Assembly: GCA_950295325.1 (NCBI GenBank)
Contig: OX485804.1
Span: 67,742,033 to 67,806,032, forward strand
Source of the DNA: Polytrichum commune
Lineage: Eukaryota; Streptophyta; Polytrichopsida; Polytrichales; Polytrichaceae
DNA length: 64,000 nucleotides
Reading direction: 5' to 3'
Part shown: piece after piece, positions 1 through 64,000 of the stretch
How positions within the stretch are numbered: position 1 is the stretch's first letter
Layout of the letters: each line of letters begins with the position of its first letter
The notes under the pieces: generated by a model
Told to the model about the DNA's origin: nothing
The model's input: only the letters and a program-made list of their open reading frames with translations
The model's database searches: none
Translations under genes and position numbers: made by a program

Positions 1-1086
1 ACCCCCATTGGAGCTGATGATGAAACCCACCGCCCCGACACCTTCAACTTCTCTCGCCTTCGTGTCGCTCAGAGAATCACAAGATCTCACGCTTCACCTT
101 TGCCTACCATCATCGAGGAGTCCTCCCCGACAATGATCGAGGTTCCACCACCCCCTCCTACTGGATTGGATTTCCGTCGTGTCACTGCCGTACAAGAATC
201 CAATGTCGACGAGAAGCTCTGGCATATTGCTCGAGTTCCTTACAATTCCTCCAAAGCATGTTGGGCCATGCATGCTGTCACCAAGAAGAAATGCACTGCC
301 AAAATCGTCTTCAACTCCAAGAGCATCCGTGCACCGGCATACATTGGAGTTTGGAACTATTACAAATTCACAACACCTAAGGTCGAGAAGTTTTTTTTTT
401 GCCCAGACGACATTGAACGTTGTGTCAAAGGATCCCGTCGCAACTGGGTCGACAAATTCTCTGCAGACCAAGAACGACCTCCAATCCCGCCCGTGTGGCC
501 TGTCAAAATTGGTACCAACCTCACTCGTCCGGAGATCCTTAAGCTTGAGAACGCCGACTTTCAGCTCCCTCAAAAAGAGCGCATCACGCCCACTCGCTTT
601 TTCAACACATTGGCTCCTCCACTCGACCTCTCTGGAGTGGACGTTCCTGCCAACCCAGACTCGTATCCTTCTTCCAGGTAGTCCAAGTCTACGAGACGGT
701 CTGCCACCGCACCATCAACAAAACAAATGCAAATGGTCGCATCTGCACGAGCTATGGATGGGACCATTTTGAAGGTGACCATGATTCCACGCCCTGGATT
801 TGGTTGCGTTATCATGTTGCAGTTCAAACCTGCACCTACTCAATCAATTTACCAACTCACAGTTAGTTCCATGCCGGAGTGTAATTGCCCGGCCTTCAAG
901 GATATGATATCAAAGTTCGGCCGTAAACGAAATTCGTTCCTGCATTGTAAGCACCTCTACTTCATATTTGTCAAGGTCTCTAATGTAGACCCTGAAGTTG
1001 ACTTGTTCATTCACGCTCCTACCTTTAGTTTCAATGAGGTCAAACTCATCCTTGAAGGGGGCCTCTTGACACAGTCTACTTCCTAG
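1..1086 (+). pseudogene. SWIM zinc-finger protein remnant, interrupted by one stop, 5' end outside window
   Basis: Frame 1 is open from the left edge to a TAG at 679-681 and stays open in the same frame to 1086, so one nonsense codon splits it. The C-terminal part holds a SWIM-type finger at about 880-955: a Tyr, then C-x-C-P-A-F, then H-C-K-H-L. SWIM fingers are known at the C-termini of Mutator-like transposases and related plant proteins, where they are thought to bind DNA or protein. The N-terminal 220 residues (Pro-rich start, several Cys and Trp) were not recognised. The TAG follows CCAG and could be part of a GTAG splice donor, but no acceptor is evident. Most likely a transposon-derived gene fragment; an intact gene with a small intron is less likely. 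Confidence 0.5.
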
Positions 1087-1303
1087 AATTACTCTCATCC
1101 TAGCACTACATTTTGTCCTAATGGATGTGGTCAGTTCTGGACCGAATGTGAACTCATAATTGATTGCTATAATAAATATAATCTCATGGATTATTTTTAT
1201 TCTCTTCAAATTTTTGTATTACAATATTCAAATGTTCCATGTCTCTATTTCCCGGTTGATCATTTCATGTTCATTTTGAAGGTGCTACCTATGTCTATCA
1301 AAT

Positions 1304-1816
1304 CTACTTCCGTTTCGCCAACCTTCTAGATGTTTCATCGTCCCTTCTTGATGGAGGTGGACCCGGTCGAACCAAATCAATGTATGACACCGTTTTATCC
1401 CTCATTCGATTCTTTAGTGGACGACGATGCGGCGACAATCCTCTCATCCTCTCGCGAAACGACAAAGACCTCGAACATTCGCCTACTACCTTCACCTCAT
1501 CCTCCCCGTTCGTCGTCTTCTCTTCATTCAAATCAACGTCTTCATTCACATCAGCGTCCTTCTCCTGCACATCCGCTCGCGTTTTATTTTTCTTTGCATA
1601 TTGTTTCTGCTCCTCCTGCATCCTCCACCTCCAAGCTTGTGTGGACTGCGAAAATAGAGTGAGTTCGTAGTCATCAGTACATTGCTTTCCAACACCTTTG
1701 TCATGTTCCGGCGATGGATTAAAAGGAACATGGGGATCTTCTAGACTCCTAATCTCCTTCTCCCATCCTAGGCCAGCGAACATGTCTCTCTCCTCTCCCA
1801 TTGTGTCCCTAAACAC
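1304..1816 (-). CDS. hypothetical charged low-complexity protein, 170 aa
   Basis: An ORF from an ATG at 1816 to a stop at 1304. The middle is very acidic and charged (runs of Glu, Asp, Lys and Asn) and the end is basic with many Arg and Pro. No known domain, signal peptide or membrane segment is visible. The opposite strand also carries ORFs here, but their Ser/His/Leu-rich products look like the shadow. It may be an exon of a transposon gene related to the SWIM remnant next to it. Function unknown. Confidence 0.3.
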   Translation of the reverse strand: MFRDTMGEERDMFAGLGWEKEIRSLEDPHVPFNPSPEHDKGVGKQCTDDYELTLFSQSTQAWRWRMQEEQKQYAKKNKTRADVQEKDADVNEDVDLNEEKTTNGEDEVKVVGECSRSLSFRERMRGLSPHRRPLKNRMRDKTVSYIDLVRPGPPPSRRDDETSRRLAKRK

Positions 1817-2344
1817 TCTACATCCGTATTGGATACGAGTCTACCTTATGTCCTTATATATTTTGAGCTGAAGATAATATCTTCAAACAATAAGTGTGCG
1901 AGTCCAAGCTCTAGAGTTGACTCACACATAGAACAAATATAAAAGTGATGGAATAAAAACGAAGCAAGTTGGTCGCCATTTGTATTTTGTTTGACTAATT
2001 CTTCAATTACACCAAATTCGATAAAATCATTTTCAATTATATTTTTTTGGAATCACCCTTGGTTTAAATCATATACTTATCTATTTTATCATAATTCTTA
2101 TATCATTTTTGCACTTCCCATATTCTAAATTTAACGACTCTATTTCAAATTCAGATCATTTTCATTTATTTTTGGACCTATCCATTCCACGGAAATAGGT
2201 CATACATTTTTACTATTTTGGAATATTATTGGAATATTCCTTACTATTTAAAAATTTGCTAAATTTAGTCTGACAAGTTTGCTATTTTTTCTTCCTCTCC
2301 GCTCTCCGCTCTCCAAATCTCTGCTCTCCGCTCTACGCTCACAT
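1817..2344. repeat. AT-rich spacer ending in a repeat shared with 47840-47940
   Basis: No gene seen. From about 2180 to 2345 the sequence contains CCACGGAAATAGG and then a pyrimidine-rich stretch built on CTCCGCTCT ending in CTACGCTCAC. The same features in the same order occur on the minus strand at 47840-47940. It is a dispersed repeat, possibly the promoter or end of a transposon family. The family A copy starts immediately after it. Confidence 0.45.
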
Positions 2345-5300
2345 AGATGTGTTGTCCGTCCGGCACCTCCCTGATCTTACCCAGTCCTAACGACGGCTAT
2401 CTCACGTAGACGTTACCCAGACATCCGGAATAATGAGGTTTCCTTCCCACTACATTCAGAAAGGATCCATATAACTGCAGTCGGATCCGATCCGGGTTTC
2501 CTCTCCTTTGTCCTATCCGTATTTCCTGCTCATTCATTCCCTCTAGATCTGCAACATTCTCCTAACAGTCCGTGCACCAAACAAATCAAAATAGATTGAG
2601 AACTAGAGCTTTATTGAGTGGGGAGTGACAAAATACAACATCGGAGAAGAGAACCCTTCTCATGCTCCTTATTCAGCCTTAAGTAGAGACTGTAATCTCT
2701 AACTGCGAGTGGCGGCCCAGTTGGCCGCCCAGAAAACCCTAACAGCGAGAAATCCGGAAACTCATCCTTCGCGGAATTTCCGGATCTCGATCCGCTTTTT
2801 GCGCTGACAGAAAATTTGAATTCATAGTTTTGCCAAAATTCAAAAGGTATCCTAAACATGTCTGCCTAATTCTAATCTACCTACAGCCGCATGCCTAAGT
2901 CTAAACTAAGTGGTACGATGCTTCTTCGAAGCCGTCCCGTCCTTGGAGTGACTTGCGGGCCCGCTGATGGCAGAGGAGCCTCCTCCGGGGGTCAAAAGCC
3001 ATTGGTCCTGCAGCCTCGTAAATACCCTCCTCATGTTTGGGGAGGGGGCGATCTCTTCCTCGGAATCGCCTATCGCGGACGGATCCTCTCCCGGTCCGTC
3101 ACCCAATCCGGACCGCGCTGTTCCGGAAGCCTTCTTCTCCTTCCGGGAGCTCCGGATGGGTGAAGCATCACCCCCGGGGGTCCGTTCCCTGTTTCGGCCA
3201 CAAGAAACCGAAGTCGTCCGGGGATCCCTTGCTGACATCGCGTGTGAGGGTGGGGGCGCCCACTGCTCCAATATCATACAATCCGGAGCAGGAGCTGGAG
3301 AGGCCTGCGACATTGGTGCCTTTCCCCTATCCGGAGTCTTCGTCCGGTCCGGTGTCCTCATCCTTTCCGGAGTTCTAGCCCTCTCCGGTGTCCTGGACCG
3401 CTTTGATGCCCTGCCCCGATCCGGATTCGGTAATTGCCCACGTCCGGACCTAGCTGACCGTTCTGTGCTCTTCCGTCGAACTTGGGATGAGCGGGTCCGT
3501 TCCGGGTGAGGAGTCTTCTCTCGATCTGGAAATCTTTCGGATTCCAATGGCTTGGGAGTTCTTGCTGGCTGACTGGGCCCCGCACCCGCCTGAGAGGCCG
3601 GTACTAATTCCACCTCCCCTATAACCTCGTACAGCGTGCCCGTTGGAGATCCGGGTGGACCTGGATAGAACACCCGTCTGGGAGCACCACTCGGAGGCAG
3701 CAACTTCTGGATCTCCTTGAGCAGATCCTTCATCGAGGGGGAATACTTCACCAGGATCTGGAGCGTTTGTCTGGCAGAAGACGGATCCGCTGACTCCATC
3801 AATTGGTCGTAGAGGTGTGCCTTGTTGACGACTTCTCCCGGATGGCCCACTAATTCCCGGACCCGGCTTAGGACTACCGTTTGTTCCGTCTGGTACTTCC
3901 GGATCTCCTCATTTTTTGGGTGAGCACCTGCGTCATAGCAGCCACCTGTGCTGCGAGCTGCGTCTTCTTCGTCTCCAGGGTCTCTACCTGCTTCCGGTCC
4001 GTCCGCTTGGCCAACTCCCGGAGGATATTTTCGGGTCCACAGTTGTCTAAGGCCCGGTTCACCCCGCGAGTGATATGCTCCATCCGGAAATACTAGTTCT
4101 GGAGTTCCATCAACTCCTCCCGGACGCGCTTGAAGGGGGCTTCCGGAAACTCAAACGTTGATAGGTCGATGTCCCTCCAGGGAACTTCCCGGCTGGTTCC
4201 GGCTTCCTATCGGGGTGGTGGCGAGGCCGGTTTCCGGACCTTTGGAGGGGACGAAGCGGGAGGTGGTTCCAGAACCGCAGTGTCGCTCGAGTCCTCTGTT
4301 CCGGTTTCCGCAATCTCGACTTCCGGACCGAGCTTGTACACCACCTCGTCTTCCGCTATTGTCAGCATATCCTCTTCCGCTTCATTGATGCAGCCGTGGT
4401 GCTGGTAGAGATGGAGGATGTAGGGAGAGAGATAGGAGGGTTTCCGGCCAATGTGGGGGAGAGATTTCTCCACATATTCCTGAATTAACCTACCCCAATT
4501 GACGGGCCGGACTCCGGACATCGCTCCGAACAGGGTGTTGGCCATGGTAATGCTAAGCCGCTTGGGTTTTTCTGGACTGAGTATGGGGAGGATGAATTCT
4601 ATTACTCTCCGCTCCCTAGGGTACCGGCAATTCCCGGGATGGAATCCGTCTTTCGGATCAGGGTCCATTCGGAATTTTCCTACATAAAAATTATCCCGGC
4701 GGCTAGCCCAGCCCTCGCCCTTTCCTCGCGGAAATCCATAAACCCCAGCCCATACCTCCGACGTCCATTTTTCTGGATCCTACTTAATCGTCCTAAACCA
4801 CTGATTGCCTCTCTCGAATAGAAATTCACGCAATGTGGTCTCCGCCCGAAGGTTCCAGGGCTTGGCGAGTAGTCCCTCGCAACCCATCCGGCTAAGATCC
4901 TCTATGAGCTCCTTCAACTCGGATCCTCTCTTTGGGATGGCAGGCGATACGGGTTTCACTAGAATCGGGACTTGCTCCGTCTCATCTTCCTCTCGCGCTT
5001 CCGACATTTTGCTTCGCGGCCTCGAATCCTCAACAATGCCCGGATTCTCCCCTCCGGAATTCTACCCGCTAACCACTACGGAATCCCAGCAAACCAACTG
5101 TTGGTGACTCGAAAAAACAACTCACCATTCATTCTCTTAACAATGCCGCTCGCGCAAATGGCTCGGAGAAGAGGAAAATTTCCCTTAAGTACTCTCTCCC
5201 TCTTTCACTCTTTCTTCTAACGGGTCTGGTTCCGTAACCGTTTCCCCCGCAACCGTTCGGAATCCGTTGTAACCGTCTCCCGGTCCAGACGCTCCGGACC

Positions 5301-5519
5301 GGACCGTTCCTAAACGGTCTTCCCCGGTTAATATCCGGTCCGGCCAAAGTATCCGTTTTAACCATTTTAACGTGTAAGGCGGATGCCTAGAACCTTATTT
5401 CTTAAAACAACTATCCTACCCTAAGAAACCCTACTTTAATACCATCCTCAGGGTATTATCCGGGTATTAATCCGGTTCGGAAGCCACTCCGGACTTCCGT
5501 GGATTTTTGGGCTCCCACA
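2345..5519 (-). mobile_element. Family A element, truncated minus-strand copy (A2)
   Basis: Homologous to the complete element at 41941-46068, in opposite orientation. Its 5' terminus is the complement of 5519, beginning TGTGGGAGCCCAAAA, which matches the other copy's TGTGGGAGTCCAAAT. The coding region, the AATAAA signal (complement of 2610-2615) and the start of the 3' repeat region align. The 3' third is missing: similarity ends near 2350, where an unrelated repeat begins. CCGGA/TCCGG is strikingly frequent throughout. The 5' end cuts an ORF at 5520. Because the other end is lost, a target duplication cannot be checked. Confidence 0.8.
2906..5007 (-). pseudogene. Broken copy of the family A 690-aa protein
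   Basis: Segments at 4780-5007, 4207-4668, 3874-4083 and 2906-3850 in different minus-strand frames align in order with the protein at 42608-44680. Recognisable blocks are the N-terminal MSEAREED, KPWNLRAE, TMANTLFGAMSGVRPVNWG, the region with GHPGEVVNKAHLYD, and a C-terminal tail of repeated RTPER/RTPDR. Identity is roughly 60-65 percent in the best N-terminal block, so the copies parted long ago. Several frameshifts and stops separate the segments, so it is not functional as one protein. The 3' piece alone (314 codons) is still open. Confidence 0.8.
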
Positions 5520-5951
5520 CAAATCAACGGTTGCACAAATATTATCATCAAAATTTGATAATATATACACAGTATTATCATTAGACTCCAATTTAACATT
5601 TGGCATTTGAATTGTGGATGCGCCAAATTGATTTGTCAATACAACAGTTGAAGTTTGCATTTGGGACTCAGAAAGACCTATCACTCTGAACGAACTTGGC
5701 CCTAAAATCCACATCGAACCATCATCAGTTCTATTCTTTTGGATCATGATTGTTTCAAAGACTTGTCCATCCGCAGAAAACATCTCCTGCTCTAAATACA
5801 TGGTTCCCGTCTGGAGATTGAACCTCAAACTGAGAAGATCCTCTAAGACACCTACGTGACCATCATCTTGAAGTGATAATGTGAATGAAACAAAAGATCT
5901 ATGAGCTCTAATGGTGGCATAGAGATGGAATGCAATAGATGCACTATACAA
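5520..5951 (-). pseudogene. Unrecognised ORF cut by family A insertion
   Basis: About 144 codons are open on the minus strand from 5951 until the family A terminus at 5519, after which the frame runs on into element sequence for 24 codons. The part outside the element looks like real coding sequence (many Ser, Thr, Asp and hydrophobics, with a block FNLQTGTMYLEQEMFSADGQ). I do not recognise the family. No ATG is evident at the 5' end; the frame stays open upstream, so it may be an internal exon. Confidence 0.35.
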
Positions 5952-6981
5952 TACTAATAAACGTAATGGACTCTTTATGTTGAATGTTATATAATATAAT
6001 ATTGAATGAAATTGAAATGCATGACATCATAACATCTAATAATACAAAAATAGATAACACATAATAACAACCAAAAAATATTTGTAGACGAAACATAGAA
6101 CCCTAAAACAAACCCTAAGAAATATCTCATTTGAAAACCTAATCATATAGAACCCAACCCATTAGTGGGATGTGCATTATAATTTCATCATAACATTCTT
6201 TGTAAACAAGACCTAGTGTGCAGAAAAGAGGACTTAGAAATGCAAGAAGAAGGGTGCACAACTTTGGCAAAGAATAAAAGAAGGAAGAAGGGTTTGAAGT
6301 TTTTTAGTACGAAGTAATTACATAGGGCCAGAATAGAACAACAAATGGGTAGGGTCACTTTATGTGACATCGAAGACACTGCACGCGTACTAGAGTTTCC
6401 TGCAATAGATGAAAACGAGAATGTTGAAATCGAGATGCAAGATAGCAAATAACCCCTTATTTTTGGAAATGATGATGACAAACGAGTGAGCAACACTGCC
6501 AACAATATGTCTGATACATAACAAGAAGGAGAATATATCTCCATTTACATTGCATCGGTAAGTATTTCAAGGTTTTATGTATAGATGAGGCAATTTTCCA
6601 ATTGATATCACCTCTTGAACTTCTAAAGTTCCAAGCATAGAAATCGTCTTTCTTACGCAAAATTTTATTGTAAGTAATTTGAAAACATAAAACCACATAA
6701 AAAAACAAGGAATGTCGTCAATCAAAAACATTGTATGCAGATTAGTGGCTACTACGTCCAGAGCAATGTGATAAGGCAACATGAAAATCTAAACCCCAAA
6801 AATCAAAAGGGATTTTTTTTCCGTTTTGAAACAACTATTTGCGGGGAATTTTTTCCGTTTTAATCCACTCGCGTGGGGGATTTTTCTTCCGATTCGAATT
6901 GTGTTCCCGGACATCGTTTTGGCCAAAAGCTTTAGGGAAACCGAACGTTTTGGAACGGCTAAGAAGAAGGAATACCATTTC
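5952..6981. other. AT-rich region without a recognised gene
   Basis: Only short ORFs of unremarkable composition. The frame of the next gene is open from about 6826 but its first ATG is at 6982. From 6800 to 6890 there are three spaced occurrences of a TTTTTTCCG-type motif, perhaps part of the promoter or 5' leader of the next gene. Nothing else seen. Confidence 0.3.
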
Positions 6982-9830
6982 ATGAGGGTTGTGCGTAGGA
7001 GGCACACGGAGACTGTGCAGAGGGGGGCGAATGCTCAAAGTGGAGCCCCAATGAAGAAACCGAGCGGAAGAACAATGACCTGCGTATATACTCCAACAAA
7101 TGAGCTCCTTCATCAAGCGGCGAACAAACCACCCACATCTGCCAGTGTGTGCACAACGTCCGATAGCAATGATGAAGCGACGGTTGGCATGGATGTCGAG
7201 TTGACAACGCTATCATCAAACCCTTCTCTTGAACAATATGTAAGTCTCTTTGTTATTCTATCTATAAGTGTTTTTCAAATATTTGTGGTCATTATCATTT
7301 TTGTAAGTGCTTTGAAAGAAAGGTTTGTAATAGAGGTTTCGGTACCGAAACCCCTATTCCAAGACTTTCTTTGAAAAAATATTCTTCTCATCATTAATTT
7401 CATGTTCATACCATAGCAGCAGCCCTCATTATTTTTCATGCTCGTTTCTTCAAAAGAAGTTCTGGGATAGGAGTTTCGGTACCGAAACCCCTATTCCACT
7501 ACCTACTGTAAAAAACCTACCTCTTCTTTGCATGTTTTGTGTCGATGTTAGGCCATTGTACTGATTCTCTTTGTATGGATGTTTTTTGAAAGAAAGGATC
7601 TTCCAAGTTTTAAGAAAATTTCTTTACTAATTTCATGTCCATATCATAGCGGCCGCCCTCATTATCACACATGTTTGTTTCTTCAAAAGAAGTCCTGGAA
7701 TAGGGATTTCGGAACCGAAACCCCTATTCCACTACTTTCTTTCAATTTTTGAATTTTTTTTTTACTAATTTTATGTCCATGTCACAACTGTGGCTTTTAT
7801 TTTTTTGTATGGCTATTTCTTGAAAATAGAGTGGATGATTTTTTTTACTTATTATAAGCTTTGATTTGGTTGTTCATATATAGGATAACATTTTGGCGGA
7901 CACCGACATTGAAGAAGCAACATCAAAAAGAAAGTTGGAGAAAATAAATTTAAACTCTGTCATCAATATCTTACGAATTCGACCTCTTTCTAAATTTTTT
8001 TATCCATTCTTATATGCCACTTAGAGCCATTGCCAATTCTAGAATTTGATGTTTAGTTGTTGGAGAATGAATTTCTTAATGAATATAGAGAAGGTGATCG
8101 TGTCTTGTATGTTTCTATTGTCAACGATTGTGGGGAGAGTTTATGTGTAACAGGGGACAAGTTGAGTTCTTGGGATCCAATATGGCAACAAGTGAACGAT
8201 GTTTTTAAGCAGTCACTTTCCCGAGATGAGGACTTAAAAGTTTTTAAAGGTAAAATATTTTGGATATAGAAGGGTAACCACCGAGTTACAGCATGGAGTG
8301 ATACATAAATAAAGTTCATGCTGATGAGGAAGAATGGTATTATAGTGTGGATTTCATATGCCTTAATGCAGTAGATGCCATTGGCATTCTCTTGGATGCT
8401 ATGAATGACGTCAATAGGTAAGGCCTAAAGCCCATCAATTAAAAAAAAATTAAGGTCAATTGCAATTTTTTTTGTCAAATTGAATCATATATTTACAAAT
8501 TTATTTTGTAAAGTGGCAGATCCACAGAAAATGATCACGTGAATATCAATTTGGTTCATAAAATCCATCGCATTCGGAGTTTTGGATCTTTGAAGCTAGA
8601 AGAATTTAAAAAAAAATTGTCCCCTAAGAATTATGCTAAATGCGAGAATAAATACTCATTGACATACATGGTATTCTCTTACTACAGACATTTTTGTAGC
8701 TTTCATCTACAAGGTGAGTCTTTAACATCTGAATGTCTACATCAATTTCATGTTCTTATATTAAGTTGTATTATTATTTTAAATTAAAAATTTTCAATAT
8801 TGTTTTCAGCGTAATGTTGTGACAACATCAGAAGAGGTTTGTCATGAGTATAGGAACAACACTCCATTGGTCCAAAGATCTCCTAGGCTTGAATTGCATG
8901 CTATAGAATATGCGGTGAGGAAAATACTGAGGGCTTATAGGTCAAAGAAATTTAATAAATTCCTTGCAATTGCGGATCCCGCAAATGACGTTGATTTTGT
9001 GCAAGATGTAAGTCTTTACATTATTCGTTTGATTTATGTAATATGTTTTGTTACATTATATATTTTATATTCAATATTGTTTTCATTGTTTTCAGATAAA
9101 TGGGCATTGGAGTTCTAATCCTAAACCAGAAATAACCTTAGAGAAATTGCAAAAAATTGCAACAACTCCGGTAGATGGCAAGTATAAAGTGAAATGGTTG
9201 AAGTGGTGGAATTCACCTCCGATGACACGCGAGGCTTTGCGTTTTTACCTCCTAATTTTTATAGATAATAACCTTGATTTGTGGTTGGTAAAAGCATCAT
9301 TTTGGACTTAGGTAATATTATGAATTATAATTGTAAATGTATTTATGCTTATGAAAGCATTATAATTCTTATATAGCGCTTGTATTTGTTAAAATAATTA
9401 TTTGACATAACGTTTTATGTGTGGATTCTAATTTTTAGTTGGAGGAGGGTGCCATCAATGAGTTTCATGGCATTCTACCACAATTGGGTGATATGATTTG
9501 GAATAATGTCCTCCACATTGGAAATTACATAGAGAAATGACATTGTCTTCTTTGGAAGAAAGCGTATACTCCAATTTTACGCGGGACAATCATTTGAAAA
9601 ATCCTCAATATTGATGAAGAATCATGAGGGCGAATTGGCAGTGAAACGTGTGATATATAGGTATTTTTCTACACTTGACTATTTTGAAGTAATAAAATTT
9701 ATCTTCATTGGTGATATCGAACTAAATTTGTTTATTGAATTTGTGTAGGTACCTTACAAGGTAGCTTGAATCCCAAAAAAGAAATTCCATTGCAAGCATT
9801 GCCTTCATTCTTGAATTCATGGGCTGACAG
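6982..9830 (+). pseudogene. Family P pseudogene, N-terminal and middle part, with GNHR (ParB-like) motif
   Basis: A multi-exon gene read from splice signals. Proposed exons: 6982-7239 (donor GTAAGT), one from 7884 (donor not resolved), 8057-8417, 8520-8713, 8810-9007, 9096-9287, 9439-9660 and 9749-9830. Exon 8057-8417 encodes FKGKIFWI, a TAG, then KGNHRVTAW; a frameshift follows and the frame continues as NKVHADEEEWYYSVDFICLN. G-N-H-R-x-x-A resembles the G-x-x-R signature of the ParB/sulfiredoxin fold. Exon 9439 starts LEEGAINEF and exon 9439-9660 ends HEGELAVKRVIYR. Both junctions match exons at 51811-51507 (LEKGVDGE and EEGPLAIKRVAYR) with the same intron phases (0 and 2). Stops in the last two exons and the frameshift show decay. 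Family recognition is inference; the exon structure is seen. Confidence 0.55.
7330..7735. repeat. Three dispersed copies of a palindrome inside intron 1 of the family P pseudogene
   Basis: The 16-bp perfect palindrome GTTTCGGTACCGAAAC occurs at 7336-7351 and 7473-7488, and a variant ATTTCGGAACCGAAAC at 7706-7721. Each is followed by CCCTATTCCA, and two are preceded by CTTCAAAAGAAGT, so they belong to a longer irregular repeat. They lie between the first exon (ending at 7239) and the second (from 7884). Confidence 0.75.
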
Positions 9831-10339
9831 GTTAAGTGACCAATGCATATTTTCAGCATATTTTATAAACTTTCAATATAAGTAGGTAATTATAGATATT
9901 TTTATGTTTCATTTACTAACATTTAAGGTACAATAATATATCAAGGTTTATTTTTAGATCTCTAATACTAGAATTACATGGTAATAAATCCTTTGACAAG
10001 ATATAGAGCATGAATTCCATGGTAATAGGTGTTTTTTTTTAAATGTCAAATGTCCCCTTGCCAAATAATTTAAATTATATGGAGCATTTTCTACAAATAG
10101 AATCTTATATAACATGTTATTATTCATTACTCAAATGTTACTGCTCACCACTCACATGCTAGCTTCCCTCTACAATGACACTACCATACAAATACAAATG
10201 TTGTATGTTTTTTTTTTTTTTTTTTTTTTTTAAGGTCCTCCATACATGTACATAACTTCAAGTTATAGTTCGTGTAACATATGTATATATTGTACAACAA
10301 AGTTTAAATTAAAACCCCTTTTGTGCACTCACATATAGT
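9831..10339. other. AT-rich spacer with a 24-base T run
   Basis: No coding signal seen. A run of 24 T lies at 10208-10231. The family P gene would continue into this region in an intact copy (a donor-like GTTAAG is at 9831), but no further exon could be recognised. Confidence 0.4.
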
Positions 10340-10740
10340 TGTATGTGTGTAGAGGCACCACGGGCCTTGGCTTGGTGGTTAGGGCTCATGGCCCCCAATG
10401 AGGAGGTTGTGGGTTCTATTCCCCATGCCGGCGTGGTGCTCACCGCCTTAGTCCACCCAACTATGGTGGGGGGTCCTTGGACCTTGTTGTATGGGTACCT
10501 CAAAGCCCTTTGGGTGGATACCATGTCCGGTATCTTCAAGGCACTAGTGGCTAGCTAGGAACTAGTATAGTGTGTCACTATAGTGTCCATCCTCGAAAGG
10601 GGAGAGTAGTATTGTCCCAATGTCCCCTTGTCCAGTGGGCATCGGGTCATTGGCATTACGAACGGACACTTTATTCACGCCGGCCCCTTGCTAAAAAGGG
10701 ACCGGAGTTTCTATCTATCTATCTATCTGTATGTGTGTAG
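10340..10740 (+). mobile_element. tRNA-derived SINE with 13-bp target site duplications
   Basis: The insert is 10353-10727 (375 bp), flanked by a perfect 13-bp direct repeat TGTATGTGTGTAG at 10340-10352 and 10728-10740. The head resembles a tRNA gene: an A-box-like TTGGCTTGGTGGTTAGG at 10367 and a B-box GGTTCTATTCC at 10412-10422, spaced as in a Pol III internal promoter. The tail ends in repeated CTAT. SINEs are copied by LINE machinery. The perfect target duplication suggests a fairly young insertion. It is not a functional tRNA gene. Confidence 0.85.
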
Positions 10741-11217
10741 TACATTGCAAATCCCCATGGATAATCGTCAAGGGAATGAGCTAGCAACTTAAATGAAATA
10801 GAAAGGCCATCCATGCAGAGACTACAACCCTTCAATTTTAGAAACCTTAAAATTGTGGTGAATTACACCCTAACCTCCATAGTATCACCATCCTTAATGT
10901 CACTCCTTCTCTTGTATCCCAAACAAAGGGAGGTCACTATTGACATATTATTAAATCATGTGAGAAAACATATTGGGTATTTTTAATTCAATAGAGGAAA
11001 AAATTATACAATTTATGATTTTGGAATTACTATAGCTTGGATAAAATGATTGATACAATATTATATCTAAAGTAAAGTAGGTGAAAATAATAGGCGGTCT
11101 TTCATTTTTATTCATAAAGTAGGGTATGTAATATTTGGACAAATGAATACATTTGGATTGGATGAGAAATTGCCTTAATTAACTAAAAATCATCCAACTT
11201 AGAAGTTGGCATTGGAT

Positions 11218-11420
11218 ATCATGGTTTAGGGCCACTTCAAACACGAGCCTAGAGCCATGACCATGAAATGGTGAGAGCCCAAAAGAAGTGTCCAAAGGCC
11301 ATCCTAAGACACTTCCAAATCATGCAATGTGGTCACATGCCCTCAAGTGTAGTGTGAGATCATATGTGACTAGGCCCTCAACCAAATGTTATTTCAAGGG
11401 ATTTCTAGTCAAATATAATT
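11218..11420 (+). repeat. Dispersed repeat, inverted copy at 48240-48432
   Basis: The reverse complement of this stretch aligns over about 190 bp with 48240-48432, sharing blocks such as GAGGGCC..GTCACATATG, GGAAGTGTCTT, TTTGGACAC and GGGCTCTCAC. Identity is roughly three quarters by eye. In the second copy one end (GGGCTACTTCACACACGAGCC, read inward) resembles an internal CTTCACAC..CGTGACCA block in inverted orientation, so it may be a MITE. No target duplication was found. Confidence 0.55.
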
Positions 11421-12818
11421 TCTTTAATGGTTAAGCTGCCAAGAAACGTCCAGAGGGAGACTGTCCAAGAACAAGACCCAACTTTAGTTTTCCAAGGAGT
11501 TGATAATAGTATGTGATGGATTGCGCAGGTTCAAATGATGCAGAGGAAATTTGGCACAAATAGAAATTATATAGGCAAAATATTGACCTTCCAATCAAAA
11601 CATAGATGAATTTGTGGGAAAATTATAGTTGTAAGAATTGCATTGTTGTTGATCAAGCTTGAACACCCCACACCTTGTAGACAATATTGTTGGGATTTGA
11701 TTCTTTGCATACAATAATGTTGAATATTTGACTCATGTTATAGGTTCATTTGGATTTGTTTTTGAACATATTACTTGAATGTGAGAACCATCTTTTTTCT
11801 TTTCTTTTGTTCTAGTTTTTGTTCATATTGTTGATGGTAACCACACCAAACTACAACACTTTAGGCATTGAGCATAATTGTAATTATTGTAAAGTTCCAT
11901 TAATGTATTAAGGTCATTTTGTTACGGGTCAACATCAATTTATGTTAATAATCTAAGAATTTGATAAATAATACATTTTACAAATAAAATAAAGTCTATA
12001 AAATAAGTTTATGGCATATTATATTCACCTCTAGAGTCTTGAAAATATGTCAAAGTACCGTATGATCTATTAATCAATAAATTTAGATGCATGATCCATC
12101 TTTAAATAACGTCCAACTCCATGTGATTTACAAAAGTACATACTTAGTGACCTCCCCGTGATTCCAAACTCAAGGGAACGGATGATCTCAATCTGTGAGC
12201 CCAAAATGGTGCCCACATGTGGTGATTAATTCTTTGAAACCAATTTTAGTTAGACTTTGAAGTGTTATGATTGTTCACAAAAACATAAAAAGAGTGAAGT
12301 GTGGTGTGGATTTAAGTTTAGACATTAGGTGGTGTTGTGTGATTGTTTCAAGGTTTAAGTTCAATAAGGGAAAGCCTTGACTAGGTGAGTATGGAGTAAG
12401 GTGAGGCAAGGTGAACTCCACGGGTTAAATGCCCACATTAGGATCCACCTTGTTGGTTTAGGAATGTAAGAGCTTTGTGGATGGGAGGAGTCCCTACTTA
12501 GGAGGAAAAGATTAAGGGGTTGTGATTGGAGGTACTAATTCCCTCACCCTATCCTTACCTCACTCTCCCTCTCTCCCTCTTGGCTACTTAAGGCTTCCCT
12601 CTCTCATTTTTGCTCTCTCTCTCATTATCTCTCAAGGGGGGGAGCTCTTAGAGCTTGAGACAAGGTGTGTGGATTAAGTAGCTCTTAGAGTAGTTGTGTG
12701 TTAGATTAGTTCATTAGCGGGGTAAGTTAGTTCATTTAGCCAAAGTACAAGAAGAAGGGAGTTAGTGTGATGCTTGATTAGCACCTAAGGTTGCCTTATT
12801 AAAGGGCAGCTCCATAAC

Positions 12819-13222
12819 TAAGCTCTGCTGGACCGAAGCCACCACTGGAGCAACCGGCTAAGCTCTGCTGGACCGAAGCCAACACTGGAGTAACCGGGCT
12901 AAGTCTGCTGGACCGAAGCCAACACTGGAGCAACAGGCTAAGCTCTGCTGGACCGAAGCCAACACTGGAGCAACCGGGCTAAGTCTGCTAGACCGAAGCC
13001 AACACTGGAGTAACCGGGCTAAATCTGCTGGACCGAAGCCAACACTGGAGCAACCGGGCTAAGTCTGCTAGACCGAAGCCAACACTGGAGCAACCGGCTA
13101 AGTCTGCTGGACCGAAGCCAACACTGGAGCTACCGGGCTAAGCCTGCTGGACCAAAGCCAACACTGGAGCAACCGGGCTAAGTCTGTTGGACCGAAGCCA
13201 ACACTGGAGCAACCTGGGCTAA
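12819..13222 (+). repeat. Minisatellite in LTR B1, 40-bp unit, ten copies
   Basis: GACCGAAGCC recurs at 12831, 12871, 12911, 12951, 12991, 13031 and 13071 and then at 13110, 13150 and 13190 with one-base phase shift, giving a 40-bp unit. Each unit contains CTGCTGGACCGAAGCC and an ACTGGAGCAACCGG-like part. The array sits in the middle of the LTR. The other two family B LTRs have arrays at the corresponding place with different units. Confidence 0.9.
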
Positions 13223-13458
13223 GACCTTGTGGGACTGCAATTAACCAATCAAGGCCTAGCAACTTTAGTTGCCTCGCCAAAATTGATCTAGACCATACTA
13301 GATTATTTTAGACTATCTTAGCTCTTAGGTAAGTGTTGGATTCATTAGGCTAGGTAGGAGTGTGTGTGACTTTTGAATGTATTGGTGATTGACCATTGAG
13401 GCAAGTGTTTTTTTAACACTTACACTCTTTTCGTTGAAATAAATCACGTGCACAATCA

Positions 13459-13623
13459 ATGGAGAAGGTGGAGGACCTCCGCGATGGCAAGACAAAGGAG
13501 GTTAGGCCAAAGGGTGCAAGGGGGATGTCTTTAAGGGCATGTGTGGCCAAGGCGGCGGAATGGACTCTTGAGAAAGCCAATTCCACCACAAACCAAGAGA
13601 CTAGCATTAATAAAGCATTGTGA
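13459..13623 (+). CDS. LTR-encoded micro-ORF, 54 aa, copy B1
   Basis: ATG at 13459, TGA at 13621-13623. The N-terminus is charged (MEKVEDLRDGKTKEVRPKG); the core RGMSLRACVAKA then WTLEKAN is shared with the ORFs at 36735-36908 and 54103-54327 (minus). Across 21 core codons in the three copies, ten differ only at synonymous positions and four change the residue. This fits past selection on the protein. No known domain. It could be a stand-alone small protein or a leader exon spliced to gag. Confidence 0.55.
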   Translation: MEKVEDLRDGKTKEVRPKGARGMSLRACVAKAAEWTLEKANSTTNQETSINKAL

Positions 13624-13759
13624 TTTAAAAATAAAATGGATGCCTTTGGACATGAAAGTTGCATTTCAAACCATTTCAATTCTATAGGATACATGTGATT
13701 CTCAAAACCATCACCCGGACTAGGACGCTTAAGGGTGGTGGGTTTGGCCTCACACAATC

Positions 13760-16700
13760 CAAATCTCACTCCTTGTTGTCAAATGTCCCTTCCATGTATC
13801 ATGGATATAATCATGTTTGTTGCCGGATCTTCTAGAGGAAGCACCAAGTAGAATTACCTCAGCCCATTTACCCTTATTAAATGTAATTATTTTATCATGA
13901 CAATGTACCCTCATGGTTGAGGCGTTGGGAAGATTAAGGTTTAATGTTTAGTAGGGTTTAGGAATTATCTAGGAAACAAAGAACAAAGACTTTGAGAAGG
14001 CTTCAAGAACCTAGAAAGCCAAAGCTCATGAGCTCATGTGTAGAGAATATTATTGAAGGTCACTAGACATTATGACAAAAAATTACCTTGAGATCAAACC
14101 ACATGCAAGTCAAGTACTCTAGCATGTTGGGGATGCAAGGTGTTTTTCATGCTTCATTTCAAAGACGTTTCTCCTCCTTACTTGCATTATCATGGGCTTA
14201 AACTATTTCAACTTTGTGAACTGAGAGGTTGGAAATTCCACTTGGTGGGCCATCGAGAGTAAATGGGCTTCACTTATAAGAAAAATTGGGGTGGTGGGTG
14301 CCCACATTTTTAGTTTAGAGGTTGCCAATTGTCATATCTCTTGAAAGTCAAGGTGGGTGTCGTTCTTTACCTCTATCTCCATGGCCCCGCGGTCCATATT
14401 GCATTTCGATTATTGATTGTGTTTGGTTTTTAGAAAAGGTGAATGCACATGTTTTGGTGCAATTCATAGTCGAGATGCCTCAAGTTGTGCACACAATGCC
14501 ATGAGATTTTTACGAATTCCGTTTGATTTTGGGAGTGTCAAAGAGGTAGTGCCTTCAAATTGTAGAGATTGTAGTGATGTGTCTTCATGCCACTGAAGGT
14601 GTTTACGGTAGCCTCCAGTTGACATGTATTAGATTTGTGTTGTATTTGCTGATATTTTGTTGCTAAAGGGGTAAGCGAAGTTGGACGCCATAACTCAACT
14701 CAAAGTCTCTGGATGTGTCATAAACTTTGTCTTCACGCTCTTGAATTCACGTAAACCTCTACCACCTTTTGTGAATAAAATGAATAAACTTGCGTGCGAC
14801 AATTGAATTGATAACCCAAAGCCTTGAAATATTTTTGATAACAAATGTGTAGCAAGATATGCGTGGTTGTTGCTCCCCCCCCCCCCCCCCCCCCAAAGCA
14901 AGTAATTATGCACCAAAATCCATTGCACGTGCAATCCAACCTACACCCATGATTCTAATTGTTACTTGAAATCAAAGGACTCATGTAGATGTCACCCATT
15001 GTTCCTGCCTTGTTCTCATGCCAACATAGTGATGGCCTTTATGTGACACAAACTTTCTCAAATATGATGCACATCAATCACAAGCGCTTGTAGTCCAACC
15101 CGGACCGGTGCTATTAACCTTTAACTAAAATTACAAGGGTACTGCGGATGTCACGCATGGCTCCTCCCTTATTCTAGTGGGATGTTGTGATGTTCTCCAT
15201 GTGACACATGCCTTGATAAAGAGAGGTTGAAACTTGGCAACATGAACTATGGCTACAGTGGTTTCAATGGCAATGTCGAAATTCATTACTCATTATGTTT
15301 CTTGTAATTTGTCACTAGAAACATAATGGCAAACTCGTAAGTATGATATGAAGAGTCATGTGTTGCATGGTTGATAATAAATTTTTTTACTTATTGTACA
15401 CACACACACACACAAGTATTTTCTACATTTAATACTTATTCTCACCATTTGGTATGTATAAAATCATCAATATCGGCAATGCAATGTTGCACTTTGTGTT
15501 ATTCCATAATCTCACACACTACACTAATTCTCTTTTATCACACATCCATGTTAACACTACAAAATTCATCACTATTACATGCACTTTGGTTGCCAAAGGT
15601 GTGATATTATGAAGATTAGATTGCACCTTCTTTTCAAGCTTTCCCATGTGAACAAATGCATTAGCATAAAATAATTGTTAACAATCTTATAGTTTTTATG
15701 TGCATGATGTGAAAAGAATGCAAAGGGTTTTACATTAAGAATTTGGTTTACAATATATACATATTGGATGGGTATTATACACCTAGTTTAATGGATTTAA
15801 ATAGGACAATATAAGTTTTGAGGTTGAGGTATGTGCATCCTAAGGCGCCCGTAAGGTTTTCACAAAAGGAATATATTTCATCCAAATATATTTATACACC
15901 CCAACATTTCATCTGTGCTCATACATGAAGCAATACATGCTATTGATTGTGTTGATCAATAAATGAAATTGTCAATAAAAAGTGATCAATGAGCATATGC
16001 ATTAATAAATGTCTATTTTCTTCTTCTTTCCAATAGCTTATATAATTTATACATTATTGAGACAATCATTTTTGTGTTTCCAAATGTGTGTGTGTGTGAG
16101 AGAGGCTATTATGTACCTTTATAACATGTGTGTATAGTCATCATTTTGGTCATGAAATTTTAGAATATAACGGGTTTTAATAAGTGGTTCAACATGTGTT
16201 CCCAATGGGGAGGGTGCCGATGAAGAAATCATTGATGAGCATGCATATAACACATGCCTCTTTTAGTTTCCAAATCCTATGCTTTGTATACATAACCAAA
16301 ACAATAAACTCTAAACTTTCAAAATTGTTGTATAGATACATGAGATCATATTGTAGACTATGATTTGTACGTATACCCTCGGGCCATGAAATTATTTTAA
16401 ATCGTGAAGAGCATGTCATAAAAATAAATTTATGAGCATATATATTGTTTTCAAAAGCCTATATTTGGAAACATAATTGAGGCAATTGACTTTACAATTT
16501 TGAATTTGCCTTACACATACATGAGACTAATATAGTATATGATTTGTATGTATAATCTTCTTTTTGGTCATGAATTTTTGAATACAAGGGGTTTTGATAA
16601 GTGGTTTTGCATGTGCTCTCAAAGAAGAGTGCCCCCTCCCCCATCTCCCCCCCCCCTTGGAAGATGAGGAGGGAATTTTTTTGAACGAGGGCAAAATCAC

Positions 16701-18562
16701 CTTGCTCATTGGGCATGTCAGGTAGGCGGGTGGGATAACTATAAAACTAGTTAGTAAACTAACCTATGGAGGTGAAACTCTTATTCTCTAAATTTCCAAG
16801 CAACCGTTTTGGTTGATGGATAATTTTTTCCTTGCATTAACCCCATCGAACTCATTCATCTGCACTCATAATAACTATAAACATCAAGCGAACATGGATA
16901 TCTACATGAGACATGTGAATTGTGCAATTTGGAGATGATTAGAATATGTAAAAGAATGGAAAAATGGGAAGTGGGAAGTGGGAAGTGGGAAGTGATCATT
17001 TTTTGTTGTGTTGGGAGCTCATGCGAGGGTGTTGACTCCATTCAATAGTTGCTATTCCAATGCAATCTTTGCATGAGCATCAATGATTTTTTTTAATATC
17101 TTAATTTTTGTTGGTAAAAGAATAAATTTTTGTGTTCATGTAAAAAGGGCCTTTTGTGCTGACATCAACTGTTCAATGCAACTTTTGAACACTATTTGAT
17201 TTTAAGGGAATTCTTTGCTGAAACGTAATAGTCTTTCTTGGGGGATAAAACATGGCATTTTCTTTTGCATCCCTCACTTCAATTGTTATAATCTAGGTCT
17301 TTCATGCACATATTTGTACCTCGAATTAGCTCATCTCCCATGTTTAGAGATCTTACGGATAAATCCCATTTTAACCTCAATAACTTGTCCATCAAAATAC
17401 CACAACTTACATTGAATGAACTACACTCAAAAAAATCCTTTCATAGGCTTGGAAAATTAGGAGTTAAAGTTCTTTAAAACAAACAACTGAACTACCTAAG
17501 CATTACTAACACAGACACAATTTTGTTCAACAAACATGTTAGCTAAGCCAAAATTGCTTACTAACAAGCAAACGCAGCTTGAGTCACAAAGATGACCACC
17601 TTGAAGTTCCCATGAGATCTGTGTCAAGGTGTTGGGGATTTAAGCCAATCTTAATACACGAAATATTATATACACAACTGTGCCTCTTGTCCTATAACTA
17701 TACAAGCTTACTTTCAATGCCCATGGTTGCCACACGATAGTCAAAGGCATGCACACATGGCCTAATAGATCCGTGCTCTAGAACTCTTCTAAGCCTAAGT
17801 TGCCTCTTAGCTCTAGCCCCTTTACAACTCCTTACCCCTTGTTCCCGTTGACAATTGCTATTCAAATTTTGAACGTTTTTGGCCCCATTCCCTTACTATA
17901 ACTTAGACCTGTACCTATTACAAGTTTTCTACCCATACCCGTTACAACGACGCCGTTTATGGTATTTAGTGTCACATGCATATAAGTGTCACTTTACCCT
18001 ACTTTGAGGTGTATGCTAGGTTACACTAATGATCAACAACTTCTTTATTAGTGTCACCTCATGAAACTTGACGTTTAAGTGTGCTTATTAAAACCTTGGC
18101 ATGAGTGTGTTCAATAACGTAAAGAGGTGCATGCCTATGTTAGATGTCAATGGTCTATGAGTTCACTAAAGTGTGCAGAAGTGAAACTTGGAATTAGAAT
18201 ATTGTAGCTCTCTAGCAACTTGGGCAGAAAAATAATTAATTTTAAAGATGCCTAAATTTATGGGAAATTGATTTCATTGAGTGTCCCCCCCCCCCAACAA
18301 CAAAAAACATTAAAAATCAAACAGTGCCTAAAATCACACTAATGCAAGTGACATTCACTGGAATCCAAACATGGTATTATCAAATCAAAGAAAAATTTGT
18401 TGCCAAGCAAAACCTTGACATACAAGTAAGAGACAAACTTTAAGGTAAGGAATGTTGGTTAAGGGAAGTGTTTAGGGTAATCGTAGCCACCATAGATGAA
18501 ACTAGGAAAACTATCCATGAATTATAGAAATGACTTGGATGGATATCTAACTTATTTTAAGT
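13760..18562. other. Long AT-rich intergenic stretch
   Basis: No gene recognised; all ORFs are short and of random composition. Simple repeats: a C run near 14875-14894, a short CA repeat at about 15400-15414, and a TG repeat near 16085. Between about 15950 and 16640 a degenerate unit of roughly 200 bp recurs (TTTTGGTCATGAA followed by AAGTGGTT and CATGTG), probably an old dispersed or tandem repeat. Confidence 0.4.
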
Positions 18563-19412
18563 TACTTTTTGAATTTTCCCAGTTTTATAATTTTTTTTTT
18601 GGGGATGCCTAACTTACTTTCGCATTTCAATCAATTATTAGCCAAAAAGGTGCCCAAGCTGCTAGAGAGCTACGGTATCTTCCTCTTGCATACTAAAATG
18701 CAAACACATGACACTTGCCATTAGTATGCTCGATAATATCTTTCCCTTGCATATTACAACGCAAAAACTATCATCTCAAGTATGCTACGTCAAATGTCAT
18801 AATATACATAAATCTTCACTTAGAAAAGTTACATACATTGTCAAATGATATCACTTTGGCAATCAACAACCATACACAGTGTAGTACTTGTTCTCACATT
18901 GACTACCACTATTGAATGTTTGCATTTTTTGCTCCCTATACCATTAATCATCAAAAATCTGAACATGAGTGCCATGTTTATGTAGGTGAATAACTTACAA
19001 GGATTCCCGAGCGCCTGGCAACAAAACTTTGAGAAAGTGGGTTTGGAGCTTTTACAGCATATTTTGGACTAGATGCCCGAGTACTGGACTTTACAAAAGC
19101 CTAAAGATCCTTTAAAAAATGCCGACATATATGCTCTAAGGAAGACTGCTGGAAGTTTCATATGTTGCAATTCACATGCCTTTGGCGGCTGTGACACAAT
19201 TGCATGTGATTCGGCTTAGATGGTGTGGTGCCTTGGTTTCAAGCTCCATGCATTATTAGGTGACCCATCATCACCTATACATTTTGGTAACCTACAGTGA
19301 GGGCCGGTAGGCGGCATTCCAAAGTTCTAGAACAGGCAGTCATCAACGATAATATGTTGAGCGGATGGTCCAGTGATAGCACACATCATCGATTCATATG
19401 CACATGTGTAAT
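18563..19412 (+). repeat. 850-bp direct duplication, copy 1
   Basis: Nearly identical to 20402-21250. The small ORFs in the two copies differ at only one or two residues (for example 18715-18915 and 20553-20753). Copy 1 ends where the LTR-like insertion at 19417 begins. No protein family was recognised. It is a recent segmental duplication or a pair of transposon fragments. Confidence 0.85.
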
Positions 19413-19416
19413 AATG

Positions 19417-19969
19417 TGTCGTGTAAATAACGATTGTGTGTTACTGCAGCTCGAGTACCAACCACCACTAACAAACAACACTAAAACATAGCAAAGTCGC
19501 ACATAAATAACACACCTCGACAGAGAAGGAAGAAAGTCAAACACTTATAAGAGCTCTAATCTCTCTTCAAATGCACACAATGAGTCAAACTATCTTTCAC
19601 TCCACCACGGGAGAATCCAAGAGTACAAGAGAAGGGGAGAAGAACTCAATATTTATTGCAAACACACGCAAAATACACCTCACACAAATTCTCTCCATAC
19701 ATTCATTCACAAGACTTGGTTTGGCAAGAATGCCAAGCCAATGAGGAGGCTCTTCACTTAGGAGCCTTCCTCTCTCTCCACAACTAAGATTCATCCATCC
19801 AAATCTAAATGAATGAAACTCAATGTATAAGGTGTGGCCACCGACTCCACATACCGTGACAGCTGTCGTGTAAATAGCGATTGTGTGTCACTGCAGCTCG
19901 AGTACCAACGACCACTAACAAACAACACTAAAATATAACAAAGTCACACATAAACAACACACCTAGACA
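19417..19969 (-). mobile_element. Small LTR-like element with 106-bp terminal direct repeats
   Basis: Two direct repeats of 106 bp (19417-19522 and 19864-19969) differ at about nine positions and flank 341 bp. Each repeat begins TGTCGTG and ends GACA. To the right lies CCCCCCCTCAG, which on the minus strand is a polypurine tract (CTGAGGGGGGGCA) directly before the repeat, as expected for a 3' LTR. No matching flanking target duplication was found. It could be a TRIM-like miniature retrotransposon, or one 553-bp LTR with repeated ends. Confidence 0.5.
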
Positions 19970-20401
19970 TGCCCCCCCTCAGCTGACTATGAAGTCCCGC
20001 CAAGCAGCTATGATTAATGCCAATCCAAAGGGCATGGATAATGAAAGATTGTTCTGCAACTAACTATTGTGGTAAATGTCATTCCGAAGAACTGTAGGTT
20101 GGGTGCAATGTGAGCCCCATCCTTAGTTGCCTCTAATGTTTGGCCATTAGATTTCAAAGAATTAAATCCACCGCCTCATGTTGATTGCGTCTCCAAGCCA
20201 TAACCCCTCATTTTTCATTTGGGTAAACACAGGATGATGAAAACCACACAAGATCATTGAGTACGATTGGTGGAAGCACTAAATACCGAAGATCCTCGAC
20301 AACAAGGACAACTCCACTGTCCAGATGGTAGAGAAGTCAAGGGTGGCCTCAAGCATGCCATGTGCCAACCACGTTGACACTGATCACACAAGAGCATAGT
20401 A

Positions 20402-21250
20402 GCTATTTTTTGAATTTGCCCACTTTTAGAATTTTTTTTAGGATGCCTAACTTACTTTCGCATTTCAATCAATTATTAGCCAAAAAGGTGCCCAAGCTGC
20501 TAGAGAGCTACGGTATCTTCCTCTTGCATACTAAAATGCAAACACATGACACTTGCCATTAGTATGCTCAATAATATCTTTCCCTTGCATATTACAACGC
20601 AAAAACTATCATCTCAAGTATGCTACGTCAAATGTCATAATATATATAAATCTTCACTTAGAAAAGTTACATACATTGTCAAATGATATCACTTTGGCAA
20701 TCAACAACCATACACGGTGTAGTACTTGTTCTCACATTGACTACCACTATTGAATGTTTGTATCTTTTTGCGCCCTATACCATTAATCATCAAAAATCTG
20801 AACATGAGTGCCATGTTTATGTAGGTGAATAACTTACAAGGATTCCCGAGCGCCTGGCAACAAAACTTTGAGAAAGTGGTGTGGAGCTTTTACAACAAAT
20901 TTTGGACTAGATGCCCGAGCACTGGACTTTACAAAAGCCTAAAGGTCCTTTAAAAAATGCCGACATATATGCTCTAAGGAAGACTGCTGTAAGTTTCATA
21001 TGTTGCAATTCACATGCCTTTGGCAGCTGTGACACAATTGCATGTGGTTCGGCTTACATGGTGTGGTGCCTTGGTTTCAAGCTCCATGCATTATTAGGTG
21101 ACCCATCATCATCTATACATTTTGGCAACCTACGGTGAGGGCCGGTAGGCGGCATTCCAAAGTTCTAGAATTGGCAGTCATCAACGACAATATGTTGAGC
21201 GGATGGTCTAGTGATAGCACACATCATCGATTCATATGCACATGTGCAAT
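20402..21250 (+). repeat. 850-bp direct duplication, copy 2
   Basis: Partner of 18563-19412. Identity breaks at AATAATCC, exactly where copy 1 carries the LTR-like insertion, so copy 2 approximates the empty site. Its longest ORF (20911-21138) matches nothing known to me. Confidence 0.85.
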
Positions 21251-22323
21251 AATCCGACACATGCATGGGTACATACTAGTACTCGTACATACTAAAAAAT
21301 CAAGAAACTCTCTCATTCAATTGGCTTGAAAGGTGATAACAAGTCTACGGATGAATACTCCCTAAGGTTGGGCTTGCACTTGAAACTCTTATTGAAACAT
21401 AATTCTAGGTCATTACAAGGTCCATCCTATAGTTACAGTGACATGCTTTGGTTATGTAATGAGATCTTACTATATGATTGCACATGCATACATGATTATG
21501 AGTCAAAAGATCATAATGTATGTTTTGGCCAAAACTTTACTATTTATCGATTAAGTATATAGATTTAGTACATCACAAAGTTAATACTCTTTTTCCAATC
21601 ATGTTCAATAAAATAACACTCAATTAATCATCGAGGGTTTATAGATCTCCCATGAAAACCAAGAAATACTGAAAACATATCGACGGGTTCATCCGTACAA
21701 TTTCATTAATTTTAGTCTAGATCTTTAACATGTCCAAATTGACTTATATGATATGAATGATGTACGTATATGTTAGTATTGTTGGAGAATGGTGACCAAA
21801 AAAAAACAAAGGTTCAGCTCCGCCTTTATGGGTTCAAAAACTTAGCCATCACAAAACGTTTCCGGGGCGGGTGCCCCAAGTGGATAAAGTGATAAGGAGT
21901 AAAAAAGTTACAAAAGAAGGTAAGGTAGTCTACCAAAAGTAGGCTCAACACACAACTCGAGGCAGAGGCCGGCTGCTAGTCTCGCACCTTGGCGGCGGCA
22001 ACGATTGCATGTGGATTGCTGAGATGAGACTTGCATGATATACTGTATACCACACCTGGCTTAGTGCCTTGGCGGCCGGCTTCACCTTTACACATGAGTT
22101 TTGAAACCAGTGTATATAAATGTTACAAAGTCGGGAGTAGCAAAAGAATAACATATATAGAATTATAACAAGTGATACTTGTAGGATTCATACCGATGAT
22201 TAATAACATTCATAGAAACAACACTTAAAAATTCTGAAAATGAAGAACATAACGTTTTATAGAAATGAAAAATGAAAGTACAAATGATGATACATAATTC
22301 AACTAAAGTAATTGAAAGAAATG
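21251..22323. other. Intergenic, with a dispersed repeat fragment
   Basis: No gene recognised. About 21990-22110 (GATTGCATGTGGATTGCTGAGATGAGACT... GGCGGCCGGCTTCA...) has a diverged direct relative at about 24590-24700, so it belongs to a dispersed repeat. No termini were found. Confidence 0.4.
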
Positions 22324-23508
22324 ATCTTTATCAGGGTTGTCTATCCTGCCGTTATGACGGTGTCGTGCCGTCATGTCGTGTCGTGTCGTGACGGACCCCT
22401 CCGTCACGACACAATAGGGTCCACGTAGGGTCAACATAGGGGGAACGGACTAGGGTGGGTAAAATACTTACCTTCTTGCCAAGGTGGCGTCCTATGTGGC
22501 AGAAAACGCCGACGTGGTCGTGGATATGCCTACCGCCAGGTAAATCATTTTGCCATTTTGTTTACCATTTTGTTAAAATCAAAGTAGTAAAAAACGACTA
22601 AGGAGGATGTGGGGCGGACAGGGGACGAGGGTGGGGCGGACGGGGGTGGGGGGGAAACGGAGCGGACAGGGTCGGGAACGGGGGCGGGAACGGGGGGGGG
22701 GGGGAACGGAGCGGACGGGGTTGGGAACGGGGGCGGACGGGGGGGAACGGGGGGAACGGGAGCAGACGGGGTCGGGAACGGGGGCAGACGGGGTCGGGAA
22801 CGGGGGCGGACGGGGGGGGAACGGGAGCGGACGGAGGGGGGGGAAATTTTTTTTAAAAAAAAATGGGGCGGACGGGGAAGGGGGGGGGGGGAAAAAAAAA
22901 AAAAAAAAAAAAACTGGGGCGGACGGGGGAGCGGACAGAGGAGCGGACGGAGGGGCGGACGGGGGTGAACGGGGCGCGGACGGGGGGGAACGGGGCGTAC
23001 GGGGTTGGGAACGGAGCGGACGGGGTCGGGAACGGGGGCGGACGGGGGGAACAGGAGCGGACGGAGGGGGGGGGGGGGAAAAAAAAAACCTGGGGCGGAC
23101 GGGGGAGCGGACGGGGGGGAACGGGGCGGACGGGGGGAACAGGAGCGGACGGAGGGGGGGGGGGGGGAAAAAAAAACCTGGGGCGGACGGGGGAGCGGAC
23201 GGGGGGGAACGGGGCGGACAGGGTTGGGAACGGAGCGGACGGGGGGGTGGACGGGGGGGCGGACGGGCGCTAGTAATTTTTTCCCCACTTTACCTCTACT
23301 TTGCTGACATGTCATCACACGTGGACATCTTATATCCTACGTGTCCGAAATGGGGTAATGTAATTACACACAAAATTCGGTAAAATTCAAGTCCATCAGG
23401 ATAAAGACTGCATCCGGCATAATGTCGTGACGGATATGTGTCGTGACGGCACGACATTATGCCGGGATTAGCCTCCGTCACGACACAATAGACAACCCTG
23501 ATCTTTAT
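22324..23508. mobile_element. Non-autonomous hAT-type element with G-tract interior
   Basis: The element is 22332-23500 (1169 bp), with terminal inverted repeats CAGGGTTGTCTAT and ATAGACAACCCTG and a perfect 8-bp target duplication ATCTTTAT at 22324-22331 and 23501-23508. CAGGG ends and 8-bp duplications are classic for hAT transposons. Several GTCGTGACGG/CCGTCACGAC motifs lie just inside both ends and may be transposase-binding subterminal repeats. There is no transposase gene; the interior is a G-tract repeat, listed separately. Confidence 0.92.
22608..23268 (+). repeat. G-rich degenerate tandem repeat inside hAT element
   Basis: About 660 bp made of GGGGCGGACGGGGG and GGAACGGGG-type units with runs of up to about twelve G, and three or four A-rich runs (up to about 20 A) spaced through it. 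The + strand could form many G-quadruplexes. It reads open in several frames on both strands (Gly/Arg-rich or Pro-rich), but this is a by-product of composition and not coding evidence. Confidence 0.85.
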
Positions 23509-23768
23509 AGTAGTAACTTGACGAGATTCTTCCAACTAAAGTAACCGAAAGAAAGAGTCTATAGTAGTATGATGAGAGGCTTTCAAGTGATGAGATGAAA
23601 CTTTCTTCTGGAGTCATTGAATGCTCCTGATGTGTGATAGAGCATTAGTTGGTCTTTGTTCAAAGTATTTTTTTTCTTCAAAGTCTCTAGAGAACGTTCG
23701 GCAACAATAAATCCTACAACTTCTTCTACCACGTCAACCATAACCTCGTCAACATCAATTTCTTGATG

Positions 23769-24000
23769 TTATGAGGAATGCGTATCCAAAAACTCCTCGT
23801 TGGTAGGTTCATAGGGGTTGTTTAAATCAAACTCCAGCTCAAAATTGAGGTATTCATGAGCATTCATCACGTCACCCACCTCACTGTTAGATGACAATAA
23901 CGTTAGTTGATGAAGTAGAGTAGCAACGTCATCAACCTCTACCAAGTGCCTAGCTTCCTCTATCTCCCTCTCAATAGAGATCGAAAGAACACCCGTGTGC
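23769..24000 (-). CDS. Possible C-terminal exon of an unrecognised protein
   Basis: On the minus strand the last 70 or so codons of an ORF ending at 23769 read like a real acidic protein tail (EREIEEARHLVEVDDVATLL, then ELEFDLNNPYEPTNEE). The frame upstream (24000-24275) is AT-rich and looks like intron. Such acidic tails are common in transposon proteins, but no family was recognised. Confidence 0.25.
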
Positions 24001-24431
24001 CACCAACAATTTTGAATTGTTCGCAAATAATATGGGATAAATGTGATTACATGTTTAAAATGTATGCTCTCATATATTATTACCTTGATTTTCTCAAAAT
24101 TAACACTTATAGAGGTATAATTAACAAAGAAGGGAGTAGAGCATGCTATAACACTTAACACATGACACTCACTAGTCTTATCAATTGTGTTTTTGTAGGA
24201 GAGTAAAATTTTCTTAACATATATGAAATTATAACGCTTATAGGGGTAACACTTATAGAGTCTTGACTGTAACAATAAGTTTGGGCACTAGTGATGGAGG
24301 TATCTGAAAATGGAATGTGGAGGTTTAAGCGTTTAAGGATTGACTTCTGCAAATCGGATTAATAAGGTGACCAACATCATAGTTGCTATTATCTTTAAGT
24401 TCGTATGTGTTTGAGCCTTGAGGGTCATGAT

Positions 24432-24561
24432 CATAATATTATTAAGCACTATGCGTTCATTCATGTGCACCTCAAGTCTAAATTTGCACCAGGTTGGGGC
24501 ATCCCGTGGTCATATTCTCAGGACCAACATGAACGAACGCACATTGCTTAATAATATTATG
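24432..24561. repeat. 34-bp inverted repeat with a 62-bp loop
   Basis: ATAATATTATTAAGCACTAT at 24432 continues to ATGT at 24465 and is repeated, inverted, at 24528-24561 with about four mismatches. It could form a hairpin or be the remains of a very small MITE. No clear target duplication. Confidence 0.7.
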
Positions 24562-24806
24562 AGTTGGAAAGCTCCACATTTATTTAAGGTGGCAGAAATT
24601 GCAACAATTGCATGGGGATTGCTATGATGAGACTCGCATGGCACTTAACTGACTGCATTGGCTGCTGGCTTCAAATTCACACATGATTTTCGAGGCCAAC
24701 TTAACTCCTGCAGCTTTAAAATAAGGTGACAAATAATTATAGGTGCTCTCACGTTAAGTGAGCATGTGTTTGACTAAACTCACAACAACCAATAACAACA
24801 AAGGGC

Positions 24807-25207
24807 TAAGGGTGAGTTTCCATGTAGGCCGCTCACCCACCCGATTTTAGTGTAAATAAGGACAAACTCGTCCAAATGTAGAGGAAATCTAGCAGGTTAA
24901 GACTCATATGTGTCAACTAGCTACTCCCATCTTTTCAAACCCGGGTCCACCAACTCACCTCTTCCTCTGGGTCAAAAAATGTGCTCCTCCTTCTAAGAAC
25001 TGCTCTTCAATCTTTCGATGATCGACACTTGTAGGTTAAAGATTCTTTAACGTGACGCATGGATGGAAGTCTAGTAGCTTGTGTCCACAACCCCCCTAGA
25101 AATGTGGTTGAATGATGACTTGTGCTTATTAACTACATGCGAGCACCTCCGACCCACTATTTTCTAGAATGTAGGGGGTGAGCGGCCGACATAGAAACTC
25201 ACCCTAA
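24807..25207. mobile_element. PIF/Harbinger (Tourist-like) MITE
   Basis: The element is 24810-25204 (395 bp) with inverted ends of about 30 bp: GGGTGAGTTTCCATGT then GGCCGCTCACCC on the left, and the near-exact complement on the right. It is flanked by the trinucleotide TAA (24807-24809 and 25205-25207). A 3-bp TAA/TTA duplication with GGG-starting ends is typical of the PIF/Harbinger superfamily. No coding capacity. Confidence 0.85.
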
Positions 25208-26024
25208 GTTAATATGTGGGTGAGCCACTTGGGGGGCTTGGCTTGTGGCAATCTAGTGTGACATCAGCCTGCATGGGAGCCGTTAGAAAGCCCCAATCAG
25301 GTCACTTACCTTATTGGCATATATGTGTATATATACATCCGAGACTCTACTTCCATTCTCATCAATTTCCTGCCCCATGCATGACGCTGAGCCTGTGCCA
25401 CTACTACCACAACGACTCAGATACTCACCAGCTTCCGGCTTCACGATGATGCATCTCCACCAACCGATCCAGCATCTCGGTAGTTTGTCTACATTGTTGC
25501 ATTTTCTTTTCTCAACCATATATACACCACCACCCACCTTATGTATGAATGGCATTGAGTTCCATTCCCTTCAAGAAGTCTGTGCAATCTGACACGATGT
25601 TTGCGAGCACTGGTGTTTTTAACTTACGAATTGCAGGACTTGACACATGAACTTCAGTTGCAGCTTAATTAATCATTGGCGGGTATAAATCTTGATTTCC
25701 GTTTGAACCGAGTTCAATTTGAGCCTAGTAATTTGCACATGAGCCATGTTTACCTGTTGGTCAGCATTCAGCAACTTTGGACAATGTCACAATTCTGGAC
25801 ATCTACAGTGGATGAGTCGCCCATGGTGGCAGACTTGTCTGTGGGAAGAGGTCGTGTCTATGGAGTGTCCATCGTTGGTTACTGCAGTCTCGCATGGAAC
25901 GTATGGGATCTCATGAAACGATTGTTGTGTGGTTGTAGATGCAGCTGAAATCAAGAGGGAAGGAGAACAAAAACATCGTGTCTCTGGGTTACTATACCAA
26001 CCATCAAACCAGTCAGCTGTCTGC

Positions 26025-27155
26025 ATGATCAAGGCTACTTCTAAGGTTCCGAATATGGAGCTTCCCCCCCTTGTCAAATCCATGCACATCAAGGGCCTCC
26101 CGTCCCGCAGGCAAAGTGTTTATGCAGACGAAGCTGAGAAATGTCTTCTTGAATTCTTGGAGCGGTGGAAGGCGATCAGGTCGTTAAAATCTTATGTATA
26201 TTTGTCTTTTTCGGCAGCTGCAATTCTTTGCAGCGAGGTCGTGTCTTCTGAGCGTCTTGTGGTGGTGACCGTGTGCTACGCACTTGCCTTCGTCCTCGAT
26301 GACTTCCTCTTCGATACACCAAATGAAGAGCTTGCCATGGAGTACGGCATCCACAAACAAGTTCGTGAGAGCCCCAAAGAGATGGAGGCGTTCCTTAGCC
26401 ACTTGAACTATATTATGTTCCGGCGAAAAGACGAGGAATTACTCCCCCCGGACGCAACCCCGATCGAGACGATGATGTGGGAGTTGGGCCAAGACTTGAA
26501 GCGCATGTCCACCCCGGATTGGTTTGCTGCGTTCTCCAAGTCGTTCATGGAACATCACAACATGTGTGTTTCAAGCCATTCCGATTACATAGCTAATGTG
26601 CGAGAAGATGGCGGAGGATCAATATACTCCCAAGACTTGGAGTCGTACTCAGAGTTGCGATATGGGAACTATGGAGGCAAGTTCATGATGATGGTGTTGG
26701 AGTTGGCCAAAGACTCCTTCCTTCCCGCCGACGTCCGCCAACACCCGACTATGAAACAGCTCTCGAAAGCCGCGGCGATTCATAGCGCCTTCGTGAACGA
26801 CGTCTTCTCGTACTCCAAGGAGATCAAAGAGGAAGAGAATCCACGCAACTTATTGAAGGTCATAATGGATTCAGAGGGCTTATCGTTCCCCGAAGCCGCC
26901 TGGAGGGCCGTGAATGTGGTGAACTCGTATGCGACCACTGTCCTAGAGCTGGAAGCGGAGTTGCCTGCGACATGGCGTTTGGAGTCTTGGGCCTCTAATG
27001 TGGATCGCTATCTTGATGGTGTGAAAGAATACATGACTGGGTGCATCTATTGGAATAGCTTGCATAAACGGTATCGCCGGGCCGACGCGGTTTTCCCTGA
27101 ATTGAGAATCATCGTGGATGCCCGTCGTGAACTCCAGGAGGAGAATCAAACTTGA
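26025..27155 (+). CDS. Microbial-type terpene synthase (class I), 376 aa
   Basis: Class I terpene synthases ionise a prenyl diphosphate with Mg2+ and cyclise it, usually to a sesqui- or monoterpene; this length without added domains suggests a cytosolic enzyme. From the ATG at 26025 the protein has an Asp-rich motif DDFLFD (residues 92-97), an Arg at 212, and an NSE triad NDVFSYSKE (N258, S262, E266). The Arg lies exactly 46 residues before the Asn, as known for the diphosphate sensor of this fold. An RY pair follows near the C-terminus (HKRY). Plant-type TPS N-terminal domains are absent, so it belongs to the microbial terpene synthase-like group of non-seed plants. The frame is open upstream to 25929 with no ATG; ATG 26055 (366 aa) is an alternative start. 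No introns or breaks: the best intact host-type gene here. Product cannot be predicted. Confidence 0.9.
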   Translation: MIKATSKVPNMELPPLVKSMHIKGLPSRRQSVYADEAEKCLLEFLERWKAIRSLKSYVYLSFSAAAILCSEVVSSERLVVVTVCYALAFVLDDFLFDTPNEELAMEYGIHKQVRESPKEMEAFLSHLNYIMFRRKDEELLPPDATPIETMMWELGQDLKRMSTPDWFAAFSKSFMEHHNMCVSSHSDYIANVREDGGGSIYSQDLESYSELRYGNYGGKFMMMVLELAKDSFLPADVRQHPTMKQLSKAAAIHSAFVNDVFSYSKEIKEEENPRNLLKVIMDSEGLSFPEAAWRAVNVVNSYATTVLELEAELPATWRLESWASNVDRYLDGVKEYMTGCIYWNSLHKRYRRADAVFPELRIIVDARRELQEENQT

Positions 27156-28586
27156 AGAATCTTGGATACATGGAGCACCACCTCTGATAGGAGGCATTGG
27201 CACTTCATCCATTTCAAGTCATAGATGAGCTCCGTAAACTCACCATGGGTCTCCACATGAGTCCTCTTCAGTCTAGTAAGCTCAAGAATGAAACGTCTCT
27301 CATCCATGCCGGGCAGTGTTTAATTGGGTGCCATCATCTCTAAGTATTGGATCTTTCTGAATATCGAATATGTTTATCTTATGGTACATTGCAGCACATT
27401 ACAAATTGAGATCCAGACCTTGAACATTGTTATCCAAGTGCGAACCAATTGTTGATTGACAATTGTTCGAAGTACATACAAGCTAGAAATGTTTCAAATG
27501 AAGTTGCTTTTGTTACGGTTTAGCTATTATAGGTAATAGTTAATCTAGACGCATCCACATAACGAGGCAATGACAATTTGCTGATATATGTTATTGGATG
27601 AAAAAAAAATCCTCTATATTGTTGTTCTAGGTATTATTAATTAGTTGTTCATAGTCATTCCATGATGTATCTTAATATCTTAGGATGCAATGTGGATCTG
27701 TATGTGATGATTATGTTTAAAATATTATATTGGAATTGAGTATACCATTGCTGGACTTATGATGGGTTTGTTGGCTCTATCTGTAGGACATAGACTATGC
27801 ATCGACTTCTCTGTTTCAAGAGCAAATTTCCTAACCACTTTGCGTTCACACTTGGACATTACTTGTTCTTGCTTATTTTGGTCCAATTTATTTGTATATC
27901 TAGTTAACTAAAGTTTCTCCCTCAAACGTATTGGATAAAATCTAGTTAACTATGATTATTTTGGCAATTGCTAATTATTTATTTTAAATTTTTAGGTGAT
28001 TAATGAATAGCTTCAGTTCTTGACCCTCATTTGAGAAAAAAATGCGCAAAATCCAAGAAAGGTTTGGTTATAGGTATGGTAAATAACCTTGGACTGGCAT
28101 GAGCAAAGTGAACAACTACACTTGTAGTCTTTCATAGTAATTTAAGGACACAACCTCATGGTTCTACTGTTTTCTTGTTTTTGATGGGCATCCACAACTG
28201 GCTATATATTTGTGACTTTACTACCCCCCCCCCTCATTTATCATTACTCATTCACTTTAATCAACCATTCTTATATAAAACATTTTGAATATAGAGGAAA
28301 ACTCTTAAGCCTATAACATGTCAGTGATGTGAGCATTTTTATGTTTGAAACAAAGTAAAACTCTCACAGTAACAAATATTGAATCAGCAACGTGCTTTTG
28401 AATCAAAATTGGATTGAATAAGCAATAAACTACAAAAAAATTAGGATTCAAAATAATATAGACGTGCCCGAATTCACCACAAATTCAAATAGAAAACAAA
28501 ACAAAAAATATTATATATAATGAAATGTAATATAGAGACAAAGTCCATATAACAACCGATGGAGATTTAGTGATGCCTTACAGACC
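27156..28586. other. Downstream of terpene synthase; no gene seen
   Basis: AT-rich, short ORFs only. The 3' untranslated region of the terpene synthase must lie here, but no single poly(A) signal stands out. A short C run is at about 28225. Confidence 0.35.
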
Positions 28587-28710
28587 ATGAGATCTCCCAT
28601 CTCAGTATGGAATATTTCAAATGTACTAAATAATAAAATTGAGAGACCTCCCGGTCCACAATTAAAGTTCAAGTATATGTTCAAGTATACCTTGAATAGA
28701 TCTCACAATG

Positions 28711-28802
28711 TCATGGGGAGATCTCCAAATGTGGCTCCACAAGTCAATATTGGAGACTCTACTAATATCACCTTCGGAGCCACACCGGGAGATCTTCCGA
28801 TA
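28711..28802. repeat. Imperfect palindrome of about 90 bp
   Basis: The two halves share GGAGATCTCC and TGTGGCTCCACAAGT/TGTGGCTCCGAAGGT in inverted order, giving similar small ORFs on both strands. A further GAGATCTCCCATCTC lies upstream at 28590. It would fold into a long mismatched hairpin. Possibly a MITE remnant or a small-RNA precursor; neither is shown. Confidence 0.6.
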
Positions 28803-31036
28803 TCATAAACAATGAAAATTCTAATAAATAAAGCTACGAGATTATTTACAAGACAAAAAATTAGTTCCCTTGATGAGGCATTTAAGAAACAAGACACAAG
28901 ACATAAGAGTTAATGTGGACAATAATATGACATGAAAAAAATCGGTCTTCATGTGGACAATAAAATATCAAGAGCCCACCCGATGTATGATTGGAAAAAA
29001 TGCATTGTCACATTTTCAAAACCAACCATAATATCGCTCATTAAAACAGACACAACAATATCCATACCTAGAACTATAAGTTTAGAATTGTCAAATGATT
29101 ACCTTGTATTAATAAAACAAAAAAATTATCCAACTTACAAGACAAGGTAATCCCAAATGGCAACTTGAAGTTGAACATGAAACCTTATATTATGAAAAGC
29201 CATCAAGAATACTCTCGATAATTTCCCTATGCTAGTGGGTTGGAGGAACTTGCCAATTCTAAATTACGTTGGACTTGTTGTTTCTCAAATTTTCCTATTT
29301 GCACAACAAAAATATCGTTTTGTTTTTCTCGGCTTTGTTGGAATAAAACACATAACTACGTTGTATCCACATTACTACCGTGGAAGCCATGTTGCATTCC
29401 CACTAACCATTCCAAGCTCCTTTGTAACATTCGAGGTATGATATTTTCATTTTTCCCTTGCTAGGTCTCCAATACCGAATTTGAAATTGACCACCCTGAA
29501 AATGGTTTTTATGTAGTTGCACAACTATGAATGCTTGGTCCATCCACACATGGTAGATATTAGTGTACAGAGTGTGGACAACAACAAAATCACCTGAACA
29601 ACATCTTTGTAAGGGTTGCAAGGTTTTGTGCTTAAGTTGTGTGCAATTTTACAAAAAAAAATCTTTCGAATAATCTTATGGTGTCATATTCTCTTGAATT
29701 GCATTGACCATCCTTGCATTTGTCATGGTATATGTTGTTAATGGCCACAAATTGAGTTTTACCTTGCAAGGCATCAAGGAAATGGATTCTCTAATTCCTT
29801 AGCAACATATTTCCAGTTCATGACGTAATTCTTTATTTTTTCACGGTTTGTTTCATTTTCCAAACAACTACTCTCCCAAATTCTAATGCACTTCCTTATA
29901 CCCCCATGAATTTCATTTTTTTGGGTTTGCATCATGAGCATTCTTAACAATCACTTCCTTGTATCCATCATGTCCAACAAGAAAATGGCCCCAAAGAGGC
30001 CTAATTTGGAGAGTGGGTTGTTCGCCTTTGGGAATGAGTGGGCAATGATGATCGTTGTCCTTCTACATAAGAACCAAATTGTTTCGTGGCAACCACTCTG
30101 GATCAAATGCAATTATTTTGAATTGAAAAACATGTCATTCATCATCGTCAATTAAGAACATCAAAACATGCATTCTTTCAATCCCACAAGCTCCTCAACA
30201 ATGCCTTCAATGAAGTATTTGAAATGAACAACCTCTTGAATGAAATAAAAAATAAAAAGAAGAACTATGATTCCATGAAAATTATCATCAGGTCAACAAA
30301 CATCTCGGGGGGGCCACTCCCTTGTATATTTTGCATACACCTGCGATAATGACCTATTAAAATGGGGGCTATTTACCTATGAGAAAGGATTATAAGGGAT
30401 GCTAATTTTTGAAATAATGGTAAATTGTTGTGATTATTTGCACTCTATTGGTAATTATAATTTCTTGGATGGTTGATTTTATGGTACCCTATATTACTTA
30501 TATGTAATTTTTTTCCCCTGATTGCCCCCATTCCTTAAAGTGTATGATACAGTAGAATTCTCGTTAGAAGCACGTGTACAGAGTAAGAGAAACAAACATT
30601 TACTAGGGTTTAGGGTTCAGTGTCACACTGAAGTCTGGGCAAAGCAAAACACTAAACAATAACAACAAAAGATTGCAATTACATGTCATTAAGCAACACG
30701 AGCCAACGAATAAAAGTTGTGTTGGATAACACAGTTAGAAACCTTGAGGTCTTAGGGAACAGGCTAGCCACATGTGTCTCAAAGTCACATTTACAAGGTT
30801 TGCAGAAGCCCTACAATTGATGCCTTGATCTTCCAATCCTACACATTGGAGGAAAATCCCACGCCATGCAAGCAAAATCCACCTAAACTAGCTAGGCTAC
30901 CATTTACACATGTGGGAGACATGAGGGCACTCGAACTGAAATGATTACTATTGATTTCAAGGTATACTAATGATCATTCAACCCTTTTTCCAAATTATAT
31001 CTCCACATGTGTGAGATAGTACAAATTTAGCAGGTT
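28803..31036. other. AT-rich region without a recognised gene
   Basis: Short ORFs only. A stretch around 29230-29440 is open in two frames for about 70 codons but resembles nothing known. No structured repeat found. Confidence 0.3.
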
Positions 31037-31381
31037 CTATTTTTTATTTGAAATGAACTCACTCAATAAGTTTGCATCTACCTCATCTAAGGTGTAGATT
31101 TTGCTAGTTGATTCATACACTAGAGACACAGTTGAGATAATAGCATCCACATCAACCCACACACAGTCACTCTCAACATACTTATATTTGTTGAGACCCG
31201 GTTGTTTTTTGAACCAATGGAGGTAAGCCATAGCAGTTGGGAAGAGCGTTTCTCTATTTCCGTTATGGATTGCACGTTTCATCAAGTCAATGGGTTGCCA
31301 ACAATTGCCCCACTTAGTACCAACCTTCACCCTTATCTTTTGAACCCTTCCTATATAGAACATGCCATATTTTGGTGGCAA
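31037..31381 (-). pseudogene. Unrecognised coding remnant, 114 codons
   Basis: A minus-strand ORF with natural-looking composition: GRVQKIRVKVGTKWGNCWQ, several Trp, then DVDAIISTVSLVY and an acidic C-terminus. There is no ATG at its start, and the upstream sequence looks non-coding. Probably the 3' end of a decayed transposon or multicopy gene. I do not recognise the family. Confidence 0.35.
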
Positions 31382-31846
31382 AGTATTTAATTTTTGAAAC
31401 TATCGCTTTTTCTCCATGCTATTTTATATGTACCACTTAGGTAATTTAATCATGTTTTGTCAAATGCTATATTACATATAATCATGTTTCACAATCCCAG
31501 AGCACCCTATACTACATCTAATAATTTTACAAATTTTACACCAAATTTTTATACAAGACCCTATATTTTATCGCACGTAGTTCCTACGTTTTTCGCCAGT
31601 GCCCCCCCCGAGACAAACATAAATGCGTTTGTTTTTTTGAGATGTTTGGACAAGTAGTTGAAATACTTGTATTGTCTTCATGAGTGTGATCAACAAGGAT
31701 GAATCCAACTTGTATCTATTGGAAAACCTTTTGAGTTGTCAACATGGATGGAAACCCCATATCATGTTAATTTTTTATTGTCCCTATCCAAATTGTCAAG
31801 CTGTAAAAATAACCTTTTTGGTAGAGGTTGGACATTATCTGGACCA

Positions 31847-34290
31847 TCAGTTATTGTTGGAATTGAAGAACCGCAAAAGAATAAAATCATCATGATTGAT
31901 TGCTTGCTTGAAGATTCTCATCATCAAGAATGGTTTGCAAGTGAGCATCCTCAATTCTTTCTTTAAATTCTTAACACCTAAACAAGGCTTAGTAATGCAA
32001 CAATTACTAATGGCTTTGTAATCAACAATTATGACTACACTTATGTAATTGTAGCCATAAGCAACATATATAAGTTGTGGATGCAATTCAAGCTGATCTT
32101 CAACTTCAAATGGTAAATCAACATTTTCTTGTGCCCTCAACTTTTAAATTAAAAGTTTTATCAAGGGGTTGAATGAAGCACATGATTCTAGTGAAAATAT
32201 TATTCAAATTCTATTGTACAAAGCTCTAATACCATATAAGAAAATAACTACAAAGGTAGTAATTATAACATGAAGAATAAATCATGTAAAGAGGAAGAAG
32301 AACTCATGGGTATAATGATAAACATTACTTGTAAAATCTTACATTAAAAGTGCTTACAATGGTATTTATAATAACTACCCCAGTGCTAAGAGACACTAAG
32401 AAGATGGTTGCTTTGAGTTAGAGATTGCAAGAGGAGCAACCAAGGCCTAAAAATGAGACGTTCAAGCGGCCAGTGAGGAGACTAAGGAGAGACAAACGGT
32501 GTTGTTAAAGCCAAAGGTTGAGAGGATGAAGCCAACTATCAAGCCAAACAAGTTCAGAGTTTCATACACCAATTAGTTTATCCCTACTCTTTGGCCTCCT
32601 ATTTGCATGGTTGTAAAACAACATCGTAATATGATAGAGTTGTGGAGCTTTTTGATGTTAGCTTGTAGAAAACTAGGACATCTTTCTTGGACCTATGTAA
32701 ATTCAACTAAGAACTCTAAATACCTTTTTACATAAGCTTCCAACCTTTAAAGACCATAGTAATTTGACTTGAGACATTTGTCTCTGCAACATAAAGTGAC
32801 TCATATATGTGAGGCTTTAGTTTGTTTATTTTAAAGTCCATGGATACATCATCACATGCCTTCAATTGCTTGTAATAGCCTTCATAGTATACTTGCTAAA
32901 TGTTTGTCAAAATGCATGTTTAAATGGTCGTTGAAGAATAACATTTGCATGTTGATAAATACGTGTACAATTTGTTGGAATATGTACAAGTTGTATGAAA
33001 ATTTGGCTGGAGAGCATCATATTTGATTGGTGTGGATGGTCAACATGAACAATAAATCCCTTTTTTCAGGCACTTTTTCAAGGGAGAACTAATAAAAATC
33101 TACTGAAGTTAGAAAAATGAAGATATGATTGGAGAGCATCATATTTCATTGGTGTGGATGGTCAACATGAACAATAAATCCCTTTTTTCAGGCAATTTTT
33201 CAAGGGAGAACTAATAGAAATCTACTGAAGTTAGAAAAATGAAGATATGATTGGAGAGCATCATATTTGATTAGTGTGGATGGTCAACATGAACAATAAA
33301 TCCCTTTTTTCAGGCAGTTTTTCAAGGGAGAACTAATAGAATCTACTGAAGTTAGAAAAATGAAGATATGATTGGAGAGTTGGACACATGCAAAGAACTC
33401 GTAGAGAATAAATTGCTACCATAAGTACATGTACAATTTCCTCATTCACATGCATGTTTTGCAAATTCATGTTCCACTCATATTTGATATCATCTTCAAG
33501 GTTTTTCAGCTTAATCTTGTACGATCCTAAAGAATCTTCAATGTCCTTGTTGACAAGGTTATCTATGAGCCATTTTTTTTTAGTCTTTGGTTAATATATG
33601 CAAAATGGATTAAGGGTCATGGCAAAAATTTATGACAAGGGTATGACAAGGGTGTGACAAGGGTATGATAAATCTTCGTGTGATGGCAAAAGTTCATGAT
33701 CCAAAACTTCAAGGCTATCAAGTAGAAACCCCCATAACTACTTCCGAAACCAAATGGCCCACTCCATTCACATCAAGGCCAACCAACTATTTAATGTTGT
33801 ATTTAGAATCGTTTTGGTATTCACACTAAATTCACTTTCTACCCTAATTTTTGTGGTACACAAATATGTGAGAAGTTTCTCTAATAAACAACTGAAGGGT
33901 AGAAACCACAACATCTATGTGATTGGAGAGTTGTTTGTAATTGATTTCTTGCATTCTATCTTTTCCATGATTCCACTCATGCTACAGTATATTCATCCAT
34001 AACTACAACACTATTCCTGGCTTAGAATTTGTGGTGTCTACGTAAGCTCATCCATTGTGGATGAAGGGGCTCAAGTAAACAAAGTCCCCTACAAGATTGA
34101 GAGTTGATTCAATTCAATTTGATGAGTGTTTGTGTCTCACCTCATTGTTTGAATTGCTCCATAACAATTGGTTTGAATGTTGAGGTCAAGTTTCTCTCCA
34201 CCTTTTTTATTCTCATTTTCAAGTCGTGATCATTCTCTTCAAAAGGCCTTGTCACCAGTGGTTCATATCCTAGAAGCGCCATCATACTTT
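31847..34290 (-). pseudogene. Scattered coding remnants, unrecognised
   Basis: Three further minus-strand segments read like protein: 31847-32140 (ENVDLPFEVEDQLELHPQL), about 33395-33570 (NLVNKDIEDSLGSYKIKLKN) and about 34150-34290 (YEPLVTRPFEENDHDLKMRI). Stops and AT-rich DNA separate them. They may belong, with 31037-31381, to one decayed gene on the minus strand. The link is inference. Confidence 0.3.
33008..33378 (+). repeat. Tandem repeat, 120-bp unit, three copies
   Basis: A unit with TGGAGAGCATCATATTTGAT, GATGGTCAACATGAACAATA and CTACTGAAGTTAGAAAAATG starts at about 33009, 33129 and 33250, and a fourth start near 33370 is cut off. Copies differ by a few bases. A small tandem GACAAGGGTAT array is at 33635-33670. 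Confidence 0.85.
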
Positions 34291-36109
34291 GTTTTGTGAT
34301 TGGGATCAACTACGAAAAAATTCTAGTTACATCACTTTTTTCTTTGTATCGCTCAATAGTGACAATGTTTTGTCATAACCAATGTACATAACAATGCTTT
34401 CTTGCATCCGTATATGTGTGAAAGACAAACTATTTGATATTTGATATTTTCCTTCAACTCTTCACTAGAAGAATTTCAGCAATCAACAACTATGTTTATA
34501 ACTCTAAAACATGTCGTAAAGGACCAGAATGATTATATATCTTTTAGTTTTTATGGACAAGTTGTAACGGACATATAGTTGTTGTGGACATGACATGGAT
34601 ATCACGTCGACTTCATCCAAATATGACAATCGTGATGATTCTTTGCCATGTGGCTCCGATGTGGTAGCCACATGTTGACTAGGTAGACATGATGGCATCC
34701 TTGTCACTATCCATGTGGTAGGGCATTTGACGATGTGGCATCCGCGTCATACCCCTTGTTAATATTACGTGGACAAAAATAGTATGCCACATCGCCCATG
34801 TAAATACTATAATTAGTATTTTGAAATGTGAGTTTGTGCCACATGTCATAATTTCATACGCACATGTGGCCAACCCATTCCATACAAATAATGCCACGTG
34901 TGAAAATGCGTAGTCATTCTTTAGATGACGGTATGTGTTCGTTTGCCACATAGCATACGCGTGGCGGTCATGCCGTGAACTGCGATGCCACATTATCTTT
35001 GGTAATTTGTCCATGTGCCAGTTAGTAATGTTTAGGGTTTCATCAAGTAGTCCGATAAGTGCCATGTGGACTCCATTAGAGTCATAGAGTAGTCATTGAT
35101 GTGACACGTCAAATAATTATTGGAAAACTCGAGTTCATCAACAACACATGTCACTGAAAGTATAACTACATGTAAACGTTAATAGTCATTTATTAGTCGC
35201 ATATATGGTGTTGTACTTGACACGTGTACACATGGTCCTATTACGTGTCAATTCAACAACTCAGAACATTTCATTTATGACTACATTGATTCATAATTCG
35301 AGTCATATAGAGTCATTAATCCGGTTTGGAAGTCATATTTGACTATATCCGTAGTAGGTTTCGGGTCAGCACTACGGATGACATCCATATGTATATGTGA
35401 GCCCAAAATCGTGCCCACATGTGGTGATTAACTCTTCGAAACCAATTTTAGTTTGACTTTGAGGTGTTATGATTATTCACAAAACATAAAAAGAGTGAAG
35501 TGTGGTGTGGATTTAAGTTTAGGCATTAGAATGTGTGGTGTGGTTATTCCAAGGTTTGAATTCAATAAGAGTATGCCTTGATATTGTGAGTAGGGGGTAA
35601 GGTGAAGCAAGGTGAGCTCCGCGGGTTAAATGCCCACTTTTGGATCCACCTTGTTAGTTTAGGAAGAAGGAAGCTTGGTGGAAGGGGATTAGTCCCTACT
35701 TTGAGGGTGAAGGTTAAGGGATTGTGATTGGAGGTGCTAATCCTCTCACCCTATCCTCACCTTTCTCTCCCTCTCCCTCTCTCTCCCTCTTTGCTACTTA
35801 AGGTGGTTTCTCTCTCATTTTCTTCTCTCTTCATCAAGCACTCTCAAGGGAGCAAGTTCTTAAGAGCTTGAGCCACATGTGTAGGTTATTAGTTTTAGTG
35901 AATTTAAATAGTTAAGCTCTCTCTCTCAAGGCCTCCCAAGTGAGTGAGCTCTTAGAGCTTAAGATTGCATGTAGTGATTAGGTGGTAGTTAGTTAAAGTA
36001 GTGTGTTAGATTAGTTCATGACTTAGAAGCAAAAGAAAGAAAAGAGAAGAAGAATTTAGAAAACCTTGATTAGTGGATGAGAGGGGTTGTATTAAGGGCA
36101 GCTGAGACT

Positions 36110-36500
36110 ACAAGGCTAAGGAGTTGGCGGCTGGACTGTATTTCTGCTGGGCTAAGGCTAAACAGCTGAGCTGCTGGACTGTATTTCTGCTGGGCTTACG
36201 GCCAAGGAGCTAGCTGTTGGACCTTATTTCTGCTGGGCTTACGGCCAAGGAGCTAGTTGCTGGACCGTATTTCTATTGGGCTTAAGCCAAGGAGCTGGAG
36301 GCTGGACTGTATTTCGGCTGGACTAAGGCTAAGCAGCTGAGCTGCTGGACTGTATTTCTGCTGGGCTTACGGCCAAGGAGCTAGCTGCTGGACCGTATTT
36401 CCGCTGGGCTTAAGCCAAGGAGCTGGCGGCTGGATTGTATTTCGGCTGGGCTTAAGGTTAAGGAGCTGGCTGCTGGACTGTATTTCTGCTGGGCTAAGTT
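36110..36500 (+). repeat. Minisatellite in LTR B2, 43-bp unit, about nine copies
   Basis: GCTGGAC(C/T)GTATTTC recurs at intervals of 42-43 bp from about 36130 to 36475, each followed by TGCTGGGCTTACGGCCAAGG-like sequence. It lies at the same relative place in the LTR as the arrays in copies B1 and B3, but the unit differs in length and sequence. Confidence 0.85.
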
Positions 36501-36734
36501 AGTTCATTAGCTTTAATAAGTTAGGCTACTATGGGGGTTGTAGTTAGGCTAATCCCTTGCGGGATTGCTAGCCCATACTAGGTTATTTCATGCCATCTTG
36601 GTTTTTAGGTAGAGTTGGATTCATTAGGAAAGTAGAAGTGTGTGTGACTTTTAAATGTGTTGGTGGTTACCCATTGAGGCAAGTGTTTTTAAACACTCGT
36701 ATTCTTTGGTTGGAATATATTACGTGCACAATTA

Positions 36735-36908
36735 ATGGAGAATGTGGAGGATCCTAGCAAGGACAAGATAAAGGAAGTAAAAATCAAGAAGTCTAGAGGG
36801 ATCTCTTTAAGGGCATGTGTGGCCAAGGCCACGGGTTGGACCCTTGAGAAATCAAATTCCACTACGAGCAACGATGCTCACAATAATAAAGCAAGTGAGT
36901 TGAGATGA
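36735..36908 (+). CDS. LTR-encoded micro-ORF, 57 aa, copy B2
   Basis: ATG at 36735, TGA at 36906-36908, near the 3' end of the LTR. It starts MENVEDPSKDKIKEVKIKK, then the core RGISLRACVAKA and WTLEKSN shared with copies B1 and B3. This is the copy attached to a gag gene, so if the ORF is expressed it lies in the leader of a retrotransposon transcript. Confidence 0.55.
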   Translation: MENVEDPSKDKIKEVKIKKSRGISLRACVAKATGWTLEKSNSTTSNDAHNNKASELR

Positions 36909-37902
36909 AGTTAGTACCTTGGACATGAGAGCCATATAGCAATTCACGTTATGGTATTAGGAATTGAATGTGATTCTCAAAGCCATCACCCGGACTAGGA
37001 CGCCTAAGGGTGGTGGGTTTGGCCTCACATAAATGGTGCGTCCGCCGGGAGTAAAGCGGGTAGTAGATAGAAGACTTGGAGGCAACTAGGAAGACATGGA
37101 GGCACGAACTTGAGAGAGAGGAAGGAGCACTCGAGGTGCGGTAAGTTTTCTCTTTTGGGTTTTATATTTGACTTTATTAGAGTAGTTGTATTTCAATTAA
37201 TTCCTTGGAATGATTTGCATTGTCAATTATGCAATTTCATTTTTGAGGAAGGAGCGCGGCGAAGGTACGTTCGCCACCTTCTTGGGATTTTGATAAGAAC
37301 ATCAAAAAGAACCTAAGATCGGTAGCTCATTAAATCTTTAGATGGATAATTAATTTAGGAATGCGACTTCGACATTCACCCCGGGGTGAGTCTCCAAGTC
37401 TTGGGCTTGGAATCTATAGGTTAGAATTATTAGTTAGATTTAGTGATTGTGATATCACGTTGAACCACGACCGAGGGGAGTGCTAACTTGCAGGGGGAAG
37501 CGATAGCTTGAGGTATGTCATTTTCTTCCAATTGAAACTTCTAAATAATTAAGGAACGATTTTAGTATTTGTTATTGTCGTTACCCGTTGTAGAGGGTAA
37601 TTCCCTAGCCATCACATTGTGTTGGAAACTTAAGGGTGATGCCTTGATTTTCAATGTAGTGTATGGCAACGGTCACCCCCTCACTATCGATATTGTGGTT
37701 AGTGCCTATTCGAAGAAATGTTCGGAGGTGATGCTCCGACTTGACTAATAATTGGCATAGACATGCCTATCCCCTGTTTGGGATTTTTCACCTAAGTGGC
37801 TTGCAGGTTCTTTTTCCTCACCTCCATAATTTTTATTTACACCAAGAGAAGTGGAAATATTAAGAGGGGAAATATGAGGATTGAGCTTGGGTCAAGAAAT
37901 GA

Positions 37903-38772
37903 TTGATCGGTTCTTATGGAATACAAGGTAAGACACGTTCTCAAAAACCAAGCTTGATAGTAGGATTAGAAAAATCTACGCAAAAGAGGCAATCCTCTAG
38001 AACTAGTGATAGATTAGCACAAGATGATGTTAGAATAGAGAGTTGCTTAAATGTTGAACCTAGAACTAGATCAATTCTAGATACATTAGAATTAGGAGCT
38101 CAACTTGAAGAGGAGATCGCTCCCACAAAGTTAAGTGGAGAAACTTCGTCGGAAAATTATACACCTAGAGAGGAGTTTCCGATAGGAGTTGATAGTGGAT
38201 TGTTAGAGAGTTCACCAATCACGATGGACGGGGGCCGAGAAATGGATCCGCCACCCATACCTCCTATACCGCCGATTGATCCATTGGTTAGGCCGAGAGG
38301 CTTACCCATTGTAGTTCCACAAAACTTACAAGCGTTGGACATACCGTCCCACCTTCCTAAGTTTTATGGAACTAAGGATGAGGATCCTTCAAGGCATATG
38401 GAGAGGTACATGGAGAGGTTGGCTAGCTCCCTCGTGACTAACCCGGGTTATTGGTTAGTCTGGTTTCCCACCACTTTAGAGGACGAGGCCTATGAGTGGT
38501 ATAGGGACCATGCCGAAGGTCATTTTAGGGGTTGGGATCAATTGCAAAGAGAATTCTTAAACGAGTTCCGTCCGGAAGTTGGTCAAAGCACGGCCTTGAG
38601 AGCGTTAGCTTCATTGAAGCAAGGTAGGGAGGAAGAGATCTCCGCATATATTAGAAGATTTGATTTAGTGTGTACGCGGTTCGTGGGCACCATGTTCAAC
38701 GACGACACACTAAAACTGTTTGGTATTAGGCAACACATTACGAAATTGGTGAACATCAAGAATACCAACTAG
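37903..38772 (+). CDS. gag: Ty3/Gypsy-type gag, C-terminally truncated
   Basis: Gag builds the virus-like particle of the retrotransposon. The ORF has a variable, Pro-rich N-terminus (PPPIPPIPPIDP) and then a retrotransposon gag domain: PKFYGTKDEDPSRHMERYME, a Trp-rich block (WFPTTLEDEAYEWYRDH), and FLNEFRPEVGQSTALRALAS with QGREEEISAYIRRF. The domain stops near 38735; the remaining codons come from the antisense of the FCP1-like gene next door. So zinc knuckle, protease and polymerase are missing. No ATG is at the ORF start; the first in-frame ATG is at 38223, so the true start may be spliced or lost. Confidence 0.8.
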   Translation: MIGSYGIQGKTRSQKPSLIVGLEKSTQKRQSSRTSDRLAQDDVRIESCLNVEPRTRSILDTLELGAQLEEEIAPTKLSGETSSENYTPREEFPIGVDSGLLESSPITMDGGREMDPPPIPPIPPIDPLVRPRGLPIVVPQNLQALDIPSHLPKFYGTKDEDPSRHMERYMERLASSLVTNPGYWLVWFPTTLEDEAYEWYRDHAEGHFRGWDQLQREFLNEFRPEVGQSTALRALASLKQGREEEISAYIRRFDLVCTRFVGTMFNDDTLKLFGIRQHITKLVNIKNTN

Positions 38773-40237
38773 GCCTTTGAGACGAGGCCACAAATGCTTT
38801 CTCATGTAATTGTTATCATCTTCAAGTTTTGTCATGTCCTCCACATAGAATGCGGGCGAGATAATGATGTTCGCAACTGGATTGCAGTCCACCATAGCTT
38901 CCATGTGGTCGATGATCATTGTATTCCCCTCATTCCATTCTGGCCAAATCCCCCACACTTTGGACAATGGTTTTTTTCCACTTTGACACCCCAATGTTTT
39001 CACTAGCTTCCTCACATTCCTTTGCTCACCAACAAAACACAGGTTTGTGGCTACCCAAGCCATCAAACTTCCGCATCATCTCAGCCACAACATCTTCCAT
39101 GTTTGATGTACTCTTGATACCCCAAAATGCAACTCTAAAATTCTTAAAGAATTTGTCTATGAATTCAGTAAGCCATGGCCTAAACACAATCCTACGTGTC
39201 AAGGACCGCGTAGTCATACGGAGAGAGGTGTTAGGATTTGGCTCAGACAATAGATTGCAATCTAAAAGCGTGTCATGGACATTAAAAATCAATAATTTAA
39301 TTGGAAAGTGTGTACCAATTCTCTCGATGTCACTGCTCACCTGGTCATTTGGTTGAGCATCTTGACTGGCATTGGCACCTACTATGGTAGGAGAATTGTG
39401 CTTATTTTTCCTCCTTCGTTTAGTAGGAGTAACTCTCTTCCCTGGTGACAAGGGTTGAGCCATGTCAACATTCCCACTTGGATGGATTCTACCATCTCCA
39501 TTCCCAGACCCTCCACTCCCACCCTCCACACTCACTGCTCTTCCACTCCCACCATCACCACTTTCCTCTATCTTACTCCCACTTCCTGCACCCTTTGCAC
39601 AAAAATCCCCCCACCCTTCCCATTCCCAACTTGTTTAGAAGTGGGCTCTCCAACTGCTGCAGCTGCATTGCCCCCACCTCCTAAACTCCCACCTTCCATA
39701 ACGGCACCTCTTGGACTCTCCTTTGCCTTTGTCCCACCTACCTTACTAGCACCTACCTTTCTATCACCCTCTGGACTCCTACCACTCCCCATCACACCCT
39801 TCCCATTCAACTTAGCCACATCAATGGCTTCTTCAGTCCTATTCACCTTAGAGCCTTTCTTGCGGGGGGTGTCACCTGCACTACTTGCCCATGAAGTCAA
39901 CATAGGTTCTGAACTAGGTATATGAGAGTTAGTGTTTTGAGTTGTAGGTGACTTAGGCTCACATACAGACCCTGAGTTACCTATTTTCTCCATCATAATG
40001 GAGAACATTGATGAAAGGTTATTGAGAACCAGGGTGATTTGTTGAAGAGACTGCTGGGCTGTTTGGGAAGTGTGCAAAAATTCGGATAATTGTTGCTTAA
40101 ATTCATTTTGCATACTTTCTAATGCACTAATCCGTGCTGACATCCTTCCAGAAACACCTTGTTGTTTGCACATTAACCATAAAGAATTGTTAGTAAGGCA
40201 TAAAATATTGGATGAACAAATTAAACTTCGAGGAAAT
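38730..40237 (-). pseudogene. FCP1/NIF-like phosphatase domain at the C-terminus of a transposase-like gene
   Basis: Read on the minus strand from an acceptor TTTTGTAG at 40238. First a Gln/Ser-rich helical stretch (ALESMQNEFKQQLSEFLHTS), a Gly/Ser-rich linker, then a basic patch (PTKRRRKNK). The FCP1-like domain follows at about 39300-38730: LLIFNVHDTLLDCN, FRPWLTEFIDKFFKNFRVAFW, then NTMIIDHMEA and a C-terminal helix (MRKHLWPRLKGL). FCP1 enzymes need D-x-D-x-T in the first motif; here it reads N-x-H-x-T, so both catalytic Asp are lost. Frameshifts occur near 39560 (at a C run) and near 39040. The gene ends where it meets gag. Confidence 0.6.
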
Positions 40238-40274
40238 CTACAAAACCCCGCCACAACCAACTTCATACAAATAC

Positions 40275-40787
40275 ATATGACTCACGGGTAGATCACTTAG
40301 TGCATTTTAGAAACGGCGTGCGGCATAATATAGAAAGGATTAAAATCATTTGAAATAAAAATTATAAAGGAATTCCAAATAATGAAGGGGCCATTAAATG
40401 TAGACAATCCCATTATAAGTAAGTTAGATGAACATAAAACATGGGCCATTATTTTTTTGTAAAATTAATATAGGGGCTGAAGATAGGATCCTAGAAGGTA
40501 TGTTTAGGATGGTATGTAAATGGGTTTAGGACTCACGGGGATGGATGATAATTGGGATTTCCATCTGTCCAAAATTACTTAAAAGGAATAAAGAGTACAA
40601 AAAATTGCAGTGACTTGGACAATATAAGTAATGGAAGGGTGCAAACAAATGGGCCATTTTTGAAATTTAAGTAATTATAGGGAGGCTTTAATTCAACCCT
40701 TGAAGGTAAATAGTCCCAAAACAAAAAAAAACCCAGCCGCACGTGGTGCACAAAAATGCCTTAGAGTGATCTACCCGTGATATGACT
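40275..40787. mobile_element. MITE with 8-bp target duplication (hAT-like)
   Basis: The element is 40283-40779 (497 bp). Its ends are inverted repeats of about 42 bp with mismatches, starting CACGGGTAGATCACT and ending GTGCGGC. It is flanked by a perfect 8-bp duplication ATATGACT at 40275-40282 and 40780-40787. The length of the duplication points to hAT or a similar superfamily. It lies in the proposed intron (acceptor 40238, donor 40928) of the minus-strand transposase-like gene. Confidence 0.88.
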
Positions 40788-40928
40788 GCAACATAAACCC
40801 AACAAGTAATTCAATGCAATATGATTGTAAAATTACTACATAAACCCATTAAGTAACCCAACTTAAACCTTCCAAGTAATTCAATGCAATATGACTGTAA
40901 AATTACTACATAAAGCCTCAAAACTTAC

Positions 40929-41935
40929 GGATGTACAAGCTCCAGTCTGCTCAGACTCTTGGAAATCCTCTGCGATTTCAGTAATCCTTGGACTCCTTTG
41001 CCTTCTTTTCCGTTGTCAAAGCAATGCACCTTAGTTGATTATTGCAAATCTAGTATAATAAACATGTAGGGCACATACAAGCTATGGAGTTTTTTTAATA
41101 CTTACCAATTGAGCTTCTTTTCCAGCCTTTCCAGCCCTCCCAACATTCGATTGGTTCTTCACTTGTTTCCTTGCTTTTGCCATCATCTGTGCCTTTTGCT
41201 TTGTCTCAGGTTTCGACGAATATTCACATAACCGTGCCCATTGATCATGTTCAATGAAAACATGGCATTGTTTTTTCCGTGACATGAACCAACCTTTCAT
41301 TTTAGACCTCTCTGTTTTCATTTGTCTTTTCACTGCATTTTTGAAGCCCAGGTCTGATAGATTATGTTCCAAGTACTCAAATTCATTGTCTATGGCGGAC
41401 CTCAACTTCTCTATAGAGCTAGGATGCTGCAACTTCCACTTTAATATGCTTACATCCAATATCCTAGGAACCAAGTTGCGGAGCACCTCATCAAAGGCAT
41501 TTTTACCTTCACAACCACCATCTATGCCACCACCGACTTTCATCTCAATGTGTGAGGTTTTTGCCCTCCAGAACGCCTCAAATCCACATTTGTTTCTACC
41601 TCTTTCCTAGCAGCTCTCTTTGTCGCTTTTGCTTCACTCTTTGGCCTTACCTTAGTGAGGTTTTGAGTTACTTGTTCCGTAGGTGCTGGCGGAGGAATCC
41701 ACTGGCCAGGGAATGGTTGGCCCATAATCCATGGCATTCCTTGTCCCATCATCCAAGGGCCTTGTTGCCCCATCAATCTTGGAGGTGGTTGCATGGCTTG
41801 CCCCATTGTTCCAGGTGGTTGCTGCAGTTGCTGCCCCATCACTCCAGGTTGCATCCACGGAGGTTGCATCCATTGCCATTGAGGTTGTGGTAATGTTGTA
41901 GTGGGGTTGTTCACTTGGTGTGCTGCAACCTGACC
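40929..41935 (-). pseudogene. Transposase_24 (Ptta/En/Spm)-like exons
   Basis: Minus strand. 41935-41560 encodes a Met/Gln/Pro/Trp-rich stretch (repeated MGQ, PPWMQP). In another frame 41545-41106 encodes SIEKLRSAIDNEFEYLEHNL, KMKGWFMSRKKQCHVFIEHD, QWARLCEYSSKPETKQKAQM and NVGRAGKAG. This is the pattern of the plant transposase family linked to CACTA (En/Spm) elements: a Lys/Arg-rich block, then W-x-x-L-C-x-Y, then Lys-rich. The exon ends at a donor CAATTG|GTAAGT (41106). A further short exon ends at 40929 (ACATCC|GTAAGT) with RSPRITEIAEDFQESEQTG. One frameshift near 41550 separates the two large blocks. Confidence 0.6.
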
Positions 41936-42368
41936 CTCATTGTGGGAGTCCAAATTCGACGGAAATACGGAAATACGGAAATACGGATTCAATTTCCGTA
42001 TTTTACCTTGCTTATCTGAGGATAATAGGGTCTATTAGGACAAAATTAATGGTACTAGGAAATAGAGTAGTCTAACCCCGCCTTGTGCGGTAAAACGACT
42101 CTAAATAAGTACTATGACCGGTCCGTCAAATAGGATGGGCGGACCATGCAATCATGGTCCAAACCCTTGGTCCGGACCAAGTGACGGACGCGCCAAGATT
42201 ACCCAACGGCCCGGAAGTGGCGGTTACAACGGGCCTTATGGCGGTTGGGGGAAAAGAGAGCCGTTGGCGAAAATGTTAGTAAAACCGTTGGTGGGAACCG
42301 CCGGAAAACGGTTGGTAACCGTTTTCCGTTAAACCGAACGGTAACAGGGGAAGGAAGAGGGAGGAAGG

Positions 42369-42376
42369 ATATTTAA
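42369..42376 (+). promoter_or_regulatory. TATA-like box of element A1
   Basis: ATATTTAA followed by a CT-rich stretch (CCCTTCCTTCTCCCTCACAC), about 240 bp before the ATG of the 690-aa ORF. The minus-strand copy has a comparable ACTTAAGGG with CT-rich sequence near 5185. Confidence 0.5.
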
Positions 42377-42607
42377 GGGTCCCTTCCTTCTCCCTCACAC
42401 TCTTTTCTGGAAAAAGGCAACCTGTTGAGAGAACGAGTGGTGAGGTGTTCCTTCTTTCGAGCCGCCAGCAGTTGGATTGCTGGGACTCAGCACTTTTCAG
42501 TCACCGGCAGTGGGCTTGCCGGGACTTTGTGGCACTTAGACGGAAGAGAAGGACTCCGGAAGAGAGAGGGAGAGGTTGCAAGCCAGAAAGGGTGAGAGGA
42601 GAGGAAA

Positions 42608-44680
42608 ATGCCGGAAGCACGGGAAGAGGATCAGCAGGAACCCATCCCGATTCCGCTGAAAGCCCTCACCCCTGCAATTCCGAGGGAGGATAGAGAGCTG
42701 CAGGAGCTCGCGGAGGATCTCAGGGTCATGGGTTGTGCGGGATTGCTCTCCAAACCCTGGAATCTCAGAGCGGAAGATACCCTCTGCGAGTTTAAATTCG
42801 AGAGGGGAAATCAGTGGCTAGGCGCAAAGAGGAGGGATCCGGAACATTGGACTCCGGATACGTGGAACAGGGTCTACGGGTTTCCCAGGGGAATCACGGA
42901 GGGGTGGGCCGGCCGCCGCGACGGCCTGTTCGCCGGGAAATTCAGAGGGGACGCGGATCCAAAGGACGGGTTTCACCCAGGGAACTGCCGGAATATTAGG
43001 GAGCGGAGAGTGCTAGAGTTTCTCCTGCCCATTCTCAATCCGGACAAGCCGAAGCGGATTAGCCTCACCATGGCTAACACGCTGTTTGGTGCAATGTCCG
43101 GAGTCCGGCCGGTGAATTGGGGCCTGATCATCCAGGAGATAGTCGGACGGGCCCTCCCCCATATTGGCCGGAAACCCTCCTTCCTCTCCCCCTTCATTTT
43201 GCACCTCTACCAGCATTTCGACTGCATCACGACAGAGGAGGAGGACCTGCTCACAATAGCGGCGGATGAGGTCACCTACAAGCTGCTCCCGGAAGCCGGA
43301 GACGTCGAGACGGAGACCTCCAGCGACCCTATTCTTCCGGAAGCACCTCCCTCGTCACCCGGAAGCCCGCCACCAACCGTCTCGAGGCCACTCTCTCCCC
43401 CTCCCCCGCACCAACATCCGGAAGCCGGACCCAGCCGGGAGACCCCATGGCGAAATGTGGACCTATCCGCTTGGGACTTCCCGGAGAATCCATTCAAGCG
43501 GTTCCAGGAGGGGATGGAGGACCTCAAGACCCAGTACTACCGACTGGAGCACATCGTCAAGGGGGCGAACCATGCTCTGGACGACTGCGGACCCGGAAAC
43601 ATTCTCCGGAAATTGGCAAAGAGGGCGGACCGGAAGGAGCTGGAGCAGGCCAAGACGGAGAACGCCCACCTCACCGCACAGGTAGCGGCTATGACCCAGG
43701 AGCTGAGTCAGAAGAGTGAGGAGATCCGGAAGTATCATGCGGAGCAGGCAGTGCTCTTCAGCCGGATCCGGGAGCTGGTGGGTCATCCGGCGGAGATCGT
43801 GAACAAGGCACATCTCTACGACCGGATGATGGAGTCAGGAGAACCGGCTTCCGCCAGGCAGACCCTCCCCATCCTCGTGAAGTATTCACGGACGATGAAG
43901 GATCTCCTGGCGGAAATCCAGAGGGTGGTCCCGCCAAGCGGAACACTGCGGAGAGTGCTCTATCCGGGTCCGCCAGGGTCACCAACCGGGACCCTCTACG
44001 AGGTGGTTGGTGAAGTAGCCCTGGTTCAGAATCCGCCGGCCTCTGCAGGACCCAGCCAGCAAGGAGGCGGCTCTCGGCCTGGTCATTCCGGAGGGGCTCC
44101 GGAAAGGGTCCATTCTCCCCAGGTGAGGCGGAAGAGCACCGGGTCGGTCCGATCCGGAAGGGGCCAGTCCCCTGTTCCGCGGAACTCGGATAGGTCCCGG
44201 ACTCCGGATAGGGCTCGGACGCCGATCCGGCACCAGACTTCCGATCGGGAGGCCACTCCGAGTAGGGGCAAGGCTCCTATGACCCACGCCTCGCCATCGT
44301 CTCCACGGGACTGCCAAGTGGTGAGTCCATTTCCTCCGCCACACTCGAGAGCGGCCTCCAACAGGGATCCGCGGACGGCTTCACTCTCGGGTGGACGGAA
44401 TCCGGAGCAGGGCACCGGAAGCGATCCTTCTCCAATCCGAAGCATCCGGATGGGGACAGCTTCCGGAACCCCAGGGACAGTCTCCGGGACACCAGGGACC
44501 GCTACCCCACGGACCGAGAGGGCAGCGGATTCGGAGGACAAGGTTGCTCCGTCTCCGAACATGAGGAGGATGCTCACGCGGCTGCAGAAGGCGTCGCCGG
44601 CCGGGGGCTCATCCGCCGTCAGCGGATTAGGGAGTCACTCCAAGGAGGGATCGGCTCCGAAGAAGCACCGGTCTTCTTAA
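42608..44680 (+). CDS. Family A element protein, 690 aa, intact
   Basis: ATG at 42608, stop at 44678. Residues 1-235 are globular with blocks KPWNLRAEDTLCEFKFERGN, GFPRGITEGWAGRRDGLFAG and TMANTLFGAMSGVRPVNWG. The last, followed by HIGRKPSFLSPFILHLYQHF, resembles the 'putative plant transposon protein' type of domain. Residues about 240-280 are Pro-rich, 306-390 a likely coiled coil, 500-565 basic with repeated R-T-P-D-R, and the end (KKHRSS) looks like a nuclear signal. The overall shape (globular, coiled coil, basic tail) would fit a nucleic-acid-binding, gag-like structural protein, but this is inference. The diverged copy at 2906-5007 aligns along the whole length. No catalytic motifs, zinc knuckle, protease or polymerase are seen. 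Confidence 0.8.
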   Translation: MPEAREEDQQEPIPIPLKALTPAIPREDRELQELAEDLRVMGCAGLLSKPWNLRAEDTLCEFKFERGNQWLGAKRRDPEHWTPDTWNRVYGFPRGITEGWAGRRDGLFAGKFRGDADPKDGFHPGNCRNIRERRVLEFLLPILNPDKPKRISLTMANTLFGAMSGVRPVNWGLIIQEIVGRALPHIGRKPSFLSPFILHLYQHFDCITTEEEDLLTIAADEVTYKLLPEAGDVETETSSDPILPEAPPSSPGSPPPTVSRPLSPPPPHQHPEAGPSRETPWRNVDLSAWDFPENPFKRFQEGMEDLKTQYYRLEHIVKGANHALDDCGPGNILRKLAKRADRKELEQAKTENAHLTAQVAAMTQELSQKSEEIRKYHAEQAVLFSRIRELVGHPAEIVNKAHLYDRMMESGEPASARQTLPILVKYSRTMKDLLAEIQRVVPPSGTLRRVLYPGPPGSPTGTLYEVVGEVALVQNPPASAGPSQQGGGSRPGHSGGAPERVHSPQVRRKSTGSVRSGRGQSPVPRNSDRSRTPDRARTPIRHQTSDREATPSRGKAPMTHASPSSPRDCQVVSPFPPPHSRAASNRDPRTASLSGGRNPEQGTGSDPSPIRSIRMGTASGTPGTVSGTPGTATPRTERAADSEDKVAPSPNMRRMLTRLQKASPAGGSSAVSGLGSHSKEGSAPKKHRSS

Positions 44681-44753
44681 TTAGGGGAGTGGCTAGGTTG
44701 ATTAGGCAGAAGGGAGGTAGGCAGGTAGGACTTAGGAGTTTTTGAAGACGATT

Positions 44754-44970
44754 AATAAAATTTTCCTTTGGTAGTGTCAGCGGAAAACCCGGATCTGGAT
44801 CCGAGAAATCCGGGAGACCGGGGGTAGTTAGGGTTTTCTTGAGCGGCGGCCGCTTGGGCCGCCGCCCTCAGTTTAGGGATTTTTGAGCCTCTACTTAAGG
44901 CTGAATAAGGAGCTTGGGGGGGGGGTTCCTTCTCCATTGTTGTATTGTGGTTACTCCTACCCCGAATAAA
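44754..44970 (+). terminator. Poly(A) signals of element A1
   Basis: AATAAA at 44754-44759 and again at 44965-44970, after the stop of the 690-aa ORF. The second has a counterpart in copy A2 (complement of 2610-2615) in the same context: TACTTAAGGCTGAATAAGGAG lies before it in both. Conservation supports use. Confidence 0.6.
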
Positions 44971-45069
44971 TGTCTTTGCTTCTCACCCCTTGACTTCTCT
45001 TGATTGATGTGTGTGTGAATGACCCGGAGATCGTTAGTGGAAGAGAAAGGGAGGGCATGAATGATAGGA

Positions 45070-45640
45070 GTTCCGGATAGGACATGAGAGAGGAGACCCG
45101 GATCAGATCCGGTTACCGCCTTGTAGATCCTCTCTGAGTGTAGTGGGAGGGAAACCTCACTAATCCGGTAGGTTGGGTAACGTCTAGGTGGGATAGCCGC
45201 TGGGAAGATTGGGTGAGATCCGGAAGGAATCCGGACTTACGCCAATCTGATCTTCTGAAGAGGTCCCACCGTCCTTAGAGGGACCTGCCCGGATTAGTGG
45301 TACGGATCGCCTAGTTATCTCAGATTGAGTAGAATCCAAGGTAAAGGTAGCCGGACAGATCCGTCGGACGGAGAAGGAGAGGTCCGGATCAGTAAGGATT
45401 CCGATAGGAGGCCACCTCCGGAGTGCAGTAGGAAGAGATCCTCATTGTTCCGAATGCCTGGGTAACGTCCATGTGAGATAGCCGTCGTTAGGACTGGGCA
45501 AGATCCGGAAGGTGCCGGACTTACGCCATCCGACCTTCTGAAGAGGTCTCACAGTCTTTGGACGGGGTAATCCGGAAAGTGGTACGGGTCACCTACTCAT
45601 CCCGTCGAGTTAGATCTCCGGTTGGAATCCGGACTCCTCT
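45070..45640 (+). repeat. Two tandem units of about 285 bp in element A1
   Basis: Units at about 45070-45350 and 45351-45640 share GTAACGTC.A.GTG.GATAGCCG, AAGATCCGGAAGG, CGGACTTACGCCA and CTTCTGAAGAGGTC.CAC in order, at moderate identity. The same two-unit arrangement occurs, inverted, at 62286-62785. Confidence 0.75.
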
Positions 45641-46487
45641 GGCCACTTTGGTCCCAAGAAACAATCCAGATCTCTCTGCGTGACCTGCCAGGACGGACCT
45701 GATCAATCCGGATTGGTTGTGAGGGAGTTTCCGGATTCTAACCTTATCAAGGACGTCTTCACCGGAAGAAACCAATTATTCTAGAGGGTAGACGTAAAGG
45801 GGTGGGTAAGTATTATAAAGAGGACCTAGAAATAACATCCGGAGAGGTACCCTCCGGAAAAAGGCTAAGAATGTCCCCAAAGACCAAATATCCGGAAATT
45901 AGGATTTCCGGAAATTTGGCTAAGGAAGAAGAAATAAGCAGGTACGGAGAGTTTTAGACCTCCTACACTTCACAGAATCCCTGGACGATACTAAGGTCAC
46001 CCGGAAATATCCGGATTTGGAACAAAAACCCGCCAATCCGGAACTTTTGGTGTTCGCGTGTCCCCACACTCATCACAACAAAGGATGAGTTAACTCTAAA
46101 ATTTTGGAATATAATGGTTCACACGTGCATTTGCATTGTACTCATCCTTCACACCCCTAAATAACAACCCTCCCAATATGGAGAGGGCCAAGTGACAGAG
46201 ACTCATCACATATCACATCTAAGAACAGAGCCAAGTCATGTAGAAGGAAGTAGTGCAAAAGAAGACCCTCAGTGCAGACAAGCTAAAAAACTACTACAAC
46301 AATAGCAACAACCAGAAGGAGCTTTGAAAGAAGCCTCAGAGGCAACACAACTCCCATCCCTAGGTAGAAGGTTATCTAGGATGCTTTTATAAAATCATAG
46401 TATTTTCAAATACCTACACCCTAAACCAGCAAGTAAACATGTATGTAACAACAACAATTAAATGACTCTATATAGATTAAAACATAC

Positions 46488-46597
46488 CTTTTTCTCTGGT
46501 GTCTTCAAAATTTGTCTTGCTCGTTTTCTCTTTGTTGCAGTGGAGCCAGCCAAATCAACCATGCCTTCATGTACAGACTCAAGGTCCTCATCATAGT
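46488..46597 (-). pseudogene. Upstream exon of the transposase-like gene
   Basis: Minus-strand exon of 110 bp between an acceptor TAATGCAG and a donor AAAAAG|GTATGT. It encodes DYDEDLESVHEGMVDLAG then TATKRKRARQILKTPEKK, acidic then strongly basic. Its place upstream of 41935 on the same strand, with element A1 between, suggests it belongs to the same gene. Further upstream exons were not found. Confidence 0.45.
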
Positions 46598-48239
46598 CTG
46601 CATTAGAAATGCAATGATAAGCTACAGCAGGGTAGGAGAATGGCACGACGCCCACACCAAAGTTTTGGGAAACCAGAATGTTAAATCAAAGCACTATCTC
46701 CAAGAAGATACATGATTATACAAACCCAACCCACATTAAGAACCAATGCATCCCCTAGCAATGGTTCTTACAAATTCACAACCACAAACTAAGTGTTCCG
46801 ATGGAGCTCAATCCCAATATAATCCAACTGAGAATACCCAACCTGAAGAAGTTCCAGCTGCATGTCCTAAATGTAGGCTCTTGTTAACATATCAGGATTC
46901 CAGTTGACAATTGGAATAATTGCTCTCTTTCAACAAAGAGGAAGTAGTTAACAAAGGTTGGGATCTAGTAGTGAGCTTAGAATATGTGCAATTTAATAGA
47001 TTTTTGACTCAAGGTTTAGCTTAAAAATTGTTGATCTATCATATAGCAGTGTATGTATGAGTACTAAATGGATTTGAAAGGTTGGCAAGAGGTTTAGTCT
47101 TAAGGTTCTGAGGTTGTTTGAGATTTGTTTAACCTCTTGTGGTCTTGGTGTAAGACACCAAATGATGAACAAACAACAACATCATGGCTCTGCTTTAAGT
47201 CAATCAAGATCCTAGGGATTCAAAATCCAACTGTTTACATGTTGACGTCTTCCGGATGTGCTTTTGCTTATTTGAGGTATGATCTATAGATTCCTCTAGA
47301 CTGATTAGTAATTCTCCTGAAGTCTGCAAACTCAACTGGTTCATCTGTAACTAATTGACAATCTCCCCATACAATAGTTTGAACCCTAAACCCTAACTCA
47401 TTCTATGCAAGGTAGCTTGGCTAACTACCCAACAAGAATCGAAAGGTTGGATTTAGTAAAACCCCAGCAGGTGCTTACATCTTACTTGCATTAATCCCTC
47501 AACAAAGTTTGCCCTCAACACACATTCAATAACCCTAAACACACCACCCAACACCTAACACACTACATCCATTTACTGCCTACCCCCAAACCCCACCCTC
47601 ATTAGAAACCAATACATCCCTTAGCAATTGTTCTAACAAGTTGCAACCACAAACTAGGGCTACATAAATTCAAGGACCAACAATTGGTTGCATCATACTT
47701 GAATATACCCCTTAACATGAAACCTCAACACACATTTACCAACCATAAACACACCATCCAACACCCTACAACCTACATCTAACACAAATGTATTGCATAC
47801 AAACCCCCACCCAAAAATTGATGATTAGCAGGGAAACTTAGTAATGTGAGCGTAGAGCAGAGAGCGGAGAGCGGAGAGCAGAAAATTTTGACTTTGTTGG
47901 ATAATTTTAGGACAAGCAGTGCCTATTTCCGTGGAATTTATAGATAGAGTGAATTCAATTTGTTGGAAAGGCACCCCATTCCCGTGGAGATTATAACGCA
48001 TCTTAGTTCGAGAAACAAGTAGAACCTAAAGGCGTGGAAGAATGTATTTGTTATCAAAGATCTTATAGTTTAGGTTTCAAATGGTTTCATATTAAATTAG
48101 GGATGACGTCATCAATTGAAATCGAACAACAACATAAGAATCCACCTTTGGGAGGTAGGCCTAACACAAAATCAGAAGACCCTGCCATTCTGAATATTCA
48201 CAACCGTTGATTTATTTTGTTTTTATCATGTGTGAAGAC
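46598..48239. other. Intergenic or intronic, with a shared repeat at 47840-47940
   Basis: No coding exon recognised. 47840-47940 on the minus strand matches 2180-2345: CCACGGAAATAGG, then CTCCGCTCT repeats, then CTACGCTCAC. It could be the promoter of the transposase-like gene family. Confidence 0.35.
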
Positions 48240-48432
48240 TCGCATGAATAGAAATCCATTGAAATAGCATTTGATTGAGGGCCTGGTCACATATGGCTTC
48301 ACACTACACTTGAAAATCCGTGACCACACTACATAATTTTGGAAGTGTCTTGGGACAACCTTTGGACACCTTCTCGTGGGCTCTCACAATTCATGGTCAC
48401 GGCTCTTGGCTCGTGTGTGAAGTAGCCCTTAA
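48240..48432 (-). repeat. Dispersed repeat, inverted copy of 11218-11420
   Basis: See the partner at 11218. Shared blocks in order: GAGGGCCT(G/A)GTCACATATG, TCACACTACACTTGA, GGAAGTGTCTT, TTTGGACAC, GGGCTCTCAC and GGCTCGTGT.TGAAGT.GCCCT. Some internal inverted similarity suggests a MITE. Confidence 0.55.
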
Positions 48433-48649
48433 ATGTACTTAAGTGTTCTTAAATGATTTCGTCCAAAGTGATACATTGCCCCAAGTAGCTAGGGTACTCT
48501 TTCCAAGTATTCTTAGACCTTCAGATGAAGGAGCAGAACGTTTTACAAAATATTTGATTGGCCGAGAAAATGTAGGTGAAGTTAGGTGTCAAACTCAAGA
48601 GTTACAAAAATGTGTATCCAGTTCAAAAATGAGAATCTAGATAAATGTG

Positions 48650-49025
48650 CCCTAAATGAGAATTTGGCCTACCCATCTAGTCTCACTTCCGAAGTGAGAG
48701 CCCTCCAAAAAACACAAATATTCAACATATGAATCAAAGTTGAGAACCTGGTTCACACATCTAGTCTCTCGGAAGTGAGAGCATCCAAAAAACACATACA
48801 TTCATAATATGAATCAAAGTAGAGAATGTGGCATACCCATCTAGGCTCTCGGAAGTGAGAGCATCCAAAAAAACACAAACATTCTTAATATGAATCAAAG
48901 TTGAGAATCTGGCCTACGCATCTAGTCTCACTTCCGAAGTGAGAGCATCCAAAAAAACAAAAAGATGAATCATATGAATCAAAGTTGAGAATGTGGTTCA
49001 CACATATAGTCTCTCGGAACCGACA
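48650..49025 (+). repeat. Tandem repeat of about 90 bp with palindromic heads
   Basis: Four to five units, each with a CTCTCGGAAGTGAGAG- or CTCACTTCCGAAGTGAG-type palindrome, then CATCCAAAAAACACA, CATATGAATCAAAGTTGAGAA and a CACATCTAGTCT tail. The last unit ends in CTCTCGGAACCGACAGGGTC, close to the palindrome of the large satellite further right. It lies just downstream of the family P pseudogene on the minus strand. Confidence 0.8.
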
Positions 49026-49398
49026 GGGTCCCTACATTGCCCAACACCTTAACTTGAGAAAATTCAACCTAACCAAAAAAAATACAACCCCATCCACCCG
49101 AACCTATCTTAAATCTCGTCCTTGATTCCTACACTAAGACCCACTCGGTTCAGAGAGGATCAAATTCCAGCCAAACAACAAAGTAGTTGAACCTATCAAC
49201 CAACTAGTTGAACATATGTACAAAATTAATACAAGCTTTCAACCTTCAAGAGCAATTGAAAACAAACAACAACATAAGATGAAGAAGAATTTGAATGTGG
49301 TTTGCAAAAGGCACATGGAAATTCAACAAATGAGCTTATAAAAAATTCAAACATAAACAATACATAGGAGATGGAGGTTCCAAACGCACGAGGCGTAG

Positions 49399-51811
49399 TC
49401 AAGAACTTGGACTACCATATCTATCACTATCCTCGCCCTGCTCGGCCTTTATGTCTAGGAAATCCAAAACTAGTTTGTTGAAAGGGTGGGTGCGACTAGG
49501 AGGTGGAGACGATGCTTCCGCTAAAAGATGGGCAAGGTCAGCAGCATACGAAGAGAGCTCAAACATCGTCGAAGGGGTTGCAAACATGTCCGCATTAAGG
49601 ACATGAATCGGACTCTCAATATGAACTTTGAAAATATAGAACGAGAAAACAAAAAAAATAGCACATACCAAAAATCCGGAATCGAGAAGATAGAAATGCA
49701 AGCAAGCAAGTAAGAAGCCAAGAATGAACTTACGTATACAACAAATCGAAATTGCGCTTCGCCATCTTCCGGGGAGGAAGAGCAAAAAATGATCCTCGTT
49801 GTGGGGCAGCATGCTGAAAAATGTGTTCTTATTTAGTCTCACGCATGGGGAGGAGGATGGACTTGAAGATATCGATATCCAACTCAAGCGCCACAATATG
49901 GCGTTAAATGGATCAATATGCAATGATGAAACCTCCTAGGAGAACGAAATACGAGAATGTGAGCATAAGGAAATGAATGGAAAATGGAACAAGTAAAAAA
50001 AAAAGCAAAACAATAAGGAACAAAGTCATGAGAAACAAAAAGAAGAAAAACCAATCAATGTCACATTGCCAATTCATGATAATGTCGTCCTTGTCCGTGA
50101 GGGCGGAGAAAATGATGGAGAAGAACTCGGGGTACTTTTCACGAGCACCTCTCCAAGGCACTTCATCTTCCCTTAGCGATTGGTTTGTCGAATCGGCGAA
50201 GCTATTGAGCCAACCATCTCTCTTGAGATTGTAACCCATGTCTTCGAAGTCCGAGGTCCGGACATTCAAAACATAATAATTATACATGACCACCTTGATG
50301 AAGAACTTGCGAGTCTGCAAAAAATGAGAAGGATAGAATTAGGAATACAAAAATACAAGGGGAAAAAAAATAAGAATACAAAAGAATAAGGCAAAAAATG
50401 AAATACCGACTCGGATGGATTAGTAGGCGATTGGAGGTCGAGGTCATTCATGCCAAACTAGTATTCGGCAACATAGAAGTCCTCTATATGTGCCCAGTTA
50501 TGTAATGATCTAGACACATCAGGATCAGCGGCGTGTGCAAAGACAAAAACACCGTCATCATGAAGGTTGGCGTTAACAAAGGCAAACAAAACCTCAAAGT
50601 AAGTCGAAGAACGCTTGTTCCATTGAGGAACATCGGACGATGATGACAAGATGCCCAACACACAAAGGTTCTCTGGCACATCTGCGAAGAGTAGATCAAG
50701 TCTTGTGTGCACCTTAGGCTTGCTATTAGGACGAGTACGACCCGCTCTAACCTGCAAATAAAAAATCCAAAGAAAAGTATAAGAAAACAATTGTTGAATT
50801 AAAATGAATGAACGGGAAAACAATAGAATGTCGTACAAACCTTAGTAAGGAATTCTCGGATGCGGCGGTAAGCTGGAGGGGGAACCTTGGACCGCATGAG
50901 ATCCTCTATGAGCTCCCCATGTCGATATTCTTAATCAAAGAGAGAGAAGACGACTTCTCCAATGAAGTTGCGGAGGTATCCGGAGCGAAGACCTTCCTTT
51001 TGCGTGGCACGGAGAGAATGGTGACACCGCTATGGAAAAGAACTGGAACATGGTCCCGAGAAGGGGTAGAAGAAGTTGTCGTTGGACTTCTGACAACTGT
51101 GGTAGCTGGAGTGCGCTGAATGGAGGCCTTGGTGAAAAACCGAGTGGACACTTGACTAGAGGCCACCCTCTTACCTTTGCCCTTGGCCTTCACCGGTGCA
51201 ACCTCTTTGTCATTGGTGGGAGGAGCCGGATTCTCATCTTCTTCCGGCTCTTCCTCCCTCCAATTCAATTACCTCAGGGGCAGAGGAAGCGAGGTTGTTG
51301 TAGAGGGGTTCTTCCACGTCAAGAACAAATCCACGAGAACAATCTAAGTACCAATCACCAGCGACCAAATGCACGCATGGAAATTTTGCAAGTTGCATGG
51401 GCGTGTACACACAAAGATTTGAGTTGTCATCGATCCACTCGTCAAGCAAAGATGGCAAGGACGAAGAAGGAAGAGCATTCTTTATGACAAGCTCACGGTG
51501 AATGTACCTACAAAGTGAAGAAAATTAGAACAAAGAAATGGAGTGAAAAGAAACGAAGATATGAAGGACAAAAGAAAAAAAAAAATGATTAGGTACCGGT
51601 AAGCAACGCGCTTGATAGCTAAGGGGCCTTCCTCGAACTTCACAAGATCGAGCCCTTTGGTGAACTTTAAGACACCCTTGTCCCACAAAATGGGCCTCCA
51701 ATGCTCGACAAAATGAGCAGGTTGGAAAAGATCTTCCATAGAAACCCAGTCAATGTCGATGGAGCATTCATTTTCAAATGAGGCGATTTCACCATCAACC
51801 CCTTTCTCCAA
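49399..51811 (-). pseudogene. Family P pseudogene, C-terminal part, DNA methyltransferase-like
   Basis: Minus-strand exons inferred: 51811-51597, 51507-50841, 50751-50407, 50314 to about 50055, 49935-49734, and a last one ending at 49399. The third exon has LDLLFADVPENLCVLGI, then VNANLHDDGVFVFAHAADPD, where A-D-x-P resembles the DPP(Y/W) motif of amino-methyltransferases. Exons 4 and 5 read KYPEFFSIIFSALTDKDDII, MNWQCDI, then GGFIIAY, then RHIVALELDIDIF. This resembles the motif I region and the G-R-h-x-x-h-E-x-D block of N4/N6 DNA methylases. Decay is clear: two frameshifts in exon 2, a stop at 50458 where Trp is expected, stops between GGFIIAY and RHIVALE, and a lost donor after exon 4. 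Its first exon joins the family of 6982-9830. The methylase assignment is by motif only. Confidence 0.5.
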
Positions 51812-51837
51812 CTAAGATAACACAAACATAAAGGTAG

Positions 51838-52517
51838 TTTGAGAGGGTTGGATTCTAGTGCATACACAAAGAATTTCAACATATGAATCTAGCTAGTCCA
51901 CATACATACACATACACATTCTAGTCAAAATCTGGTCCAAAATACCGCAAGGAAGACCCTCTCGGTTCCAAGAGGGTCGGATTCTAGTGCATTCCAAAAA
52001 AAATTCAACATATGAACCTAGCTAGTGCACATACATACACATTGAAAAGGCACCTCATTCTAGTCAAAATCTGGTCCAAAATACCACAAGCAAGACCCTC
52101 TCGGTTCCGAGACGATCGGATTCTAGTGCATACACTAAGAATCTCAACATATGAATATAGCTAGACCACATACATACGCATACACAAGGAACCTCATTGA
52201 AGTCAAAATTTGGTCCAAACTACCGCACCCTAGACCCTCTTGGTGCCGAGAGGGTCGGATTCTAGTGCATTCCAAAAAAAAATTCAAATATGAACTTAGG
52301 TAGTCCACATACATACACATACACAAAGTACCTCCTTCTTGTCAAAATCTGGTCCAAACAATCACACCCTAGACCCTCTCGGTTCTGAGAGGGTCGGACA
52401 CTAGTGCATTTCAAAAGAATTTCAACATATGAACCTACCTAGTCCACATACATACACATCCATATTACAACCCATTATTGTCAAAATCTGGTCCAAACAA
52501 CCGCCACCTAGACCCTC
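51838..52517 (+). repeat. Satellite array, left block, about five units
   Basis: Units of about 140 bp, each with a CTCTCGGTTCCGAGAG-type palindrome, CTAGTGCATTCCAAAA, TTTCAACATATGAA, AGTCCACATACATACACATA and GTCAAAATCTGGTCCAAA. The block starts inside an intron of the family P pseudogene and is cut at 52517 by an LTR insertion with a CCCTC duplication. It is the same array as 56316-62285. Confidence 0.9.
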
Positions 52518-52795
52518 TATCAGCCACAAACCCCCACCCTTAAGCGTCGTAGTCCAAGTGGAAGTATGTGACTCACACTCTTCTCCTAAGGCCTTGTGAT
52601 CTTTTGAGATTGCTCCAACTCCCAATGTTAATTCACCCACACAGGTTTTATTCCATTGTCAGAGGTACAAGCATGTTGAAATGCCTTTCACAAATTTTTC
52701 CTCATGCCACATCATTACTCATTGGTGCCTCCCACAACACTTAGACCCAAGACTACGGGGGTGGGGAACCACCAGTTGTGGCTAAATCCCTTCAA

Positions 52796-53317
52796 TGCAA
52801 TCCCCCAGGTACGCAACTCCCATATTATACGCAGGGGGCATCGTACTTAAAACGGCTTAGAGGACGGCTTTTGTAAAAATTATATCAAATTATATCAAAT
52901 TAAAATGATCAAAAAGTTGGGTGAAGACCAAATTAAATAAAATGAGATGAAAAAAAAGTTGGGTTGCATATTTATTAAGCCTCCCATTAAAATTATAAGC
53001 CACGAATAGTTGCCTCCCATTAAAATTATAATTCATTCACAATGTTAAAATTTTATTAAAAAATCCAAAAATTTGGGTAGTTTGACCTATGGTACCTGTA
53101 TTAAAAAAATCATATAATTAGATTTTTAATGCAATTATATGCTTCAAAATATATTCATTTCCTATATATAATTACATTTTTGGATTCTTTGTTAGAAGGG
53201 CTACAAGGGTTTCCTACATTAAAACAAATTGTATCACTCAATATTGGACTAAAACGCATTATAAGTGATTATAATCAGGACCATATAATACGGGAGTTGC
53301 GTACCCGGGTGCAATCC
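52796..53317. mobile_element. MITE with 8-bp target duplication
   Basis: The element is 52804-53309 (506 bp) with inverted ends of about 28 bp: CCCAGGTACGCAACTCCC on the left and the complement of CCCGGGTACGCAACTCCC on the right, continuing as ATATTATACG/GTATTATATG. It is flanked by TGCAATCC at 52796-52803 and 53310-53317. hAT-like by duplication length; the duplication could also be read as 9 bp. The interior is AT-rich, without genes. Confidence 0.85.
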
Positions 53318-54102
53318 CTAACTAACCATTCACACCTCCTTTCTACTTATAAGTAAACCAACAACTGCCTAAGTATGTAGTCTACCCTACAAACCCACCC
53401 AGCTGGTCTCAAAAGCCAACCATCAAATCTACGATGTCCGGTTGTTGGAGTGTGCCTGTCATCTCCCGTCGTTACCCGTCACTGCCCTTCACTAGTTGGC
53501 CGGTACCTCGGAGATACAATTCGGCACTCCCGGCTCCGCCCTCTTCCCTGCCAGTGAGCTTCTGCAGACTAACCACCTCTCTTCTCCCCTTCAGAGATCG
53601 AGCGCTTCAACCATTTGTGCATCAGTGCTCCTCGCATTTCGAACCCAATGTCAGCGGACCAGATTTGAATTCGGCATCCTAAACACCTTTCCCACATTCA
53701 AAAGACACTGTGCTCCGCTGAGCAGTGGCTCATGTCGAGATCAATTCTGAGTTCCAATGAGTTCCCTTCATCTGATGGCCTCTCATGCTTGTAATCTCTT
53801 CTGGTTCGGACCACTCAGTTCCTCCGAGGTTGCCCAGGTAGCTCCCAGCCTCCCCCATCTGAGGGGGCCGCTTCTTAGCGCTCACCGAAATTCTTCCCGA
53901 ATGGTCCTCCCTTGGCATTCAGCTCAAATGCGGCACCCACCTCCAATCTGGGAGGGCCCCAGGACATCGCCATCTGCTCACCTAGCCTCATGTGAGGCCA
54001 AACCCACCACCCTTAAGCGTCCTAGTCCGGGTGATGATGTTGAGAATCACATGTATTGTTTGTATCGGAAGGATGATCTCTTTGCACCCAAAGGCGTTCA
54101 TA

Positions 54103-54327
54103 TCATTTTGAATCACTTTGTTTATTAGTGGTAGCCTCTTGGCTTTGGGCCGCGTTGGCCTTCTCAAGGGTCCAACCGGCGGCCTTGGCAACACAAGCTC
54201 TCAAGGATATCCCCCTTTGGCCTTTGATTATTCTCTTCGTTACTTGACCATTGCTAGAGTCTTCCGCTTTCTCCATCGGCCTAACCTCTTTTGTTTCGCC
54301 AATGTGGATGTCCTCCGCTTTCTCCAT
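54103..54327 (-). CDS. LTR-encoded micro-ORF, 74 aa, copy B3
   Basis: ATG at 54327, stop at 54103. The N-terminal part is duplicated (MEKAEDIHIGETKEVRP followed by MEKAEDSSNGQVTKR), then the core RGISLRACVAKA and GWTLEKAN shared with B1 and B2. It is longer than the others because of that internal duplication, but the frame is intact. Confidence 0.55.
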   Translation of the reverse strand: MEKAEDIHIGETKEVRPMEKAEDSSNGQVTKRIIKGQRGISLRACVAKAAGWTLEKANAAQSQEATTNKQSDSK

Positions 54328-54609
54328 TTTTTTTTATAAGTGATCGATTTTCTACCAAAAAGGATGTAAGTGTTGAAAAACACTCCCTTAATGGTTAAAC
54401 ACGCTCCCACACAATTGCCTTGCAGCCACCCTTAATTCTAACTATACTAAAAGTCCTAACTACTTTCCCATGGCTAATTAAGGTTTTAGGGAATCTAATG
54501 TGATAGATGCTAGAATATGTTTGTGCCTTATTGATTAGTTCCAACTTCGAGTAGCCTCTTAGCTTAATTAAATGTAAATGGTTTACCCAACCAGGTAACC
54601 TTTTAATTT

Positions 54610-55110
54610 AACTAGCCTACAACTTCGGCACTCCAGGGGCCTTAAGCCAGACTTCAGTGCTTCAAGGGCTTAGCCCCGCCTCGGCGCTCCAGGGGCCTTA
54701 AGCTAGACTTCGGTGTTGCAAGGGCTTAGCCCAGCCTCGGCGCTCCAGGGCCTTAAGCTAGACTTCGGTGCTGCAAGGGCTTAGCCCAGTCTCGGTGCTC
54801 CAGGGCCTTAAGCTAGACTTCGGTGCTGCAAGGGCTTAGCCCAGTCTCGGTGATCCAGGGGCCTTAAGCCAGACTTCGGTGCTGCAAGGGCTTAGCCCAG
54901 TCTCGGTGATCTAGGGGCCTTAAGCCAGACTTCGGTGTTGCAAGGGCTTAGCCCAGCCTCGGCGCTCCAGGGCCTTAAGCCAGACTTCGGTGCTGCAAGG
55001 GCTTAGCCCAGCCTTGGCGCTCCAGGGCCTTAAGCCAGACTTCGGTGCTGCAAGGGCTTAGCCCAGCCTTGGTGATCCAGGGGCCTTAGCCCAGACCTCA
55101 GTAACCCAGA
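54610..55110 (-). repeat. Minisatellite in LTR B3, 55-bp unit, about nine copies
   Basis: CTTAAG recurs at 54641, 54697, 54752, 54807 and 54863 and on to about 55090. Units contain AGACTTCGGTGCTGCAAGGG, CTTAGCCCAG and TCGGCGCTCCAGGG. It is at the same relative position in the LTR as the 40-bp array of B1 and the 43-bp array of B2. Confidence 0.88.
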
Positions 55111-56315
55111 AACTTAATCAAGCCGAACTAAAATTTACCACAATCCACCTAATCACCTAATTAGTCAAAGGCCCACATGCGAGCCTTTCAACTACACACT
55201 AAATGTAATCCTCTCAAGATGCTTAATCGGACAATGGATAACTCTTTTATTCTTTGACTAATAAACTAACTAATTAACTAACAACATTAACTAATCTACA
55301 CACGTGGTTCCAAGCTCTAAGAGCTCACCTCCTTGAGAGGATGAGAGAGAGAGCTTAACTCCTTCACTTCACTAAAAACTAATCAACCCACACACGTGGC
55401 TCAAGCTCTTAAGAGCTCGCTCTCTTGAGAGCACTTGATAGAGAGAGAGGTAAATGAGAGAAAAAACACCTTAAGTAGCAAAGAGGGAGAGAGAGAGAGG
55501 GAGAGAGAGGTGAGGATAGGGTGAGAGGATTAGCACCTCCAATCACAATCCTTTAACCTTCTCCTCCAAAGTAGGGACTAATCCCCATCCACCAAGCTTC
55601 CTTCTTCCTAAACTAACAAGGTAGATCCAAAAGTGGGCATTTAACCCGCGGAGCTCACCTTGATTCACCTTACCCCCTACTCACATTATCAAGGCATACT
55701 CTTATTGAAATCAAACCTTGAAATAATCACACAACACCACCTAATGCCTAAAGTTAAATCCACACCACTCTTCACTCTTTTTATGTTTTGTGAATAATCA
55801 TAACACATCAAAGTCAAACTAAAATTGGTTTCGAAGAGTTAATCACCACATGTGGGCACCATTTTGGGCTCACACCTCAGTGTATTCAATCAGCCTCACA
55901 TTCCTTCGCCCGAGCTCCTCTCTCTCCACCAGACCTGTTTTTCGCCCAACACACCGAGAGCTCTCCTTGCTCGCCCGCAGCCAACATTCGCCAGCCTATG
56001 GATTCGTCCAGTTCCAGGAATTTCTAGGGGGAATAGTGAAACTCCCCTTAATTGGACACCTTCAATCTTAACTTGAACAATTCAGTCCCAACTCCTACAT
56101 AAGGCTCACATAATTAACCCCCTTCCCGGCTCACTAATTAATTTCTACCCTCACTTTCTACCACTAAAACCCATACACTAACATAACGTTTAAAACCAAA
56201 TTCGAAATCAACTCCCACTCTTTTTATACTTTTTAAATATTGATAGAAATCAAACCTTCCTTTTAACTGAGTTCTAAAGGTTAAGAACAGATCTGGGCAC
56301 CATATTGGGCTCACA

Positions 56316-59300
56316 CCCTCTCGTAACCAAGAGGGTCGGATCCAAGTGCATTCCAAAAGAATTTCAACATATAAATCTATAAAGTCCACATACATACACA
56401 TACACAAGACACGTTATTCAAGTCAAAATCTGGTCCAAACAACCGCCACATAGACCCTCTCGGTTCCGAGATGGTCGGACTCTAGTGCATTCCCAAAGAA
56501 TTTCAACATAAGAACCAAGCTAGTCCACATACATACACATACACATGGTACGTCATTCTTGTCAAAAACAGGTCCATCCAACCGCCACCTAGACCCTCTC
56601 GGAACCGAGACGGTCGGACACTAGTGCATTCCAAAAGAATTTCAACATAAGAACCAAGCTACTCCACATACATACACATACACAGGGTACGTCATTCTTG
56701 TCAAAAACTGGTCCATCCAACCGCCACCTAGACCCTCTCGGAACCGAGACGGTCGGACACTAGTGCATTCCAAAAGAATTTCAACATAAGAACCAAGCTA
56801 CTCCACATACATACACATACACAGGGTACGTCATTCTTGTCAAAAACTGGTCCATCCAACCGCCACCTAGACCCTCTCGGAACCGAGACGGTCGGACACT
56901 AGTGCATTCCAAAAGAATTTCGACATATGAACCTAGCTAGTCCACATACATACACATACACAAGACACGTCATTCAAGTCAAAATCTGGTCCAAACAACC
57001 GCCACCTAGACCCTCTCCAAACCGAGAGGGTCAGACACTACTGCATTCCAAAAGAATTTCAACGTATGAATCTATGTAGTCCACATACATACACATACAC
57101 AAGACACGTCATTCAAGTCAAAATTTGAGGCAAACAACAGCCACATAGACCCTCTCGGTTCCGAGATGGTCGGACTCTAGTGCATTCCCAAAGAATTTCA
57201 ACATATGAACCAAGCTAGTCCACATTCATACACATCTATAATACAACCCATTATTGTCAAAATCTGGTCCAAACAACCGCCACCTAGACCCTCTAGTTTC
57301 CGAAAGGGTCGGACACTAGTGCATTCCAAAAGAATTTCCACATATGAACCAAGCTAGTCCACATACATACACATACACAAGACACGTCATTCTTGTTAAA
57401 AACTGGTCCAAACAACCACCACCTAGACCCTCTCGGAACCGAGATGGTCGGCCACTAGTGCATTCCAAAAGAATTTCAACATATGAATCTATGTAGTGCA
57501 CATACATACACATACACAAGACACGTCATTCAAGTCAAAATCTGGTCCAAACAACGGCCACCTAGACCCTCTCGGTTCCGAGAGGGTCGACTCTAGTGCA
57601 TTCCCAAAGCATTTCAACATAAGAACCAAGCTAGTCCACATACATACACATACACCAGACACGTCATTCAAGTCAAAATCTGGTCCAAACAACCGCCACC
57701 AAGACCCTCTCGGAACCAAGAGGGTCGGACACTAGTGTATTCCGAAAGAATTTCAACGTATGAATCTATCTAGTCCACATACATACACATACACAAGACA
57801 CATCATTCAAGTCAAAATCCGGTCCAAGCATCCGCCACCTAGACCCTCTCGGGTTGGACACTAGTGCATTCCAAAAGAATTTTAACATATGAAGCTGGCT
57901 AGTCCATATTCATACACATACACAAGACACGTCATTCTAGTAAATATCTGGTCCAAACAACCGCCACCAAGACCCTCTTGGTTCCGAGAGGGTCGGAATC
58001 TAGGCCATACCCAAACAATTTCTACAAAGCAACCAACCTAGTCCACATACATACACATACACAAGGCACCTCATTCTTGTCAAAATCCGGTCCAAGCAAC
58101 CGCTACCTAGACCCTCTCGCTTCCTAGATGGTCGGATCCTAGTGCATTCCCAAAGAATTTCAACACATGAACCAAGCTAGTCCACATTCATACACATCTA
58201 TATTACAACCCATTGTTGTCAAAATCTGGTCCAAACAACTGCCACCCTAGACCCTCTAGTTTCCGAGAGGGTCGGACACTAGTGCATTCCAAAAGAATTT
58301 CGACATATGAACCTAGCTAGTCCACATACATACACATACACAAGACACGTCATTCAAGTCAAAATCAGGTCCAAACAACCACCACCTAGACCCTCTCGGA
58401 ACCGAGATGTTCGGACACTAGTGCATTCCAAAAGAATTTCAACATATGAACCTGGCTAGTCCACATACATACACATACACAAGACACATCATTCAAGTCA
58501 AAATCTGGTCCGAACAACCGCCACCTAGAACCTCTCGGTTCCGAGAGGGTCGACTCTAGTGCATTCCCAAAGAATTTCAACATAAGAACCAAGCTAGTCC
58601 ACATACATACACATACACCAAACACGCCATTCAACTAAAAATATGGTGCAAACAACCGCGACCTAGACCCGAGAGGGTCGGACACTAGTGCATTCCAAAA
58701 GAATTTCAACATATGAAGCTGGCTAGTCCATATTCATACACATACACAAGACACGTTATTCTAGTCAAAATCTGGTCCAAACAACCGCCACCTAGACCCT
58801 CTTGGTTCTGAGAGGGTCGGACTCCAGGCCATACCCAAACAATTTCTACAAAGCAACCAACCTAGTCCACATACATACACATACACAAGGCACCTCATTC
58901 TTGTCAAAATTTGGTCCAAACAACCACCACCTAGACCCTCTCGGTTCGGAGAGGGTCGGATCCTCGTGCAATCCAAAAGAATTTCAACATATGAACCTAT
59001 CTAGTCCACATACATACACATACACAAAGCACCTCATTCTTGTCAAAATCCGGTGCAAGCAACCGCCAACCCAGAGCCTCTCGGTTCCGAGAGGGTCGGA
59101 TCCTAGTGCATTCCCAAAGAATTTCAACATATAAACCAAGCTAGTCCACATTCATACACATCTATATTACAACCCATTATTGTCAAAATCTGGTCCACAC
59201 GACCACTACCTAGACCCTCTTGGTTCCGAGAGGGTCGGACACTAGTGCATTCCAAAAGAATTTCGACATATGAACCTAGCTAGTCCACATATACACACAT

Positions 59301-62285
59301 ACACAAAACAGGTCATTCAAGTCAAAATTTGGTCCAAACAACCGCCACCTAGAGGCTCTCGGAACCCAGATGGTCGGACACTAGTGCATTCCAAAAGAAT
59401 TTCAACATATGAACCTGGCTAGTCCACATACATACACATACACAAGACACATCATTCAGGTCAAAATCTGGTCCAAACAACCGCCACCTAGACCCTCTCG
59501 GTTCCGAGTGGGTAGACTCTAGTGCATACCCGAAGCATTTCAACATAAAAACCAAGCTAGTCCACATACATACACATACACCTGACACGTCATTCAAGTC
59601 AAAATCTAGTCCAAACAACCGCCACCTAGACCCTCTCGGAACCGAGAGGGTCGGACACTAGTGTATTCCGAAAGAATTTCAACGTATGAATCTATGTAGT
59701 CCACATACATACACATACACAAGACACACCATTCAAGTCAAAATCGGGTCAAAACAACCGATACCTAGACCCTCTCGAAACCGAGAGGGTCGGACACTAG
59801 TGCATTCAAAAAGAATTTCAACGTATGAATCTATGTAGTCCACATACATACACATACACAAGACACATCATTCTAGTCAAAATCTGGTCCAAACAACCGC
59901 CACCTAGACCCTCTCGGTTCCGAGAGGGTCGGACTCCAGGGCATACCTAAACAATTTCTACAAAGCAACCAACCTAGTCCACATACACACACATACACAA
60001 GCCACCTCATTCTTGTCAAAATCTTCTCCAAACAACCGCCACCTAGACCCTCTCGGTTCCGAGAGGGTCGGACTCCAGGGCATACCTAAACAATTTCTAC
60101 AAAGCAACCAACCTAGTCCACATACACACACATACACAAGCCACCTCATTCTTGTCAAAATCTTCTCCAAACAACCGCCACCTAGACCCTCTCGGTTCCG
60201 AGAGGGTCGGACCCTAGTGCAATCCAAAAGAATTTCAACATGTGAACCTAGCTAGTCCACATACATACACATACACAGGGCACCTCATTCTTGTCAAAAT
60301 CCGGTCCAAGCAACCGCCACCCAGAGCCTCTCGGTTCCGAGAGGGTCGGATCCTAGTGCATTACCAAAGAATTTCAACATATGAACCTACCTAGTCGACA
60401 TACATACACATCTATATTACAACGCATTATTGTCAAAATCTGGTCCAAACAACCGCCACCTAGACCCTTTCGGTTCCAGGAGGGTCGGATCCTAGTGCAA
60501 TCCAAAAGAATTTCAACATATGAACCTAGCTAGTCCACATACATACACATCTATATTACAACCCATTAGTGTCAAAATCTGGTCCAAACAACCGCTATCT
60601 AGACCCTCTCGGTTCCAAGAGGGTCGGATCCTAGTGCAATCCAAAAGAATTTCAACATGTGAACCTAGCTAGTCCACATACATACACATACATAAGGCAC
60701 CTCATTCTTGTCTAAATCCAGTCCAAGCAACCGCCACCCAAACCCTCTCAGAACCGAGATGGTCAGACACTAGTGCATTCCAAAAGAATTTCAACATATG
60801 AACCAAGCTAGTCCACATTCATACACATCTATATTACAACCCACTATTGTCAAAATCTGGTCCAAACAACCGCCACCCTAGACCCTCTAGTTTCCGAGAG
60901 GGTCGGACACTAGTGCATTCCAAAAGAATTTTGACATATGAACCTAGCTAGTCCACATACATACACATACACAAGACAAGTCATTCAAGTCAAAATCTGG
61001 TCCAAACAACCGCCACCTAGACCCTCTCGGAACCCTGATGGTCGGACACTAGTGCATTCCAAAAGAATTTCAACATATGGACATGGCTAGTCCACATACA
61101 TACACATACACAAGACACATCATTCAAGTCAAAATCTGGTCCAAACAACCGCCACCTAGACCGTCTCTGTTATGAGAGGGTCGACTCTAGTGCATTCCCA
61201 AAGCATTTCAACATAAGAACCAAGCTAGTCCACATACATAAACATACAACAGACACGTCATTCAAGTCAAAATATGGTCCAAACAACCGCCAAGTAGACC
61301 CTCTCTGTTCCGAGAGGGTCGGACACTAGTGTATTCCGAAATAATTTGAACGTATGAATCTATGTAGTCCACATACATACACATACACAAGACACATCAT
61401 TCAAGTCAAAATCGGGTCCAAACAACCGCCACCTAGACCCTCTCGGTTCCGAGAGGGTCGGACACTAGTGCATTCAAAAAGAATTTCAACGTATGAATCT
61501 ATGTAGTCCACATACATACACATACACAAGACACGTCATTCTATTCAAAATCTGGTCCAAACAACCGCCACCTAGACCCTCTCGGTTCCGAGAGGGTCGG
61601 ACTCCAGGGCATACCTAAACAATTCCTAGAAAGCAACCAACCTAGTCCACATACATACATATACACAAGGCACCTCATTCTTGTCAAAATTTGGTCCAAA
61701 CAACCGCCAGCTAGACCCTCTCGGAACCGAGAGGGTCGGATCCTAGTGCATTCCCAAAGAATTTCAACATATGAACCTACCTAGTCGACATACATACACA
61801 TCCATATTACAACCCATTATTGTCAAAATCTGGTCCAAACAACCGCCACCTAGACCCTCTCGGTTCCAAGAGGGTCGGATCCTAGTGCAATCCAAAAGAA
61901 TTTCAACATATGAACCTAGCTAGTCAACATACATACACATCTATATTACAACCCATTATTGTCAAAATTTGGTCCAAACAACCGCCACCTAGACCCTCTC
62001 GGTTCCAAGAGGGTCGGATCCTAGTGCAATCCAAAAGAATTTCAACATATGAACCTAGCTAGTCCACATACATACACATACACAAGGCACCTCATTCTTG
62101 TCTAAATCCGGTCCAAGCTACCGCCAGCTAGACCCTCTCGGAACCGAGAGGGTCAGATCCTAGTGCATTCCCAAAGAATTTCAACATATGAACCAAGCTA
62201 GTCCACATTCATACACATCTATATTACAATCCATTATTGTCAAAATATGGTCCAAACAACCGCCACCTAGACCCTCTCGGAACCG
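56316..62285 (+). repeat. Satellite array, main block, about 42 units of about 140 bp
   Basis: Nearly 6 kb of tandem units with the same plan as 51838-52517. Each unit carries an inverted repeat whose stem is CTCTCGG/CCGAGAG and whose central two bases are TT in some units and AA in others. Variants of the spacer part (ACACGTCATTCAAGTC, TCTATATTACAACCCATTA, GGCACCTCATTCTTGTC) recur along the array. Some neighbouring units are identical (for example from about 56600 to 56880). The array ends abruptly at 62285 against a family A fragment. ORFs here are repeat by-products. Confidence 0.95.
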
Positions 62286-62785
62286 ATCCGTGCCACTTTC
62301 CGGATTGGCCCGCCCAGGACCTGTGAGACCTCTTCAGAAGGTGGGATGGCGTAACTCCGGCACCTCCCTGATCTTACCTAGTCCTAACGACAGCTATTTC
62401 ACATGAACGTTACCCAGGCATCCGGAATAATGAGGTTTCCCTCCCATTACACGCCGGGAATGATCTCCGGACCGGAAACCTAACCGTTCCGGTTTCTCTC
62501 CTCCTTCCAACAGATCAATCTGGCTACAACGAACTTAGGCTCAAATAAGTCTGAGATAACTAGGCGATCCGTACCACTTTCCGGATTTCCCCGCCCAGGA
62601 TCCGTGAGACCTCTTCAGAAGGTGGGATGGCGTAAGTCCGGCACCTCCCTGATCTTACCCATTCCTAACGACGGCTATCTTACATGGACGTTACCCAGAC
62701 ATCCTGAATAATGAGGTTTCCTTCCCACTACACTCAAAAAGGAGCCATAGTACTGTAGTCGGTTCCGATCCGGGTCCGGAGATGA
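62286..62785 (-). mobile_element. Family A fragment (A3)
   Basis: Inverted relative of the tandem region at 45070-45640: two units sharing GTGAGACCTCTTCAGAAGGT, GGATGGCGTAA.TCCGGCACC, TCCTAACGAC.GCTAT and CATCC.GAATAATGAGGTTTCC. No ORF and no element ends. It joins the satellite directly on its left; the 2345-2500 part of A2 holds one such unit. Confidence 0.85.
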
Positions 62786-62799
62786 TTTGCTTCAACCTA

Positions 62800-63840
62800 T
62801 ATTTGCACAAGACCAAAATTTTCACATACGAAGGCCTTGTAATGTTTTTCCAAAGAAACACACATGAACATCCTCAAATTACATACAAACACTCTTGCAA
62901 AATGTGTTTTATGATGTAGGTTGTAAAAACCTCAAAGACATTACTCCAATTGGTACATTGGGATCGATAAATATACCAATGTGGAAGCCAACGTGCCAAC
63001 TGTATTCGAATAGGAATTCCATCTCATTATATGTGAAGGGTAATATTTATTTCTTTAGAATATATCCACTTTTTCCAACACATGCGTTGGAAATCCACCT
63101 ACAATGGATCACAAAATGGGTTAGACTTAAATCACATAGTGAGAATTCATGGCCCATATTTACTTGAAAATGAAAGGACCATAAGAACAAGATACAAGAA
63201 ATAATCATACGATTGTCTAGATTTATGATTATTAAATCGAGAAAGTACCATTGGAATTGCTTTGAAAAACAAAATTATTGAAACTCACTTGCAATTTTGG
63301 GAAGAAACCCAATGTCAACATTGTACAAGGAGTGTTCACAGGAGCCACTCTTTGTCCCACATGGACACCTTTGTCAAATGTTTTCTTTGAGAGCTAAGAA
63401 AGTTGTCTTCCTCCCAAATCAGATGGATTTTTTCCATTATCACACAAGGATGCATGAATCAAAATATTGTCATTGGCATACTCAATGCATACTCCCAACT
63501 TCATCATGAGCTTCAACACATCTTGTTTGGTATCCTTGTCATAATTTTGAGGTTGTGACTCTCCAAGGAGTGAAATTAAACATGTCAAAGGCAATACATC
63601 CATTTGAGGCTCAAGTACACCACAATCTTTACAAAAGATGACTTGCTCAATCACATCATGACAAAACCAATGACGATTCAACATCTCAAAGTCTGAGTCA
63701 TGCAATAAATCACTTCATACACCTCGTGCAAAGATGTTGCAATGATCTCCCTTCTTTTTTACTAGCCACTTCATGATTGATTTCCTCTCCAATCACATGT
63801 AATTTAGGTTTTTAGGTTACCAAAAAAATTTAGGGGAATT
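62800..63840 (-). pseudogene. Decayed Roc-COR-like (ROCO family) C-terminal region
   Basis: Minus-strand coding remnants in several frames, in order: KPKLHVIGEEINHEV (about 63815), FEMLNRHWFCHDVIEQVIFC then VLPLTCLISLLGES and LKLMMKLGVCIEYAN (63705-63394), TMLTLGFFPKLQVSFNN (about 63320-63280), GIPIRIQLARW (about 63020) and ITRPSYVKIL (about 62840). The order (acidic linker, 'W-hxxDVhxxVhF-KD-G-hLxxxhxVLPLxCL', 'LhxLMxKLGhCh', 'T-hxTxGFFPxLQ') fits the COR domain and following part of ROCO-type GTPase proteins, as I recall it in seedless plants. At least five stops or frameshifts. Recognised from motif order only. Confidence 0.45.
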
Positions 63841-64000
63841 ATGAGGGAATCTTAAAAGGTGACTTGGAAGTATCTAAGTGTCTCATATATTAAGTTCAAT
63901 TAGGGTGAAAACATGTTTGTTTTAGGTTCTTCAAGATTTGATATGACACTTATGAAGGTTATTTCATATCTAAAGACTCAGGGCATCTATAGTGTCACTC
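63841..64000. other. Window end, AT-rich, no feature
   Basis: No coding signal or repeat recognised. The Roc part of the pseudogene to the left may lie beyond the window. Confidence 0.3.

Follow-up and report, generated by a model that had tools for sequence, protein, structure and literature searches.

The gene family represented in the window by two decayed copies, here called family P, belongs to a high-copy, large, recently active DNA transposon as its accessory gene and is not a host gene. The window is the whole stretch of 64,000 nucleotides analyzed here (C2:67742033-67806032), within a genome of 408 Mb. That genome gave 4 matches to the LEAFY SAM domain, compared with 0 in 14 control genomes, which points to a land plant or a near relative as host. 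On the interpretation we favor, to which we give roughly even odds (a probability of about 0.5), the encoded protein would act in trans to recognize its own element, reading the palindromes of its own family.

Decayed copies in the window and an intact gene

Copies A (7-9.8 kb) and B (49.4-51.8 kb) are decayed versions of one gene, of which an intact representative, E1, is present in the same genome; the sequence-only reading had proposed to look for one among seedless plants. The E1 gene as modeled encodes 1,088 residues in 11 exons separated by 10 GT-AG introns; because the model opens with D-M the true start is not fixed, and a preceding exon is possible. Exon 6 of E1 opens after a phase 0 intron (L-E-K...) and closes with ...AIKRVAYR, its final Arg split by a phase 2 intron, and is followed by exon 7, which reads YIMRELVVKNALASSSLPDYLSDW. 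With E1 exons as tblastn queries, and with matches above preset E-value limits dropped, copy A was assigned to exons 2-5 plus the end of exon 6, and copy B, on the minus strand at 51811-49420, to exons 6 to 11. The start of exon 6 and the exon 7 fragment of copy A are too decayed to be recognized by the E1 exons, and a tblastn match for copy A exon 7 (109-159) was set aside as spurious. The features of the window are as follows.

1..2357, plus strand: left end of a third copy, reversed (blastn and tblastx of E2 positions 1-2231)
1-1083, plus strand: C-terminal part of the third copy's transposase (tblastn, 68%)
1304-1840, minus strand: small open reading frame of the third copy
2357: tip of the third copy's left terminal inverted repeat
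5448..6026, minus strand: remnant of the N-terminal transposase part belonging to copy A's element, in divergent orientation to copy A (open reading frame; collinear with L017; tblastn 5918-5478, 31%, E 4e-11)
6983..7237, plus strand: putative copy A exon 1 (frame open between an ATG and a GT donor; in DNA 79% identical to L017)
7335..7718, plus strand: three palindromes TCGG[TA]ACCGA (flanks TT/AA and beyond) in intron 1 of copy A
7884..8418, plus strand: copy A exon 2, ParB/sulfiredoxin-like, with GNHR, frameshifts and a stop (tblastn)
8521..9305, plus strand: copy A exons 3, 4 and 5, matched at 8521-8676, 8810-9007 and 9096-9305 (tblastn)
9439..9854, plus strand: broken exon 6 of copy A, with the beginning of exon 7 (L017 homology up to 9854)
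47831..48136, minus strand: right end of copy B's element, terminal inverted repeat (84-85% to the E2 right end)
48657..49019, no strand: 84-bp unit in 4.4 copies between the copy B gene and the right end, with one TCGGAACCGA at 49014
49420..51811, minus strand: copy B exons 6 to 11, methyltransferase-like end with several stops; exons at 51811-51599, 51506-50838 (frame broken), 50751-50413, 50311-50057, 49933-49739 and 49608-49420
51841..62280, no strand: arrays of a 139-bp unit at 51841-52518 and 56315-62280 (Tandem Repeats Finder), many units containing ACCCTC-TCGGNNCCGA-GAGGGT palindromes

Locus L017, which is A-like and carries exons 2 to 8 in part (tblastn, E1 exons), is collinear with the window at DNA identities of 88% over 5519-6897, 79% over 6917-7591 and 87% over 7671-9854. 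Its homology to copy A breaks off at window position 9854, and because the collinearity ends there copy A is a truncated element. Both window copies are interrupted by stops and frameshifts. In copy A exon 6, LEEGAINEF (9439-9537) and HEGELAVKRVIYR lie in different frames with a stop after EK, so that its description as one continuous exon from 9439 does not hold; exon 2 is likewise broken by frameshifts and a stop. Copies A and B were left out of the protein alignments, and L018 and L021, which contain stops, out of the exon 2 alignments.

Six young copies were spliced, and three of these (E1, L007 and L008) are open throughout and carry both halves in order. E2 lacks nine residues of exon 2, in frame; exon 9 is frameshifted in E3, and E4 combines three stops with an altered acceptor before exon 4. 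The fetched young copies are ~97-99.8% identical to one another over the longest aligned blocks. These findings bear out the proposal that the window holds complementary halves of one intron-rich family: the exon shared by the halves has the same phase 0 and phase 2 boundaries in E1, exon 7 comes next in E1, and the start of copy A's exon 7 lies inside the L017-collinear DNA (87%). Chance similarity of the shared exons is likewise set aside by the number of relatives, copy B exon 8 yielding 915 candidates genome-wide, of which the best 150 were scored; with copy A exon 2 as query the best 150 were taken from 925 candidates. Many of the best 150 exon 8 matches, often with stops, lie on contig C4 of G000 at about 41-59 Mb, a cluster that perhaps marks a low-recombination or sex-linked region.

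Several other features of the window were noted. A 412-residue open frame at 25917-27155 (plus strand) has an aspartate-rich VLDDFLFD stretch and resembles the terpene synthase-like genes of microbial type in seedless plants. The open frame GVYGFPRG...SMANTLFGAMSGVRPVNWG is present twice, at 2906-4779 (minus strand) and 42596-44680 (plus strand), and is probably part of another repeat family, and a different transposase-like open frame at 31037-31399 (minus strand) was also seen by eye in the right flank of E2.

The carrier transposon

Alignment of three copies having different flanks defines the left end of the element as GGACGACACTTGTATGTGAGCG and the right end, reversed, as GGGAAACTCAAGTATGTGAGCG, which form imperfect terminal inverted repeats of about 50 bp. 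Target duplications of 10 bp (catccatccg, actgtgagca and cagaaactgc) are found in all three elements for which both ends were read. The E2 element is 16,518 bp long. Its transposase gene starts at 4818 and reads on the minus strand to about 1148, its palindromes occupy 6331-11163, and its accessory gene, divergent from the transposase, starts at 11348 on the plus strand. The catalytic stretch of the transposase as query gave 1,582 candidates, and 26 of the best 150 match at 99% or more. A transposase neighbor within 25 kb, in any orientation, accompanies at least 62 of the best 150 exon 2 matches, and in at least 60 of those 62 the two are divergent with the transposase upstream of exon 2, compared with a mean of 2.8 and a maximum of 8 linked matches over 200 runs of random placement. 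The linkage counts are lower bounds, the best 150 matches having been used for both exon 2 and transposase.

The idea of an ordinary plant gene family of low copy number that left two pseudogenes here is refuted and retains next to no probability. Nothing speaks for it beyond the two copies in the window, and the 915 exon 8 candidates, the terminal repeats with their target duplications, and the transposase linkage all stand against it. The sequence-only reading had suggested an unnamed plant family, which is right in that the gene family is real and wrong in that it is a transposon accessory gene. It had also recommended a check of copy number and flanking inverted repeats; the family is high-copy and the right end of copy B's element was located, and comparison with the E2 ends found no terminus for the element of copy A.

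The transposase shows, by eye, the patterns DGTY, D..C..H and a SWIM-like CxC..CxH, with DSKH in place of DGTY in the L018 copy. A Pfam scan of the transposase returned no MULE or SWIM match and nothing credible, and none of the 142 PF10551 matches listed was recognized as this transposase. MULEs have terminal inverted repeats and target duplications of 8-11 bp; the three elements have both, with duplications of 10 bp. Taken together with these duplications, the sequence patterns make MULE-like the best label for transposase and element, short of proof.

A ~2.1 kb insertion with the ends TGTGAGGCCAAACCCCCCACCCTTAAGCGTCCG occurs in young elements, at L014 5446-7542 (inside E1) and at the left break of E3, and similar ends were seen by eye near window positions 52530-52560. 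An earlier assignment of E3 as 5' truncated was withdrawn; an insertion is the likelier explanation of its break, which shows the same terminal sequence as the insertion of E1.

The two parts of the protein

A profile (A1) built from 7 rows of the methyltransferase part, exons 8-10, finds DpnA (E 4e-5) and CcrM (E 0.007) in the PDB, among 9 matches at E up to 10. Profile-profile comparison with the methylase domains of five ParB-methylase open reading frames gave a probability of 87 (E 3.8e-6, 192 columns), and three control pairs in the same test gave 0.3 or less. There is also a PHROG methyltransferase match (E 0.023); Pfam gave no match on this part, and no relatives of it were found in viral contigs. 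The DPPY of CcrM aligns to D[ILV]P[ED], with motif IV followed by motif I in register, the CcrM-type order, and a stretch on the SAM side, DWQC..GG..., is conserved. Judged by these profiles a CcrM-like amino-methyltransferase domain is present, in agreement with the methyltransferase-like end that had been proposed, which the profiles match to N4/N6-methylases.

Motif IV of active N6-adenine and N4-cytosine methyltransferases is [DNS]PP[YFW]. In family P it is readable in 12 of 16 loci, exon 8 being missing or the match starting past the motif in L018, L022, L023 and copy A. Eleven of the 12 have D[ILV]P[ED] and L021 has NLLE; DPP[YFW] occurs in 0 of the 12. The domain therefore looks disabled, its catalytic motif apparently given up in this lineage, and the replacement of DPPY makes it more likely that the protein reads DNA rather than methylates it. 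The GNHR motif lies at residues 188-191 of 1,088, away from the middle of the protein where it had been expected. Sequence searches for ParB in the part that contains it were negative (Pfam on 8 rows and a PDB profile), as was profile-profile comparison with 21 ParB-N sequences using either the full exon or the exon without insert columns, and a first AlphaFold2 model (12 rows, pLDDT 62) had no PDB match. A second model was built from 25 rows with a different first sequence (mean pLDDT 70.6); for its alignment 5 of 20 fetched exons were dropped for stops, plus L066 and L022. Foldseek placed 6sdk, a ParB bound to CDP, first among PDB entries for this model (E 0.04, probability 0.99), and among 33 listed PDB entries 30 carry one of the names ParB, Noc, KorB, PadC, sulfiredoxin, serine kinase or SbnI, the rest being two without such a name and one BrxU; the best Z is 8.8. 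Viral models contributed further matches, to proteins of ParB type and to a DNA methylase from a phage (best E 0.0014). A ParB/sulfiredoxin fold for the GNHR part, as had been suggested, is thus supported by the predicted fold of the second model, and sequence homology is unsupported, the sequence profiles having matched nothing.

Fusions of ParB-N and methylase in bacteria, archaea and viral contigs (L030, L032, L033, L035 and L036) resemble family P in having ParB followed by an amino-methyltransferase. Their methylase is homologous to that of family P by profile and their ParB-N part has no profile match; unlike family P, they are open frames of about 440-500 aa with DPPY intact. CcrM and DpnA likewise match family P by profile and differ from it in the residues of motif IV. 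Bacterial-type ParB genes are present on contigs C12 (61 kb) and C23 (20 kb) of G000, which are probably microbial contamination of the assembly; one of these genes, L030, encodes a fusion of ParB and methylase and shares 75% identity with a viral contig.

The closest system by description is Sola1-1_Ec32 of Ectocarpus, a 21.5-kb Sola1 element in which a 1,104-aa protein with ParB-like and methyltransferase parts is encoded opposite the transposase; the protein is likened to transposon proteins of green and red algae (PMC12477816). The sequence-only reading knew of no named plant family with this plan, which is already published for algal transposons. Family P shares with the Ectocarpus protein a length of about 1,100 aa (1,088 vs 1,104), the ParB-like and N4/N6 methyltransferase parts, and the placement of the gene, within a giant DNA transposon and on the other strand from the transposase. 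It differs, by description, in its land-plant host, in a MULE-like element with 10-bp duplications in place of Sola, in the replaced catalytic DPPY and in the palindrome arrays described below (PMC12477816). Among the papers listed in literature searches this one alone was relevant to transposon ParB-methylases, and no land-plant case was met there. Family P is best classed with the algal transposon ParB and methyltransferase proteins, as a variant of their kind from a land plant.

The Ectocarpus authors suggest that such a protein may bind and modify its own transposon (PMC12477816), and an active methylase that marks its element by N6-adenine or N4-cytosine methylation in its own palindromes would agree with the methyltransferase profile and the conserved SAM-side stretch of family P. 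We consider this quite unlikely here, the changed catalytic motif disfavoring self-modification of the algal type: none of the 12 readable loci has DPP[YFW], whereas the five comparators retain DPPY, although these were excised using that motif.

Palindrome arrays, constraint and a proposed role

Palindromes were compared at 16 hand-picked loci. In an unbiased scan of 10-bp palindromes, TCGGNNCCGA ranks top in L017, L023, L025, L027, L029, E1 and the stretch of copy B, and ACGGNNCCGT in L024, together 8 of the 16. The core CGGNNCCG exceeds the maximum of 60 shuffles at 10 of the 16 loci, which adds L026 and the stretch of copy A. It is unenriched at the other six (L018-L022 and L028; ~4.7 kb upstream plus the gene), including L019 and L020, though these are nearest (61-63%) to the A-like clade that has palindromes. 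In the 16-kb stretch of copy A the top palindrome is a different one, at chance level, and there are only 3 core sites in the gene, compared with eight palindromes in L017.

The flanks fall into four types that correspond to four accessory clades and enclose the common core CGGNNCCG: GAGGCC-TCGGATCCGA-GGCCTC in the E-like clade (E1 and L029, with one arm changed in L025), ACCCTC-TCGG[AA/TT]CCGA-GAGGGT in the B-like clade (copy B, L027 and L023), TCCC-ACGGATCCGT-GGGA in L024, and GGTT-TCGGTACCGA-AACC in the A-like clade (copy A and L017). The commonest spacings also differ by clade (64, 127-128, 136 and 139 bp, with 169-170 bp in L029). Four young elements carry 27 to 44 palindrome copies each, and the 22-bp E form has 1,903 exact copies genome-wide against 0 for the reversed control. 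The B-like protein of L026 is accompanied mainly by half-sites, TTCCGAGAG, in an array with a spacing of about 75 bp (oriented positions 2256-4445), and L028 has three copies of a 30-bp palindrome, GGAAGTGCTTTC-TGCTCC-GAAAGCACTTCC (oriented positions 415, 969 and 2174).

The arrays are found upstream of the gene or, in copy A, within intron 1; L027 also has one between exons 5 and 6, and L023 one after exon 5. Recombination of the upstream array with an array in intron 5, like those of L027 and L023, may have removed exons 1-5 from copy B. Within the window, 26 of the 29 TCGGNNCCGA sites are in copies A and B and 23 of the 29 in 47831-62300; outside A and B there are 11 CGGNNCCG in 45 kb, which represents background.

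Because such repeats expand easily, and because 6 of the 16 loci with the same gene are unenriched, the arrays might be passive hitchhiking tandem repeats unrelated to the protein. This we regard as rather improbable, since four clades share one core with different flanks and spacings and no palindromes occur in six other MULE loci (19.7 kb). Palindrome type may nonetheless track accessory clade through linkage alone.

The accessory gene is under purifying selection in two clades, with dN/dS of 0.13-0.17 over 962-964 codons in E1, L029 and L025, and, for the B-like pairs L026/L027 and L026/L023 (389-801 codons), of 0.08-0.11; the ratio is 0.43 in L019/L020, and five further pairs are saturated. 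Exon 2 falls into the groups E-like (80-86%), B-like (74-77%), L024, L028, L017 and L019/L020, with 47-68% identity between groups. The histories of accessory gene and transposase differ in the pairs measured. The silent-site difference between E1 and L026 is 0.74 in the accessory gene (946 codons), and that between E2 and L026 is 0.14 in the N-terminal part of the transposase (296 codons); the E-type and L026 elements are 90-91% identical in DNA up to position 4798, about the transposase start codon, where the similarity stops. The gap is smaller for L025 and the E-type (0.41 accessory vs 0.19 transposase). A likely explanation of these few cases, two pairs having been measured, is that elements have swapped either the accessory cassette or the transposase.

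The second gene of MuDR is the model for a transposition cofactor, and a protein of this kind, binding element repeats and helping the transposase to assemble or the element to reinsert but taking no part in silencing, would suit an accessory gene that is constrained in two clades and divergent from the transposase in the same element (at least 60 of the 62 neighbors within 25 kb). Against it are the arrays of E elements, which lie between the genes and do not adjoin the terminal repeats, an objection tempered by the small repeat array near the right end of copy B, and the differing histories of accessory gene and transposase in the pairs measured. On balance a cofactor appears unlikely.

The VANDAL transposons of Arabidopsis are Mutator-like. 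Their VANC proteins bind short motifs, which form arrays in introns and upstream of the transposase gene VANA, and remove silencing; of the two, VANA is the more conserved (PMC5735166). Family P resembles VANC, in the passages seen, as an accessory of a DNA transposon with family-specific motifs arrayed in introns and upstream and with a more conserved transposase; VANC has DUF1985/DUF287, and the VANC21 motifs have one orientation, compared with palindromes in family P (PMC5735166). Pfam scans of pieces of the family P protein gave no DUF1985/DUF287 match. It is this layout, shared despite unrelated protein domains, that favors a self-recognition factor. Under the favored interpretation the protein, probably a dimer with ParB/sulfiredoxin-like and methyltransferase-fold parts, would bind CpG-containing palindromes of its own family, in which the core CGGNNCCG would be common and the flanks would give specificity. 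It would load onto arrays in introns and between the two divergent genes, and the bound protein would keep the element promoters unsilenced or prepare the element for transposition.

A broader version, which we put forward tentatively and think less likely than not, is that a captured prokaryotic ParB-methylase with a replaced catalytic motif became a second, independent form of anti-silencing in plant transposons. It would read CpG palindromes through the fixed CGGNNCCG core and family-specific flanks, and gene and array would be swapped as a cassette among elements with one nearly identical transposase, so that sibling elements could escape silencing, and each other, separately.

What is new here is the land-plant host and MULE-like carrier for a ParB and methyltransferase accessory gene, the palindromes with core CGGNNCCG and family-specific flanks beside or inside the gene, the purifying selection in two accessory clades, and an element pair whose accessory genes are saturated at silent sites while the transposase stretch compared is similar (90-91% in DNA). 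The algal reports suggest binding and modification of the protein's own transposon and name no target in the passages seen (PMC12477816). The family-specific palindromes with their common core provide a concrete candidate target, and the loci offer a range of naturally occurring variants of both protein and site. If the favored interpretation is true, the VANC idea would extend past Arabidopsis to another land plant and to unrelated proteins.
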